A stretch of DNA of 54,833 bases from an uncultured Pseudomonadota bacterium (lineage in GTDB: Bacteria > Pseudomonadota > Gammaproteobacteria > Steroidobacterales > Steroidobacteraceae). The DNA lies in assembly GCA_903884235.1 (NCBI GenBank), contig CAISEB010000051.1:1-54833 (forward strand). Reading direction: 5' to 3'. The translations under genes and the position numbers were made by a program. Every line of letters begins with the position of its first letter. Within the stretch, counting starts at the first letter, position 1. Below the pieces are notes generated by a model that saw only the letters and a list, made by a program, of their open reading frames with translations, did no database searches and had not been told where the DNA came from. Shown in pieces: positions 1-54,833 of the stretch.

Positions 1-126
1 CCGCCGCCGCCGCCGCCCGCACCTGCGCCCGCGGCCCGTCCGCCGCCGCCCGCGCCCGCGGCACATCCGGCGCCGCCCCCACCTGCGGAGAAGCCGCACG
101 GGGAGAAGCCGCAGCGCGATCACTGA
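1..126 (+). CDS. C-terminal tail of an upstream gene, proline/alanine-rich (partial)
   Basis: The frame is open from base 1 to a TGA at 124-126 and encodes 41 residues, almost all Pro and Ala, ending in a charged segment EKPHGEKPQRDH. Strong third-position GC and the clean stop support coding. The body of the gene lies outside the window, so the function is unknown. Pro/Ala-rich tails of this sort occur on envelope or surface proteins as extended linkers, but that is only a guess here. The low-complexity codon run (CCG repeats) also means the frame could be fortuitous. Confidence 0.5.
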   Translation, partial: PPPPPPAPAPAARPPPPAPAAHPAPPPPAEKPHGEKPQRDH

Positions 127-184
127 GGCGCGCGCGCTGCTATCCTCGGCCGGGCGCCACAGCCCGGCCGGGGACCTGCTTCGC

Positions 185-565
185 ATGAAGACGCTGATCG
201 AGCCGATCCGCACGTTCCACGATCATCGCGGCTCGCTGTTCGAGCCGGTCGGCGCGGAACACCTCGGCGACAAGCAGAACGTGCACGTGGTGCTGACGGC
301 GCCCGGCCACGTCCGCGGCAACCATCACCACCTCGCCGGCACCGAGATCTCGGTCGTCACCGGCCCCGCCGAGGTGCGGCTGAAGGAAGACGGGGTGCTG
401 CACCACGTTGCGGTGCCGGCGGGCGAAACGTGGCGGTTCACGATTCCCGCGGGCGTGGCGCACGCCTACCGGAACCCGGGCCCCGGGACGATGGTGCTGA
501 TCGGGTTCAACACCGAGCTGCACGACCCGGCCCAACCCGGCGCCGTGCGCGACGAGATCCTCTGA
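185..565 (+). CDS. Cupin-domain protein, CapF-C-terminal/WxcM-like
   Basis: This 126-residue protein is a single small cupin. The first cupin motif is visible at residues 45-54 (GNHHHLAGTE, with metal-ligand candidates H47, H49 and E54) and the second at 88-96 (PAGVAHAYR, H93). The pattern of a histidine cluster, a glutamate, then 'PxGxxHxxxN' and a terminal 'DPxxP' resembles the C-terminal cupin of CapF and stand-alone sugar-epimerase-like proteins of polysaccharide biosynthesis. No sugar biosynthesis genes are visible next to it, so the substrate is unknown. It probably binds one divalent metal in the cytoplasm. The start is the first ATG after the upstream stop; the ribosome-binding site (GGGGACC) is mediocre. 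Confidence 0.8.
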   Translation: MKTLIEPIRTFHDHRGSLFEPVGAEHLGDKQNVHVVLTAPGHVRGNHHHLAGTEISVVTGPAEVRLKEDGVLHHVAVPAGETWRFTIPAGVAHAYRNPGPGTMVLIGFNTELHDPAQPGAVRDEIL

Positions 566-568
566 AAG

Positions 569-742
569 TCAGCGCGACTCGCGCTGGATGACCCGCCAGG
601 TCATCACGAAGAAGGCGGCCACGACCGCCAGCAGCACCGCCATCAGCACGGCGAGCCAACCGTGGAACCGCCAGGCCTCGCGCAGCCCGGCGACCACGCC
701 GATGGGCGTGGAGATGAGCAGCAGGGGCTTGGCGATCTTCAT
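569..742 (-). CDS. Small hydrophobic membrane protein, 57 residues
   Basis: The reverse strand carries a clean 58-codon frame starting MKIAKPLLLI and ending WRVIQRESR. There are two hydrophobic stretches: residues 6-19, and a strong one at about 29-48 rich in Ala, Val and Leu, followed by a basic end. That predicts one or two membrane passes. It sits head-to-tail after the EF-G-like gene on the same strand with about 70 bases between, and converges with the cupin gene. Codon usage (GC at third positions) matches the neighbours. I do not recognise the family. Confidence 0.6.
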   Translation of the reverse strand: MKIAKPLLLISTPIGVVAGLREAWRFHGWLAVLMAVLLAVVAAFFVMTWRVIQRESR

Positions 743-813
743 GGCGGGGCTCTTGGTACGGCAGGACGCGCGACGGACTCGCGCGTGCAGTCTAGCCGGG
801 CCGGGCGCCGGCT

Positions 814-2862
814 TCAGCCGGCGTGGGGGGCGGCGGCGTGCGCGGCGGCCAGTTCCTGCTGGCGGCGCGGCGGCACGGTCTCGTAGTGGCTGAGATCGAG
901 CGTGTACGTCCCTTGGCCTGCCGTCAGCGACTTCAGTCGCACCGCATACTCGGTGAGCTCCGCGAGCGGGACCAGCGCCGAGACCGCAAGCCCTCCGGCC
1001 GGGGTCATCGACTGGCCGGTCACGCGGCCACGCCGTGTCGCCAGATCCGCCGTCACATCGCCGATGCTGCTGCCGGGCACGGCAACCTCCGCGCGCACGA
1101 CGGGCTCGAGCACGACCGGCGCCGCCTTCGCGGCCGCCTCCGCGAAGGCGTGGCGGCCCGCGGTCACGAACGCGACCTCCTTCGAATCGACCGGATGGTG
1201 CTTGCCGTCGAGCAGCGTGACGCGGACGTCGACCATCTCGAAGCCACCGACGACACCGGCCGCGAGCCCGGCGCGCACGCCCTTCTCGACCGCCGGGATG
1301 AACTGCCCGGGAATCGCGCCACCGACCACTTCGTCGACGAACTCGAATCCGGCACCGCGCGGCAGCGGCTCGACGCGCAGGTGCACCTCGCCGAATTGTC
1401 CGGCACCGCCGGACTGCTTCTTGTGCCGGTAGTGGGCCTCGGCCGCCTGCGTGACGGTCTCCCGGTACGGTACGCGCGGCACCTGCGTCGACACCTGCAC
1501 GCCGAAGCGTTCCGTCATGCGTTCGAGCACGAGCCTGAGGTGCATCTCGCCCATGCCGTAGAGCACGGTCTCGCCGGTGCCGGCGGGATGCTCGATGCGC
1601 ACGCTCGGGTCCTCCTCGAGGACCTTGTGCAGCGTGTCGGCGAGGCGCTGCTCGTCACCGCGCTTCTGGGCCGTGATCGCGAGCCCGAGCATCGCCGGCG
1701 TGAAGCGCACGGAGCGCAGGTGCAGGTGGTCCTCGTCGTGGGAATCGTGAAGCACCGCGTCGAAGTGCAGCTCGTCGACCTTGGCCATCGCCGCGATGAC
1801 CCCGGGTCCGGCGGCGGCCAGCGGACGCTGCTCCTTGCCCTGCAGCCGGAACAGCTGCGGGACCCGCACGGGCTTTCGGCCGTCGCCGACGAACAGCGCC
1901 TGGCCCGGCCGGATCGTGCCCTGGTGCACCCGGAACAGGCCGATCTTGCCGACGTACGGATCGATCACCACCTTGAACACGTGCGCGACCACGTGCAGCG
2001 ACGGATCCGGGCGCACGGCGAACGGCCGCGCCGCCGCGCCTTCGCCGCGCTGGAACGACGGCGGATTGCCCTCGAGCGGCGACGGCGCGAGATCCGTCAG
2101 CACGCGCAGCAGTTCCGGGATGCCGACGCCGGTTTCCGCCGAGACGAAGCACACGGGCACGAGGTGACCCTCGCGCAGTGCCTGCTCGAACGCGCCGTGC
2201 AGCTGCTCGAGCGTCACCGAACCCGCCTGTTCGAGATGACGCGTCATCAGCGCCTCGTCGACCTCGACCACCTGGTCGATGATCGCCTCGTGGGCGCTGG
2301 CCACCGATCCGAAATCGGTCGCGGGGCCCGCGGCCTGGAAGTAGCAGTCGACGACCGCGTGGCCCTGCTCGGCGGGCAGGTTGAGCGGCAGGCACTCGCG
2401 CCCGAAGGCCTCGCGCAGCGCACCGAGCACGGCCTCGGGATCGGCGTCGAGGGCATCGATGCGGTTGACCACGAGGAAGCGACACAGGCCGCGTTCGCGT
2501 GCCTCGGCCATCATCCGCACCGTCACGGGCTCAGGCCCGGTCGCGGCATTGACGACCACCGCGACCGATTCGACCGCGGCGAGCACGCTGACGGCACGCC
2601 CGGCGAAGTCGGGCAGGCCCGGTGCGTCGAGCAGGGTCACGTGCCGGCCGTGCGAGTCGAAGCCGCAGGTCGCGACGTCGAGGGAATGCTGGTGGCGGCG
2701 CTCGAGGGGGTCGTGATCGCAGACCGAGGTGCCACGCGCGACGCTGCCGCGCACGCGCAGCGCGCCGGCGGCGTGCAGCAGGGCCTCGGCCAGCGTCGTC
2801 TTGCCGGAGCCGGCCTGGCCGACGAGGGCGACGTTGCACAGGTTCGGGAGTTCGGTGGTCAT
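814..2862 (-). CDS. EF-G-like translational GTPase (fusA2-type paralogue)
   Basis: This 682-residue protein has the EF-G layout. The G domain carries a P-loop (GQAGSGKT, residues 15-22), a G3 motif (DAPG, 79-82) and a G4 motif (NRID, 133-136). Domain II, a domain III/IV region and the C-terminal EF-G fold follow. Length fits EF-G and EF-G-like proteins. Two oddities mark it as the divergent paralogue rather than housekeeping FusA. G3 reads DAPGLPDF, where canonical EF-G has DTPGHVDF, so the GTP-hydrolysis histidine is leucine. G4 has Arg for Lys. No rpsL, rpsG or tuf genes lie nearby. The start is taken at the ATG preceded by GGAGGTG at good spacing; a longer frame upstream lacks such a site. 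A short hairpin (806-823) overlaps its stop codon. Role in translation is unknown. Confidence 0.85.
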   Translation of the reverse strand: MTTELPNLCNVALVGQAGSGKTTLAEALLHAAGALRVRGSVARGTSVCDHDPLERRHQHSLDVATCGFDSHGRHVTLLDAPGLPDFAGRAVSVLAAVESVAVVVNAATGPEPVTVRMMAEARERGLCRFLVVNRIDALDADPEAVLGALREAFGRECLPLNLPAEQGHAVVDCYFQAAGPATDFGSVASAHEAIIDQVVEVDEALMTRHLEQAGSVTLEQLHGAFEQALREGHLVPVCFVSAETGVGIPELLRVLTDLAPSPLEGNPPSFQRGEGAAARPFAVRPDPSLHVVAHVFKVVIDPYVGKIGLFRVHQGTIRPGQALFVGDGRKPVRVPQLFRLQGKEQRPLAAAGPGVIAAMAKVDELHFDAVLHDSHDEDHLHLRSVRFTPAMLGLAITAQKRGDEQRLADTLHKVLEEDPSVRIEHPAGTGETVLYGMGEMHLRLVLERMTERFGVQVSTQVPRVPYRETVTQAAEAHYRHKKQSGGAGQFGEVHLRVEPLPRGAGFEFVDEVVGGAIPGQFIPAVEKGVRAGLAAGVVGGFEMVDVRVTLLDGKHHPVDSKEVAFVTAGRHAFAEAAAKAAPVVLEPVVRAEVAVPGSSIGDVTADLATRRGRVTGQSMTPAGGLAVSALVPLAELTEYAVRLKSLTAGQGTYTLDLSHYETVPPRRQQELAAAHAAAPHAG

Positions 2863-3070
2863 GCTGGGCACCTCCGCGATCACGCTAACCGAGTCCGCCG
2901 GGGGGTCCGGTCCGGATCTTCCGCAGCGCCCGGGGTCCGGGCGGCCGGGACGCCCCCGCGCGCTTGCCAGCACCACGCCTGGCAACGCACCATCCGCGTC
3001 GGATCCGGCGGGTCGGAGGCGCTAGTATTGGCGCCGCACCCGTCCCGTCCCAATCCGCCCCGGGGAAACC

Positions 3071-4438
3071 ATGGCCGACCCAATCGTTCGAGACGCAGCC
3101 GCGGCGCGGCAGTTCATTCAGGACCGCGGCATCGAGCACGTCAAGCTCGGCGTGTTCGACGGCGACGCCATCCTGCGCGGCAAGTACATCGCCCGCGACA
3201 AGTTCCTCAGTGCGCTCGACAAGGGCCTCGGCTTCTGCGACGTGATCCTCGGCTGGGACTCGAACGACCAGCTGATCGATGGCCTCGGCTTCACCGGCTG
3301 GCACACGGCCTACCCCGACGCCGCCGTGCGCGTGCTGCCCGGGACCCTGCGCGAGATCCCCTGGGAGCCGAAGACGGCGCTGTTCCTCGGCGAATTCGCG
3401 GGCGCCGCCGAGGCGGTCTGCCCGCGCGCGACGCTGCGCCGGGTGCTGGATCGGGCGCACGGCCTCGGCTACGCCGTCAGCGCCGCGGCGGAATTCGAGT
3501 TCTTCATGTTCGAGGAGACCCCGGACTCGATCCGCGCCAAGGGCTACCGGGGCCTGAAGCCGATGACCCCGGGCTTCTTCGGCTACTCGGTGCTGCGCAA
3601 CAGCGTGCATGCCGAGCTCTACCAGGAACTGCTCGACCTCGGCCAGCAGATGCGCTTCCCGATCGAGGGCCTGCACACCGAGACCGGCCCCGGTGTGCTG
3701 GAGGCGGCGCTCGTGTACTGCGAGGCGCTCGAGGCCGCCGACCGCGCGGCGCTGTTCAAGACCTTCGTCAAGGCGCTCGCGCAGCGCCGCGGCCTGATGG
3801 CGACGTTCATGGCGAAGTGGTCGAACAGCGTGCCGGGCCAGAGCGGCCACCTGCACGTCTCGCTGAAGACGCTCGATGGCAAGACCGTGTTCCACGACCC
3901 CTCGCAGCCCGAGGAGATGAGCCAGGCGATGCGCTGGTTCATCGGCGGCCAGCAGGCGCTGATGCCGGAACTCCTGTCGATGGTCGCCTCGACGGTCAAC
4001 AGCTACTCGCGCCTCGTGCCCGGCTTCTGGGCGCCGACGTCGGCGACCTGGGGCGTCGAGAACCGCACGACGGCACTGCGCGTCATCAAGGGCGGCGCGC
4101 ACAGTCAGCGCGTCGAGTACCGCATCGCCGCCGCCGACATCAACCCGTACCTCGCCCTCGCCGCGGCGATCGGCTCGGGGCTCTGGGGCATTGAGCACAA
4201 GGTCGAGCCGGACGCGCCGATCGTCGGCAATGCCTACGACCGCGACCATCCGAAGAAGCGCCGCCTGCCGGGCACGCTGACCGAGGCGGCCGACCGCCTC
4301 GTGGCGTCGAAGGCTGGCCGCGAACTGTTCGGCGGCGCCTTCGTCGAGCACCACGCGCAGACCCGCCGCCACGAGGAGATCGAGTTCCGCAAGACGATCA
4401 CCGACTGGGAACTCGCCCGTTACTTCGAGATCATCTAG
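3071..4438 (+). CDS. Glutamine-synthetase-family gamma-glutamyl-amine ligase
   Basis: This 455-residue protein of the glutamine synthetase superfamily should join the gamma-carboxyl of glutamate to an amine using ATP. Visible catalytic features are the metal-binding EFEF at 141-144, the HLHVS segment at 260-264 and the R-x-E-x-R substrate motif at 347-351 (RVEYR). The loop after the second domain reads MAKW where most GS proteins have MAKP. The N-terminal sequence and length match the PuuA/GlnT-type ligases rather than nitrogen-assimilating GlnA. It heads a tight + strand run with aldehyde dehydrogenase, alcohol dehydrogenase, amidotransferase and ethanolamine-type permease. The alcohol dehydrogenase makes an amino-alcohol such as ethanolamine a better substrate guess than putrescine. 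A second ligase of this superfamily is encoded at 15185-16552. Confidence 0.85.
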   Translation: MADPIVRDAAAARQFIQDRGIEHVKLGVFDGDAILRGKYIARDKFLSALDKGLGFCDVILGWDSNDQLIDGLGFTGWHTAYPDAAVRVLPGTLREIPWEPKTALFLGEFAGAAEAVCPRATLRRVLDRAHGLGYAVSAAAEFEFFMFEETPDSIRAKGYRGLKPMTPGFFGYSVLRNSVHAELYQELLDLGQQMRFPIEGLHTETGPGVLEAALVYCEALEAADRAALFKTFVKALAQRRGLMATFMAKWSNSVPGQSGHLHVSLKTLDGKTVFHDPSQPEEMSQAMRWFIGGQQALMPELLSMVASTVNSYSRLVPGFWAPTSATWGVENRTTALRVIKGGAHSQRVEYRIAAADINPYLALAAAIGSGLWGIEHKVEPDAPIVGNAYDRDHPKKRRLPGTLTEAADRLVASKAGRELFGGAFVEHHAQTRRHEEIEFRKTITDWELARYFEII

Positions 4439-4444
4439 AGCACC

Positions 4445-5832
4445 ATGAGCGCCATACAGAACACCACGAGCCCGGTCGACGGCAGCATCTACGTCGAGCG
4501 CCCGCTCGCCGACGCCGCAGCCATCGACGCCGCGCTCGACCGCGCCACGCGGGCGCAGCCTGGCTGGGCGGCGATCCCGCTCGCCGAGCGCATCGCACTC
4601 CTGTCGCGCGCCGTCGACGCGTTCGTCGCCCGCGGCGCCGAGATCGCCCCGGAGATCAGCTGGCAGATGGGCCGGCCCGTGCGCCACGCGCCGGGCGAAG
4701 TCCGCGGCTTCGAGGAACGTGCGCGGCACATGCTGGCGATCGCGCCGGAGGCACTCGCCCCGGTGGAACCCGCGGCGAAGGCGGGCTTCGTGCGCCAGAT
4801 CAAGCGCGTGCCGCTCGGCGTCGTCGCCGTCGTCGCGCCGTGGAACTATCCCTACCTGACCGCCGTGAACGCCGTCATCCCCGCGCTGATCGCCGGCAAC
4901 GCGGTGGTGCTCAAGCACTCGCACCAGACGCCGCTGTGCGCGGAACGCTTCGCCGAGGCGTTCATGGCCGCGGGGTTGCCGGAGGGTGTGTTCCAGTTCC
5001 TGCACCTGTCGCACGCCGACACCTCGCGCCTGATGGGCGACGGGCGCGTCGCCAACGTCTGCTTCACGGGTTCGGTCGCCGGCGGCCGCGCCGTCGTCGA
5101 GGCGACGGCGCGCGGTTTCGCGACCGCCGGACTCGAGCTCGGCGGCAAGGATCCGGCCTACGTGCGTGCCGACGCCAACCTCGCCCATGCGATCGACACG
5201 CTGGTCGACGGCGCCTTCTTCAATGCCGGCCAGTCCTGCTGTGGCATCAAGCGCATCTACGTCGCCGACGCGCTCTACGATGCGTTCATCGAAGGCGCGG
5301 TCGCGCTGACGCATCAGTACCGGCTCGGCTCGCCGCTCGACCCGGAGACGACGCTCGGCCCCGTGGTACGCACGTCCGCGGCCGAAATCGTGCGCGGCCA
5401 GGTCGCCGACGCCGTGCGCCGCGGCGCCCGCCAGGTCGTCGACACCGCGCGCTTCGCGGCCGACCGGGTCGGCTCGCCGTACCTCGCGCCGCAGATCCTC
5501 GTGGACGTCGATCACACGATGCCGATCATGCGCGAGGAAACCTTCGGTCCTGCCGTCGGGATCATGCGCGTGCGCTCGGACGACGAGGCCGTGGCGCGCA
5601 TGAACGACAGCGACTTCGGCCTCACCGCCGCGGTGTTCTCGGCGGATGCCGCGGCGGCGGAGCTCATCGCCGACCAGCTGGAGACCGGCACCGTGTTCCT
5701 CAATCGCTGCGACTACCTCGACCCTGCGCTCGCCTGGACGGGCGTGAAGCACTCCGGTCGCGGCTGCACGCTCTCGCGCGTCGGCTTCGAGCAGCTGACG
5801 CGCCCCAAGTCCTATCACTTCAAGGTCACGCT

Positions 5833-5836
<4 letters not shown>
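4445..5836 (+). CDS. NAD(P)+-dependent aldehyde dehydrogenase
   Basis: This 463-residue aldehyde dehydrogenase should oxidise an aldehyde to the carboxylate with NAD(P)+. It shows the full set of family signatures: PWNYP with N134, FTGS at 207-210, ELGGKD at 231-236 with general base E231, and the nucleophile C265 in GQSCC. It lies 6 bases after the ligase gene, and its stop overlaps the next start (ATGA). In the pathway proposed here it would oxidise gamma-glutamyl-aminoacetaldehyde to gamma-glutamylglycine. In a putrescine pathway it would be PuuC (gamma-glutamyl-aminobutyraldehyde). Sequence alone does not separate these. Confidence 0.9.
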
Positions 5837-7002
<1,166 letters not shown>

Positions 7003-7006
7003 GCCC

Positions 7007-7864
7007 ATGGCGATGCCCCGGATCCTGGTAATCGACGGCAACGTCGAGGAGATCCGGGCGCGGCAGCGCGCCGCGCTCGGCTACGACTCCGGCGACGGCT
7101 ATGCGCGCGTGCTCGGCGCGCTCTTGCCCGGCGTGCGGTGCGACGTGATCCGGCCGGGCGATGGTCCCGCGCCGCTGCCGCCCGGTCGCTCGCTCGAGGA
7201 CTACGACGGCGCGACGATGACCGGCTCCGCGCTCAACATCTACACCGGCGGTGCGCCGGTCGAGCGTCAGGTCGAGGCGGCGCGCGCCGTGCTCGAGGCC
7301 GGCGTGCCGTTCTTCGGCAGCTGCTGGGGCCTGCAGGTGGCGGTGACCGCGGCCGGCGGCAGCGTGCGCGCCAATCCGCGCGGCCGGGAGTTCGGCTTCG
7401 CGCGGCGCATCCTGCTGAGCGACGCCGGACGCGCCCACCCGATGTACGCGGGCAAGCCCGCCGTGTTCGAGGCGCCGACGATCCACCGCGACGAAGTCGC
7501 GGTGCTGCCCGCGGGCGCGAGCGTGCTCGCCGGCAACGAGATGAGCCTGCAGGCGGCGACGTTCACGTACCGCGGCGGCACGGTCTGGGGCGTGCAGTAC
7601 CACCCGGAGTACGACTTCCTCGACATTGCCGCGGCCGCCGAGCGCTACGGCCAGACGCTCGTCGACGAGGGCCTGTTCAGCGACCCCGCGGCGCTCGCTG
7701 AATTCGCGGGCGACCTGCGCAAGCTGCAGCAGCATCCGGCGGACGGCGCGCTCGCCTGGAAGCACGGCCTCGGCCCGGCGATGACGGACCCCGCGCTCCG
7801 GCTCGCGGAGATCCGCAACTGGCTCGAGCAGCAGGTGCTGCCGCGCGCAGCGCGGCATGGCTGA
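7007..7864 (+). CDS. Class I glutamine amidotransferase / gamma-glutamyl hydrolase-like
   Basis: This 285-residue stand-alone class I glutaminase domain has a complete triad: C106 in GSCWG, with H199 and E201 in VQYHPEYD. It lacks any synthetase domain, so it is likely a hydrolase. By position it would release glutamate from a gamma-glutamyl product (gamma-glutamylglycine or gamma-glutamyl-GABA), the job done by PuuD in the Puu pathway. The sequence looks closer to GMP-synthase-type GATases than to PuuD (peptidase C26), so this would be a functional analogue rather than a clear orthologue. The chosen ATG lies 4 bases after the preceding stop; the frame is open a little further upstream. Its end overlaps the permease gene by 8 bases. 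Confidence 0.8.
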   Translation: MAMPRILVIDGNVEEIRARQRAALGYDSGDGYARVLGALLPGVRCDVIRPGDGPAPLPPGRSLEDYDGATMTGSALNIYTGGAPVERQVEAARAVLEAGVPFFGSCWGLQVAVTAAGGSVRANPRGREFGFARRILLSDAGRAHPMYAGKPAVFEAPTIHRDEVAVLPAGASVLAGNEMSLQAATFTYRGGTVWGVQYHPEYDFLDIAAAAERYGQTLVDEGLFSDPAALAEFAGDLRKLQQHPADGALAWKHGLGPAMTDPALRLAEIRNWLEQQVLPRAARHG

Positions 7865-9239
7865 GCCCGCGCTCGCCCGCACGCTCGGTGGCCTGCACCT
7901 GTGGGGCATCGCCGTCGGTCTCGTGATTTCGGGCGAGTACTTCGGCTGGAGCTACGGCTGGGCCCAGGCCGGCACGCTCGGCTTCCTCGTCACCACCGTG
8001 TTCATCGCGCTGATGTACACGACCTTCATCTTCAGCTACACGGAACTGACCACCGCGATCCCGCACGCCGGCGGCCCGTTCGCCTACAGCTACCGGGCCT
8101 TCGGGCCCGCCGGTGGCTACGTGGCGGGCTTCGCGACGCTGGTGGAGTTCGTGTTCGCGCCGCCGGCGATCGCGCTGGCGATCGGCGCCTACCTCAACGT
8201 CCAGTTCCCGTCACTGTCCGCGCGCGGTGCGGCGGTCGGCGCCTACGTCGTGTTCATGGCCCTGAACATGGCCGGCGTCACGATCGCGGCGACCTTCGAG
8301 CTCGTGGTCACGGTGCTCGCGATCGTCGAGCTGCTGGTGTTCATGGGCGTCGTCAGCGGCGGCTTCGCGTGGTCCAACTTCGCGGCGCACGGCTGGTCCG
8401 GCGCGGATGCGCCGTCGCTCGCGTCGGTTGGCGGAATCTTCGCCGCCATCCCGTTCGCGATCTGGTTCTTCCTCGCGATCGAGGGCGCGGCGATGGCGGC
8501 CGAGGAGGCGCGCGAACCGCGTCGCACGATTCCGCGGGCGTACATCGGCGGGATCCTGACGCTCGTGGTGCTTGCCTTCGGCACCATGATCTTCGCCGGC
8601 GCGGTCGGCGACTGGCGCGCGCTCGCCAACATCAACGACCCGCTGCCGCAGGCGATGAAGATCGTCGTCGGCGCGCAGAGCGGCTGGCTGCACCTGCTGG
8701 TGTGGATCGGGCTGCTGGGCCTGATCGCCTCGTTCCACGGCATCATCATGGGCTACTCGCGCCAGATCTACGCGCTCGCCCGCGCCGGGTTCCTGCCGCG
8801 GGTCCTCGCGAGCGTGCACCCGCGGCTGCGGACGCCGTGGGTCGCGATCCTCGCCGGCGGGATCGTCGGCATCGCGGCGATCTATTCGGACCGCTGGGTG
8901 ACGATCGCCGGCCAGCCACTGACGGCCAGCATCGTCACCATGTCGGCGCTCGGCGCGATCGTCATGTACATCACGAGCCTGGCGAGCCTGTTCCGCCTGC
9001 GGCGCCGGGAGCCCAGGCTCGAACGGCCGTTCCGCACGCCCGCGTACCCGGTATTCCCGGGCATCGCGCTCGTGCTCGCGCTGGTGTCCCTGGTGGCGAT
9101 CGTCTGGGACAACCTGCTGCTGTCGGGACTGTTCCTCGGCACCGGGCTGCTCGGCGGGGCGCTGACGCTGTACCGCGCCCGGCAGGGGCGGCTCGCCCCC
9201 GCCGACGCCCTGCTCGAGGCGGGTCCCACCGGGCCGTGA
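7857..9239 (+). CDS. eat: APC-family permease, ethanolamine permease-like
   Basis: This 460-residue integral membrane protein has about 12 hydrophobic segments. The N-terminal ISGEYFGWSYGWAQAG and following residues match the ethanolamine permease branch of the amino acid/polyamine/organocation superfamily, which brings ethanolamine into the cytoplasm by ion-coupled transport. The conserved stretch near residue 220 (EGAAMAAEEAREPRRTIPRA) is typical of APC carriers. It overlaps the amidotransferase gene by 8 bases, so it belongs to the same transcript. This is the main reason for proposing ethanolamine as the substrate of the preceding four enzymes. I infer substrate specificity from resemblance only; related amino acid permeases are an alternative. 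Confidence 0.8.
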   Translation: MAEPALARTLGGLHLWGIAVGLVISGEYFGWSYGWAQAGTLGFLVTTVFIALMYTTFIFSYTELTTAIPHAGGPFAYSYRAFGPAGGYVAGFATLVEFVFAPPAIALAIGAYLNVQFPSLSARGAAVGAYVVFMALNMAGVTIAATFELVVTVLAIVELLVFMGVVSGGFAWSNFAAHGWSGADAPSLASVGGIFAAIPFAIWFFLAIEGAAMAAEEAREPRRTIPRAYIGGILTLVVLAFGTMIFAGAVGDWRALANINDPLPQAMKIVVGAQSGWLHLLVWIGLLGLIASFHGIIMGYSRQIYALARAGFLPRVLASVHPRLRTPWVAILAGGIVGIAAIYSDRWVTIAGQPLTASIVTMSALGAIVMYITSLASLFRLRRREPRLERPFRTPAYPVFPGIALVLALVSLVAIVWDNLLLSGLFLGTGLLGGALTLYRARQGRLAPADALLEAGPTGP

Positions 9240-9316
9240 CGGCCCCGCCCGGTCCCGGTAACCTACGGAGGCCACGGCCACCCCCGGTGTGCCGCCCGGC
9301 CGCGAAGGAGATCGCC

Positions 9317-10374
9317 ATGAGATTCGTGCTCCCCCTGGTCCTCGCCCTCGCCACGCTCTCGGCCCCCGCGGCGCGGGCTGACGACCCGAAGAAGCTGCGC
9401 ATCATCAGCTGGGCGGACTACGTGCCCGCGGAGGTGATCGCGGACTTCAAGAAGGAGACCGGGATCCAGGTCGAGGTCACGCTCTCGAACAACGAGGAGA
9501 TGATCTCGAAGCTGCGCGCCACTGGCGGCGCCGGCTTCGACCTCGCGCAGCCTTCGCAGGATCGCATCCTTGGCGCGCAGCAGGAATTCCGCATCTACCG
9601 GCCGATCGACCTCTCCAAGGTCAAGATCGAGCAGTTCATGCCGGACCTGCTCGAGACCGTGAAGAAAAACGCCTCGATCGACGGCAAGCTGTATGCGCTG
9701 CCCTACGTCTGGGGTGCCGAGGCGCTGGTCGTCAATAGCAAGAAGGCCAAGATCGCCGACTACACGGACCTCTGCAGGCCCGAGCTCAAGGGCAAGACCG
9801 CCGTCCGGCTGAAGCGGCCGACGCTGATGGCCTTCGCGCTCGCCTCCGGCAAGGACCCGTTCGCGCTGTACGGCAACATCAAGGCCTACACCGCGCTGAT
9901 GGAGGAAGTCGGCAGGACGCTGATCGCCTGCAAGCCGAACTTCCGCTTCTTCTACGACAACAAGGACCAGCTCCTGAACGGCGTGCGTTCCGGCGAGGTC
10001 GTCGCGGCGATGATGTGGGACTCGGGCGCCTGGAACCTCAATCGCGAGAACCCGGACATCCACTTCGTGAACCCGAAGTCCGGCGCGATCGCCTGGCTCG
10101 ACACCTATGCGCTGCCGGCGCGTGGCAAGAACGAGGCCGGTGCCTACGCCTGGATCAACTTCACGATGCGCCCGGCCGAAGCCGCCAAGATCGCCAAGGC
10201 GATCGGCAACTTCACCGCCTCGAAGGGCGCCGACGCGCTGATGGATCCGCGCTTCAAGAAGCAGTTCGCCGACTCGTTCCCGGACGGCTTCAAGAACGTG
10301 AAGTGGTACCCGGCGATCCCCCCCGGCCTCGAGGAGATCGAGGGCCGGGTGCTCGATCGCATCAAGGCGGCCAA

Positions 10375-10378
<4 letters not shown>
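9317..10378 (+). CDS. potF: Polyamine ABC transporter, periplasmic binding protein (PotD/PotF-like)
   Basis: This 353-residue secreted protein has a signal peptide of about 21 residues (cleavage after ARA) and the PotD/PotF opening KLRIISWADYVPAEVI. It should capture putrescine or spermidine in the periplasm for the PotABC-type importer encoded immediately downstream. A GAAGGAG ribosome-binding site stands 6-7 bases before the ATG, which decides the start against a longer open frame. There is a 77-base gap from the permease gene. The gene ends in a 4-base overlap (TTGA) with the ATPase gene. Which polyamine it prefers cannot be read from the sequence. Confidence 0.9.
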
Positions 10379-11482
<1,104 letters not shown>

Positions 11483-11490
<8 letters not shown>

Positions 11491-12364
11491 CACCGCCGGC
11501 CCCGCGTGGCAGCGCCGCCTGATGGTGGGGCTGCTGCTCGCGCCGGCACTGCTGTGGCTGTTCGCGCTGATCGTGCTGCCGCACGTCGACCTCGCGCTGC
11601 TGTCGTTCCGCGAGCGCACGGCGCCGCGCGAATTCGTCACCAGCCTCGCGCAGTACCGGACGTTCTTCACTGAACCGCTGTACTGGCACATCTTCGTGCG
11701 CACGGCCGTCATTTCCGCGATCTCGACGGCGCTCACCTTCCTGGTGGCCTTCCCGATCGCCTGGACGATCGCGAAGCTCGCGCGTGGCCGCGCGGCGACG
11801 CTGCTGTTCGTCGTCTGCCTGATCCCGTTCTGGGTGAGCGAGACGGTGCGCACGCTCGGCTGGATGATCCTGCTGCGCGAATCGGGCGTCCTGCCGGGCA
11901 TCCTCGTGCATCTCGGCCTCGCCGACGCACCGCCGGAACTGCTGTACCACGACGCGACGATCCTGGTCGGACTCGTGTACACCTCGCTGCTGTTCATGGT
12001 CGTGCCGCTCGTCAGCAGCCTCGAGAGCCTCGACAACTCGCTGATCGAGGCGGCCTACGACCTCGGCGCCTCGGGGCCGGCGATCCTCAGGCGCATCGTC
12101 ATCCCGCACGCGCTGCCCGGCATCACGGCGGGCTGCATCGTCGTGTTCATGCTCACGCTCGGCAACTACCTGACCCCGAACCTGCTCGGCGGCACGAGTT
12201 CGCAGTGGTTCACCGAGCAGATCTACACGCAGTTCATCACGCGCTTCAACTGGGAACAGGGCGCTGCGTTCGGCTTCCTGCTGCTCGGGCTGTCGACCAC
12301 GATGGTCTGGTTCGGGCTGAAACTCAGCGGCCAGCGCTTCTCCGACGTGATGCGGCGCACATGA
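11483..12364 (+). CDS. potB: Polyamine ABC transporter permease 1 (PotB/PotH-like)
   Basis: This 293-residue inner-membrane permease has about six transmembrane segments and carries the cytoplasmic EAA coupling motif (EAAYDLGAS) that docks on the ATPase. The order binding protein, ATPase, permease, permease matches pot operons. The ATG at 11483 is used; a GTG three codons earlier is possible. It overlaps the ATPase gene by 8 bases and the next permease by 4 (ATGA), consistent with a single coupled transcript. Confidence 0.88.
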
Positions 12365-13221
12365 TCCCCTCCCTCCCACGCCCGCTGTGGCTGCGCGCCG
12401 GAACCGGGATCTACCTGGTGCTGTTCCTCGTCTTCCTGTTCCTGCCGCTGCTGACGGTGGCCGTGTTCGCGTTCAACGACGCCAACTACCCAGCACCGCC
12501 CTGGCACGGGTTCACGCTCGACTGGTTCCTCGGCAACGGAGCCAAGGGCCGCACCGGCCTGTTCGGGGACGAGGAATTGCTCGCCAGCATCTGGACGAGC
12601 TTTGGCGTCGCCTGCTGGGTCACGGTGCTGTCGGTGGTCGTCGGCACGACGAATGCGTTCCTGATGGAACGCGCCAAGTTCGCCGGCAAGCAGGCGCTGT
12701 CGGTGATGATGCTGGCGCCGCTCGTCATCCCGGGCGTCATCCTCGGCATCTCGATCCTCGCGTTCGCGAGTCGCGTCGCCGACGTCCTCAACGATTCCCT
12801 GGGGCTCGAAGTCGAGTTCCTTCGCCCCGGCCTGCCGCTCGTCGTGGCCGGCCAGTTCTCGTACATCGTGGCCATCGCGACGCTGACGATCAGCGCGCGC
12901 CTCAAGCGCTTCGACCGCACGCTCGAGGAGGCGGCCTACAATCTCGGCGCGTCGCGCGCGGCGGTGCTCTGGACGATCACCATCCCGTACCTGCGCCCGG
13001 CCCTGATCGGATCGGCCGCAATCGCGTTCCTGATGTCGTTCGAGAACTTCAACACGACCCTCATGCTCGTCGGCGCGGACTCGCCGCTGACGATCATGAT
13101 GTACGGACGGATGCGCGAGGGCGCGACGCCCGTGCTGAACGCCGTCAGCCTGTTCCTGATGGTCGCGTCCGCGCTGCTTGCGCTGACGCTGATGCGCAAG
13201 GGCGACAAGGCCCGCAGCTGA
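12361..13221 (+). CDS. potC: Polyamine ABC transporter permease 2 (PotC/PotI-like)
   Basis: This 286-residue permease partner has six predicted membrane segments and the EAA loop (EAAYNLGAS). Its N-terminus, IYLVLFLVFLFLPLLTVAVFAF followed by an aromatic-rich periplasmic loop, is characteristic of PotC/PotI. The start is set by the ATGA overlap with the previous permease. With the three preceding genes it completes a full importer encoded between the two catabolic gene groups. Confidence 0.88.
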   Translation: MIPSLPRPLWLRAGTGIYLVLFLVFLFLPLLTVAVFAFNDANYPAPPWHGFTLDWFLGNGAKGRTGLFGDEELLASIWTSFGVACWVTVLSVVVGTTNAFLMERAKFAGKQALSVMMLAPLVIPGVILGISILAFASRVADVLNDSLGLEVEFLRPGLPLVVAGQFSYIVAIATLTISARLKRFDRTLEEAAYNLGASRAAVLWTITIPYLRPALIGSAAIAFLMSFENFNTTLMLVGADSPLTIMMYGRMREGATPVLNAVSLFLMVASALLALTLMRKGDKARS

Positions 13222-13277
13222 TGCCTTCTCCGTGCGGCCCGCGAACGGGCCGCACCATCCAACCAGGAGGGATAGCC

Positions 13278-13811
13278 GTGCTCAAGAAGATCCTCTACGT
13301 GATCGTGGCCCTGGTGGGCGTGCTCGTGGCGGTCGGCTTCGTGCTGCCGCGCCATGTGCACGTCGAGCGCTCGGTGTCGATCGCCCGTCCCGCCGGGGAG
13401 ATGTTCCCGCGGGTGAACTCGCTGCGCAAATTCAATGACTGGTCGCCGTGGGTCGACATCGACCCCGCCGCCGTGATCACGTTCTCGGGCCCGGACAGCG
13501 GCGTCGGCGCCAGCATGCACTGGGCCGGCAATCGCAAGATCGGCACCGGCAGCGACACCATCATCGAGTCGGTCGCCGACCGGCATGTCGGCCTCGAGCT
13601 CGACTTCGGCGGACAGGGCAAGTCGAAGTCCTCGATCGAGCTTGAGCCCGCCGTTGGCGGCACGAAGGTCACCTGGACGCTGGACATGGATCTCGGCGCC
13701 GGACCGATCCGTCGGTACTTCGGGCTGTTCATGGACGGCATGATCGGTCCGGACTACGAGCGCGGTCTCGGCCGCCTGAAGACGCTCGCCGAGGCGCCGC
13801 CGGCCGGCTGA
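13278..13811 (+). CDS. SRPBCC (START/polyketide-cyclase fold) protein with N-terminal membrane anchor
   Basis: This 177-residue protein starts at GTG with an AGGAGG site 7-8 bases upstream, which decides the start. Residues 4-24 are a hydrophobic anchor (ILYVIVALVGVLVAVGFVLP). The rest is an SRPBCC ligand-binding domain with the usual 'hveRsvsIarPageMFprvnslrkfndWSPW' pattern. It lies 56 bases after the transporter genes and may share their transcript. Ligand and role are unknown; such proteins occur as small hydrophobic-ligand binders. A strong hairpin after the stop separates it from the convergent aminotransferase gene. Confidence 0.8.
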   Translation: MLKKILYVIVALVGVLVAVGFVLPRHVHVERSVSIARPAGEMFPRVNSLRKFNDWSPWVDIDPAAVITFSGPDSGVGASMHWAGNRKIGTGSDTIIESVADRHVGLELDFGGQGKSKSSIELEPAVGGTKVTWTLDMDLGAGPIRRYFGLFMDGMIGPDYERGLGRLKTLAEAPPAG

Positions 13812-13816
13812 CCGCC

Positions 13817-13841
13817 CCCTCGCCGGCTCAGCCGGCGAGGG
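13817..13841. terminator. Bidirectional hairpin between convergent genes
   Basis: An 11-bp perfect stem (CCCTCGCCGGC / GCCGGCGAGGG) with a 3-base loop TCA lies between the convergent SRPBCC and aminotransferase genes. The loop is the stop codon of the minus-strand gene. There is no clear T-tract on either side, so it is a probable rather than proven intrinsic terminator. Confidence 0.55.
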
Positions 13842-15192
13842 AGCCGACGACCTCCGCGAAGGCCTGCACGAGGCGATCAACCTGCGCGCCGGTCGTCGCC
13901 GGGCAGACCAGCATCATGTTGTGGAACGGCGCGATCAGGCAGCCGCGGTTGAGCAAGCCGACGTGCAGCGCCTGCTCCAGTTCCGGCGCATGCGCCGCGA
14001 CCGCCTCGGTGCCGTTCACGAGCGGGCCCGGGGCACAGATGAATTCCACGCGCGCGCCGACGCGTGCGACGTGCCAGGGCAGCCCGAATCGATCGACGGT
14101 CGCAGCGAGTCCGGCGGCGAGCCGCGCCGCGAGCCCCTCCATGTGCGCGTAGGCGGCATCGGTCATCACTTCCTCGAGCGTCGCGCGCATCGTCGCCATC
14201 GCCAGCGCATTGGCCGAGAGCGTGGTGCCGAGCCCCGAGTGGCCCGGCGCCTTGGTGCGGCGGATCTCGTCCCAGCGAGCGGCCGCGCCGTCGCTGAATC
14301 CCCAGACGCTGGCCGGGACGCCGCCCGCGATCGGCTTGCCGACGACGAAGATGTCCGGCTCGAGTGCATGGGCGCGCGTGTAGCCGCCCGGGCCGGTCGA
14401 GATCGTGTGCGTCTCGTCGATCAGCAGCAGCGTGCCGGCTGCGCGCGTGAGGCGCCTGAGCGCCGCGTGGTAGCCCGGCGCCGGCAGCACCATGCAGCAG
14501 TTCGTCAGCACGGGCTCCGTGATCACGCAGGCGACGTCGCCCGCGGCAAGCTCGCGCTCGAGTGCAGGCAGATCATTGAACTCGACGATGCGCGTGCCCT
14601 CGGTCAGGTCCTGGAACTGGCCGATCAGGCCCGGGCGATTGCGTGCACGCCCGTCGGCGAGTTCCACGTAGGTCTCGTCCACCGCGCCGTGATAGCAGCC
14701 GTTGATCACGAGCACCTTGGGACGGCCGGTCACGGCACGGGCCACGCGCAGCGCGAAGCGATTGGCGTCGGACGCCGTCGTCGCCACCTGCCAGTGGGGC
14801 AGGCCGAAGCGCTCGCGCAGCAGGCGTCCGACCACGCCGGAGTGGATGGTCGGCAGCATGTACGTGAAGCCGTGGCCCGCCTGCGCGGCCAGCGCGCGCA
14901 GCACGGGCTCCGGCGAATGCCCGAACATCGATCCCGTGTCGCCGAGGCAGAAGTCGGCGAGCTCGATGCCATCCGCGTCAGTCAGGGTCGCACCGCTCGC
15001 GTCGGCGACCACCATCGGGAACGGCAGCGGCCAGTCGAGCATCCAGTGCATGGGCACGCCGGCGTAGTAGCCGGCGGCCCCCTCCCTCGACAGCACCCGC
15101 GAACGCGGACGCGCATCTGCGTAGCGCGCGGCCTCCGCCCGGGCAAACGCCTGCAGCCGCGCACGTTCGATGCCCCTCAGCATCTCAGGCAT
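13828..15192 (-). CDS. Class III PLP-dependent aminotransferase (GSA-aminomutase-like)
   Basis: This 454-residue fold-type I enzyme has the PLP lysine K286 in VVGKPIAGG and the PLP-pyridine aspartate D259 in LLIDETHT. It resembles glutamate-1-semialdehyde aminomutase-like omega-aminotransferases. It is the last gene of the polyamine run, so a terminal amine such as GABA, or a glutamylated amine, is a plausible donor; specificity cannot be read. In the phosphate-binding region the sequence is TTASDAN where many relatives have SGSEAN or SGTEAN. The start is ambiguous: ATG at 15192 overlaps the upstream ligase gene by 8 bases, while ATG at 15183 would begin just after its stop. Confidence 0.82.
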   Translation of the reverse strand: MPEMLRGIERARLQAFARAEAARYADARPRSRVLSREGAAGYYAGVPMHWMLDWPLPFPMVVADASGATLTDADGIELADFCLGDTGSMFGHSPEPVLRALAAQAGHGFTYMLPTIHSGVVGRLLRERFGLPHWQVATTASDANRFALRVARAVTGRPKVLVINGCYHGAVDETYVELADGRARNRPGLIGQFQDLTEGTRIVEFNDLPALERELAAGDVACVITEPVLTNCCMVLPAPGYHAALRRLTRAAGTLLLIDETHTISTGPGGYTRAHALEPDIFVVGKPIAGGVPASVWGFSDGAAARWDEIRRTKAPGHSGLGTTLSANALAMATMRATLEEVMTDAAYAHMEGLAARLAAGLAATVDRFGLPWHVARVGARVEFICAPGPLVNGTEAVAAHAPELEQALHVGLLNRGCLIAPFHNMMLVCPATTGAQVDRLVQAFAEVVGSLAG

Positions 15193-16552
15193 AGAAGTCG
15201 TACTCCCGCGGGAAGATGTCCTCGATGAGCTCGAGGTACTCGCCGCGCTTGGTGTCGCAGTAGATCTTGAGGAATTCTGCGGGGATGTACTGGGACAGGA
15301 GCCGGCCGTGCTCGAGCCGGTCGAGGGCCACGATCAGGTCGCCCGGGAACTCGGCATCGCCGCCCGTGCTGGCGCGCCCGTTCACCGGCTCCGTCGCCTC
15401 GAGCTTGTGCGTGATGCCATGCAGGAGCCCTGCCAGGATCGCCGCGACCGCGAGGTGGGGACTTGCGTCGGCACCGGCGACGCGATGCTCGATGCGCCGG
15501 CCGCCGCCGTCGGAGTGCGGGATCCGGAACGCCACGCTGCGATTGTTGTGGCCCCAATCGCGCGAAGTCGGCACGAACAGCCCGAGGTAGCGCCGCTGGG
15601 CGTTGAAGTTCGGCGCGAACAGGCCGAACGAGTCGTACAGCATCGCCTGCATGCCGGCGATGCCGTTGCGCAACAGCGCCTCGCCGCCCGCGGCGCCGAA
15701 GCGATTGTGGCCCGCCTCGTCGACGATGCTGACATGCACGTGCAGCCCGTTGCCCGGCTGCGGCATGAAGGGCTTGGCCATGAACGTCGCGTCCATGCCC
15801 ATCGACCGGGCAACGCCCTTGATGAGGCGGCGCAGCAGCACGGCCTGGTCCGCCGCGAGCAGCGGATCCGGCGTGTGGCGCAGGTTCACCTCGAACTGGG
15901 CGACGCCGTACTCGGCGACGCAGCCGCACACGGGCAGGCCCTGGGCCTGCGCCGCCGCATTGACGGCATCGAGGAACGCGGCGTTGTCCTCCACGGCGTC
16001 GAGCGACAGGTTGCCCGCGCGCCGTGGCGCGCTGCGCCCGGGCAGCGTGCCGATCAAGATCCGACCGTCGTCCGCGCGCCGGGGATCAATCAGGTAGAAC
16101 TCGAGCTCGCAGGCGACGACCGGGTGGATCCCCGTAGCACGGCACTTGTCGACCACGTTGCGCAGGATGACGCGCGGATCGAACGGCAGTTCCTCGAGCT
16201 TGGCGACGTCGAGAAGCCGGCACAGCACCTGCGCCGTCGGCGTCGCAGTCCAGGGGACGCGGACGAGGGTCCCCGGCACGGGCATCGCCGTGCCGTCCGG
16301 GTCGCCGTCGGACTTGCCGAGGCCACCCGCATCATGACCGAGTCCCCTGCAGTCGGCGACCGGAGCCGCGGCGGAGAATTGCACGCCTGCCTTGAAGAGG
16401 GTATCGGCGTCGGCGGCCTCGAGTCGCTTGCCGACCGCGTGGCCGTTTGAATCGATGACGAAGGCATCGATCGCCTTGACGTCGGGGTTGGCGGCCTTGA
16501 AGGCCTGCCATTCGCTCAGAGATGCCGTACCAGCGGGTGATTGTTCATGCAT
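15185..16552 (-). CDS. puuA: Gamma-glutamylputrescine synthetase-like ligase (PuuA-like)
   Basis: This 455-residue glutamine-synthetase-family ligase is proposed to make gamma-glutamylputrescine from glutamate, ATP and putrescine. It has CELEFYL (about 148-154) as the metal-binding strand, the FMAKPF loop, a GLHVHVS metal/ATP segment and a RIEHRVAGADASPHL substrate motif. Unlike the ligase at 3071-4438 it keeps the usual MAKP loop. It lies 24 bases after the PuuB gene on the same strand, the natural partner step, which supports putrescine as substrate. The two ligases in this window are clearly different subfamilies, not a recent duplication. Confidence 0.85.
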   Translation of the reverse strand: MHEQSPAGTASLSEWQAFKAANPDVKAIDAFVIDSNGHAVGKRLEAADADTLFKAGVQFSAAAPVADCRGLGHDAGGLGKSDGDPDGTAMPVPGTLVRVPWTATPTAQVLCRLLDVAKLEELPFDPRVILRNVVDKCRATGIHPVVACELEFYLIDPRRADDGRILIGTLPGRSAPRRAGNLSLDAVEDNAAFLDAVNAAAQAQGLPVCGCVAEYGVAQFEVNLRHTPDPLLAADQAVLLRRLIKGVARSMGMDATFMAKPFMPQPGNGLHVHVSIVDEAGHNRFGAAGGEALLRNGIAGMQAMLYDSFGLFAPNFNAQRRYLGLFVPTSRDWGHNNRSVAFRIPHSDGGGRRIEHRVAGADASPHLAVAAILAGLLHGITHKLEATEPVNGRASTGGDAEFPGDLIVALDRLEHGRLLSQYIPAEFLKIYCDTKRGEYLELIEDIFPREYDFYA

Positions 16553-16576
16553 GATTACCTCTACTCTGTTGGATGC

Positions 16577-17884
16577 TCAGAGGCGGTCCCTGAGCGCATA
16601 GAAAAGCATCGCGGCGACGAGCGTGGGCCAGCGCAGCGCGGGGCCGCCGGGGAACGCCGGGATCGGCACCCGCCCCAGCAGGTCGAGCGTTTCGCGCTCG
16701 CCGCACAGCGCGTCGGCGACGATCTTGCCGGTGTAGGGCGCGATCACGACCCCGAGCCCGGAGAACCCGCTCGCATTGATGAAGCCGGGCCCGAGCTCGC
16801 GCACCCACGGCATGCGATTCGGGGTGATCGCGAGGGTGCCGCCCCAGGCGTAGTCGAAGCGTGCGCCGGCCAGCTGCGGGAAGATCCCGAGCGCGTGCGG
16901 CCGCACGAACGCGGCGATGTCGCGCGGGAACCGGTAGCTGTAGTTCTCGCCGCCGCCGAACAGCAGCCGGTCATCCGGCGTGATGCGGAAGTAATTGACG
17001 ACGAAGCGGGAATCGGACACCGCGCAGTCGTTGGTGATCAGGCGCCGGGCGAGCGCGCCGAGCGGCTCGGTCACGGCCACGTAGTTGTTGATCGGCATGA
17101 CGTGCCGCTCGACGGACGGTGCGATCCGGCGCAGGTAGCCGTTGCATGCGAGCACGACCCGGTTCGCGCGCAATTCGCCCCGGGTGGTCGAGACGCAGTA
17201 GCCCTCGCCGCGGCGCGCGACGCCAGTGACCTCGACGCCCTCGTGCAGCCGCGCGCCGTGCGAGGCGGCCGCGCGACCGATGCCGAGCGCGAGCCCGAGC
17301 GCGTGCAGGTGCCCGCCCCGCGAATCGAAGCTGCCGCAGTGGTAGTCGCTAGAGGCGACCATCGAGTTCACCTCGTCGCGACCGACGAAGCGCAGCGAGT
17401 CGTAGCCGTAGCGCTCGCGCATGAACTCGACGTGATGGCGGGTCTCCGCCTCGAAACGGGGCTTGTGATCGGCGTGCAGCAGGCCGCCGCGGTAGTCGCA
17501 GTCGATTGCGTACGCGCCGATCAACCAGTCGAGGTGGGCGCGCGCGTCGAGCGCGAACTGCCAGTGGCGACGGGCATCCGCCTCGCCGACGTGCTTCTCG
17601 AGCCAGGCCTGGTCGCGGCGCACGCCGACATGCACCTGGCCGCCGTTGCGGCCCGAGGCGCCCCAGCCGAGCAGCGACTGCTCGAGGACGGCGACGTCGA
17701 CGCCGCGGCGCGCGAGCGCCAGCGCCGTGCCGAGGCCGGTGTAGCCGCCGCCGATCACGCAGACATCCGCCTGCGCCGGGCCCTCGAAGGGCTGGGTGGA
17801 GACCGCCTCCCGCACCGACGCCGCATAGTAGGACGGCGCGTGCACGGGCGCCGGCGAGATCGCGTCCGGGAAGCGGCGCGCCAT
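16577..17884 (-). CDS. puuB: Gamma-glutamylputrescine oxidase-like FAD enzyme (PuuB-like)
   Basis: This 435-residue DAO-family flavoenzyme has an N-terminal dinucleotide-binding motif (VCVIGGGYTGLGTALALA, about 41-58) and the typical WGASGRNGGQ segment of PuuB-like oxidases. A C-terminal GGTLAITPNRMP and SGFSGLGV motif binds the flavin. It should oxidise gamma-glutamylputrescine to the gamma-glutamyl aminoaldehyde. The start codon lies 2 bases after the GntR gene stop (TGAGCATG), so translation is likely coupled. The product aldehyde would need an aldehyde dehydrogenase; the only candidate in the window is the one at 4445-5836. Confidence 0.88.
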   Translation of the reverse strand: MARRFPDAISPAPVHAPSYYAASVREAVSTQPFEGPAQADVCVIGGGYTGLGTALALARRGVDVAVLEQSLLGWGASGRNGGQVHVGVRRDQAWLEKHVGEADARRHWQFALDARAHLDWLIGAYAIDCDYRGGLLHADHKPRFEAETRHHVEFMRERYGYDSLRFVGRDEVNSMVASSDYHCGSFDSRGGHLHALGLALGIGRAAASHGARLHEGVEVTGVARRGEGYCVSTTRGELRANRVVLACNGYLRRIAPSVERHVMPINNYVAVTEPLGALARRLITNDCAVSDSRFVVNYFRITPDDRLLFGGGENYSYRFPRDIAAFVRPHALGIFPQLAGARFDYAWGGTLAITPNRMPWVRELGPGFINASGFSGLGVVIAPYTGKIVADALCGERETLDLLGRVPIPAFPGGPALRWPTLVAAMLFYALRDRL

Positions 17885-17886
17885 GC

Positions 17887-18555
17887 TCAGGCCCCGTTCT
17901 CGAAGCCGTTCTTGGCGATCAGGCTCATGCCATCGCGGATATCGGCCAGCACGGCGCGCCGCAGTGCCGGGCCGTTGCGGTCGCGGATCGCGGCCAGTGC
18001 GCGCTCGTGCTGATCGTCGAGGCGCGACGTGCCGAAGCGTCCGTACACGACCCGCATGTAGGGGCCGAACTGCAGCCACAACGTCTCGATCAGCTGGATC
18101 AGCGTCGGCCGCGACAGCGCCCGATAGATCAGGAAGTGGAACTCGTAGTTGCGCGCCATGTAGGCACCGACGTCGCCGTCGCGCAAGGCTTCTCCGATCT
18201 CGTCGTCGACCGCGCGCAACCGCTTCAGTCGCGCCGCGTCGATGTGGCGGACGGCGGACGCCGCCGCATCCGGCTCGAGCATCTCGCGGCACCGCAGCAG
18301 GTCCTGGAACCGCGCCGCCGTCATCGGCGGCACGACGATGCGTCGCTTGGAGCGGATCTCGACGGCCCCTTCGGCCGCGAGCCGGGCGAGCGCCTCGCGC
18401 ACTGGCATTTGGCTGACGCAGAGCTCGAGCGCGAGGCCGCGCGTCGACAGCGAGGTACCCGGCATCACGCGGCCCGTGACGAAGCGCCGTCGCAGCTCCT
18501 CGTGCACGCTCGCACGCAGGAGTCCGTCCGCCGGATCGCTGGGTTCGGCGCTCAT
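17887..18555 (-). CDS. GntR-family transcriptional regulator (FCD type)
   Basis: This 222-residue regulator has an N-terminal winged helix (about 12-75, with STRGLALELCVSQMPVREAL as the recognition region) and a C-terminal all-helical FCD effector domain. Conserved acid and histidine residues there often bind a metal and a carboxylate ligand. It is embedded in the polyamine operon between the aminotransferase and oxidase genes, so it most likely senses a pathway metabolite and controls this run, possibly also the + strand transporter genes. Start chosen at MSAEPSD, 7 bases after the upstream stop; the frame is open earlier inside the aminotransferase gene, but those residues are low-complexity arginine-rich. 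Confidence 0.87.
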   Translation of the reverse strand: MSAEPSDPADGLLRASVHEELRRRFVTGRVMPGTSLSTRGLALELCVSQMPVREALARLAAEGAVEIRSKRRIVVPPMTAARFQDLLRCREMLEPDAAASAVRHIDAARLKRLRAVDDEIGEALRDGDVGAYMARNYEFHFLIYRALSRPTLIQLIETLWLQFGPYMRVVYGRFGTSRLDDQHERALAAIRDRNGPALRRAVLADIRDGMSLIAKNGFENGA

Positions 18556-18562
18556 GCCACGC

Positions 18563-19960
18563 TCAGCCGGCTGCCGGCAGCGCCTGCAGTGCGGGCGCGG
18601 CCTCGTCGAGCGCGGCGCCGATCGTGTCGACCAGCCGATCGATCTCGGCATGGGTGATGATCAAAGGCGGGCAGAAGACGATCGTGTCGCGGATCGCGCG
18701 GACCATGAGGCCGCGACGGATGCAGATGTCGCGCACCATCGGGCCGGCCGTGCCTTCCTTGCCGGCGAACCGTTCGTTCGAGCCGGGCCGCGACACGATC
18801 TCCACGCCGCCGATGAGGCCGAGGCTGCGCGCCTCGCCCACGAGCGGGTGGGAACGCAGGCGATCGAGGGCCCGCGACAGGTACGGCGCCGTGTCCCCGG
18901 CCGTCCGCTCCACGAGCTTCTCGCGCGTGATGATCTCGATGTTCTTGAGCGCGACCGCCGCTGCCGTGGGGTGGCCCGAGTACGTGTACCCGTGCACGAA
19001 CTCGCCGCCGTCGCGCAGGGTCTCGACGATCGAGCTCGAGACCGCGGTTGCGGAGATGGGCAGGTAGCCGGACGACAGGCCCTTGGCCATCGAGACGATG
19101 TCCGGGCGGATCCCGAAATGCTGGAAGCCGAACCAGCGACCGAGGCGGCCGAATCCGCAGATCACCTCGTCGCTGACCAGCAGGATGCCGTACTTGCGGC
19201 AGATCGCCTCGATCGCCGTCCAGTATCCCGCCGGCGGGATGATCACGCCACCGGCGCCCTGCACCGGCTCGCCGATGAAGGCGGCGACATTGTGCGGACC
19301 GACCTTGAGGATGCGCTCCTCGAGGGCGGCAGCCGCGCGCGCGCCGAACGCCACCGGGTCCTCGCCGAAACCGTCGCCGAAGTGGTACGGCTGCATGATG
19401 TGCTCGATGCCGGGGATCGGCAGGTTGCCCTGCTCGTGCATCGCGCGCATGCCACCCAGGCTCGCGCCGGCAACCGTCGAACCGTGGTAGCCGTTCCAGC
19501 GTCCGATGATGACGTTGCGGTACGGCTGGCCGCGCACGGCCCAGTAATGGCGCACCAGCCGCAAAACGGTGTCGTTGGCCTCGGATCCCGAGGAATTGAA
19601 GAACACGTGAGTGAGGCCATTGCCGAGGCGCTCGGCCACGGCAGTGGCGAGCCGCACGGCCGGCGCGCTCGCCGTCTTGAAGAACGTGTTGTAGTACGGC
19701 AGCTGCAGCATCTGCGCGTGCGCCGCGTCGGCGAGTTCCGCGCGGCCGTAGCCGGCGTTGACGCACCAGAGCCCCGCCATGCCATCGAGGATCGCGTTGC
19801 CCTCGGCGTCGTGGATCGTGCAGCCCTCGGCGTGCGTGATGATGCGACTGCCGCCCAGCGTGTCGCGCAGCCGGTAGTCGGTCTGGCCCGGCAGGTGGTG
19901 CGCGATGTCCTGGCGCTTCAGGTCGGCAAGTTCGGCCGCGGGCAGCTTGGCGGAAGTCAT
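18563..19960 (-). CDS. spuC: Putrescine-pyruvate aminotransferase-like (SpuC-like)
   Basis: This 465-residue class III aminotransferase is proposed to move the amino group of putrescine to pyruvate, giving 4-aminobutanal. The PLP lysine K293 is in SMAKGLSSGYLP and the aspartate D264 is in VSDEVICGFGRLG; the phosphate-binding FFNSSGSEAND lies at 120-130. The sequence reads as the SpuC/YhxA-type branch of omega-aminotransferases. It follows the SpdH-like gene by 29 bases and precedes the GntR gene by 7, inside one strand-wise run. It gives the organism a transamination route to the same metabolite as the glutamylation route. Confidence 0.85.
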   Translation of the reverse strand: MTSAKLPAAELADLKRQDIAHHLPGQTDYRLRDTLGGSRIITHAEGCTIHDAEGNAILDGMAGLWCVNAGYGRAELADAAHAQMLQLPYYNTFFKTASAPAVRLATAVAERLGNGLTHVFFNSSGSEANDTVLRLVRHYWAVRGQPYRNVIIGRWNGYHGSTVAGASLGGMRAMHEQGNLPIPGIEHIMQPYHFGDGFGEDPVAFGARAAAALEERILKVGPHNVAAFIGEPVQGAGGVIIPPAGYWTAIEAICRKYGILLVSDEVICGFGRLGRWFGFQHFGIRPDIVSMAKGLSSGYLPISATAVSSSIVETLRDGGEFVHGYTYSGHPTAAAVALKNIEIITREKLVERTAGDTAPYLSRALDRLRSHPLVGEARSLGLIGGVEIVSRPGSNERFAGKEGTAGPMVRDICIRRGLMVRAIRDTIVFCPPLIITHAEIDRLVDTIGAALDEAAPALQALPAAG

Positions 19961-19989
19961 GGTCGTGTCCTCGAGGTCGGGGGCGCCGG

Positions 19990-21921
19990 TCAGGTGCCCA
20001 GCAGTTCAGAAACGGCGCGGTGGCCCTGTTCGATCGCGACGTCGGTGTACGCACCGGCGCCCGCATCGGCGTTCGCGATCGCGATGCGATGGAAACGGGT
20101 CCGCGCACGGAAGTACGCCTGCTCGGTCTCGGGCAGGTCGGGCTCGAACAGCGGGTTGTGCTCCGGCGAGTAGCCGTGCGGCCAGCGGTTGACGGTGATC
20201 GCGGTGATGTCCCGCGCCGGATCGAATCCCCCCGCACCCAGCGTGCGACCGAGCTGCTCGCGGATGTTGCGTTCGAACACCTCGAACGGCGTCGCGTACA
20301 GTTCCGCGCGGCCGATCCTGTTCTGCTCGAACTCCGTGAGTCCGGGCATGCACGGGGTGCGGCCCATCGAGATCAGGGTCGGCTCTTCCGGGCTGCGCGG
20401 GCTCTGGTAGGCGCCGATGTCGACCGTGTGGTTGAGGCGCAGCGAGGTGTGGTAGCCCTTCGGCGCATAGATCGCATGGACGCCGAGCCTCTGGAACGCG
20501 GTCCAGTTGCGCACGGCGACGCTCGTGTAGACGAGCGGCGCCTTCACCGCCTCGTGCATGGCGGCCTTCTGTGCCGCCGGCAGCTCGGGAACCAGGTACG
20601 GGATCAGGGCGTGGTAGCAGGCGAGGATGCAGTGGCGCGCGCGGACCCCGAGCACGCGACCGTCCCGCATGTAGGCGACGCGAACCGCGCGCGCGGTACC
20701 GGGGTCGCCCTCGTGATGCACGCCGACCACCGGGCTCGAGAGGCGCAGGCGCACCGGTTCGCCGCTCCGATCGAGCTGTCGGTAGTCGACCCGGGCCGTG
20801 ACCAGGTCCTCGACCGTGGTGCCCGGCACGGCGGACGGGATCAGGCGTCGCACGAGGCCACGCGCGATCGTCGCGTTGCCGTCCGGGAAGTGCACGAACA
20901 CGGACCCGCCCGTGTCGGCGAAGCCGGCGGGCGTGTAGCCCATGCCCGGGATCGAGCCCGGCTCGAGCTTCAGGCCCTCGAAGCCGGGCATCTCCGTGCC
21001 CCAGCAATCGAGCGCGGACACCGCGTCGATGCCGACGCCCCACCAGCCCTGGGTGCGGGCCTGGTAGACCTCGAGCACGGCCGGGTCCACCTTGAGGACA
21101 TCCTTCAGGTAGTTGCGGTAGCTCATCTTGAGCAGCCGCTGCTTCTTCTCGGTCGAGGACAGGCCCGGCATCGGATCGGCCTTGCCGGCCTCGACCCGCT
21201 CGAAATCCGCCTTGGCCGCGTCGGACAGCGGCACGTCCCGCAGGAAGTCCCGCCAGGGTCGCGTGCCGTAGCCGACGGCGAGGTGATCGCGGCCGAAGGT
21301 CTCCCGGTCGAAGAACACGCCGTTCGCAAGGCCGAGTCCGCTGTAGAAATCGGGCCGCTGCGTCGACTTCGCGAGCGCCGGGGCATCGATGCCGATCGCG
21401 CGCAGCAGGCCATCGGCGACCGTACCGTACGGGCGCGGGCTCTCGATCGCGTAGGTGCCGCCGTTGAGCAGGCGCATCTGGCCGTCGATCTCGAATTCGT
21501 TGCGCTTGGCGTGACCGCCGAAGTCGTCGTGGTTGTCGAGCAGCAGGATCCGCGCGTCGGGGTGTGCCGACCGGTAGAAATGGGCAGCCGACAGGCCGCT
21601 GATGCCGGCGCCGACGACGACGAGATCGTAGTCCTCGCCGAGGTCAATGGGCTGTGGCGGATGCTGTCCGTCGCGCAGTTGGTGGAGGGCCTCGAAGGAG
21701 CCCACGTGGCTGCCGCGCAGGCCGGTCAGGCGCGGCGGGTAGTAGCCGGCGAGGTCCTGGGGCGCCGTGCGCGAGGGGATGATCCGGTGACAGCCTGCAA
21801 GCGGTGCCGCGAGGAGACCCAATCCCGCGATCGCCGTGCCCTGCATGAAATCGCGCCGCGTGATGGCGCGGTGCATGCCGAGCTCGCGGTCGGTCTGCGG
21901 GCGATGGCGCTTGGAAGACAT
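19990..21921 (-). CDS. spdH: Spermidine dehydrogenase-like flavoprotein (SpdH-like), Tat lipoprotein
   Basis: This 643-residue FAD enzyme has a Tat signal (TRRDFMQG near residue 22) followed by a hydrophobic core ending in LAGC, a canonical lipobox, so it is probably exported folded and lipid-anchored. The FAD-binding motif LVVVGAGISGLSAAHFYR lies near residue 100. A DDFGGHAKRNEF segment and a C-terminal IANADAGAGAYTDVAIEQGHRAV match what I know of SpdH. It should cleave spermidine oxidatively in the periplasm and feed diamines or aminoaldehyde to the genes behind it. The start is MSSKRHR, with a GGGG-containing site upstream. It is the first gene of the minus-strand run, divergent from the TonB receptor. 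Other Tat-exported amine or carotenoid-type oxidases are the alternative. Confidence 0.78.
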   Translation of the reverse strand: MSSKRHRPQTDRELGMHRAITRRDFMQGTAIAGLGLLAAPLAGCHRIIPSRTAPQDLAGYYPPRLTGLRGSHVGSFEALHQLRDGQHPPQPIDLGEDYDLVVVGAGISGLSAAHFYRSAHPDARILLLDNHDDFGGHAKRNEFEIDGQMRLLNGGTYAIESPRPYGTVADGLLRAIGIDAPALAKSTQRPDFYSGLGLANGVFFDRETFGRDHLAVGYGTRPWRDFLRDVPLSDAAKADFERVEAGKADPMPGLSSTEKKQRLLKMSYRNYLKDVLKVDPAVLEVYQARTQGWWGVGIDAVSALDCWGTEMPGFEGLKLEPGSIPGMGYTPAGFADTGGSVFVHFPDGNATIARGLVRRLIPSAVPGTTVEDLVTARVDYRQLDRSGEPVRLRLSSPVVGVHHEGDPGTARAVRVAYMRDGRVLGVRARHCILACYHALIPYLVPELPAAQKAAMHEAVKAPLVYTSVAVRNWTAFQRLGVHAIYAPKGYHTSLRLNHTVDIGAYQSPRSPEEPTLISMGRTPCMPGLTEFEQNRIGRAELYATPFEVFERNIREQLGRTLGAGGFDPARDITAITVNRWPHGYSPEHNPLFEPDLPETEQAYFRARTRFHRIAIANADAGAGAYTDVAIEQGHRAVSELLGT

Positions 21922-22025
21922 GGAATCCCCTTCGTTTAGGCAGGCCCTCCACGGCGGCCCCACGACCGGGCCAGAGCCCGTCGGGAGCCGTCCCTGTGCG
22001 CCCTTGTAGTGCACGGGACACGCTA

Positions 22026-22049
22026 CTTGACCGCCCAGGCAAGGTCAAG
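22026..22049. promoter_or_regulatory. Inverted repeat in the spdH/TonB-receptor divergent region
   Basis: The 300-base region between the divergent spdH-like and TonB-receptor genes (21922-22221) contains a perfect 7-bp inverted repeat, CTTGACC-N10-GGTCAAG. A palindromic CTTATAAG lies at 22102-22109 and could supply a TATAAG -10 element for either strand; I see no good -35 partner. The repeat is a candidate operator for the GntR regulator of the operon or for another factor. This is inference from symmetry and position only. Confidence 0.35.
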
Positions 22050-22221
22050 AATCTGTGATCTCAGAATTGGACAAGGCCACTTCGTTGCTTTCTGGCAACG
22101 CCTTATAAGGCCCTGAATAAGCCAATTGCGGTAGATTTGTGACAGCGCTATCGTGCGATCACAACAGGCGCGGGACGAGCCGGTGCCTGCCTTCAGGACG
22201 ATTCCAACAAGGGGCCTCTTC

Positions 22222-24837
22222 ATGCGATCGACGCCTACTCTTTCGTCGCGCACGTACTGCGGCAAGCACCGCATCCTGTCGTCGACGGTCGCCACCGTCC
22301 TGGCGCTCGCCGCCGCCGCCGCCGCCGCCGACACGGCGCCGGCCGACAAGTCGGCCGGGCCCCAGCTCGAGGAGATCGTCGTGACCGCGACGCGTCACGA
22401 GGAGTCCCTGAGCAAGGTCGCGATCAGCGTGACCGCCCTGACGCAGGAGAGCATCGACCTGCGCGGCATCAAGGACATCCAGGACGTCGCGCGCTTCACG
22501 CCCGGCATCACGGTCGACAATTCGGGCACGGCGAACATCGCGATCCGCGGCATCGCCTCCTCGGGCGGCGCCGGCACCACCGGCATCTACATCGACGACA
22601 CGCCGATCCAGATGCGCGCGATCGCGTTCAACCCGGACGAGTCGCTGCCGAAGTCGTTCGACATCGAACGCATCGAGGTCCTGCGCGGCCCGCAGGGCAC
22701 GCTGTTCGGCGCCGGCTCCGAGGGCGGCACGGTCCGCTACATCACGACGCCCCCCAGCCTGACCAAGAGCTCCGTCTACGGCCGGGGCGAAGTCTCGTTC
22801 ACGGCCGGCGGCGATCCAAGCTACGAAGCGGGCGTCGCGGCGGGCGGTCCGCTGATCGATGGCACGCTCGGCGCCCGCATCAGCGTCTGGACGCGCAAGG
22901 ACGGCGGCTGGATCGACCGCGTCGACGCGACCGACCCGAGCGTCACGCTCGACAAGCGCGCGAACCATACCGAGACCTCGCTGGTGCGCCTCGCCGCGAT
23001 CTGGGCGCCGTCCGACAGGTGGACGATCACGCCGAGCATCTACTTCCAGGACCGCAAGACGAACGATGTCTCGGACTTCTGGCCGCTGTACTCCGATCCG
23101 TCGAGCCACCACTACGTCAGCGCCAACCCGACCGGTCGGCCGACGCCGGACACGTTCTACCTGCCGGCCCTCAAGTTCGAGGGCGACTTCGGGGCGGTCA
23201 AGTTCATCTCGAACACCTCGTACTACCACCGTAAGGAAACGACCGGCTACGACGGCACGATGTACAACCTCGGGTTCTACCAGTCGCTGTTCGCGTACAA
23301 CGGCTTCAACAGCAATCAACCCCCGATCCCTGCGCCGACGAACTTCCCGCTGTTCCTCGACAACACCGGCGTCCACCTCGGCCTCGCGCCCACCTACCGG
23401 GCGCCGGCCAGCATCGACAACGGCCAGCAGAACTTCGTGCAGGAGTTCCGCCTCCAGTCCACGGATCCGAACGCGAAGCTCGTCTGGACCGCGGGCCTGT
23501 TCTACAGCTCCAACCGGCAGACCTACCTCGAGCAGCTGCATGACTCGGGCCTGAACGCGCTGCTGCAGGCGTACTACCCGACCGCCGGCATCCCGGCGCC
23601 CCTCGATGGCAACTACGTCTTCGACGCCTTTGGCGCCAACAACGGCAGCAACCCGCTCCCGTGCAACGACCCCACCACGCCCAATGCCCCGCATTGCGGC
23701 CAGGTCGTGACGGGCATCGACCCGAACGCGTCGTACTTCCTGCACACGAACGCCAAGGACGAGCAGTTCGCGATCTACGGCGAGGGCAGCTACGCGATCA
23801 CCGACACGTTGAAGGCCGTCTTCGGCGGACGCTACGCGAAGGTGAAGTACTCCTTCGACACGGTCACCGGCGGCGCGCAGCTGTTCGGAACGGACGTCTG
23901 GCTGTCGGGCAGCCACTCCGAGAACGTGTTCACGCCGAAGCTCGGACTGAACTACCAGCACGACCCCAACGACCTGTACTACTTCACCTACTCCAAGGGC
24001 TTCCGCCCGGGCGGCTCGAACAACCCGGTCCCGCAGGCGGCCTGCGCCGGGGACTTCACGAATTTCGGCATCACGAGTTCGCCCGCCACCTACGACTCGG
24101 ACACCGTGCAGAGTTTCGAGGTCGGCTCGAAGAACAACTTCGACAACCGGATCCGCATCGCCAGCAGCGTCTACTACATCAAGTGGCACAACATCCAGCA
24201 GACCGTGCTGCCGCCGATCTGCCAGATCTCGTGGATCCAGAACCTCGGCGAGGCCGTCGCCAAGGGCGCCGACGTCCAGGCCGAGTTCGCGGTCACCGAC
24301 AGCTTCAGCGCAGAGCTGTCCGCCGGGTACACGGACGCGCGCTACACGGCCAGCAGCTTCGTGGGCTCGGACCACACCGTGCTGCCGGTCGCCGCCCAGG
24401 GCGATGCCATCGCCGGCCAGGGCGGCCAGCCGGGCTCGCCGGTCACCGTCTCCGTCGGCCTCGAGTACAAGTTCCAGGCGTTCGGGCACGATTCGTTCGT
24501 GCGCGGTGACTATGAGTACCAGGGCAAGGGCAAGTGGAACTCGCCGAGCCAGGATGGCTCCGTGCTCGGGGGCGGCAACACGCTGCAGTATGACGACGCC
24601 AACTACATGCTGCCCGCGACGAACTTCGTCACGGCGCGCCTCGGCGTGAACCTGGGCGACTGGCAGGTCGCGGCGTTCGTCGACAACCTGTTCGACTCGC
24701 ACACGATCACGAACTACAACTTCAGCATCAACCCGGGCACGGCGCCCGCCGGCGTCAATTCGGCGACGACGCGACTCGAGCGTGACTTCACGTGGCGGCC
24801 GCGCACGATCGGACTGACCTTCACCTACCGGCACTGA
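22222..24837 (+). CDS. TonB-dependent outer-membrane receptor
   Basis: This 871-residue receptor has an N-terminal signal peptide ending in an alanine run and a TonB-box-like EEIVVTATRHEES near residue 50. A plug domain (about 60-175, with the typical RIEVLRGPQGTLFG) and a C-terminal beta barrel follow. It should import a ligand across the outer membrane using TonB energy. No siderophore genes are nearby. It is divergent from the polyamine operon, so a ligand linked to amines is possible but unproven. The barrel ends in FTYRH rather than the usual terminal phenylalanine. The start at MRSTPT was chosen because the signal peptide follows directly; upstream codons in frame look non-coding. Confidence 0.88.
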   Translation: MRSTPTLSSRTYCGKHRILSSTVATVLALAAAAAAADTAPADKSAGPQLEEIVVTATRHEESLSKVAISVTALTQESIDLRGIKDIQDVARFTPGITVDNSGTANIAIRGIASSGGAGTTGIYIDDTPIQMRAIAFNPDESLPKSFDIERIEVLRGPQGTLFGAGSEGGTVRYITTPPSLTKSSVYGRGEVSFTAGGDPSYEAGVAAGGPLIDGTLGARISVWTRKDGGWIDRVDATDPSVTLDKRANHTETSLVRLAAIWAPSDRWTITPSIYFQDRKTNDVSDFWPLYSDPSSHHYVSANPTGRPTPDTFYLPALKFEGDFGAVKFISNTSYYHRKETTGYDGTMYNLGFYQSLFAYNGFNSNQPPIPAPTNFPLFLDNTGVHLGLAPTYRAPASIDNGQQNFVQEFRLQSTDPNAKLVWTAGLFYSSNRQTYLEQLHDSGLNALLQAYYPTAGIPAPLDGNYVFDAFGANNGSNPLPCNDPTTPNAPHCGQVVTGIDPNASYFLHTNAKDEQFAIYGEGSYAITDTLKAVFGGRYAKVKYSFDTVTGGAQLFGTDVWLSGSHSENVFTPKLGLNYQHDPNDLYYFTYSKGFRPGGSNNPVPQAACAGDFTNFGITSSPATYDSDTVQSFEVGSKNNFDNRIRIASSVYYIKWHNIQQTVLPPICQISWIQNLGEAVAKGADVQAEFAVTDSFSAELSAGYTDARYTASSFVGSDHTVLPVAAQGDAIAGQGGQPGSPVTVSVGLEYKFQAFGHDSFVRGDYEYQGKGKWNSPSQDGSVLGGGNTLQYDDANYMLPATNFVTARLGVNLGDWQVAAFVDNLFDSHTITNYNFSINPGTAPAGVNSATTRLERDFTWRPRTIGLTFTYRH

Positions 24838-24845
24838 GCTGGGCC

Positions 24846-24878
24846 CCGTCCGGACCGCGCACGCCGCGGTCCGGACGG
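24846..24878. terminator. Bidirectional terminator hairpin
   Basis: A perfect 14-bp stem (CCGTCCGGACCGCG / CGCGGTCCGGACGG) with a 5-base loop lies between the converging TonB-receptor gene and the small repeat-protein gene. The T-tract is weak, but the stem is very stable and the location is right for stopping both transcripts. Confidence 0.7.
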
Positions 24879-24883
24879 ATTCG

Positions 24884-25312
24884 TCAGGCGGGCCGGTAGA
24901 CCCGTTCGAAGCGATCCCGGGCGACGAGCCCGCAGTCGTCCGGGGCGTACTCGAGCGCCCAGTCCCCCGCTTCTCCCGTCAGCACGTCACCACCCGGCGA
25001 GCGCGCGATCCGGAATGGCCCCGGGATCTGCTTTGCCCACACCGGTGTCGGCACATTGCGATACGGCCCCGGCTCGCCATGCGCCTGGCCCGCGTCGGGG
25101 CGGTACTTCGCGTCGAAGCGCTCGCGCGAGACACACCACGGATCGCCGGTCGATCCGGTGACGAGCGCATCCCCTGCTGCGTAGTGATTCGGGCCCACGG
25201 CGCTCATCACGAGCCCCGGCGTGTCCGCGAACACGACAGTGACGACCTCCTCCTTCACGACGCGAATCGCCGCGGGATCCTGCGACAGCTTCGGGCAGCC
25301 CAGCTCGAGCAT
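24884..25312 (-). CDS. Small protein with a duplicated GD..W motif unit (PGDYG-like?)
   Basis: This 142-residue protein appears to hold two copies of one unit. The first runs about 45-74 (AAGDALVTGSTGDPWCVSRE, then RFDAKYRP); the second runs about 105-142 (GGDVLTGEAGDWALEYAP, ending DRFERVYRPA). The shared pattern is 'GD.L.TG..GD', a W, then 'R.RF...YRP'. It resembles the family of uncharacterised proteins named after a PGDYG motif, but I cannot confirm that. No signal peptide or membrane segment is seen. The ATG overlaps the SDR stop (TGATG), so it is translated with that gene. Confidence 0.7.
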   Translation of the reverse strand: MLELGCPKLSQDPAAIRVVKEEVVTVVFADTPGLVMSAVGPNHYAAGDALVTGSTGDPWCVSRERFDAKYRPDAGQAHGEPGPYRNVPTPVWAKQIPGPFRIARSPGGDVLTGEAGDWALEYAPDDCGLVARDRFERVYRPA

Positions 25313-26064
25313 CACAGGAACCGCACCAGGAGCCCGAGCGGGATATGGCGCATCAGCATCGCGATCGGCGCCCACGGCCAGCGCGGGACGAACGCGCGCG
25401 GCTTCTCGGATTCGATCGCGCGGACGAGCGCGCGGCAGCCGGTCCCGGTATCCACGAGAAATGGACGCTTGCGCGACCCGGAACTGATGTCGGACTCGAT
25501 GTAGCCCGGAAAGATCGCGCTGACCCGGATCGGCGTGTCCCAGAGGTCCGCCCGGATGCCCTCGGTCAGCGACGCGAGTCCCGCCTTCGTCGCGGCGTAC
25601 ACCGTCTGGGCGCGCGGCAGGCCGCGGATTGCCGCGACCGAGGCGATCGTCACGAGGTGCCCGGCGTTCGCCGCCCGGAACAGTTCAACCGCCGCCTCGC
25701 ACTGCACCAGCGCGGCGACGAAGTTCGTGTTCACGGTCTTCAGGTTCGCCGCGACGTTGCCGGTGCCGATCGGGACGCCCTTGCCGATGCCGGCGTTGAC
25801 GATCACGCGGTCAAGACCGCCAAGCTCGTCGGCGAGCTCGCGGAACACGACGAAGACCTGGTCGTGCTCGTTCACGTCGAGCGCGCGAATCGCCACGCGA
25901 ACGCCCGGGTGGCGGCGTCGGATCTCGCTGCGCAGCTCCTCGAGGCGGTCGAGGCGGCGCGCGCAGAGGGCGAGGTCACGCCCCCTCGCGGCGAACTCGA
26001 GCGCCATGCCGCGACCGAGGCCTGCGCTCGCGCCGGTGATCAGAATTCGCTGGCGCGCGGTCAT
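25312..26064 (-). CDS. Short-chain dehydrogenase/reductase
   Basis: This 250-residue SDR is NAD(P)-dependent. It has the TGASAGLG cofactor loop at 10-17, NAG at 90-92, and the catalytic set N114, S142, Y156 and K160 (YAATK). The C-terminal extension is hydrophobic (PWAPIAMLMRHIPLGLLVRFL region), as in SDRs that associate with membranes or act on lipids. The start overlaps the amidohydrolase stop by 4 bases (ATGA). The substrate is unknown. Confidence 0.88.
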   Translation of the reverse strand: MTARQRILITGASAGLGRGMALEFAARGRDLALCARRLDRLEELRSEIRRRHPGVRVAIRALDVNEHDQVFVVFRELADELGGLDRVIVNAGIGKGVPIGTGNVAANLKTVNTNFVAALVQCEAAVELFRAANAGHLVTIASVAAIRGLPRAQTVYAATKAGLASLTEGIRADLWDTPIRVSAIFPGYIESDISSGSRKRPFLVDTGTGCRALVRAIESEKPRAFVPRWPWAPIAMLMRHIPLGLLVRFL

Positions 26065-27350
26065 GGCGCGCGCGGTGTCGGGCCCTTGTAGACGACGCCG
26101 CCCTTCATGACGAACGCGACCGACTGCAGCCGGGTGACGTCGACGAGCGGATCACCTTCGACGGCCACGAGGTCGCCATAGCGCCCTACCGCGATCGCGC
26201 CCACATCGCTCGAGCGGCCGAGTGCCTCGGCGGCCGTGACGGTCGCGGCACGCAGCGCCTGCATCGGCGTCATGCCCCAGGCCACCATCGTCGCGAATTG
26301 CTTGGCATTGTCGCCATTCGGATAGACGCCGGCATCCGTGCCGAACACCATCTTGACGCCGGCCGCCGTCGCCGCCTTGAACGTCTCGCGCTGGCGGCGG
26401 CCGATCTGCCGCTCCTTCTCGAGCGACTCGGCAAAGGTGCCGTTCTTCTCGCCCTCGGCGAGGATGTAGTCGTCGTCGTAGACGTCCATCGAGAAGTACG
26501 CGCCGTGCTGCTTGGCGAGCGCGAACGCCTCCTCATCGGCGAGGCTGGCGTGCTCGATCGTGTCGACGCCGGCACGTAGCGCGTCCTTGATGCCCGCCGC
26601 CCCATGTGCGTGCACCGCAACCTTGAGGCCGAGCATGTGCGCCTCGTCGACCAGCGCGGTCATCTCGGCAAGCGAGTACTGCTGGCCGCCGACGGTGTCG
26701 GTCTTCGAGAACACGCCGCCCGTCCCGCAGAACTTGATGACCTCGGCGCCGTACTTGCGCAGCCGGCGCACCGTGGCGCGGATCTCGTCCGGGCTGTTCG
26801 CGATCGCCGGGTTCGGCACCGTCACCGACGGCGGGAATTCCGTGCTGTCGCAGTGCCCGCCGGTCGCGCCGATCGCGTAGGTCGCCGGCACGATCCGCGG
26901 GCCCGGCACATAGCCGCGCTCGATGCCCTGCTTGAGCGCGACGTCGTCGTAGTTCGCGGAGCCGACGTTCCGGACCGTCGTGAAGCCGGCCTCCAGCGTC
27001 TTCTTCGCATTGGCGACGCCGACGACGGTCCAGAAGTTGTCGGTGAACTCGAGCCCGCGGTATCCATTCAGCCGCGGGTCGCTGGTCAGGTGCACGTGCA
27101 TGTCGATGAAGCCGGGCATCAGCGTCTGTCCGGGCAGCTCGACGAGGCGGGCGCCTGCCGGGATCGCGGCACCCTGGGAGCCGATCGCGACGATGCGCCC
27201 GTCCGTAATTGTCACCTGCGGTCGGTCGACGACGCGGCTGGCGAGGACGTCGATCATCCGGTCCGCCGTCACGACGACGGTGTCGGCGAGGGCAGGCGTC
27301 GTGGATGCGATCGAGGCGGCAAGGGCCGCAACTACCAAGGTGTGCTTCAT
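26061..27350 (-). CDS. Secreted metal-dependent amidohydrolase (imidazolonepropionase-like)
   Basis: This 429-residue protein has a signal peptide (cleavage near TPALA, residue 22) and the amidohydrolase superfamily metal site: HVH at 85-87, a lysine candidate for the bridging carbamate in EVIKFCGTGG, HAHG, a further histidine in TIEHAS and an aspartate in FGTDAG. Related secreted enzymes hydrolyse Xaa-Pro or Xaa-Arg dipeptides or lactams, and that is the best guess. It sits between the FrnE-like gene (9-base gap) and the SDR gene (4-base overlap). Confidence 0.85.
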   Translation of the reverse strand: MKHTLVVAALAASIASTTPALADTVVVTADRMIDVLASRVVDRPQVTITDGRIVAIGSQGAAIPAGARLVELPGQTLMPGFIDMHVHLTSDPRLNGYRGLEFTDNFWTVVGVANAKKTLEAGFTTVRNVGSANYDDVALKQGIERGYVPGPRIVPATYAIGATGGHCDSTEFPPSVTVPNPAIANSPDEIRATVRRLRKYGAEVIKFCGTGGVFSKTDTVGGQQYSLAEMTALVDEAHMLGLKVAVHAHGAAGIKDALRAGVDTIEHASLADEEAFALAKQHGAYFSMDVYDDDYILAEGEKNGTFAESLEKERQIGRRQRETFKAATAAGVKMVFGTDAGVYPNGDNAKQFATMVAWGMTPMQALRAATVTAAEALGRSSDVGAIAVGRYGDLVAVEGDPLVDVTRLQSVAFVMKGGVVYKGPTPRAP

Positions 27351-27359
27351 GCAGGCTCC

Positions 27360-28025
27360 CTAACGGCCGTCCGAAGGCGCCGACTCACGCGCGAGCGACG
27401 CCCGCACTTCCTCGAGCGCCGCGATGATCTGGGCAGGTTCCTGGGCGCCTGACAGCGCCCAGCGACCCGCGAATACGAAGAACGGGACCCCGGTGATCCC
27501 CATGCGCCGACCTGCCTCCTCCTCGACCGCGATCGCGTCGAAGCCGTCCCCAGCGGCGAGGCGGGCCCGCGTGGTCTCCCGGTCGAGCCCGATCGATCCG
27601 GCGATGCGCACGAGGACGTCGATGCTGCCGATGTCCTCGCCACGCTCGAAGTAGGCCGCGAAGATCGCCTCGACGGCGCCATCCGCCCGATCACCGGCCA
27701 GGGCGACGAGCGCGTGCGCCGCGCGCGTGTTGGGCACGCGCTGGATGGCCTCAAAGCGAAACGGGATGCCGGCGCGGCCACCCAGGTCGACGAGCCGGGC
27801 ATGCGCGGCCGCAAGTCCAGGGCCGTCGCCGAACTTGGCGGCCATGTACGCCGCCCGATCCGTGCCCCCGACCGGCAGGTCCGGATTGAGCTCGAACGGC
27901 TTCCAGCGCACCTCGACCGGCAGGTCCGGTCGTTCGGCGAGCGCCGCCTCGAGCCGGCGCTTGCCGAGGTAGCACCACGGACACACGGCGTCCGAGTGGA
28001 CCTCGATCTGGATCGGTTCGGACAT
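27360..28025 (-). CDS. DsbA-family oxidoreductase, FrnE-like
   Basis: This 221-residue thioredoxin-fold protein has the CPWC redox pair at 15-18, a helical insertion and the GITGVPFFVF cis-proline segment near residue 170, all typical of the FrnE/2-hydroxychromene-2-carboxylate isomerase branch of DsbA proteins. It has no signal peptide, so it acts in the cytoplasm. The start at MSEPIQIE gives the standard N-terminal beta strand. It lies 27 bases after the amidase gene in the same run. Whether it is a disulfide oxidoreductase or a glutathione-dependent isomerase is open. Confidence 0.85.
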   Translation of the reverse strand: MSEPIQIEVHSDAVCPWCYLGKRRLEAALAERPDLPVEVRWKPFELNPDLPVGGTDRAAYMAAKFGDGPGLAAAHARLVDLGGRAGIPFRFEAIQRVPNTRAAHALVALAGDRADGAVEAIFAAYFERGEDIGSIDVLVRIAGSIGLDRETTRARLAAGDGFDAIAVEEEAGRRMGITGVPFFVFAGRWALSGAQEPAQIIAALEEVRASLARESAPSDGR

Positions 28026-28052
28026 CGCGCTAGCGTAGCCCACCGGAAGACC

Positions 28053-29612
28053 TCATGTCGCGAACACGGGCGCACGGCGCATGCGCGTCGTGCGCTCGTA
28101 TGCGTTCGCGACCTGCAGCAGCAGGCCGTCCTCGTTGCGCCGCCCGACCAGCATGAGACCGACCGGCAGTCCCCGGATCGCGCCGGCCGGCACCGTGATG
28201 CTCGGGTAGCCTGCGATGGCGGCCGCCGAGGCGATGGCCGGCCAACCGCCATCGCTCGGACGCTCGCCCCACACGGCGTCGATCAGGTCAGCCGGGCCGC
28301 TGCCCGGCGCGACGAGCACATCGACCTTGCCGCCCGTGAACAGCGCGGCGAGGCCCTCGCGATCGAAGCAGCGCTCGAGCGTGTCGCACGCGGACTGGTA
28401 CGCCGGCTCGCTCACGGGACCCCGCGCGAGCGCGGCCTCGAAGGTCTCCTGCCTAAACAGCGGCATCTCCTCGGCCGCGTGCGCCAGGTTGAACGCCACG
28501 AGGTCGGCCAGGTTCCGGCAGCTCACGAGCGCCGGATCGAGCGCACCGAGATACGCGTCGATTGCGGCATGGAACTCGTACTGCATCGCGACCTCCTCGG
28601 CATCGCCCGCCTCGCCGAATGCCTTCGGCGCCTCGAGATCGACGAGCACGGCCCCATCCGCAGCCAGCGCAGCACGGGCCGTGGCGAAGACAGGACCCGA
28701 TTCCGGGTGCGAACCCGGCGAGGCTGCGAACCAGCCCAGGCGCACGCCGGCCAACCGGAACCCATCGAGGTCGGGTCCCTGCGGCCCGTAGCCGAGGGGT
28801 CGCTCGACGATCGCTGCAGCGAGCGCCGCAACGTCCGCGACCGTGCGGCCGATCGGTCCCGCCGTATCCTGGCGCGGCGACAGCGGCACGATCCCCGCGC
28901 CGCTGACGAGGCCAGTGGTGGGTTTCAGGCCGACGCAGCCATTGAGCGCCGATGGCGACAGGATGGAGCCGTCGGTTTCGGACCCGATCGCCGCGGCGCA
29001 CAGGCTCGCGGCGACGCCGACCGCCGACCCCGAACTCGAGCCGGACGGGTTGCGCAACCGATCGTAGGCGTTGCGGGTCTGGCCCCCTACCCCGCTCCAG
29101 CCGCTCTGCGAATGTGACGAGCGGAAATTCGCCCATTCGCTGAGATTCGCCTTGCCGAGCACGAGCGCACCGGCCGCCCGCAGTCGGGCGACCAGCGGCG
29201 CATCGTGCGCATGCATCGAGCGCGCGAGCGCGCGGGACCCGGCGGTCGTCGGCATCGGATCCGCAGTCGCGATGTTGTCCTTGATGAGCAGTGGGATGCC
29301 GTGCAACGGCCCCCGGATCCGCCCGGCCCGACGCTCCGCGTCGAGCCGGTGGGCGTCTTCCAGAAGGTGCGGATTGGTCGCGAGCACGGCGCGCAACGAA
29401 GGTCCCGACCGGTCGATGCGTTCGATGCGCAGCAGGTACGCCGCGGCGATCGCGGCCGAGGTCGCACGACCGTCTGCCTGGGCCGCGGCGAGTTCGCCGA
29501 AGGTGCGCTCGACCGGGTCGAACGGGCGGCGCGGGCTCGGTGCCGCTCCGGCCGCAGCGGCGGGTAGCGCCGCGAGGGTGCCCAGTGATCCGAGGAAGTG
29601 CCTGCGGTCCAT
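28053..29612 (-). CDS. Amidase-signature family hydrolase with Tat-like signal
   Basis: This 519-residue amidase has the Ser-cisSer-Lys triad: K111 in LLIKDNIA, the cis-serine in the GSSSGS motif at 191-196, and nucleophile S216 in ETDGSI. The N-terminus (MDRRHFLGSLGTLAALPAAA) looks like a Tat signal peptide, so the enzyme is probably periplasmic. It heads a five-gene minus-strand run (amidase, FrnE-like, amidohydrolase, SDR, small protein). With a secreted amidohydrolase in the same run, extracytoplasmic amide or peptide degradation is likely. The substrate is unknown. Confidence 0.87.
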   Translation of the reverse strand: MDRRHFLGSLGTLAALPAAAAGAAPSPRRPFDPVERTFGELAAAQADGRATSAAIAAAYLLRIERIDRSGPSLRAVLATNPHLLEDAHRLDAERRAGRIRGPLHGIPLLIKDNIATADPMPTTAGSRALARSMHAHDAPLVARLRAAGALVLGKANLSEWANFRSSHSQSGWSGVGGQTRNAYDRLRNPSGSSSGSAVGVAASLCAAAIGSETDGSILSPSALNGCVGLKPTTGLVSGAGIVPLSPRQDTAGPIGRTVADVAALAAAIVERPLGYGPQGPDLDGFRLAGVRLGWFAASPGSHPESGPVFATARAALAADGAVLVDLEAPKAFGEAGDAEEVAMQYEFHAAIDAYLGALDPALVSCRNLADLVAFNLAHAAEEMPLFRQETFEAALARGPVSEPAYQSACDTLERCFDREGLAALFTGGKVDVLVAPGSGPADLIDAVWGERPSDGGWPAIASAAAIAGYPSITVPAGAIRGLPVGLMLVGRRNEDGLLLQVANAYERTTRMRRAPVFAT

Positions 29613-29740
29613 CGACCCTCCGGAAGGTTGCGGCGTGCGTCCGGATTGTGGCGGCTCCGGACCCGACTGGCGAGCCCCTCGCGTACCCCCGCCAGCGTGG
29701 ACTCAGGCAGAATCGCCCCAGCCGCCCCGGAGGAGACGAC

Positions 29741-31219
29741 GTGCGCCGCCTGTCCAGAGTCATCGGGATTGCCCTCGCATTCACCGCCGTCCTCGCCGCG
29801 GCGCTCGCGGCCAACATGCTGCGCACGCGCTCCCGCCAGCTGACGGTCGACCCGGCGCCCGTGGCCGCCATCGATGCCAAGTCGGTGGCCGAGCGCCTCG
29901 CCGGGGCGATTCGCCTGCGCACGGTGTCCTACGAGACGCCGTCCGCGGATTCGCGAGCCGCGCTGCTCGAGCTGCATCGCTACCTCGCCGCGGCGTTCCC
30001 GCATGTGCACGCCGCGCTCGCGCTCGAGACGGTCCACGACTACAGCCTGCTGTATCGCTGGGAGGGGACCGACGCCAAGGCCCAGCCGGTGATGCTGATG
30101 GCCCACCAGGATGTCGTTCCGGTCGCACCAGGCACGGAATCCGCCTGGCATGCGGAGCCCTTCGGTGGCGAGATCCGCGACGGCTATGTCTGGGGCCGCG
30201 GGGCCTGGGACGACAAGGGCAACCTGCTCGCGATCCTGGAGGCGGTCGAGCGACTCACGGCGGCTGGTTTCAGGCCCGCGCGCACGATCTACCTGGCCTT
30301 CGGGCACGATGAGGAAAATGGCGGCGACGACGGCGCCGCCGCGATCGCGACCTTGCTGCGCGCGCGCGGCGTACACCTCGGCTACGTGCTGGACGAGGGC
30401 ATGCTGATCACCGAGGGGATGGTGCCCGGCCTCGACCTCCCTGCCGCCCTCATCGGCGTTGCCGAGAAGGGCTCGGCGACGCTCAGGCTCACCGCGACCG
30501 CGACGCCGGGCCATTCGTCGATGCCCGGAAGCCGGACCGCGATCGGCGCCCTCGCCACGGCGCTGTCACGGCTCGAGCGCGCACCGATGCACGCGTCGAT
30601 CCGCGGCACTGCAGCGGAGATGTTCGATACGTTGGCGCCGGAGATGCACGGCGCGAACCGGTTCTTCCTGACGAATCGCTGGCTCTTCGGCCGGATCATC
30701 GAGCACGGCCTCGTCGCCTCCCCCGCCACCGCGGCGCTGATGCGCACGACTACCGCCGAGACGATCATCCAGGGAGGCAACAAGCAGAACGTGCTGCCAG
30801 GCAGCGCCGATGCCTGGGTGAATTTCCGGCTGCTGCCGGGCGATGGCGTCGAGGACGTCGTCGCGCACGTGCGCCGGGTGATCGCCGATCCCGACATCGC
30901 GATCGTGGTCGAGCCTGGCGCGACGCCCGCGTCGCCGGTGTCCGCGACCCGCGGCGAGGGATACCGGGCGATCGAACACACGCTGCGCGCCCTCGAACCG
31001 AACGTCGTCGTCGCACCCAGCCTGCTGCTCGGGGCGACGGACTCGCGCCACATGCAGGGACTCGCGGACGGCGTCTACCGGTTCTCGCCGGTGCGGGCCA
31101 CCAGCATCGACCTTGCGCGCTTCCACGGCACCGACGAGCGCATTTCAATCTCGAACTACGTCGAGCTCATCGCCTTCTACGAGCGCCTGATCCGCGACAG
31201 CGGTCCTGCCGGCCGGTGA
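29741..31219 (+). CDS. M20-family carboxypeptidase (CPS1/PM20D1-like), membrane-anchored
   Basis: This 492-residue zinc peptidase starts at GTG with GGAGGA 7 bases before it. Residues 5-25 are a hydrophobic signal or anchor. The metal-site residues are H122 in AHQDVVP, D157 in GRGAWDDKG, and E191/E192 in GHDEENGGDDG; a lid/dimerisation domain (about 230-340) sits between the catalytic parts. It resembles carboxypeptidase S and PM20D1, which hydrolyse or condense N-acyl amino acids. It is divergent from the amidase gene, with a 128-base shared upstream region, so the two may be co-regulated. Confidence 0.87.
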   Translation: MRRLSRVIGIALAFTAVLAAALAANMLRTRSRQLTVDPAPVAAIDAKSVAERLAGAIRLRTVSYETPSADSRAALLELHRYLAAAFPHVHAALALETVHDYSLLYRWEGTDAKAQPVMLMAHQDVVPVAPGTESAWHAEPFGGEIRDGYVWGRGAWDDKGNLLAILEAVERLTAAGFRPARTIYLAFGHDEENGGDDGAAAIATLLRARGVHLGYVLDEGMLITEGMVPGLDLPAALIGVAEKGSATLRLTATATPGHSSMPGSRTAIGALATALSRLERAPMHASIRGTAAEMFDTLAPEMHGANRFFLTNRWLFGRIIEHGLVASPATAALMRTTTAETIIQGGNKQNVLPGSADAWVNFRLLPGDGVEDVVAHVRRVIADPDIAIVVEPGATPASPVSATRGEGYRAIEHTLRALEPNVVVAPSLLLGATDSRHMQGLADGVYRFSPVRATSIDLARFHGTDERISISNYVELIAFYERLIRDSGPAGR

Positions 31220-31241
31220 GCCAAGATCGGGGTCGTTCCCG

Positions 31242-31445
31242 CTAGCGCCGCGAGGCGATCAGGCGTGCCGGCAGCAGGATGATCGAGCGCAGCAGCTCGA
31301 ACACGCCCTCGAAGACGAGGCCCACGAGCCGGAACGGCAGCGTGAGCAGCCACAGGACGGGCCAGAGGATGAGTGCCGCCAGCGCCAGCGGCCAGCACAG
31401 CACGAACAGGATCAGCCACAGCAGGAATCCGAGCATCACCGGCAC
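31242..31445 (-). CDS. Small membrane protein, 67 residues
   Basis: The 67 residues hold two or three hydrophobic helices (about 2-18, 20-38 and 42-58), many Leu and Trp, and a basic end (ARLIASRR). There is no cysteine pair or enzymatic motif. It is convergent with the M20 gene, 22 bases away. I do not recognise the family; it is kept as real because codon use fits and the product is clearly membrane-like. Confidence 0.6.
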   Translation of the reverse strand: MPVMLGFLLWLILFVLCWPLALAALILWPVLWLLTLPFRLVGLVFEGVFELLRSIILLPARLIASRR

Positions 31446-31496
31446 CTCGCGTCGCCCGGCGACGCATCGCGTTGGTGGACCGGCCTGCAGGATACT

Positions 31497-31515
31497 CCGG
31501 GGCGTGGAGCCCCGG
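31497..31515 (-). terminator. Small hairpin downstream of the psiF-like gene
   Basis: A 7-bp stem (CCGGGGC / GCCCCGG) with a 5-base loop lies 26 bases past the stop of the minus-strand PsiF-like gene, at the end of the multicopper-oxidase region. There is no T-tract, so termination strength is uncertain. Confidence 0.35.
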
Positions 31516-31540
31516 GTACCCCGTGGAAGGCGCCGTAGGT

Positions 31541-31750
31541 TCAGCCGGTTTTCATGCAGCTGGCGACCGCCTCCTGCTTCTTGTTGCCCTTCAGGTGGTC
31601 AGCGCGGTGCTGGCAGGCCGCCATCTGCTTCATCGCCGACGAGCGGCTCGTCTGCTTCTCGGACTGCGGGGCCGCGATGGCGCTGGCCGCCACGAGCGTA
31701 GATGCAGCGAGGGCTAGCAGCGCCGCGGCGAGAGTAAGAGACTTCTTCAT
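31541..31750 (-). CDS. PsiF-like small secreted protein (copy 1)
   Basis: This 69-residue protein has a signal peptide (MKKSLTLAAALLALAAS..., cleavage after AIA) and one PsiF-type repeat. That repeat is MKQMAACQHRADHLKG followed by a second 'ASCM' segment, with two cysteines about 20 residues apart. PsiF in E. coli is a phosphate-starvation-induced protein of unknown function. It has a GAGGAA site 7-8 bases upstream. It lies about 90 bases behind the FKBP gene, and a paralogue (41291-41515) lies behind the second oxidase gene. Confidence 0.75.
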   Translation of the reverse strand: MKKSLTLAAALLALAASTLVAASAIAAPQSEKQTSRSSAMKQMAACQHRADHLKGNKKQEAVASCMKTG

Positions 31751-31841
31751 GTCGTGTTCCTCGATAGGCCCGTACGGACGGGCACGTTGAAAATTCGCCG
31801 CCCATGCCCCGCGACGCGGGCGCCGGCGGCACTTTGACTCG

Positions 31842-32594
31842 TCAGTCTTCCTTGGCCATCTGTGCGTCGAGCAGTTCGACGTCGAAGACCAGCGTTTCGT
31901 TCGGGCCGATGTCCGCCCCGACGCCACGCTCGCCATAGCCCATCTGCGGCGGGATGTAGAGCTTCCAGTGCGAGCCCACCGGCATCAGCTTCAACGCTTC
32001 CTTCCAGCCCGCGATCAGGCCCGACACCTTCAGGTTCGCCGGGTGCCCAGGCTCCGTACCGTCGAACTCCGTCCCGTTCAGCAGCATGCCGCGGTAGTTC
32101 ACCCGCACCACGTCCTCTTCCTTCGGCAGCGCACCCGTCCCGCTCTTCAGGATCTGGTACTGCACGCCACTCGCCAGGGACACCATCCCCGGCTTCTTCT
32201 TGTTCTCGGCGAAGAATTCCATCGCCTTCTTGCGGTTCTCCGCGATCGCACGACCGCGCGTCGCCGCCATCTTCTGCCTCAGCATCTGCTGGAAGCCCTG
32301 CAGCAGCCCCTGCATCTCCTTCTCGGGGATCGCCAGCCGATTGCCGTCCAGGCCGTCCTTCAGACCGCGCACCAGCGCGTCCAGGTTCACCTCGGCGCCA
32401 TCCGCCGTGCGCAGCGCACGACCCGTCTGCGCGCCCACCGAGTAGCTCACCCGGTCCTTCTCGGTCCACTTCGCCACCGGCACGTCCTTGGACGCCTCGG
32501 CAGCCCGGGCCGGGGATGCGGGAATCGCGGCGAGCATCGCGCCCGCCATGGCGACCACGAGCACCGCCCGCCGCAGCGCAGCGCCTCTCGTCAT
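31842..32594 (-). CDS. FKBP-type peptidyl-prolyl isomerase, FkpA/Mip-like (copy 1)
   Basis: This secreted PPIase of about 250 residues has a signal peptide, a Mip/FkpA N-terminal dimerisation region (SYSVGAQTGRAL and a helical KKAMEFFAENKKKPG linker), and a C-terminal FKBP domain with VSGLIAGWKEAL and GERGVGADIGPNETLVFDVEL. It should fold prolyl bonds of exported proteins, here plausibly the Pro-rich oxidase encoded upstream. Start uncertain: ATG at 32594 gives the most compact signal peptide; in-frame ATGs at 32615, 32621 and 32636 are alternatives, and none has a strong ribosome-binding site. The mature part is almost identical to the copy at 50804-51568. Confidence 0.88.
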   Translation of the reverse strand: MTRGAALRRAVLVVAMAGAMLAAIPASPARAAEASKDVPVAKWTEKDRVSYSVGAQTGRALRTADGAEVNLDALVRGLKDGLDGNRLAIPEKEMQGLLQGFQQMLRQKMAATRGRAIAENRKKAMEFFAENKKKPGMVSLASGVQYQILKSGTGALPKEEDVVRVNYRGMLLNGTEFDGTEPGHPANLKVSGLIAGWKEALKLMPVGSHWKLYIPPQMGYGERGVGADIGPNETLVFDVELLDAQMAKED

Positions 32595-32656
32595 CGCGTG
32601 GTTGATCTCGGTCATCGTCATGGTCGCTCTGCTCATTGGGGTTTCGGAGTGAGGAG

Positions 32657-32689
32657 CGCCGCGTGCCCGGGAATCCCGGACACGCGGCG
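32657..32689. repeat. Long inverted repeat between oxidase 1 and FKBP 1
   Basis: The arms CGCCGCGTG and CACGCGGCG (9 bp, extendable inward to about 15 bp with one mismatch) form a stable hairpin between the MCO1 stop and the FKBP start. It could slow transcription or stabilise the upstream mRNA end. No T-tract is present on either strand. Confidence 0.45.
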
Positions 32690-32751
32690 TCCATCCAATC
32701 AAACTTTCAGAAACATTCGATCTGTCGATTCACTCAAGCAGGGACAGTGGG

Positions 32752-32784
32752 CAAGCCGGGCGGGATCCCCACCCACCCGGCTTG
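32752..32784 (-). terminator. Hairpin just after the oxidase 1 stop
   Basis: Arms CAAGCCGGG and CCCGGCTTG (9 bp) enclose a 15-base loop with further GG/CC pairing. It lies 9 bases past the stop codon of the giant oxidase. Its core matches the hairpin after oxidase 2 (41615-41642), suggesting common origin. It lacks a T-tract, so it may be an mRNA 3' stabiliser or a partial terminator. Confidence 0.45.
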
Positions 32785-32793
32785 TCCGGAACA

Positions 32794-35700
32794 TCACTGC
32801 AGCGTGATGCTCGTCGTCCCGTAGAGGCCGACACCCGTGGACGTCGGGTCCGCGTTGAGCAGGCGTCCGGCGCTGGCCACGTTGTAGCCATACACGCGGT
32901 ACTGCACGGCGGTGCCCTTGAGTCCTGGCACCGGGTCCGTGGCCTGCGTGGCATTGGCCGCCGCGGTCGCCGCCAGGTGCCACGTGGCGCCGCCGTCGAT
33001 CGAGCGCTCGACCTTGAAGCCGAGCTCGTTCTTGGCGTTGCCATAGGTCGCCGGCGCACTGAACGGGGTCGGGTCGACCCAGGTCAGCTGCACCGTGCCG
33101 TCCGGCTGCTGCACCGCCACCACCGAGGTCGGCGCGTCCGGCCGCAGCGTCTGGTTGGTCACCGCGATCGCGCGCATGAAGTCGTTCTCTTCATGGCCGA
33201 GGATGTGGCAGTGCCAGACGTACTCGTTGTCGTACTCCTCCATCGAGTTGACGACCGTGGCCGGCTCGCCGATGCCGAGGGCACGCGAATCGACCGGCAG
33301 GCCGTTCACCGGAGTGCCGTTCAGGCCGACCACCGCGAACTGGGTGAAGCCCATGTTCACGCCGAGCGGCTGCGACGGATCCTGCGCACGGTAGCTGTGG
33401 TCGATACCGAACGGAACCTGCGGCATGGCGGCGTTCATGACGACGATGATGTCCTCGAGCGGATTCATCGTCACCGTCTCGCGCCAGCCGAGCTCGTTGT
33501 CCTCGACCGGCTTGACGGTGCCGTCCCAGCCCACGCGGTTCACGACCTGCACGTTGACGAGGTGGAAGTGCACGGGGTGCGTGTCCACGCCGTTGTGCGT
33601 GATCTTCCACATCTGCGACGTGTTGGCCTCGAGCTGCTCCGTGGCCGGGTCGATGTAGTTGAGCGGCAGGGTCGTCTGGACCGTCAGCGACTGGTTCGGC
33701 ATCTCGATGCCGAGGGTCGCGTTCATGCGGCCATAGAACGGCTCGAACAGCTCCTGGATCGCCGGGTTCATCAGGCGCCCGATCTTGATCGAATCAAGGG
33801 TCGGGCACGTCGTGACGCTCGCCGGGCACAGCGACGGCAGCGTCATCGGCACGGAGTTCGCCGGGGTCGGCACGCCACCATTGGGCAGCGCGGCCGGCGC
33901 CACGAACGCACGCGTCGTCGACGCGATCGCCATCGCGGTCGCACCCGTGCCACCACCGGCCACGCCCGCGACCGCGGTCGCCTGCGTGCCACCGGAGAAG
34001 GTCACTGCCGGGGCCGCCAGGTAGCCACTACCACCATTGGTGATCGTGACGCCCGTGACGACACCGTTCGTGACGGTGGCCACGCCGGTCGCCGTCGACA
34101 CGGTCGAGGTCGGCGCGCTGACGGCGGCGTTGACGACCGCGCCGTAGGCGAAGTTGCCCGTGGCGGTCGGCACGACGCTGGTCACGCTGCCATTGGTCAC
34201 GACGAGGTTCGCCGTCGCACCCGAGCCGAGGCCCGTCGGATCGATGAGCGTCAGCGTCGGTGCGCCGGTGTAGCCGGTGCCGCCGTCGAGGATCGTGTAC
34301 GAGCAGCAGATGCCCGAGAACGGCACGGCCTGGATGACGGCCGTGCGCGGTGCCGGGGGCGCCGCGAACGTCACCGTCGCGGAGCCGGCCGGGTACACGC
34401 CGCCACTGACGAGCGTGACGCCCGTGACCGAGCCCGCGCCCACCGTCGCCGTACCGGTCGCCGCCAGGTTGGCCGGCGGATCGATCGTCACGACCGGCGC
34501 GGCCGAGTAGCCCGAGCCGCCGCTGGTCAGCGCGATGCTGACCGAACCGCTGGCGCTGACCGTCGCCGTGGCCGTCGCGGCCGTCACCGTCGGGCAGGTC
34601 GCGCCGACGCAGGCCGAGTTGGCCGGCGGGGCGACGGTGACATTCGGGACGGTCGTGTAGCCGGAGCCCACGTTCGTGACCGACAGCGACGAGACGGCGC
34701 CACCCGAGATCAGGGTGACGGCCGGCACTTCGGTGTAGCCCGCGCCCGGATCGAGCAGGTCGATCGTCTGGACCTGGCCACCCGCGACGTTCGCCGTGGC
34801 GACGGCCGTGTGGCAGCCGACGCGGCCGCTCACCAGCGGATCGCAGCCCGGCGGGTCGATGCGGACGGTCGGCGCGGTCCAGTAGCCCGTGCCGGCACCC
34901 GCGGCCGGGTTGTTGCCGCCGCTCGCACCGCCGAGGCCGATGCCGCTCGCGGCGCCGGTCGCAGTGGTCTTGCCGAGCACGGCGATGCTGATCAGGTTCA
35001 GCGCGCCCGGATTGGTGACGAAGAACATCGGCTCGTTCTGCGAGGCGAGGTACATGTCACCGACCTGGTCGATGTAGTTCGAGCTGAAGCCGTGCGTCGA
35101 ATCGACCGCACCGATCACGTTGTAGGCGCTCTCGCCGACGATCGGCGGCGCCTGCGTGGCGGCGTAGATCCGCTGCATGAGGCCAGGCGTACCGACGTTC
35201 GCGCCGATGCTGCGACCCGTGCCGAGCGCCTGCGGGTTCCACGAGCCATCCGACATGATGGCCATCGGGTACTCGGCGGCCGGATCATGCAGGCCGTCCA
35301 CGTTGGCCTTCGTGCCGACGACCACCTGCAGGATCGTGCGGGTGTTCGGCGCGTAGCCGACCTCGGTGTTCGGCGCGCCACCCGTCGGGTAGTTGCCGGC
35401 GTTGCCGGGGTCGTTGCCCGTGAAGTAGTCGATGCGCCCGTCGAAGCCGGGGTTCGGCGCCGGGTTGTCGTTGTACAGGATCAGCGTGCGACCGGCCCAC
35501 GGCGCGAAGTCGACGACCACGTCGGCGCGCATCGCGGGTCCGATGTAGAGGCCATGGCACTTCGGGTAGCAGGCCTGCGTCACGTCATTGTCCTGCGAGA
35601 CGTTCAGCACGGTCACGCTGCGACGGTTGTAATCCATGTTGATCGGGATCGCCGGCTGCTCCACCCACATCGGGAGCAGGCCGCCCTCGTTGCCGATCTG

Positions 35701-38700
35701 GAACATCGACGGACCCATCTGGTCCGGGTTCGGCGCCCAGCGGCCGTCCACCGGCCACGGCGTGACCGCCGTGTTGCCCGAGAACGGGTTGCCCGGGTAG
35801 CTCGACGGCTGCGCACCGGTCTGCGGACCGGCCAGCACCTCGGTGTTCACCGCGCCGTCGGCGGCGCGCGCCTGCAGCGGATCGGCCTGGTAGAAGCCCA
35901 GGTTCACGAAGCGGTCGTTGTTCGAATTGAGGAACTCGAGGCGGTACGCGCGCGGCTCGACCGTGACGGTCGGGAACGCGACGCCGTTGACCGTCTCGGA
36001 GTCCTGGAACGCCTCGGGCGTCGTCGTCACGTCACCGTACTGGCCCGAGGGCAGCGAGTACATCGACGGGTAGACGATCGCGAACCACGGACCCCAGTCC
36101 CAGCGGCCCGCGGCACTGGCCGAGGCCAGCATCGCCGGGTTCTGGTTCGTCTCGTAGACGTGTGGGAACCACAGGTCGCCGTAGGTGCCCCAGTGGCCCT
36201 GATCCCAGCGTGCGTCCTCGAGCATGATGTCCTTCGGGACGAAGGTCTTGTCCTCGATGACGATCGGGATGATCTGCTGGGGGAGGTAGCCCTGGAGCTG
36301 GCCACCGGTGGTGGCGACGCCCGTCTCGGTGGGCAGCTGCGGCTCGACGCTCGGGTCGCGCAGCATGAACGGCGCGGCAAGGCCCTCGTACACGTTCAGC
36401 CGGGTGATGCCGGTCGTGTGGTCGTGGTACCACATCAGGCGCTCGGACTGGTTGTTCGTGTAGTAGAGCGTGCCCTCGCCGACGGCCGGCGGCGTGTAGC
36501 CGGCCGGACGCTTCGGCGCACCCGTGGGCGTGCCGTCGAGGGTGCCCGGGTCGTCACCGACCATGTCCGGGACCTGCTTGAAGCCCGGGCCGACCGGCAT
36601 CGCGATCAGGGCGTTGATCGCCCCGCCGGCACCCGTCGTGTCGCTGACCGTGACGGCCGGCGTGTCGGTGTAGCCGCCACCGGCGTCGACGATCGTGACA
36701 CCCGTCAGCTGGCCCGCGGTGACCTTGGCCGTCGCGACCGCCTGGCGGGCGTTCGCGGGTGGCGCCACCGTGACGACCGGCGGGGACGCCGGGGTGTAGC
36801 CCGCGCCCGGATTGCGGGGGTCGATCTTGATGCCACGCAGCGTACCGTCGGCACCGACGATGGCGCTGGCGAGCGCTGCGGCCGGCACGTACGGATCGGC
36901 CACCGTCACCGTCGGGGCGGAGGTGTAGCCCCAGCCCGAGTTGGTGATCGTGTAGCCCGACACCGCACCGGCGGCCACCGACGCCGTCGCCGTGGCCTGC
37001 TGGGCCGGGGGCGGCGCGTCGATCGTGACGGCCGGCGCGGCGAGGTAACCCTGGCCGGCGTTCGTCACGGTGTAGCCCGTCACAGCGCCGTTGGTCACGA
37101 CCGCCGTCGCCGTCGCGGCGACGCTCGGCGTCGAGGCCGGGATGCCGGTGACCGTCGGCGGCGAGACGTAGCCGCTGCCGGGCGTGAAGCTCGCGATGCT
37201 GAGGACGCCGTTCGCCACCGAGGCGGTGGCCGTGGCACGCGTGCTCGGGGTCGCGGCACCGACCGTCACGGCCGGGGCGGCCGTGTAGTTGCTGCCGGGG
37301 TTGGTCACGGTGAAGCCCGTGATCGAGCCGTTCGCGATGTTGGCCGTCGCCGTCGCCGGCACGCTCGCGGTCGGCGCATCGATCGTGATCGTCGGGGCGG
37401 CCGTGTAGTTGGTGCCGCCGTTGACCATCGAAATCGACGTGATCTTGCCGTTCGCGATGTTGGCCGTCGCCGTGGCCCGCGTGCTCGCCGTCCAGCCGCC
37501 GGTCAGCGTCACGGTCGGTGCCGACGTGTAGCCCGAACCGCCATTGATCTGGAAGCCGGTCAGCACGCCGTTCTGGACGATGGCCGTGGCCGTCGCCGGC
37601 GTCCCGGCACCGGCCGGCGCCGCGATGGTCGCGGCCGGGACGGTGGCGAGCGGATCGTAGCCCGTACCCGCGACGAAGCCGGTCGCGCTCACGCCCGTGA
37701 CGAGGCCGTTCGCGATCGTGACGTTCGCCGATGCACGCGTGCCCGCGGTCGGCGCGCCGATCGTGATCGTCGGCGCCGCGACGTAGCCAGTGCCGCCGGT
37801 GTTGACGGTGATGCCGGAGATGCGGCCGTTGGCGACGGAGGCCGTCGCGGTCGCCGCGACGCCGGTGCCGGTCGGCGCGGAGAACGTGATCGCCGGAGCC
37901 GAGGCATAGCCTGCGCCTGCATTGCGCAGCGCAACCGTGATGACGTTGCCGGTGAGCGTCGCGCGGGCCGAGGCCTGCGTGCCCGCCGTCGGCGCGGCGA
38001 TCGTGACGGTCGGCACGGTCGTGTAGACGCTGCCTGCACCGACGTTGATCGCGGTGATGACGCCATTCGCGACGGTTGCGGTCGCGGTCGGCGTCACGGC
38101 TGCCGGAGGCGCCGCGATCGTCAGGGTCGGCGCCTGGCTATACACGGTGCCGGCATTGCCGATCGTGATGGCCGTCACCTTGCCGCCCGCGACGGTCGCG
38201 GTGGCGGTCCAGGCGAGCCCGGCGCCGGTGCGCGTACCGCCGGTGACCGTGACGGTCGGAGCGGTCGCGTAGTTGGTACCGCCGTTGGCGATCGAGACGA
38301 CCCTGCCGGTCGTCACAGTCGCGGTCGCGCGGACCGACGCCGGCGGCGCCGACAGCGTGACGCGCGGCGCCGTCCAGTAGCCGAAGCCGGCGTTCGTGAG
38401 CGTCAGCGGGCTCGACACGACGCCATTGGCGCCGAGCGTGGCCGTGGCGGTCGCCTGCACCGTGGCGGGCGGCGCCGCGACGGTGACCGTCGGGGCGGCG
38501 GTGTAGCCGACGCCGCTGCTGGTGACGATGATCGCCGTCAGGGCACCCGTCGTCGCATTGACCGTCGCGGAACCGGCGGCCGGGACACCCGGGGGCGCCG
38601 ATACGGTGACGGTCGGCGCGGTCCAGTAGCCGTAGCCCACGTTGGTCAGCGTGACGCCGGTGAGCGCACCACCGCTGACCGTACCCGAGGCATTCGCCTG

Positions 38701-40749
38701 GACCGTCGCCGGCGGGGACGGGAAGGTCACGGCGGCCGTGGTCCCGGTGTACCCGGAGCCGCCGCCTGTGATCGTCAGGCCCGTGATGGCGCCCGACGCG
38801 GCATTGATGCCCGTCGCGTTCGCCGTCGCGGTGACGGCCGTGCCCGGGGGCGCGATCGTGACCGTCGGCGCGCTGAAGTAGCCGAAGTTGGCCGTATTCG
38901 ACAGGGTGATCCCGCTCACCGCGCCACCCGTCAGCACCGCGGTGGCGGTGGTCTGCGACGAGGCCGGCGGCGCAGACACGGTCACGGTCGGAGCCGTGAA
39001 GTAGCCGAAGTTCGTACCGTTGACGGCGATCGAGCTGACCGTCCTCGCGGCCGCGCCGGTGCCCAGCGTCGGCGTGCCGGTCGCCTGGACTGCGTTCGCC
39101 GGGGGCGCGAGCGTCACGGTCGGGGTCGTGAAGTAGCCGAAGTTGCCGGTGTTCGACAGCGCCACAGCACTGACGGACTGGCCGGCGAGCGTCGAGCTTG
39201 CCGTCGCGTTGACCGCGGCGGGCGGGGCCGACAGCGTGAGCGCGGGTGCGGCGCCGTAGTAGCCGTAGTTCGCCGACACCGACACGCCCGTGACGACGCC
39301 GTTCGCGACCGTGACGGTCGGGACCGCATCGGCATTGGGGGTCGGCGCGGCGATGTGCACGCCCGGCAGCGAGGCCGAGTTGTACAGCGAGCCACCGCCG
39401 CCCGCGGCCGGGGCCAGCGAGGCGACGGTCGTGTTCTGCACGGCCGTGCCGCCAGTGCGCAGCGTCGACGTGGCGCTCGCCGTCGCGGCGGTGCCCTGCG
39501 GTGCGCTGATCGTGACCACGGGCGCGACGGTGTACGAGGCACCACCGTTCGTGCCGGTCACCGCGGTGACCTTGTAGCCGCTCGCGGTCGCGGAGGCGGT
39601 CGCCTTCACGCCCGGGCGCAGCAGGGGGGCGGCCACGGTGACGACCGGGGGATTCGCGGCGGAGTAGAAGCCGCCGGCATTGACCACGTCGATCGCCTTC
39701 AGGCTGCTCGTCGTCGAATCGACGACCGCATGCGCGGTCGCGATGCTCTGCGGCGGCGCGATCGTCACGACCGGCGAGGCGGAATAGCCCGCGCCCGTCG
39801 CGGTGACGGCGATGTCGGTCAGGTACCCGTAGCGGGTGTCACCGACCGGGATGGTCCACTGGTGCGGGTTGCCGTCCGAGATCCACGGCGTCAGGCCGCC
39901 ATGCAGGTGGATGTCGATGCGGTTCTGCGGGAGCGCGCCACCGGCGAGGGTCGCGTCCACCGGCAGCGGCAGGTCGCCGTTCCGGGTGACGGTGCCCTGG
40001 CAGGGACCGATCTTCGGCTGCGTGCCGCTGCACGTCGCCGCGCCCGGAGGCAGCAGGTTCGAGTACTTGATGCGGGTCGCGTGGTCCTTGGTCGCGACGA
40101 TCATGGGCCCGAGGTAATGCGGCTGGTCGTAGCCGAACACCTGGTGCTGCACGCCAGCGGCGTCCGGCAGCGTGATCGGGGTGCCGTTCGGGTAGAACAG
40201 CGGGACGTGCTTAGAGCCCGTGGGCTGCGGCTGGCCCGGCTCCTCGATCTGCACGTAGCCGCGCAGCACGGAGGCCTTCGGGAGGTCGGAGTGCAGCTGC
40301 TCCTGATATTCGACCGCGGCGATGTGGTAGTAGTCCGCGAGGTCCGTCGGCCACACGCCGGGTACCGCCAGGGGGATGTACTTGCTGCCGTCGTCGACGG
40401 CGCCGGTCAGGCCCTGGTTGTTGTGGTACGCCATCGCGCCCGTGCCCGCGTTCGTCGTCGGCGCAAGGCCCTTGACGCTCGGCAGGATGTCGACGAACTT
40501 GCGCATCGGCGCACCGGTGTCGATCGGCAGTGCGTTGGCGCCGCCGACGAGATCCGGACGCGGGCCTAGGGGGCTGTTCGCGTAGAACGTCGGTTCAACG
40601 ACGTCCGGGGGACCCGCAGGGTTCGCGTTGCGGCTGTAGCCCGGGGCGAACCCCGGCCCGGCGACGGCTGACGGGATGATCCCCGCCAGGGCCACCACGC
40701 CGCTCGTCGCGAGTGCGAGCGCTCGTGTCAAAAAAGGCCTGAGTGTCAT
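32794..40749 (-). CDS. Giant multicopper oxidase with inserted beta-repeat arrays (MCO1, MofA-like)
   Basis: This 2651-residue secreted protein has a signal peptide (1-30, cleavage after AVA). All four multicopper oxidase motifs are present but very far apart: HLHG at 281-284, WYHDH with H1442/H1444, HPVHFH with H2391/H2394/H2396, and HCHILGHEENDFM with H2513, C2514, H2515 and H2519. Common oxidases have the first two motifs about 40 residues apart; here about 1,070 residues of 'GSGYxxAPTVTIxAPP' repeats (26 copies, about 312-1383) intervene. A second array (about 1950-2270, 8 copies) precedes the last cupredoxin domain. A fibronectin-III-like domain ends the protein. The axial position of the type 1 site is Phe (F2524). 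It should oxidise an external substrate, possibly Mn(II) or Fe(II), and reduce oxygen. The domain set suggests MofA/OmpB-type metal oxidases. A TAGGAG site supports the start. Confidence 0.88.
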   Translation of the reverse strand: MTLRPFLTRALALATSGVVALAGIIPSAVAGPGFAPGYSRNANPAGPPDVVEPTFYANSPLGPRPDLVGGANALPIDTGAPMRKFVDILPSVKGLAPTTNAGTGAMAYHNNQGLTGAVDDGSKYIPLAVPGVWPTDLADYYHIAAVEYQEQLHSDLPKASVLRGYVQIEEPGQPQPTGSKHVPLFYPNGTPITLPDAAGVQHQVFGYDQPHYLGPMIVATKDHATRIKYSNLLPPGAATCSGTQPKIGPCQGTVTRNGDLPLPVDATLAGGALPQNRIDIHLHGGLTPWISDGNPHQWTIPVGDTRYGYLTDIAVTATGAGYSASPVVTIAPPQSIATAHAVVDSTTSSLKAIDVVNAGGFYSAANPPVVTVAAPLLRPGVKATASATASGYKVTAVTGTNGGASYTVAPVVTISAPQGTAATASATSTLRTGGTAVQNTTVASLAPAAGGGGSLYNSASLPGVHIAAPTPNADAVPTVTVANGVVTGVSVSANYGYYGAAPALTLSAPPAAVNATASSTLAGQSVSAVALSNTGNFGYFTTPTVTLAPPANAVQATGTPTLGTGAAARTVSSIAVNGTNFGYFTAPTVTVSAPPASSQTTATAVLTGGAVSGITLSNTANFGYFSAPTVTIAPPGTAVTATANATGINAASGAITGLTITGGGSGYTGTTAAVTFPSPPATVQANASGTVSGGALTGVTLTNVGYGYWTAPTVTVSAPPGVPAAGSATVNATTGALTAIIVTSSGVGYTAAPTVTVAAPPATVQATATATLGANGVVSSPLTLTNAGFGYWTAPRVTLSAPPASVRATATVTTGRVVSIANGGTNYATAPTVTVTGGTRTGAGLAWTATATVAGGKVTAITIGNAGTVYSQAPTLTIAAPPAAVTPTATATVANGVITAINVGAGSVYTTVPTVTIAAPTAGTQASARATLTGNVITVALRNAGAGYASAPAITFSAPTGTGVAATATASVANGRISGITVNTGGTGYVAAPTITIGAPTAGTRASANVTIANGLVTGVSATGFVAGTGYDPLATVPAATIAAPAGAGTPATATAIVQNGVLTGFQINGGSGYTSAPTVTLTGGWTASTRATATANIANGKITSISMVNGGTNYTAAPTITIDAPTASVPATATANIANGSITGFTVTNPGSNYTAAPAVTVGAATPSTRATATASVANGVLSIASFTPGSGYVSPPTVTGIPASTPSVAATATAVVTNGAVTGYTVTNAGQGYLAAPAVTIDAPPPAQQATATASVAAGAVSGYTITNSGWGYTSAPTVTVADPYVPAAALASAIVGADGTLRGIKIDPRNPGAGYTPASPPVVTVAPPANARQAVATAKVTAGQLTGVTIVDAGGGYTDTPAVTVSDTTGAGGAINALIAMPVGPGFKQVPDMVGDDPGTLDGTPTGAPKRPAGYTPPAVGEGTLYYTNNQSERLMWYHDHTTGITRLNVYEGLAAPFMLRDPSVEPQLPTETGVATTGGQLQGYLPQQIIPIVIEDKTFVPKDIMLEDARWDQGHWGTYGDLWFPHVYETNQNPAMLASASAAGRWDWGPWFAIVYPSMYSLPSGQYGDVTTTPEAFQDSETVNGVAFPTVTVEPRAYRLEFLNSNNDRFVNLGFYQADPLQARAADGAVNTEVLAGPQTGAQPSSYPGNPFSGNTAVTPWPVDGRWAPNPDQMGPSMFQIGNEGGLLPMWVEQPAIPINMDYNRRSVTVLNVSQDNDVTQACYPKCHGLYIGPAMRADVVVDFAPWAGRTLILYNDNPAPNPGFDGRIDYFTGNDPGNAGNYPTGGAPNTEVGYAPNTRTILQVVVGTKANVDGLHDPAAEYPMAIMSDGSWNPQALGTGRSIGANVGTPGLMQRIYAATQAPPIVGESAYNVIGAVDSTHGFSSNYIDQVGDMYLASQNEPMFFVTNPGALNLISIAVLGKTTATGAASGIGLGGASGGNNPAAGAGTGYWTAPTVRIDPPGCDPLVSGRVGCHTAVATANVAGGQVQTIDLLDPGAGYTEVPAVTLISGGAVSSLSVTNVGSGYTTVPNVTVAPPANSACVGATCPTVTAATATATVSASGSVSIALTSGGSGYSAAPVVTIDPPANLAATGTATVGAGSVTGVTLVSGGVYPAGSATVTFAAPPAPRTAVIQAVPFSGICCSYTILDGGTGYTGAPTLTLIDPTGLGSGATANLVVTNGSVTSVVPTATGNFAYGAVVNAAVSAPTSTVSTATGVATVTNGVVTGVTITNGGSGYLAAPAVTFSGGTQATAVAGVAGGGTGATAMAIASTTRAFVAPAALPNGGVPTPANSVPMTLPSLCPASVTTCPTLDSIKIGRLMNPAIQELFEPFYGRMNATLGIEMPNQSLTVQTTLPLNYIDPATEQLEANTSQMWKITHNGVDTHPVHFHLVNVQVVNRVGWDGTVKPVEDNELGWRETVTMNPLEDIIVVMNAAMPQVPFGIDHSYRAQDPSQPLGVNMGFTQFAVVGLNGTPVNGLPVDSRALGIGEPATVVNSMEEYDNEYVWHCHILGHEENDFMRAIAVTNQTLRPDAPTSVVAVQQPDGTVQLTWVDPTPFSAPATYGNAKNELGFKVERSIDGGATWHLAATAAANATQATDPVPGLKGTAVQYRVYGYNVASAGRLLNADPTSTGVGLYGTTSITLQ
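33930..34900 (-). repeat. MCO1 repeat array 2 (about 8 units)
   Basis: In-frame degenerate repeats encode residues about 1950-2270. Each unit carries a 'GSGYxxAPxVT' turn and a following 'ATATAxV' strand pair. A cysteine pair (PFSGICCSYTI) interrupts unit 5 and is conserved in the same place in the second oxidase. Total length (about 320 residues) is also nearly the same in both proteins. Confidence 0.8.
36601..39818 (-). repeat. MCO1 repeat array 1 (about 26 units)
   Basis: About 3.2 kb of degenerate tandem coding repeats, period about 35-45 codons, encode residues 312-1383. The consensus is N-x-G-x-G-Y-x-x-A-P-T-V-T-[IV]-x-A-P-P followed by an Ala/Thr-rich strand and 'NGxVTGxT'. It begins 28 residues after the HLHG copper motif and ends 58 residues before HDH, so it sits inside the catalytic oxidase fold. 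Similar glycine-tyrosine turns occur in phage tail-fibre and bacterial adhesin repeats. Confidence 0.85.
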
Positions 40750-40914
40750 GTCCGACTCCTACGGATGAACGCCAAGAGAACTTCGAACCCACGCGGAGCA
40801 CCCCTACGGGCGCTCCACACCGAATGTTCGTTATTGCAATTTCTGCGCGCGGATTTCACCACTACTTCGGTCGCACTTTGGAGCCCGCTGGGGCACTTTT
40901 GGGCGATCGACCTA

Positions 40915-40939
40915 CCCCAATCATGGGGTTATTTCCCCA
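40915..40939. promoter_or_regulatory. Three alternating complementary arms upstream of MCO1
   Basis: CCCCA (40915-40919), TGGGG (40924-40928) and CCCCA (40935-40939) follow one another, so the central arm can pair with either neighbour but not both. This lies in the AT-rich leader about 170-190 bases before the MCO1 start. It could be an operator or a small attenuator-like switch. The arms are only 5 bp, so chance is a real alternative. Confidence 0.25.
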
Positions 40940-41182
40940 TTGCTTTTAGATATCTATCGTGCAGTCAATACTTATGTTAACCGTGGATACGCCCGCCTCC
41001 TGCGCGCCTGCGCACCTGCGCCAGGTTCGCGGCCTGACCCTCAGTCAATTCTGTTTTGATTGTTTTTACGTAAAGTCCCGGCTGCCGAGCTGGGCTCGCG
41101 TCCCGCGACGCGCGCGGCACGGCGGTGCGGGCAGGGACCGCGCGGCGGCGTGACCTCCGATCGCCGGATCGCCAACGAAAAA

Positions 41183-41207
41183 CGCCCCGCGTGCAACACG
41201 CGGGGCG
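41183..41207 (-). terminator. Intrinsic terminator for the PsiF2 transcript
   Basis: A perfect 11-bp stem (CGCCCCGCGTG / CACGCGGGGCG) with a 3-base loop is followed on the minus strand by TTTTT (A-run at 41178-41182 on the plus strand). It is the clearest intrinsic terminator in the window and ends the minus-strand transcript carrying PsiF copy 2, and probably MCO2, before MCO1 begins. Confidence 0.88.
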
Positions 41208-41290
41208 CCGTGAGCGGCCCGGTCGGGGCCGTCAGCAATGGCCGTGACCCATGCCCTCGAGGGCTGGGGATCGCGGCCCAGGGGGCTCGT

Positions 41291-41515
41291 TCAGTGGCCT
41301 CGCATGCAGTTCTGGACTGCCTGCTCCTTGGCCGCGCCCTTCAGGTCCTTCGCCTTCTTCTGGCACGCCGCCATCTGCGTGCGTGCCGACATGCGGCTGG
41401 TCTGCTGCATCGACTGCGGCGTGGCCTGTGCCGGCGCATTCGAGGGCGGCTTCGTGCCCGCCACCGCGATCGCCGACACGAGGAGTGCCGCGATCACCAG
41501 GGTGTATTTCGTCAT
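41291..41515 (-). CDS. PsiF-like small secreted protein (copy 2)
   Basis: This 74-residue protein has a signal peptide (MTKYTLVIAALLVSAIAVAG) and a PsiF-type repeat with the same pattern as copy 1: RTQMAACQKKAKDLKG, then VQNCM. The two are related in the repeat but differ in the linker, which here is Pro/Gln-rich. A GAGG site precedes the ATG by about 9 bases. It lies 137 bases behind MCO2. The repeated pairing with a giant oxidase suggests a linked envelope function, unknown at present. Confidence 0.75.
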   Translation of the reverse strand: MTKYTLVIAALLVSAIAVAGTKPPSNAPAQATPQSMQQTSRMSARTQMAACQKKAKDLKGAAKEQAVQNCMRGH

Positions 41516-41614
41516 GTTCGCGATCCTCGTCAATGCCCGCATCGCGGGCCAGGTAAGTAAGGACGGGCTCAACTCGTCGCTCGCCATGGGGGCTTTCGCC
41601 GCCGGGTGAGAGCG

Positions 41615-41642
41615 GTGCCGGGCGGGAGGTCCCACCCGGCAC
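41615..41642 (-). terminator. Hairpin just after the oxidase 2 stop
   Basis: Arms GTGCCGGG and CCCGGCAC (8 bp) with an inner GGGA/TCCC pairing lie 10 bases after the MCO2 stop. The core (GCCGGGTGGG...CCCGCCCGGC on the minus strand) is shared with the hairpin after MCO1. No T-tract; the downstream PsiF gene is probably still transcribed through it. Confidence 0.45.
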
Positions 41643-41652
41643 CGTACCCGGA

Positions 41653-44600
41653 TCACTTCAGCGTGATCGTCGTCGTGGCCATGGCACCGACACCGGCGTT
41701 CGTCCCGCCGATGACCTTGCCGAGCGTCGGCGCGTTGTAGCCGTAGACCCGATAGTTGACGAGCGTAGCGCTCGGAACCGGGCTCAGCAGCAGATCCGAC
41801 GCCGTCGTGCCGTTGGCCGGGGCGACTGCCACCACCTGCCAGTTGGTGCTGGTCGGCGTGCACGTCCCGACGCAGCGCTCGAGCCTGAAGCCGAGCTCGT
41901 TCTTCGCATTGCCGAGCGTCGTCGCCGCGGCAGCGACCGGGGTCGGATCGACCCAGCTCGCCACCACCGGCGCACCGGCCGAGGCCTGCGTCAGCACGAA
42001 CCCGGTCGGCGCATCCGGCGCCGTGGTCTGCGACGTCGCCACGAGGGCGCGCATGAAGTCGTTCTCTTCATGGCCGAGGATGTGGCAGTGCCACACGTAC
42101 TCGTTGTCGTAGTCCTCGATCGAGTTGACGACCGGCGTCGACGCCGTGTCACCGACGCCCGCGATGTTGCCCGCCGGGTAGTAGCCGGCCGGGATCGGCA
42201 GGCCGTTGGCCGCGAGACCGTTGATGCCGGCGGTATAGAACTGGGTGAAGCCCATGTTCACACCGAGCGGCTGCGACGGATCCTGCGGACGGATGCTGCG
42301 GTCGATGCCGAACGGCACCTTCGGCATGTCGGCGCGCATGACGACCATGATGTCCTCGAGCGGGTTCATCTTGACCGTTTCCTTCCAGCCGAGCTCGTTG
42401 TCCTCGGGCGGCTTGACCGTGCCGTCCCAGCCGACGCGGTTGATGACCTGCACATTGACGAGATGGAAGTGCACGGGGTGCGCATCCACGCCGTTGTGCG
42501 TGATCTTCCACATCTGCACCGTGTTCGGCTCCAGCTGCTCAGTTGCACCGTCGATGTAGTTCAGCGGCAGCGTCGTCTGCACCTTCAGCGACTGGTTCGG
42601 CATCTCGATGCCGAGGGTCGCGTTCATGCGGCCGTAGAACGGCTCGAACAACTCCTGGATCGCCGGGTTCATCAGCCGGCCCACCACCGCGTTCGACGTA
42701 TTGGTGCAGGAGGTCTGCGCCGCGTTGCAACCCATCAGCGAGGCGAGGCCCGGCGGCAGCGCCATCGGGACCGCACTCGCCGAGAGCGGCACGCCACTGT
42801 TCGGCATGGCCGCAGGCACCACGAACGCCGTCGTGCGACTGGTCAGGGCGACCGCGGTCGCACCGGTGCCGCCACCGAGCAGCGACGCCACGGCCGTCGC
42901 CTGCGCGCCACCCGTGAAGGTGACCGTCGGCGCACCCGCGAAGTAGTTGCTGCCCGGGGTCGTGACGCTGACGCTGGCGACGAAGGTACCGGTCGGATCC
43001 ATGACCGCAGTGCCCTTCGCCTGGACCGCGACGGTCGTCGGCGCCGGGACCGCGCTCAGCACCGCCTGCTTGTAGGTCAGCGGGCCAGTGGTCAGCGGGA
43101 TCACGCTCGTGATCGAACCGTTCGACACGATCGTCTGCGCGGTCGCACCGACCAGCGCCGGGGTCACCGACGGATCCGTGACCGTGAGGGTCGAGCCCGC
43201 GGTGTAGCCGAGCCCACCATCCGTGACGGTGTAGATGCAGCAGATGCCGCTGAACGGCGTGGCCGTGATCTTCGCCTGGCGAATCGCCGGGGGCGCGGAG
43301 AACGTCACGGTCGGGACAGTCGGGGAGACGTACGTGCCACCCGATCCGACGAGCACCTGGCTGACGGTGTCGGCGGCCAGGACCGCACTACCCGTGGCCG
43401 CGACGGCCGACGGGGGTGCAATCGAGACCGTCGGCTGGCCCGTGTAGCCGGTGCCGGCGGCGGTCAGGGTCACGCCCGTGACCTTGCCCGCAGTCAGGAC
43501 CGCGGTCGCCGCGGCGCCGCTGCCATTGCCACCCGAGATCGTCACGGCCGGGGCCGTCGTGTAGCCGGCACCGCCGCTGGTCAAGCCGATCGAGCCAAGC
43601 TTGTACGCGGCCACGATGTTGACCGAGGGCGCGTAGGTGTAGCCGAGGCCCGGGTTGGTCAGCGTGATCGCCGTCACTTCGCCGCCGGTAACGGCAGCCG
43701 TCGCCGTGGCCTGCGCGCAGCCCGTGGTGCCGAGCGTGCAGCTCGTGGGCGCCGAGATCACGACCGCGGGAGGCGTCGTGTAGCCGGTGCCGGAGCCCGC
43801 ATTCGCGTTGCTGCCCGTGCTGCCCCCGCCGAGGCCAACGCCACTCGGGGCGCCGGTCGCGGTCGTCTGGCCAGTCACCGCGATGCCGGTGATCGTCAGC
43901 GGACCGGGGTTGGTCACGAAGAACATCGGCTCGTTCTGCGACGCGAGGAACATGTCCCCGTACTGGTCGGTATACCCCGAGCTGAACGCACCGGTCGTAT
44001 CGACGGCGCCGAGCACGTTGTACGCGCTCTCGCCGACGATCGGAGCCGCCTGCGTCGCGACATAGACGCGCTGCAGCGCACCGGGTGTTCCGACCGACTT
44101 GCCGACCTGGCGGCCCGCGCCGAGCACGGTCGGGTCAAACGTCGCGGCGACCGGCGCCGGGAGCACGACCACCTGCATCAGCGTGCGGGTGTTCGGGCCG
44201 TAGCCGGCTTCCGTGTTCGGCGCACCGCCGGTGGCGTAGTTGACGGCGTTGCCCGGATCGTTGCCGGTGAAGTAGTCGATACGACCGTCATAGCCGGGGT
44301 TCGGCGCCGGCGCATCGTTGTACAGGATCAGCGTGCGACCCGCGTACGGCGCGAAGTCGACCACGACGTCCGCACGCTCGGCACCGCCGAGGTACAGGCC
44401 GTGGCACTTCGGATAGCAGGGCTGCGTCACGTCGTTGTCCTGCGAGACGTTGAGCACGGTCACGCTGCGACGGTTGTAGTCGTAGCTGACCGGGATCGCG
44501 TCCTGCTGGACCCAGGTGGGCAGCATGCCGGCTTCGTTGCCGATCTGGATCATCGGCGGACCCATCTCGCTCGGCAGGGGCGCCCAGCGACCGTCGGTCG

Positions 44601-47600
44601 GCCACGGCGTCAGGGCGTTGTTCGCCGCCACGTCGTGGAACACGTTGCCCGCGTAGTTCGTCGGCTGATCGCCGAAGTTCGGGCCGGCGAGCACTTCGGT
44701 GTTGATCGCGCCGTCACCGGCACGCACCTGCAGCGGATCGGCCGTGTAGAAGCCGACGTTGAAGAACCGGTCGTTCGAGCCGTTCAGGAACAGGAACCGG
44801 TAGGCCTTCGGCTGGACCGTCAGCGTCGGGTAGGCGACGCCATTGACGACCGCCGTATCCTGGAACGCCTCGGGCGTCGTCGTCACGTCGCCGTACTGGC
44901 CCGTGGGCAGCGCGTACATCGACGGATAGACGATCGCGAACCACGGACCCCAGTCCCAACGACCGGCCTGGCTCGCCGAACCCCAGAACGACGGGTTCTG
45001 GTTCGTCTCATAGACGTGCGGGAACCAGAAGTCGCCGGGCTGGCCCCAGTGCCGCGTATCCCAGTTCGCGTCCTCGAGCATGATGTCGGCCGGGACGAAA
45101 GTCTTGTCCTGCAGCACGAGCGGGATGATTTCCTGCGGCAGACCGGCCGCCGCGAGCGGCGCCTCGGTCGCCGGATCGAGGATCAGGTACGGCGCGGCCT
45201 CGCCCATGTAGGCGTTCAGGCGCGTCGTGCCCGAGGTGTGGTCGTGGTACCACATCAGGCGCTCGGACTGCTGGTTCGTGTAGTACAGCGTGCCCTCGCC
45301 GACGATCGGCGCCGTGTATCCAGCGGGACCGGTGGCGTTGCCGACCATGTCGGGCACCTGGCGGAAGCTGGCTCCCACCGGGCTCTCGATCAGCGCCGCG
45401 GCGGTCGCACCGCTGCCGCCGCCACCGGAGATCGTCACGTTCGGAGTCGCGCTGTAGCCACCGCCCCGGTTCGTGATGGTCACGCCGGTCACGCCGCCGC
45501 CGGCGATGGCCGCCGTCGCGGTCGCCTGCACGGCATTCGCCGGCCAGGCCACGGTGACCGCAGGCGGCGCAAAGTAGCCGTTGCCCGCATTGGTGATCGT
45601 GAAGCCGCCGATCGAACCGTCAGCCGCGACATTCGCGACGGCCGTCGCCTGGACCGGAGCCGGGGGCGCCGCGACCGTCACGGTCGGGGACGTCTGGTAA
45701 CCCCAGCCGGCGCCGGTGATCGTGTAGCCGTTCACGACCTGCGTCGTCGCATTGATCGATGCGGTCACCGTCGCCGCCGTCGCAGCGGGCGGTGCGGAGA
45801 GCGTGACCGCCGGTGCGGCGAGGTAGCCCACACCCGCGTTGGTGAGCGTCAGGCCCGACACCGCGCCAGTCGCCGCGTTGAGGGTGGCCGTGCCGGTCGC
45901 GGTGACGCTCGCCGTCGGCGCGCTCAGCGTGATGGTCGGCGTGGCCGCGTAGCCAGCACCGGCGTTCGTGACCGTGAAGCCGGTCACCACGCCATTCGCG
46001 ACCGTCGCCGTTGCCGTCGCCTGGGTGATGCCACCGGTCGGTGTCGAGACGGTGACCGTCGGCGGCACGGCAGGGTTGTAGCCGCTGCCTGCGGTCGTGA
46101 TCGTGTAGCTCGTGACCGCACCGGCCGCGATGTTCGCGGTCGCGACTGCGCGGACGCCCGCGGTCGCGGTGGCGATGGCGACGGCCGGAACCGTCGTCGG
46201 GTCATAGCCCGTGCCCGCATTCGTCAGCGTGATCGCCGTGATCTTGCCGTTGGCGACTGTGGCGGTTGCGGTGGCGCGCGTGCCCCCGGTCGCGTTCGCG
46301 ACCGTCAGCGTCGGCGCCGTCGAATACACGCCCGTGCCGACGACCGTGATGCCGGTGAGCTTGCCTGCGGCGACCGTGGCGGTCGCGGTCCAGGCGGTAC
46401 CGCTGACGCGCGTGCCGCCGGCCACCGTGATGAGCGGGGCCGTGAAGTAGCCCCAGCCCGCGTTGGTGATCGTGACGGCCTTGGCGGTCGACACCGTCGC
46501 CGTGGCGCGCGTCGTGGTTGGCGTTGCGATCGTGACCGACGGTGCCGTCCAGTAGCCGAAGTTGGCTGCATTGACGGCGATGGCGGTCAGGGCGCCCGTT
46601 GCCGCGTTCACGGACGGCGTGCCGACCGCATTCAGCGCCGCGGGCGGCGCCGGGAAGGTGACGGTCGGCGCGGTCGTGTACCCGGTCGTGCCGACGTTGA
46701 CCGCGAGTGCGGTGATCGCGCCCGTCGTGGCGCTAACGGTCGGGGTCGCCGTCGCGGCGACACCGCTGCCGGTCGGCGCGCTGATCGTCACGGTCGGCGC
46801 GACCCAGTAGCCGTAGCCGGCCGTGCCGACGGCGATCGAACCGAGCGTCGTGCCGGTCCGCGTCGCCGTGGCCGTCGCCTGGACGGCGGCGGGCGGGGCG
46901 GCGACGGTGACGGTCGGGGCGGTCGAATAGATGCTTCCGCCAAGGCCGAGGGTCAGCGAGGCGACCGCGCTCTTCTGCTGCGCGGTGCCGGTGGCGACCA
47001 GCGTGGCCGTCGCGGTGGCCGTGACGCTGGCAGGCGGGGCCGACACGGTCACGACCGGGGCGACGTAGTAGCCGGTGCCGGCCGTCAGGGCCGTGATGGC
47101 GCTGACCTTATGCGCGGCCACCGTCGATGAGGCCGTCGCCGCGGTGCCGCCCGTCGCGGTGGGCGCGCCGAGCGTGACCGCGGGATGAGTGCCGGCGACG
47201 TAGCCGGAACCCGCGTTGGCCACGTTGATCGAGCCGACGCCGAAGTTGGCGTTCAGCACCGCGGTGCCCGCGGCCACGGCCTGCGGCGGATCGACGGTCA
47301 CCGTCGGCACCCCGGCGTAGCCGGATCCGACCGCGGTCACCGCCATGTCGCTGACATCGCCGTAGCGCGTGTCACCGACCGGGATCGTCCACTGGTGCGG
47401 CGTGCCATCCGAGATCCAGGGCGACAGGCCGCCGTGCAGGTGGATTTCCGCGCGGTTCTGCGGCAGCGCGCCGCCGGCGAGCGTCGGGTCGACCGGAATC
47501 GGCAGGTCACCCATGCGCTGGCCGGTCGTCTCGTTGAAGGCGCCCGGGGGCAGCAGGTTCGACCACTTGATGCGCGTCGCCACGTTGCGGTGCGCGATGA

Positions 47601-48201
47601 TCGTGGGGCCGAGGTAGTGGGGCTTGTCGTAGCCGTACACGTTCTGCAGCGTGCCCGCTGCATCACGCAGCTGGATCGGCGTGCCGTTCGGGTAGAAGAG
47701 CTGGACGTGCTTGGAACCCTTCGCGGGTGCGGGTTGCACGCCCGGCTCCTCGATCTGCACGTAGCCACGCACCGTCGTCGCCTTCGGCAGGTCGGAGTGC
47801 ATCTGCTCCTGGTACTCGACGATCGCGAGGTGGTAGTAGTCCGCGAGGTCACCGGGCCACACATCGGGCACGGCGAGCGGGATGTACTTGGTGTCGCCGT
47901 TCGGCATCACGCCGGTGCCGGCGTTGGTCGACGGCGCGAGCCCGGGGATGCCGGGCAGGATGTCGACGAATTTCCGCAGCGCCGTGCCCGTATCGATCCC
48001 CGGGCCTGCCGGCGACACGAGATCAGGACGAACGCCGAGCGGACTGCTTGCGTAGTAGGTCGGAGCCATCACGGGTTGCCCCGTGTTGCTCGTTGCCGGC
48101 GTGATGCCGGGACCGGCCAGCGCGACCGGTACGAAACCGGTGAGCGCTACCGTCACGCTGGTCAGAACTGCGACCAGCTTCCTGTAGAACTGCGTGTTCA
48201 T
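41653..48201 (-). CDS. Giant multicopper oxidase with inserted beta-repeat arrays (MCO2, MofA-like)
   Basis: This 2182-residue paralogue of MCO1 has the same layout: signal peptide (1-29, after ALA), HLHG at 254-257, about 650 residues of repeats (286-938, 16 units), WYHDH with H986/H988, a middle cupredoxin domain, a second array (about 1468-1785), HPVHFH (H1908, H1911, H1913) and HCHILGHEENDFM (H2038, C2039, H2040, H2044, axial F2049). A C-terminal fibronectin-III-like domain follows. The non-repeat parts are closely similar to MCO1; the size difference is almost all in array 1. The start is MNTQFYRK, preceded by a GGGG-containing site; codons upstream in frame do not look coding. It should oxidise an extracellular substrate with oxygen. 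Fibrous surface display by the repeats is possible. Confidence 0.88.
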   Translation of the reverse strand: MNTQFYRKLVAVLTSVTVALTGFVPVALAGPGITPATSNTGQPVMAPTYYASSPLGVRPDLVSPAGPGIDTGTALRKFVDILPGIPGLAPSTNAGTGVMPNGDTKYIPLAVPDVWPGDLADYYHLAIVEYQEQMHSDLPKATTVRGYVQIEEPGVQPAPAKGSKHVQLFYPNGTPIQLRDAAGTLQNVYGYDKPHYLGPTIIAHRNVATRIKWSNLLPPGAFNETTGQRMGDLPIPVDPTLAGGALPQNRAEIHLHGGLSPWISDGTPHQWTIPVGDTRYGDVSDMAVTAVGSGYAGVPTVTVDPPQAVAAGTAVLNANFGVGSINVANAGSGYVAGTHPAVTLGAPTATGGTAATASSTVAAHKVSAITALTAGTGYYVAPVVTVSAPPASVTATATATLVATGTAQQKSAVASLTLGLGGSIYSTAPTVTVAAPPAAVQATATATRTGTTLGSIAVGTAGYGYWVAPTVTISAPTGSGVAATATPTVSATTGAITALAVNVGTTGYTTAPTVTFPAPPAALNAVGTPSVNAATGALTAIAVNAANFGYWTAPSVTIATPTTTRATATVSTAKAVTITNAGWGYFTAPLITVAGGTRVSGTAWTATATVAAGKLTGITVVGTGVYSTAPTLTVANATGGTRATATATVANGKITAITLTNAGTGYDPTTVPAVAIATATAGVRAVATANIAAGAVTSYTITTAGSGYNPAVPPTVTVSTPTGGITQATATATVANGVVTGFTVTNAGAGYAATPTITLSAPTASVTATGTATLNAATGAVSGLTLTNAGVGYLAAPAVTLSAPPAATAATVTASINATTQVVNGYTITGAGWGYQTSPTVTVAAPPAPVQATAVANVAADGSIGGFTITNAGNGYFAPPAVTVAWPANAVQATATAAIAGGGVTGVTITNRGGGYSATPNVTISGGGGSGATAAALIESPVGASFRQVPDMVGNATGPAGYTAPIVGEGTLYYTNQQSERLMWYHDHTSGTTRLNAYMGEAAPYLILDPATEAPLAAAGLPQEIIPLVLQDKTFVPADIMLEDANWDTRHWGQPGDFWFPHVYETNQNPSFWGSASQAGRWDWGPWFAIVYPSMYALPTGQYGDVTTTPEAFQDTAVVNGVAYPTLTVQPKAYRFLFLNGSNDRFFNVGFYTADPLQVRAGDGAINTEVLAGPNFGDQPTNYAGNVFHDVAANNALTPWPTDGRWAPLPSEMGPPMIQIGNEAGMLPTWVQQDAIPVSYDYNRRSVTVLNVSQDNDVTQPCYPKCHGLYLGGAERADVVVDFAPYAGRTLILYNDAPAPNPGYDGRIDYFTGNDPGNAVNYATGGAPNTEAGYGPNTRTLMQVVVLPAPVAATFDPTVLGAGRQVGKSVGTPGALQRVYVATQAAPIVGESAYNVLGAVDTTGAFSSGYTDQYGDMFLASQNEPMFFVTNPGPLTITGIAVTGQTTATGAPSGVGLGGGSTGSNANAGSGTGYTTPPAVVISAPTSCTLGTTGCAQATATAAVTGGEVTAITLTNPGLGYTYAPSVNIVAAYKLGSIGLTSGGAGYTTAPAVTISGGNGSGAAATAVLTAGKVTGVTLTAAGTGYTGQPTVSIAPPSAVAATGSAVLAADTVSQVLVGSGGTYVSPTVPTVTFSAPPAIRQAKITATPFSGICCIYTVTDGGLGYTAGSTLTVTDPSVTPALVGATAQTIVSNGSITSVIPLTTGPLTYKQAVLSAVPAPTTVAVQAKGTAVMDPTGTFVASVSVTTPGSNYFAGAPTVTFTGGAQATAVASLLGGGTGATAVALTSRTTAFVVPAAMPNSGVPLSASAVPMALPPGLASLMGCNAAQTSCTNTSNAVVGRLMNPAIQELFEPFYGRMNATLGIEMPNQSLKVQTTLPLNYIDGATEQLEPNTVQMWKITHNGVDAHPVHFHLVNVQVINRVGWDGTVKPPEDNELGWKETVKMNPLEDIMVVMRADMPKVPFGIDRSIRPQDPSQPLGVNMGFTQFYTAGINGLAANGLPIPAGYYPAGNIAGVGDTASTPVVNSIEDYDNEYVWHCHILGHEENDFMRALVATSQTTAPDAPTGFVLTQASAGAPVVASWVDPTPVAAAATTLGNAKNELGFRLERCVGTCTPTSTNWQVVAVAPANGTTASDLLLSPVPSATLVNYRVYGYNAPTLGKVIGGTNAGVGAMATTTITLK
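42850..43800 (-). repeat. MCO2 repeat array 2 (about 7-8 units)
   Basis: In-frame repeats encode residues about 1468-1785, the counterpart of MCO1 array 2 and nearly equal in length. Units read like GSGTGYTTPPAVVISAPT and SGGAGYTTAPAVTISGG. The PFSGICCIYTV cysteine pair is kept. Confidence 0.8.
45388..47346 (-). repeat. MCO2 repeat array 1 (about 16 units)
   Basis: About 2.0 kb of degenerate tandem coding repeats encode residues 286-938, inserted at the same place as in MCO1 between HLHG and HDH. The unit is the same (NAGxGYxxAPxVTxSAPP, then an Ala/Thr strand). Ten fewer units than MCO1 point to expansion or contraction by recombination. Confidence 0.85.
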
Positions 48202-48986
48202 GCTGAATCCCCGAGGTGAGCACACATAGAGCGGATGACGCTGCAGATGAGGGAGGTCCCAAAGCGACTTCCGCCGGATTTGCACGTTTTGCGTGTCGAT
48301 ATGAACACGCGCGCAACCCGCGAGATCAGAATTCGGCCCTCTCCCTACCGACCCCCGTCGCATGCCACGGTATTGACATTAGTCCGCGAATTCGCCGACC
48401 CAATACGATTTCGAAACGAGTGCTGCGTTTGCGAAGGCACGCTTCGCTTTGGCTCGGACGGGGCCGGGCCGGAACGAGAACCACCCGCAAAATGACCCCG
48501 GATGCAGTGATTCACTTCGACCGTTTTTAGGCTTTTCGCCCATCTGGGACGGCGGCTGGGCCCGCTTCGAGCCTTGGGGCGGTCAGTAGTTGCCGCAGTG
48601 TCGTCGCGCCGGGCGGCGAATTTCGAGAAGCCGACGGCCTCGAACTCGGCATGCGCTCACTGTGCGCGCCGAAGACACCGCCGGCACTCGCTCGGATGCG
48701 ACCGACGGCGACGCGGTGAGGGCGTGCGCCGCCCGCGCGCCGACGACCGCGGGGCGTCCATGGGATCACGCGAAGAGCATGGCGAGTCCCGGCATCCGGC
48801 CACCGGCCAGATGCGCGAGTGATGGGATTGCCAGAATCCAGGGACCGCGCAGGTGATGTGCGAGCAGCGAGCGCGCGCGGCGCCTGCACCACTCACACGG
48901 GGTCTTCCCCCGCCTTCACGAGTCCGCAGGGGCGAATGCGCAGTCGAAGAGCAACGGGGCGCCGTTCGGCGCGCGCCCCGCGTGGT
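48202..48986. other. Long spacer upstream of MCO2; no gene recognised
   Basis: These 785 bases separate the cytochrome gene from MCO2. Several short open frames exist, but their translations are Arg/Pro/Ala-rich with no recognisable motif and look like by-products of high GC. The half nearest MCO2 (48202-48540) is less GC-rich and should contain its promoter and leader; I could not define -35/-10 elements with confidence. Confidence 0.55.
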
Positions 48987-50807
48987 TCACCTGACGATCC
49001 AGTCCGAGTCAGCGACGAGCACGCCATCTGGCCCGACGTGGGCGATGCGTGCACCCTTCGATGCGAATCTCTGGCCCTGCGCGAGGCTGAGCCGCGGATA
49101 CATCGTCGTGCTCTGTCGGGCGCCGATCGCCGGCGTGTTCTTCTGGGCGAGGATGCCCTCCGGATCATCGCCGTAGAGGGCGCCGGGGGCGGGCTTCGAG
49201 GCGTCACGGACGGACCGCGCCGGCGGATGCCCGCCCTGGCGGATCATCGTCTCCTCCTCCGCACGCTGGACCTCGCGACGGACGAGCATGCTCTCGCCGC
49301 GATCGATCAGGTAGTCGCGGTAGACGTTGTCGAGCATCTCGGAGAGCGTGTACTGCACGTAGGCCATCGAGAAGTAGACTTCGAGCTGCATCGGCTCGTC
49401 GACGACCGGCAGTGAACGCACCTTCAGCCACGAGCGGAACGTGGCCATGTTCAGGTCGCGCATGGGCGCGAGCTCGTACGGATAGGCGAGCTTGAGCGTC
49501 TTGCGCCACGCGGCCGGCACCGCCGGCTGCAGTGATTGGGTGAAGCGCGTCGAAGCGATGACGGTGCCCTTCGGCGGCGCGACATCCCCGAGCGCGGCGA
49601 AATCCGCGGGACCGAGCCACAGCATCGCGACATCGTTGCGGTCGAGCGAGCCGAGCGCCGCCTTGAGCGCCACCGCCGGTTCCCCGGCGAGCACGACCTC
49701 GTCGACGCGAACGCCGTTGGCGAGGTGGCTGCGCAGCTCCGCGGCGGCCGCACGTGCCGCGGGCTCGTCGCGCAGCACCTGCACGACATGGCGGGGCTTC
49801 GACGGCGCCTGTCCGAGCCAGGACGCGACGGCCGAAGCCTCGACGAGGGCGCCGCGCGAAAAATAGAGGCCGTAGTACTGGCTTGCCGCCTTGGCAGGAG
49901 CGACGGCGACGCTCGGAAACCAGCACGGCACCGCTTCGCGCTCGCAGAAATCCTGGACCGGGTCCCAGACGGTGTCCGAGATGCCGGAGACGATCGCGAA
50001 CACCGGCTGCTTCGCATAGAAGGCGTCGAGCTGTGCCCCCCACGTGTCTGGCGTCCCCGTGAGCTCCCAGACGTCGAGGATCCAGCGGCGCTCGATGCGC
50101 AGCACCATCTCCGCCGCATTGATCATGTGGCGATGGCCCGGCAGCGTGTTCGAATTCTTCTGCTCGAGCGCGGCCTGCAGCGTGTCGCGAAACGACTTGA
50201 GGCGGGCTGGATCGACACCGGGGGCGATGACCGTCGCCATCCGTAGCGTGTCCCCGGTGACGCCGGGCGACCACTCCGAGGACAGCTGGTCGAGGTACAT
50301 CGACAGTGGCTTCAGCTCCGCGGCGGTCAACGGGTAGATGGGCATCAGCGGCAACATCTTGCGGCCGGTCGCCTGCACGCCCTCGGTCATCGCCTTCAAC
50401 AGCATGTCGTCCGTATAGGGCGGATGCGTCTGGTTCCAGGCGCGGCCGCGGCGCGGGTCGAGCGAGACGATGAGCCGGTCCTTCAGCTTGCTGCCGCCGT
50501 GCAGCGCGAGGCCGGTGATCGGCGGAACCTGGATCTCGCCCTCGACCGCCCCGAGGCCGCTCTTGCGATGGCACGCAACGCAGGCCGCCTGCGCGCCGGT
50601 CAGCATCACGCCTCCGGTACGCACGGCCGTCATCGGGCGGCCGGACGGGAGCACGCCGTCCATGTACATGCGCCGGCCCTGCTCGACCAACCGTGCCGCG
50701 TCCGGGTCCGCCGGCGCTGCAACGCCCGTCGCCGCACCGAAGGCCAGCACGGCGACGAGGAAGGTGCCGATCGAGTACCGGCGGATACCCCTGGCGGCCA
50801 CGATCAC
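48987..50807 (-). CDS. Cytochrome c fused to a periplasmic-binding-protein-like domain (MofC-like?)
   Basis: This protein of about 606 residues has a hydrophobic signal peptide (13-30) and a c-type haem domain with CVACH at 76-80 and a likely axial methionine M155 (LMPIYPLTAAELK). From about 185 to 520 there is a domain resembling type 1 periplasmic binding proteins (DTLRMATVIAPGVDP, LTGTPDTWGAQLDAFYAKQP, SRGALVEASAVASWLG). A short C-terminal tail follows. It would carry electrons in the periplasm and perhaps bind a ligand. GTG at 50807 overlaps the FKBP stop (GTGA), showing translational coupling. With FKBP and the oxidases it completes a mofABC-like set, so it may link the oxidase to the respiratory chain. 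Confidence 0.8.
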   Translation of the reverse strand: MIVAARGIRRYSIGTFLVAVLAFGAATGVAAPADPDAARLVEQGRRMYMDGVLPSGRPMTAVRTGGVMLTGAQAACVACHRKSGLGAVEGEIQVPPITGLALHGGSKLKDRLIVSLDPRRGRAWNQTHPPYTDDMLLKAMTEGVQATGRKMLPLMPIYPLTAAELKPLSMYLDQLSSEWSPGVTGDTLRMATVIAPGVDPARLKSFRDTLQAALEQKNSNTLPGHRHMINAAEMVLRIERRWILDVWELTGTPDTWGAQLDAFYAKQPVFAIVSGISDTVWDPVQDFCEREAVPCWFPSVAVAPAKAASQYYGLYFSRGALVEASAVASWLGQAPSKPRHVVQVLRDEPAARAAAAELRSHLANGVRVDEVVLAGEPAVALKAALGSLDRNDVAMLWLGPADFAALGDVAPPKGTVIASTRFTQSLQPAVPAAWRKTLKLAYPYELAPMRDLNMATFRSWLKVRSLPVVDEPMQLEVYFSMAYVQYTLSEMLDNVYRDYLIDRGESMLVRREVQRAEEETMIRQGGHPPARSVRDASKPAPGALYGDDPEGILAQKNTPAIGARQSTTMYPRLSLAQGQRFASKGARIAHVGPDGVLVADSDWIVR

Positions 50808-51568
50808 TCCTCCTTGGCCATCTGCGCGTCGAGCAGTTCGACGTCGAACACCAGCGTCTCGTTCGGGCCGATGTCGGCCCCGACGCCGCGCTCGCCGTAG
50901 GCCATCTGTGGCGGGATGTACAGCTTCCAGTGCGAGCCCACCGGCATCAGCTTCAGTGCTTCCTTCCAGCCCGCGATCAGCCCCGACACCTTCAGGTTCG
51001 TCGGATGCCCGGGCTCCGTGCCGTCGAACTCCGTCCCGCTCAGCAGCGTGCCGCGGTAGTTCACCCGGACCACGTCCTCTTCCTTCGGCAGCGGGCCCGT
51101 CCCGCTCTTCAGGATCTGGTACTGCACGCCGCTCGCGAGCGACACCATCCCCGGCTTCTTCTTGTTCTCGGCGAAGAAATCCATCGCCTTCTTGCGGTTC
51201 TCCGCGATCGCCCGGCCGCGCGTCGCCGCCATCTTCTGCCTCAGCATCTGCTGAAAGCCCTGCAGCAGTCCCTGCATCTCCTTCTCGGGAATTGCCAGCT
51301 TGTGGCCTTCCAAGCCGTCCTTGAGACCGCGCACCAGCGCGTCCAGGTTCACCTCGGCGCCATCCGCCGTGCGCAACGCACGTCCGGTCTGCGCCCCGAC
51401 CGAGTAGCTCACTCGGTCCTTCTGGGGCCAGTTCGCCACCGGCGTCTCCTTGGACGCCTCGGTCTTTGCCGATTCCGCCGCGTGCGCCGCACCGGCAATG
51501 GCGAGGCAAAGCACGGGGACCACTGCCGCGCGCAGGGCGCGGGACATCTTCGATGGGGATGCAGTCAT
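50804..51568 (-). CDS. FKBP-type peptidyl-prolyl isomerase, FkpA/Mip-like (copy 2, MofB-like)
   Basis: This 254-residue secreted PPIase has a signal peptide (about 8-30, AGAAHA), a Mip/FkpA dimerisation region and a C-terminal FKBP domain (VSGLIAGWKEALKLMPVG). From VSYSVGAQ to the end it differs from copy 1 (31842-32594) at only about ten positions, while the signal peptides are unrelated. The next gene overlaps it as GTGA. Expected role: prolyl isomerisation of exported proteins such as the long Pro-rich oxidase repeats. A promoter probably lies in 51569-51924, divergent from the PBP7 gene. Confidence 0.9.
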   Translation of the reverse strand: MTASPSKMSRALRAAVVPVLCLAIAGAAHAAESAKTEASKETPVANWPQKDRVSYSVGAQTGRALRTADGAEVNLDALVRGLKDGLEGHKLAIPEKEMQGLLQGFQQMLRQKMAATRGRAIAENRKKAMDFFAENKKKPGMVSLASGVQYQILKSGTGPLPKEEDVVRVNYRGTLLSGTEFDGTEPGHPTNLKVSGLIAGWKEALKLMPVGSHWKLYIPPQMAYGERGVGADIGPNETLVFDVELLDAQMAKEE

Positions 51569-51924
51569 GGAATCACTCTCGGTACAGGAGTTTGAACAAC
51601 GGTACAGATTCTTACCTCATTGGCGGAACCTCGTCTATTACGACTCCCCGCGTTCCGCGCACGTACAAATCGCGGCGCGAGGGGCCGCAGCACACCCCAC
51701 GTAGGCGATCCGCCACGGCCAACCTTCTCGGTTGAGACACCTCACACGACCGGGCGTTCCCTCCCGGGCTCGTCGCGCGATCCCACACGGCGCGGCAGGA
51801 TAGCCCCACGTCCGGCCATCGCCTCACGCGGGACGTGACGCAAGGCTCGTGACGACTTACTCTTCGCACCCGATCGGGCCTCGGCGCTGGCCGGCCCTCG
51901 ACCCCGGAACCTGAGCGAGACTGC
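51569..51924. other. Divergent intergenic region FKBP2 / PBP7
   Basis: These 356 bases separate the FKBP gene (minus) from the PBP7-like gene (plus). No coding frame looks real. The segment near FKBP (51570-51650) is more AT-rich and probably holds its promoter; I see no clear operator or hairpin. Confidence 0.5.
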
Positions 51925-52806
51925 ATGCACGACCGGCGCTGGCCCTCGAGACTCCTATTGATGTTCGCCTTCGCGGCAATCTCGCTGCCGGTGGCGGCGG
52001 CGACCCACGCCCGGCCACGGACCCATGTGCCCAGTAGCGGCCCGCAACTCAAGTCGAGCACGGTCTACGTGCTCGACGAGACGCGCGGCGAGGTCGTGCT
52101 GTCGAGGCAAGCCGATTCGGCGCTGCCGATCGCATCGATCACCAAGCTGATGACGGCGATTGTCGTGCTCGAGGCCGGACAGCCTCTCGACGAGAAGATC
52201 CCGATCACGGACCAGGACCGGACGGGAACGCGCAGCAGCGCCTCCAGGCTGGAGATCGGCACCGTCCTGAGCCGCGCGGATCTCCTCCATCTCGCGCTGA
52301 TGTCGTCCGAGAACCGGGCGGCGCACGCCATCGCGCGTGCCTACCCGGGTGGCGTTGCCGCCTGCGTCGCCGCGATGAATGCGAAGGCCGAGGCGCTCGG
52401 GATGTCGAGCGCCCGGTTCGCGGATCCGACCGGCCTCGACAGCACGAACGTCGCCAGCGGCCAGGACCTCGCGAAACTGGTACAGGCCGCGGCGAAGTTC
52501 CCCGCGATCCAGCAGTACTCGACCGACGCCAGCTATTCGGTTCCGATCCGGCGCCGGATGGTGGAGTTCCGCAACACCGATTCACTGGTGCGCGCCCACG
52601 ACTGGAACATCGTCGTGCAGAAGACCGGGTACATCTCCGAAGCGGGTCGCTGCCTCGTCATGAAGGCGATCTTCCAGGGTCGGTCGGTCGTCATCGTGCT
52701 GCTCGATTCGAACGGCAAGTACACGCGCGTCGCGGACGCGCGTCGCATCCGCAAGTGGATGGAATCGCACCCGATCGCGGACGATTCGCACGGTATTGCT
52801 CGGTAG
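51925..52806 (+). CDS. pbpG: D-Ala-D-Ala endopeptidase, PBP7/PbpG-like (S11)
   Basis: This 293-residue penicillin-binding protein has a signal peptide (about 8-27) and the three S11 motifs: S71-I-T-K74 (nucleophile), S128-E-N130 and K233-T-G235. It cleaves cross-links or stem peptides in periplasmic peptidoglycan. Length fits PBP7 rather than the longer PBP5/6 carboxypeptidases, as there is no long C-terminal anchor region. It stands alone, divergent from the oxidase gene group. The start is a plausible ATG just before the signal peptide. Confidence 0.88.
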   Translation: MHDRRWPSRLLLMFAFAAISLPVAAATHARPRTHVPSSGPQLKSSTVYVLDETRGEVVLSRQADSALPIASITKLMTAIVVLEAGQPLDEKIPITDQDRTGTRSSASRLEIGTVLSRADLLHLALMSSENRAAHAIARAYPGGVAACVAAMNAKAEALGMSSARFADPTGLDSTNVASGQDLAKLVQAAAKFPAIQQYSTDASYSVPIRRRMVEFRNTDSLVRAHDWNIVVQKTGYISEAGRCLVMKAIFQGRSVVIVLLDSNGKYTRVADARRIRKWMESHPIADDSHGIAR

Positions 52807-53122
52807 GGCTGACCGGTCGGCTGGGTGCATCCGGGTACTTCGGCGGCGGCGCTGCCGGTCGGGCCGAACCCGAGAGGGCCTGTTCGAGTCCGTCCGGAAT
52901 CCGGCAAGGCCATCACCAGCGGCCCGAGTCACCGTTCGACCGAGCCGACCCAGGGCGCCACCACGCCAGCCTCGGCCTAAGTGCAGCAGTTCACCGTCTA
53001 TTCCCGGGCTTCGAACTATCTCTAGGCGCACCGATTGATGGATAATGAGTGGCGCGAGGATTGGGGCGCGGACGAACCGGCGCTCGACGAGCTGAATGTA
53101 CGCAGAAACAAGGATCGCTCAA
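52807..53122. other. Intergenic region upstream of the cyclase-like gene
   Basis: These 316 bases contain no recognisable gene, repeat or strong hairpin. The right part (53000-53122) has lower GC and probably contains the promoter of the secreted protein gene at 53123. Confidence 0.45.
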
Positions 53123-53476
53123 ATGAAGTTGAAGAATCTCCTGGCGGCCAGTTTGATGGCGTTGGCGATGATCGGGTCCGCGGGTGCTGCCCGAGCGGAG
53201 GACGTACGGATGTTCGTGCGCCATGAAGTTTCGGACTACGGCACATGGCGAAAGGCCTTCAATTCATTTGCGGCAACGCAGAAGAAATTGGGCGTCATCC
53301 ACAAGGCCGTCTACCAGTCGACGGACAACCCGAATGACGTGACCGTGGTCCACGATTTTCACAGCCTCGACATTGCCAAGGCGTTTGCCGCGTCGGCCGA
53401 ACTGAAAGCCGCTATGGAGAAAGCCGGCGTCAAGAGTGCGCCGCAGATTTGGTTCACGACGCTGAGTGCCAAGTAG
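53123..53476 (+). CDS. Secreted small alpha/beta protein, cyclase/monooxygenase-like fold
   Basis: This 117-residue protein has a clear signal peptide (MKLKNLLAASLMALAMIGSA, cleavage after ARA). The mature part, DVRMFVRHEVSDYGTWRKAF onwards, has the beta-alpha-beta pattern of small dimeric ferredoxin-like proteins (antibiotic monooxygenase/cyclase type), with conserved D..TW and a late SAPQIWFT strand. An AAGGA site lies about 9 bases before the ATG. Ligand and function are unknown. A hairpin follows its stop. Confidence 0.75.
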   Translation: MKLKNLLAASLMALAMIGSAGAARAEDVRMFVRHEVSDYGTWRKAFNSFAATQKKLGVIHKAVYQSTDNPNDVTVVHDFHSLDIAKAFAASAELKAAMEKAGVKSAPQIWFTTLSAK

Positions 53477-53502
53477 CAGACGTCCCGCAGGACGATGACC
53501 CT

Positions 53503-53531
53503 GGTGGCGCCCGGAATTCCGCGGCGCCACC
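53503..53531. terminator. Palindromic hairpin after the cyclase-like gene
   Basis: GGTGGCGCC / GGCGCCACC (9 bp) encloses a loop containing the palindrome CGGAATTCCG. It begins 27 bases after the stop codon. No T-tract, so it is either a weak terminator or an mRNA-end stabiliser. Confidence 0.45.
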
Positions 53532-53653
53532 GCCCTTGAGGCAAACTCCGCTCGCCTAGCCTGCTCGGGCACCCCACTTCCTGTTGCCCGATCGACGGCA
53601 TCGTCAGTCCGCCGATCCAGATGGCCCGAGCGCAACGCATAGCCCCGTGCATC

Positions 53654-53700
53654 GCACGCGGCCGGCCGATCGCGAGGGGCGTCGGCCGCGTGCCGATTTT
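53654..53700 (+). terminator. Intrinsic terminator (plus strand)
   Basis: An 11-bp stem (GCACGCGGCCG / CGGCCGCGTGC) with an 18-base loop is followed by CGATTTT on the plus strand. It probably ends transcription from the upstream plus-strand gene. It abuts the tRNA-derived repeat at 53711. Confidence 0.6.
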
Positions 53701-53710
53701 CGAGGGGAGA

Positions 53711-53755
53711 TGGCGCGCCCGGAAGGATTCGAACCTCCGACCCCCTGGTTCGTAG
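53711..53755 (-). repeat. Duplicated 3' end of tRNA-Arg (att-like direct repeat)
   Basis: These 45 bases are identical to the 3' end of tRNA-Arg (54660-54704), from the encoded CCA through the T-arm and variable loop to the anticodon loop. Identity stops within the anticodon loop, where several tRNA-targeting tyrosine recombinases are known to exchange strands. The 5' half is missing, so it is not a functional tRNA. Confidence 0.85.
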
Positions 53756-53810
53756 GCTGGTATTCGACCCCACACAACTCCATGATTTAAGATGTTTTAT
53801 GTGCGCCTTA

Positions 53811-53884
53811 CCTCTGAATATTTCGCACCGATTCGACGCGATAAGGAGTTGAATCGCCGAGATTCGGGATCGAATATTCAGAGG
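53811..53884. repeat. 74-nt inverted repeat near the island edge
   Basis: Twelve bases (CCTCTGAATATT) at 53811-53822 are perfectly complementary to 53873-53884, extended by CG with one bulge. Inside, GATTC/GAATC pairs could continue the stem. AT-rich unlike its surroundings. It may be an attachment or excisionase-site remnant, a MITE-like unit, or a hairpin downstream of the toxin gene. No target-site duplication is evident. Confidence 0.6.
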
Positions 53885-53954
53885 TGCCGCGGCGACGCGA
53901 CCGGCGGACCACCGCGCTGCGCGCTGGCCGGCAACTTGGGCCAAGCCGGCACCG

Positions 53955-54251
53955 TCAGTCCTCCCGGTAGCCCGCTTCTCGCTGATGACGGACGGCGAGG
54001 ATGAGTACCGTGTCCTCGGCTGCGAGCCATCGGTACTTCGCGATGTATCCGTAACGACCACGCGCGAGGACGAGTTCCCGGCGTCCGTCCTCCGCGACTC
54101 GGCCGAGCAGCGGATGGTCGGCAAGTGCCTCGAAGGCGCGACGGACACTGAGGATCTGGCTGCGGGCTCGCAACGAGTCCTCTGCGGCGATGAAGTCGAA
54201 CAACCGTTCGAGGTCCCGCAACGCGCCGGTCGTTACTTCGACGCGCGCCAA
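53955..54251 (-). CDS. RelE/ParE-family toxin
   Basis: This 98-residue protein has the RelE/ParE fold pattern: helical N-terminal half with LRDLERLFDFI, then LLGRVAEDGRRELVLARG and a terminal YIAKYRWLAAEDTVLILAVRHQRE strand, which closely matches plasmid-stabilisation ParE toxins. It would be an RNase (RelE-like) or gyrase poison (ParE-like); the sequence does not decide. It overlaps the antitoxin gene by 19 bases and follows it, the standard order. Confidence 0.88.
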   Translation of the reverse strand: MARVEVTTGALRDLERLFDFIAAEDSLRARSQILSVRRAFEALADHPLLGRVAEDGRRELVLARGRYGYIAKYRWLAAEDTVLILAVRHQREAGYRED

Positions 54252-54523
54252 CGTCGTGTCCGCGGGCGCTTGGCTTTCGAGTCCGCCACGCGTGATTCGA
54301 GGTAATCGAACGCCACCGCTAACGGGTACGTCTTACCCGTCGCGAGGGCTTCGCGCTCGGATTCCGCCGAGTGCGCGGCAAAGCGTTCGCGCAGTTCTGA
54401 TCGCTCTGCCTCACGCGCCAGAGTATCCACCATGAATGCATGTGGCGTCTGACCGGCGCCCGCCGCGAGCTTGGCGATTCGTTGCTTCAGGTCTTCTGGC
54501 AATTTTAGGCTGGTTGCAGCCAT
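54233..54523 (-). CDS. Ribbon-helix-helix antitoxin (ParD/CopG-like)
   Basis: This 96-residue antitoxin starts with a beta strand and two helices typical of RHH DNA-binding domains (SLKLPEDLKQRIAKLAAGAG...PHAFMVDTLARE). A charged toxin-binding tail ends in an Arg/Lys-rich stretch. It should neutralise the overlapping RelE/ParE-like toxin and repress its own promoter through the inverted repeat at 54537-54556. GGAG stands about 7 bases before the ATG. Confidence 0.88.
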   Translation of the reverse strand: MAATSLKLPEDLKQRIAKLAAGAGQTPHAFMVDTLAREAERSELRERFAAHSAESEREALATGKTYPLAVAFDYLESRVADSKAKRPRTRRWRASK

Positions 54524-54536
54524 GAGCTTCTCCGGG

Positions 54537-54574
54537 GGTAGTCAAAACTTACTACCAGAACCCGGTCGAATCAA
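54537..54574 (-). promoter_or_regulatory. Toxin-antitoxin promoter with overlapping inverted-repeat operator
   Basis: On the minus strand, TTGATT (54569-54574) and TAAGTT (54546-54551) are 17 bases apart, a reasonable sigma-70 promoter 22 bases before the antitoxin ATG. A 6-bp inverted repeat, GGTAGT-N8-ACTACC (54537-54556), covers the -10 region, where a dimeric RHH antitoxin would bind to autoregulate. Element matches are moderate. Confidence 0.55.
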
Positions 54575-54659
54575 GGTACGCACGGCCCTGAGGCGAGAAA
54601 CCACAGGACACCTCCACATTCAGAAATGTGCGAGCTATTCAGACTCAAGGACGAGGAAA

Positions 54660-54736
54660 TGGCGCGCCCGGAAGGATTCGAACCTCCGACCCCCTGGTTC
54701 GTAGCCAGGTACTCTATCCAGCTGAGCTACGGGCGC
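54660..54736 (-). tRNA. tRNA-Arg (anticodon ACG)
   Basis: A 77-nt cloverleaf on the minus strand has acceptor stem GCGCCCG/CGGGCGC, D-arm GCTC...GAGT, anticodon stem CCTGG/CCAGG with loop CTACGAA (anticodon ACG), and T-arm GGAGG-TTCGAAT-CCTTC, with discriminator G and an encoded CCA. ACG (read as ICG after deamination) decodes CGU, CGC and CGA. Its 3' half is duplicated at 53711-53755. Confidence 0.95.
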
Positions 54737-54833
54737 GTAATCAATTGATTGTCAACGCGTTTCCGGCCAATGGACTCAGTTGCCGGACCGCGTAAGGGGC
54801 CGCATTGTACACAGATTAGGGGCGCGTTTGGCA

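Follow-up and report, generated by a model that had tools for sequence, protein, structure and literature searches.

How can a multicopper oxidase hold more than a thousand residues between two of its copper-ligand motifs, and what would such an insert do? This question is raised by two genes, MCO1 and MCO2, in the window (the whole stretch of 54,833 nucleotides that was analysed). The genes and their copper motifs lie at the following positions.

32794..40749, minus strand: MCO1, putative MofA/OmpB-type multicopper oxidase, 2651 residues (open reading frame, motifs, Cu-oxidase_2 at 2.8e-9, tree)
39898..39909, minus strand: HLHG copper motif of MCO1
36418..36426, minus strand: HDH copper motif of MCO1
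33562..33579, minus strand: HPVHFH copper motif of MCO1
33193..33213, minus strand: HCHxxxH copper motif of MCO1
41653..48201, minus strand: MCO2, putative MofA/OmpB-type multicopper oxidase, 2182 residues (open reading frame, motifs, sequence matches in the structure database, tree)
47431..47442, minus strand: HLHG copper motif of MCO2
45238..45246, minus strand: HDH copper motif of MCO2
42463..42480, minus strand: HPVHFH copper motif of MCO2
42070..42090, minus strand: HCHxxxH copper motif of MCO2

First, a motif search of both frames found HLHGG, YHDH, HPVHFH and HCHILGHE once each, in this order, in MCO1 and in MCO2, as the first-pass annotation had claimed. For MCO2 a start at an ATG farther upstream (48363) is possible. 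A Sec-type signal peptide is seen by eye at the N-terminus of both proteins. Above the Pfam cut-off only the last cupredoxin domain (Cu-oxidase_2) is found, the HDH region being a weak match; among proteins of solved structure, CotA and bilirubin oxidases come closest in sequence. Among relatives, the HLHG-type and HDH motifs are aligned in 58 of 58 rows of one alignment (A3, from which 4 of 60 sequences, the fragments L045, L049, L066 and L069, were left out), and in another alignment of 46 rows (A4, also used for the tree, with 11 of 55 fragments left out, including the unit-bearing L059 and L060) the other ligand residues do not vary. Stretches of MCO2 are 53% and 52% identical to L016, a homologue from Ferriphaselus R-1, which by its organism, homology and neighbours would be the OmpB/MofA homologue named in passages of PMC5566968. 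Copper motifs, core homology to L016 and mof-type neighbours together place MCO1 and MCO2 among the MofA/OmpB-type multicopper oxidases. Long open frames also run on the plus strand opposite the oxidase genes (32782-40569, 2595 residues; 42070-47130, 1686 residues); they are probably composition effects, since third-position GC is 0.93 and 0.91 in the oxidase genes.

Of the neighbours just mentioned, two are FKBP genes that flank the oxidase pair and the third is mofC-like; all lie on the same strand.

31842..32702, minus strand: mofB-like FKBP peptidyl-prolyl isomerase, copy A (FKBP_C 2.2e-25, FKBP_N 3.6e-22; homologue at L016, 54%)
48987..50807, minus strand: mofC-like gene, probable c-type cytochrome (CVACH motif; 41.7% identity over 618 residues to the neighbour of L016)
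50804..51568, minus strand: mofB-like FKBP peptidyl-prolyl isomerase, copy B (FKBP_C 2.2e-25, FKBP_N 2.3e-22; homologue at L016, 55%)

The GTG start of the mofC-like gene overlaps the TGA stop of FKBP copy B (GTGA). Pfam gave no family for the mofC-like protein (48990-50735), so that its assignment as a cytochrome rests on the CVACH motif and on homologues. Passages of PMC5566968 describe the mofABC operon and report it from Ferriphaselus R-1, and passages of PMC8218464 describe a similar operon of Rubrivivax A210; mofB- and mofC-like neighbours were also found beside L016. Over 68 sources (L007-L073 and the window itself), FKBP genes neighbour the oxidase in 32, mofC-like genes in 38 and both in 24, many loci ending at contig ends. 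Elsewhere in the window are a D-alanyl-D-alanine carboxypeptidase gene (51925-52806, plus strand, Peptidase_S11 3e-52), a tRNA gene (54663-54736, minus strand) and two short overlapping frames (53955-54523, minus strand) that resemble, by eye, a ParE/RelE-type toxin and its partner.

The oxidases are interrupted by two arrays each.

36610..39795, minus strand: MCO1 array 1, 26 units of about 40 residues, inside domain 1 between HLHG and HDH (unit profile, PHROGs)
33922..34893, minus strand: MCO1 array 2, about 8 units (one weak), between domains 2 and 3 (unit profile)
45379..47328, minus strand: MCO2 array 1, 16 units, inside domain 1 between HLHG and HDH (unit profile; PHROGs with reversed and shuffled controls)
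42835..43791, minus strand: MCO2 array 2, about 8 units (two weak), between domains 2 and 3 (unit profile)

From HLHGG to YHDH the chain runs from residue 281 to 1441 in MCO1 (1160 residues) and from 254 to 985 in MCO2 (731 residues), because 26 and 16 forty-residue units are inserted. The first-pass annotation had given about 1,160 and 730 residues, 26 or 16 units, and a second array before the last cupredoxin domain; the measured distances, the counts by a 40-position unit profile (the last of the 26 units being partial) and the eight or so units found at the second site all agree with it. The count for array 2 is softer because some of its units score below 5 bits and are termed weak (one of eight in MCO1, two of eight in MCO2, three of eight in the relative L010 described below). 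The unit has the consensus GxGYxxAPTVTxxAPTAxxxATATAxVAxGxVTGxTxTNx, and Ala, Thr, Gly and Val are abundant in array 1. Units within one protein are only distantly alike (median identity about 35-36%). No match to the unit was found in Pfam up to E 10, and sequence and unit-profile searches of the PDB gave as their best match one coat protein at E 0.15.

How unusual is this arrangement? A collection of one genome per species (84,980 species), scanned with two peptide patterns, yielded 64 loci, and in 60 of them both motifs could be read in one frame. The spacing from HLHG to HDH is 62-85 residues in 59 of these 60. The lone exception is L010, with a spacing of 1162 and 26+8 units, in genome G010 of another species of the window's genus. 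Thus the homology search for the same insert that had been proposed finds it in one congeneric species and in none of the 59 others. L010 spans 16.6 kb and shows neither an FKBP nor a mofC-like gene, but its contig opens only shortly ahead of the oxidase gene. Searches by taxon added 50 loci, of which 33 had both motifs readable by a looser pattern (some are the same gene); the spacing is 39-99 in 32 of them and 330 in one, L108, a weak match (E 8.5e-4) of 672 residues without units. The same-genus relatives L076 and L077 have a spacing of 68. Among the frames above 2000 residues listed for 15 genus, 200 family, 296 order and 369 class genomes (overlapping sets), only MCO1, MCO2 and the L010 gene appear. 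A tblastn search of plasmids gave 33 records, all under 60% identity, and the 15 matches listed fall only within MCO2 residues 963-1309. As far as found, the array-1 form occurs in two genomes only (scan together with genus, family, order and class searches) and would be confined to the window's genus.

Two background statements of the first-pass annotation need adjustment. A baseline spacing of about 40 residues does hold in part, as 39 is common in more distant oxidases, but the baseline of this family itself is 62-85. Other large metal oxidases had been called far shorter, and not all are: MofA/OmpB relatives with frames of 2616-3099 residues occur (L030, L058, L065, L066), long because of tails after the last copper motif. 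Among the best matches in open-licence PMC titles and abstract openings, no report of repeats between the copper motifs of an oxidase was found, which is weak evidence of absence, and the phrases giant or large multicopper oxidase occur in none of the best open-licence matches. Enzymes of this kind are already known, and the novelty, within the reach of these searches, lies in the length and site of the insert.

The unit itself is more widely shared than its position. It lies in a motif-bearing oxidase frame in 14 of the 64 scan loci, L010 included (E <= 1e-3). With domain borders judged from the motifs, units stand at the domain 2-3 junction in nine loci besides L010 (L011, L012, L020, L032, L057, L059, L060, L061 and L068), inside domain 2 in seven (L046, L048, L053, L057, L059, L060 and L068), in the tail of L032 and before domain 1 in L070. 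In none of the 14 unit-bearing loci but L010 do they stand between HLHG and HDH. Since 13 other relatives bear the unit elsewhere, it is the site and length of the array that are new. A FastTree analysis of 46 cores over 698 columns (41 scan loci, L010, two array-free paralogues, MCO1 and MCO2) joined MCO1 with L010 (0.954), then MCO2 (1.0), then L011 (0.997), with L012 nearby (next node 0.756); the unit-bearing L046, which has no HDH motif, and L068, which starts too near its frame start, are absent from alignments and tree. In L011 (4 units) and L012 (2 units) the units are confined to the domain 2-3 site. Most simply read, the array between domains 2 and 3 is the older one, and the domain-1 array was added later, in the window's genus, from the same kind of unit. 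At the insert site L011 reads HQWTVPVGDTGAHYKKGQSFQNVPDM where MCO2 reads HQWTIPVGDTRYG, then the array with short linkers, then FRQVPDM. Array 1 takes the place of a short variable loop in an otherwise normal oxidase domain.

The same genome encodes further members of the family. Two array-free MofA-like paralogues with fn3 matches lie on contigs C46 (L007:7990-12267, 1425 residues, spacing 62) and C22 (L008:4939-10752, 1937 residues, spacing 68), and neither has a unit above 5 bits. By eye, the C46 paralogue has a short, separate Gly/Thr-rich insert just before HLHG; PHROGs gave no family for it, and a phage-type origin is not claimed. The only other units in the genome (E <= 0.001) are in a 3782-residue multidomain protein on contig C28 (L144:5124-16469), with a Cu-oxidase domain, GxGY units at several places and DUF11 and TIG matches, which adjoins two ordinary multicopper oxidases of 639 and 556 residues. 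Two of its units are in the first cupredoxin region, between stretches that align to neighbour residues 39-109 (E 5e-5) and from 163 (E 1e-9). Their place in domain 1 is roughly that of array 1, and this region may be a favoured place of insertion.

What, then, are the arrays for? On balance, MCO1 and MCO2 are probably secreted copper oxidases with an intact core, in which the arrays serve as an inert spacer or tether that holds the enzyme outside the cell, the domain 2-3 array having come first. The chain would be exported through its Sec-type signal peptide and would fold, perhaps aided by the FKBP proteins, into the usual three-cupredoxin core, while two arrays of small beta-rich units loop out of domain 1 and of the domain 2-3 junction. 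Nearly uncharged, the arrays would enlarge the enzyme and hold it in an extracellular matrix, sheath or crust. The copper core would oxidise Mn(II), Fe(II) or another reductant and pass the electrons to O2; for OmpB and MofA, oxidation of Mn(II) or Fe(II) is stated in a passage of PMC5566968 as yet to be verified. The short array between domains 2 and 3 would be the older one, and the domain-1 array would have been added from the same kind of unit in an ancestor of the array-bearing species.

The most serious alternative, though we consider it unlikely, is that the arrays have no function at all: a module tolerated in loops may multiply in large secreted proteins and be kept because it is harmless. 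That units sit at different places in different relatives is in its favour, and so is the lower count in array 1 of MCO2, ten units short of MCO1 and L010. The comparison of MCO1 with L010 bears on it. Array 1 has 1105 and 1107 residues in the slices compared, and both proteins have 26+8 units. For 19 of the 34 units of MCO1 the best match in L010 is at the same index, where about one is expected (binomial tail 1e-20, a figure that ignores dependence between units), and the other 15 match at a different index. Units of MCO2 and L010 pair as 1-1, 3-3, 7-9 to 12-14 and 14-16 to 24-26, with MCO2 unit 2 best matching unit 16; from these matches of outer and inner units, MCO2 differs by loss or gain of inner units. 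MCO1 and L010 are 55% identical over array 1 and 56% over array 2, against 67-82% in the other parts. The corresponding dN/dS values, rough because dS is above 1, are 0.35, 0.32 and 0.13-0.22, and pN/pS is 0.54, 0.51 and 0.23-0.37. The arrays thus evolve faster than the core, as expected of neutral arrays, yet under constraint. Against neutrality are the pN/pS of about 0.5 rather than 1, the frame kept open over more than 1000 codons, and the equal count, mostly in matching order, in two species whose dS exceeds 1.

In the paralogue pair MCO1-MCO2, constraint is weaker (dN/dS 0.49 and 0.65 in the arrays, 0.33-0.80 elsewhere). Here dS is lower (0.3-0.8) than between MCO1 and L010 (1.0-1.6), yet the protein tree joins MCO1 with L010. 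Third-position GC is 0.73 in L010 against 0.91-0.93 in MCO1 and MCO2, and late duplication, gene conversion or a shift in GC are candidates to explain the conflict. Whichever the order of duplication, the array shared by MCO1 and L010 predates the split of the two species.

The relation of the unit to phage proteins suggests a bolder idea. PHROGs matches of MCO1 are led by phrog_701 (1e-85) and include virion structural, head-closure, tail fibre and baseplate wedge families; the isolated MCO2 array matches at 2.7e-55, and its reversed and shuffled versions match no family. A scan of viral contigs with two units gave at least 600 stretches; a relative is encoded by 395 of them, and 80 loci were retained. 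A viral frame fits the unit profile (E < 1e-5) in 75 of the 80 loci and has at least three units in 49, with a median unit spacing of 41 residues. A tblastn search of the MCO2 array against the phages collection, with the low-complexity filter on, found no match; because of the filter this is not taken as absence, but it does count against the phage link and has to be weighed with the PHROGs and viral-scan results. The BFVD fold search with the array-bearing model gave 61 matches at E <= 10 and none at E <= 1e-3, the first being a viral copper oxidase at 2.5e-3, a match given no weight here. By profile match the unit appears to be of phage-virion type, and transfer may have gone in either direction. 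The first-pass annotation had overlooked this link, as it had the mof-type cluster and the other positions that the unit takes in relatives. It is conceivable, if doubtful, that units of the phage-particle type were grafted into a catalytic domain and multiplied into a fibre-like enzyme that carries the copper site, and that neighbouring arrays pack into an extracellular enzyme fabric.

Domain 1 may instead be broken by the insert, so that MCO1 and MCO2 are inactive remnants or structural proteins and the C46 and C22 paralogues do the chemistry. The insertion between two ligand motifs and the presence of these two array-free paralogues would be in line with this. Structures were modelled for MCO2 residues 30-1225 (58-row alignment) and 983-2182 (46 rows). 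In the first model (mean pLDDT 55.7), domain 1 is mostly at 76-95 before the insert, with two blocks near 50, and at 75-91 after it, with one block at 58. Array 1 itself is modelled with low confidence (block means 24-69) and with many short strands in its first half. Foldseek places CotA first for this model, and its oxidase matches, among 50 matches listed, span 178-213 columns only (best E 2.5e-4), which again could suit a broken domain; for this reason it is from the two flanks of the insert that domain 1 is judged to close. The second model (mean pLDDT 67.6) matches CotA over 1090 columns spanning array 2 (E 1.1e-12), with a TM-score by target of 0.54 and an rmsd of 17.4 A, so that the domain placement of CotA is not reproduced. 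The core is thus predicted to be CotA-like. With four motifs intact in MCO1, MCO2 and L010, core pN/pS at 0.23-0.32 between MCO1 and L010, and the part after the insert well modelled, a broken domain 1 is improbable. The claim that arrays emerge from the loops of a normal oxidase gains support from the short variable loop at the site of array 1, from domain 1 modelled on both sides and from the CotA match across array 2 (rmsd 17 A), and projecting stalks are a plausible conjecture.

An active role of the arrays in binding metal, or in nucleating mineral and so steering the growth of Mn or Fe oxides, is less probable still. In its favour, passages of PMC5566968 call MofA a putative Mn oxidase and describe OmpB as required for Fe(III) oxide reduction, and PMC11412304 counts mofA with the most expressed genes of iron mats. 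In Leptothrix ochracea, however, the role of MofA, which is implicated in Mn oxidation, is stated as unclear in that paper. However, in MCO1, MCO2 and L010 array 1 has 0.6-1.1% Asp+Glu against 6.7-7.5% in the rest of the protein, 0.2-0.4% His against 1.4-1.8%, and no Cys, and none of Asp, Glu, His or Cys is among the conserved positions of a 28-unit alignment. This composition weakens the earlier suggestion of mineral nucleation, and because of it the inert tether fits better than a mineral-nucleating surface.

Finally, although the window makes up one complete contig of a draft assembly that consists of 59, mis-joined repeats have next to no probability as the origin of the arrays, since the units are divergent and an independent assembly has the same layout, which also argues against chance; from the spacing survey and the same 26+8 units in L010, the array is real and old.

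If the enzymes are active as the inert-tether reading supposes, a first cupredoxin domain tolerates an insert of more than 1,000 residues between two copper-ligand motifs. The locus then offers a natural test of how MofA/OmpB enzymes stay outside the cell, and it points out a loop with room for such cargo. A unit that is frequent in the proteins of phage particles would prove reusable in large enzymes that bacteria place outside the cell. With four large paralogues in one genome, two with arrays and two without, the test would be direct.

Among known systems, MofA/OmpB (mofABC of Leptothrix, OmpB of Geobacter) is the closest. It shares with MCO1 and MCO2 the copper motifs and a three-domain core with long insertions, and with the window the FKBP and cytochrome-like neighbours; it differs in the 26 or 16 units between HLHG and HDH, absent from 59 of the 60 measurable relatives. 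For a tether there is a precedent in OmpB, whose fibronectin domain is linked to attachment in a passage of PMC5566968. CotA laccase and bilirubin oxidase are nearest by sequence among solved structures, CotA also by the predicted fold of the second half of MCO2, but their chains of about 490-553 residues in the entries matched, against 2651 and 2182, have no space for such arrays. The phage families phrog_701, 19630, 460, 5342, 2885 and 708 (virion structural, baseplate and tail-fibre) have the unit profile in common with the MCO arrays; they are annotated as virion parts, however, and no frame in the 80 viral loci has both HLHGG and HCHxxxH, the two motifs that MCO1 and MCO2 combine with the unit.
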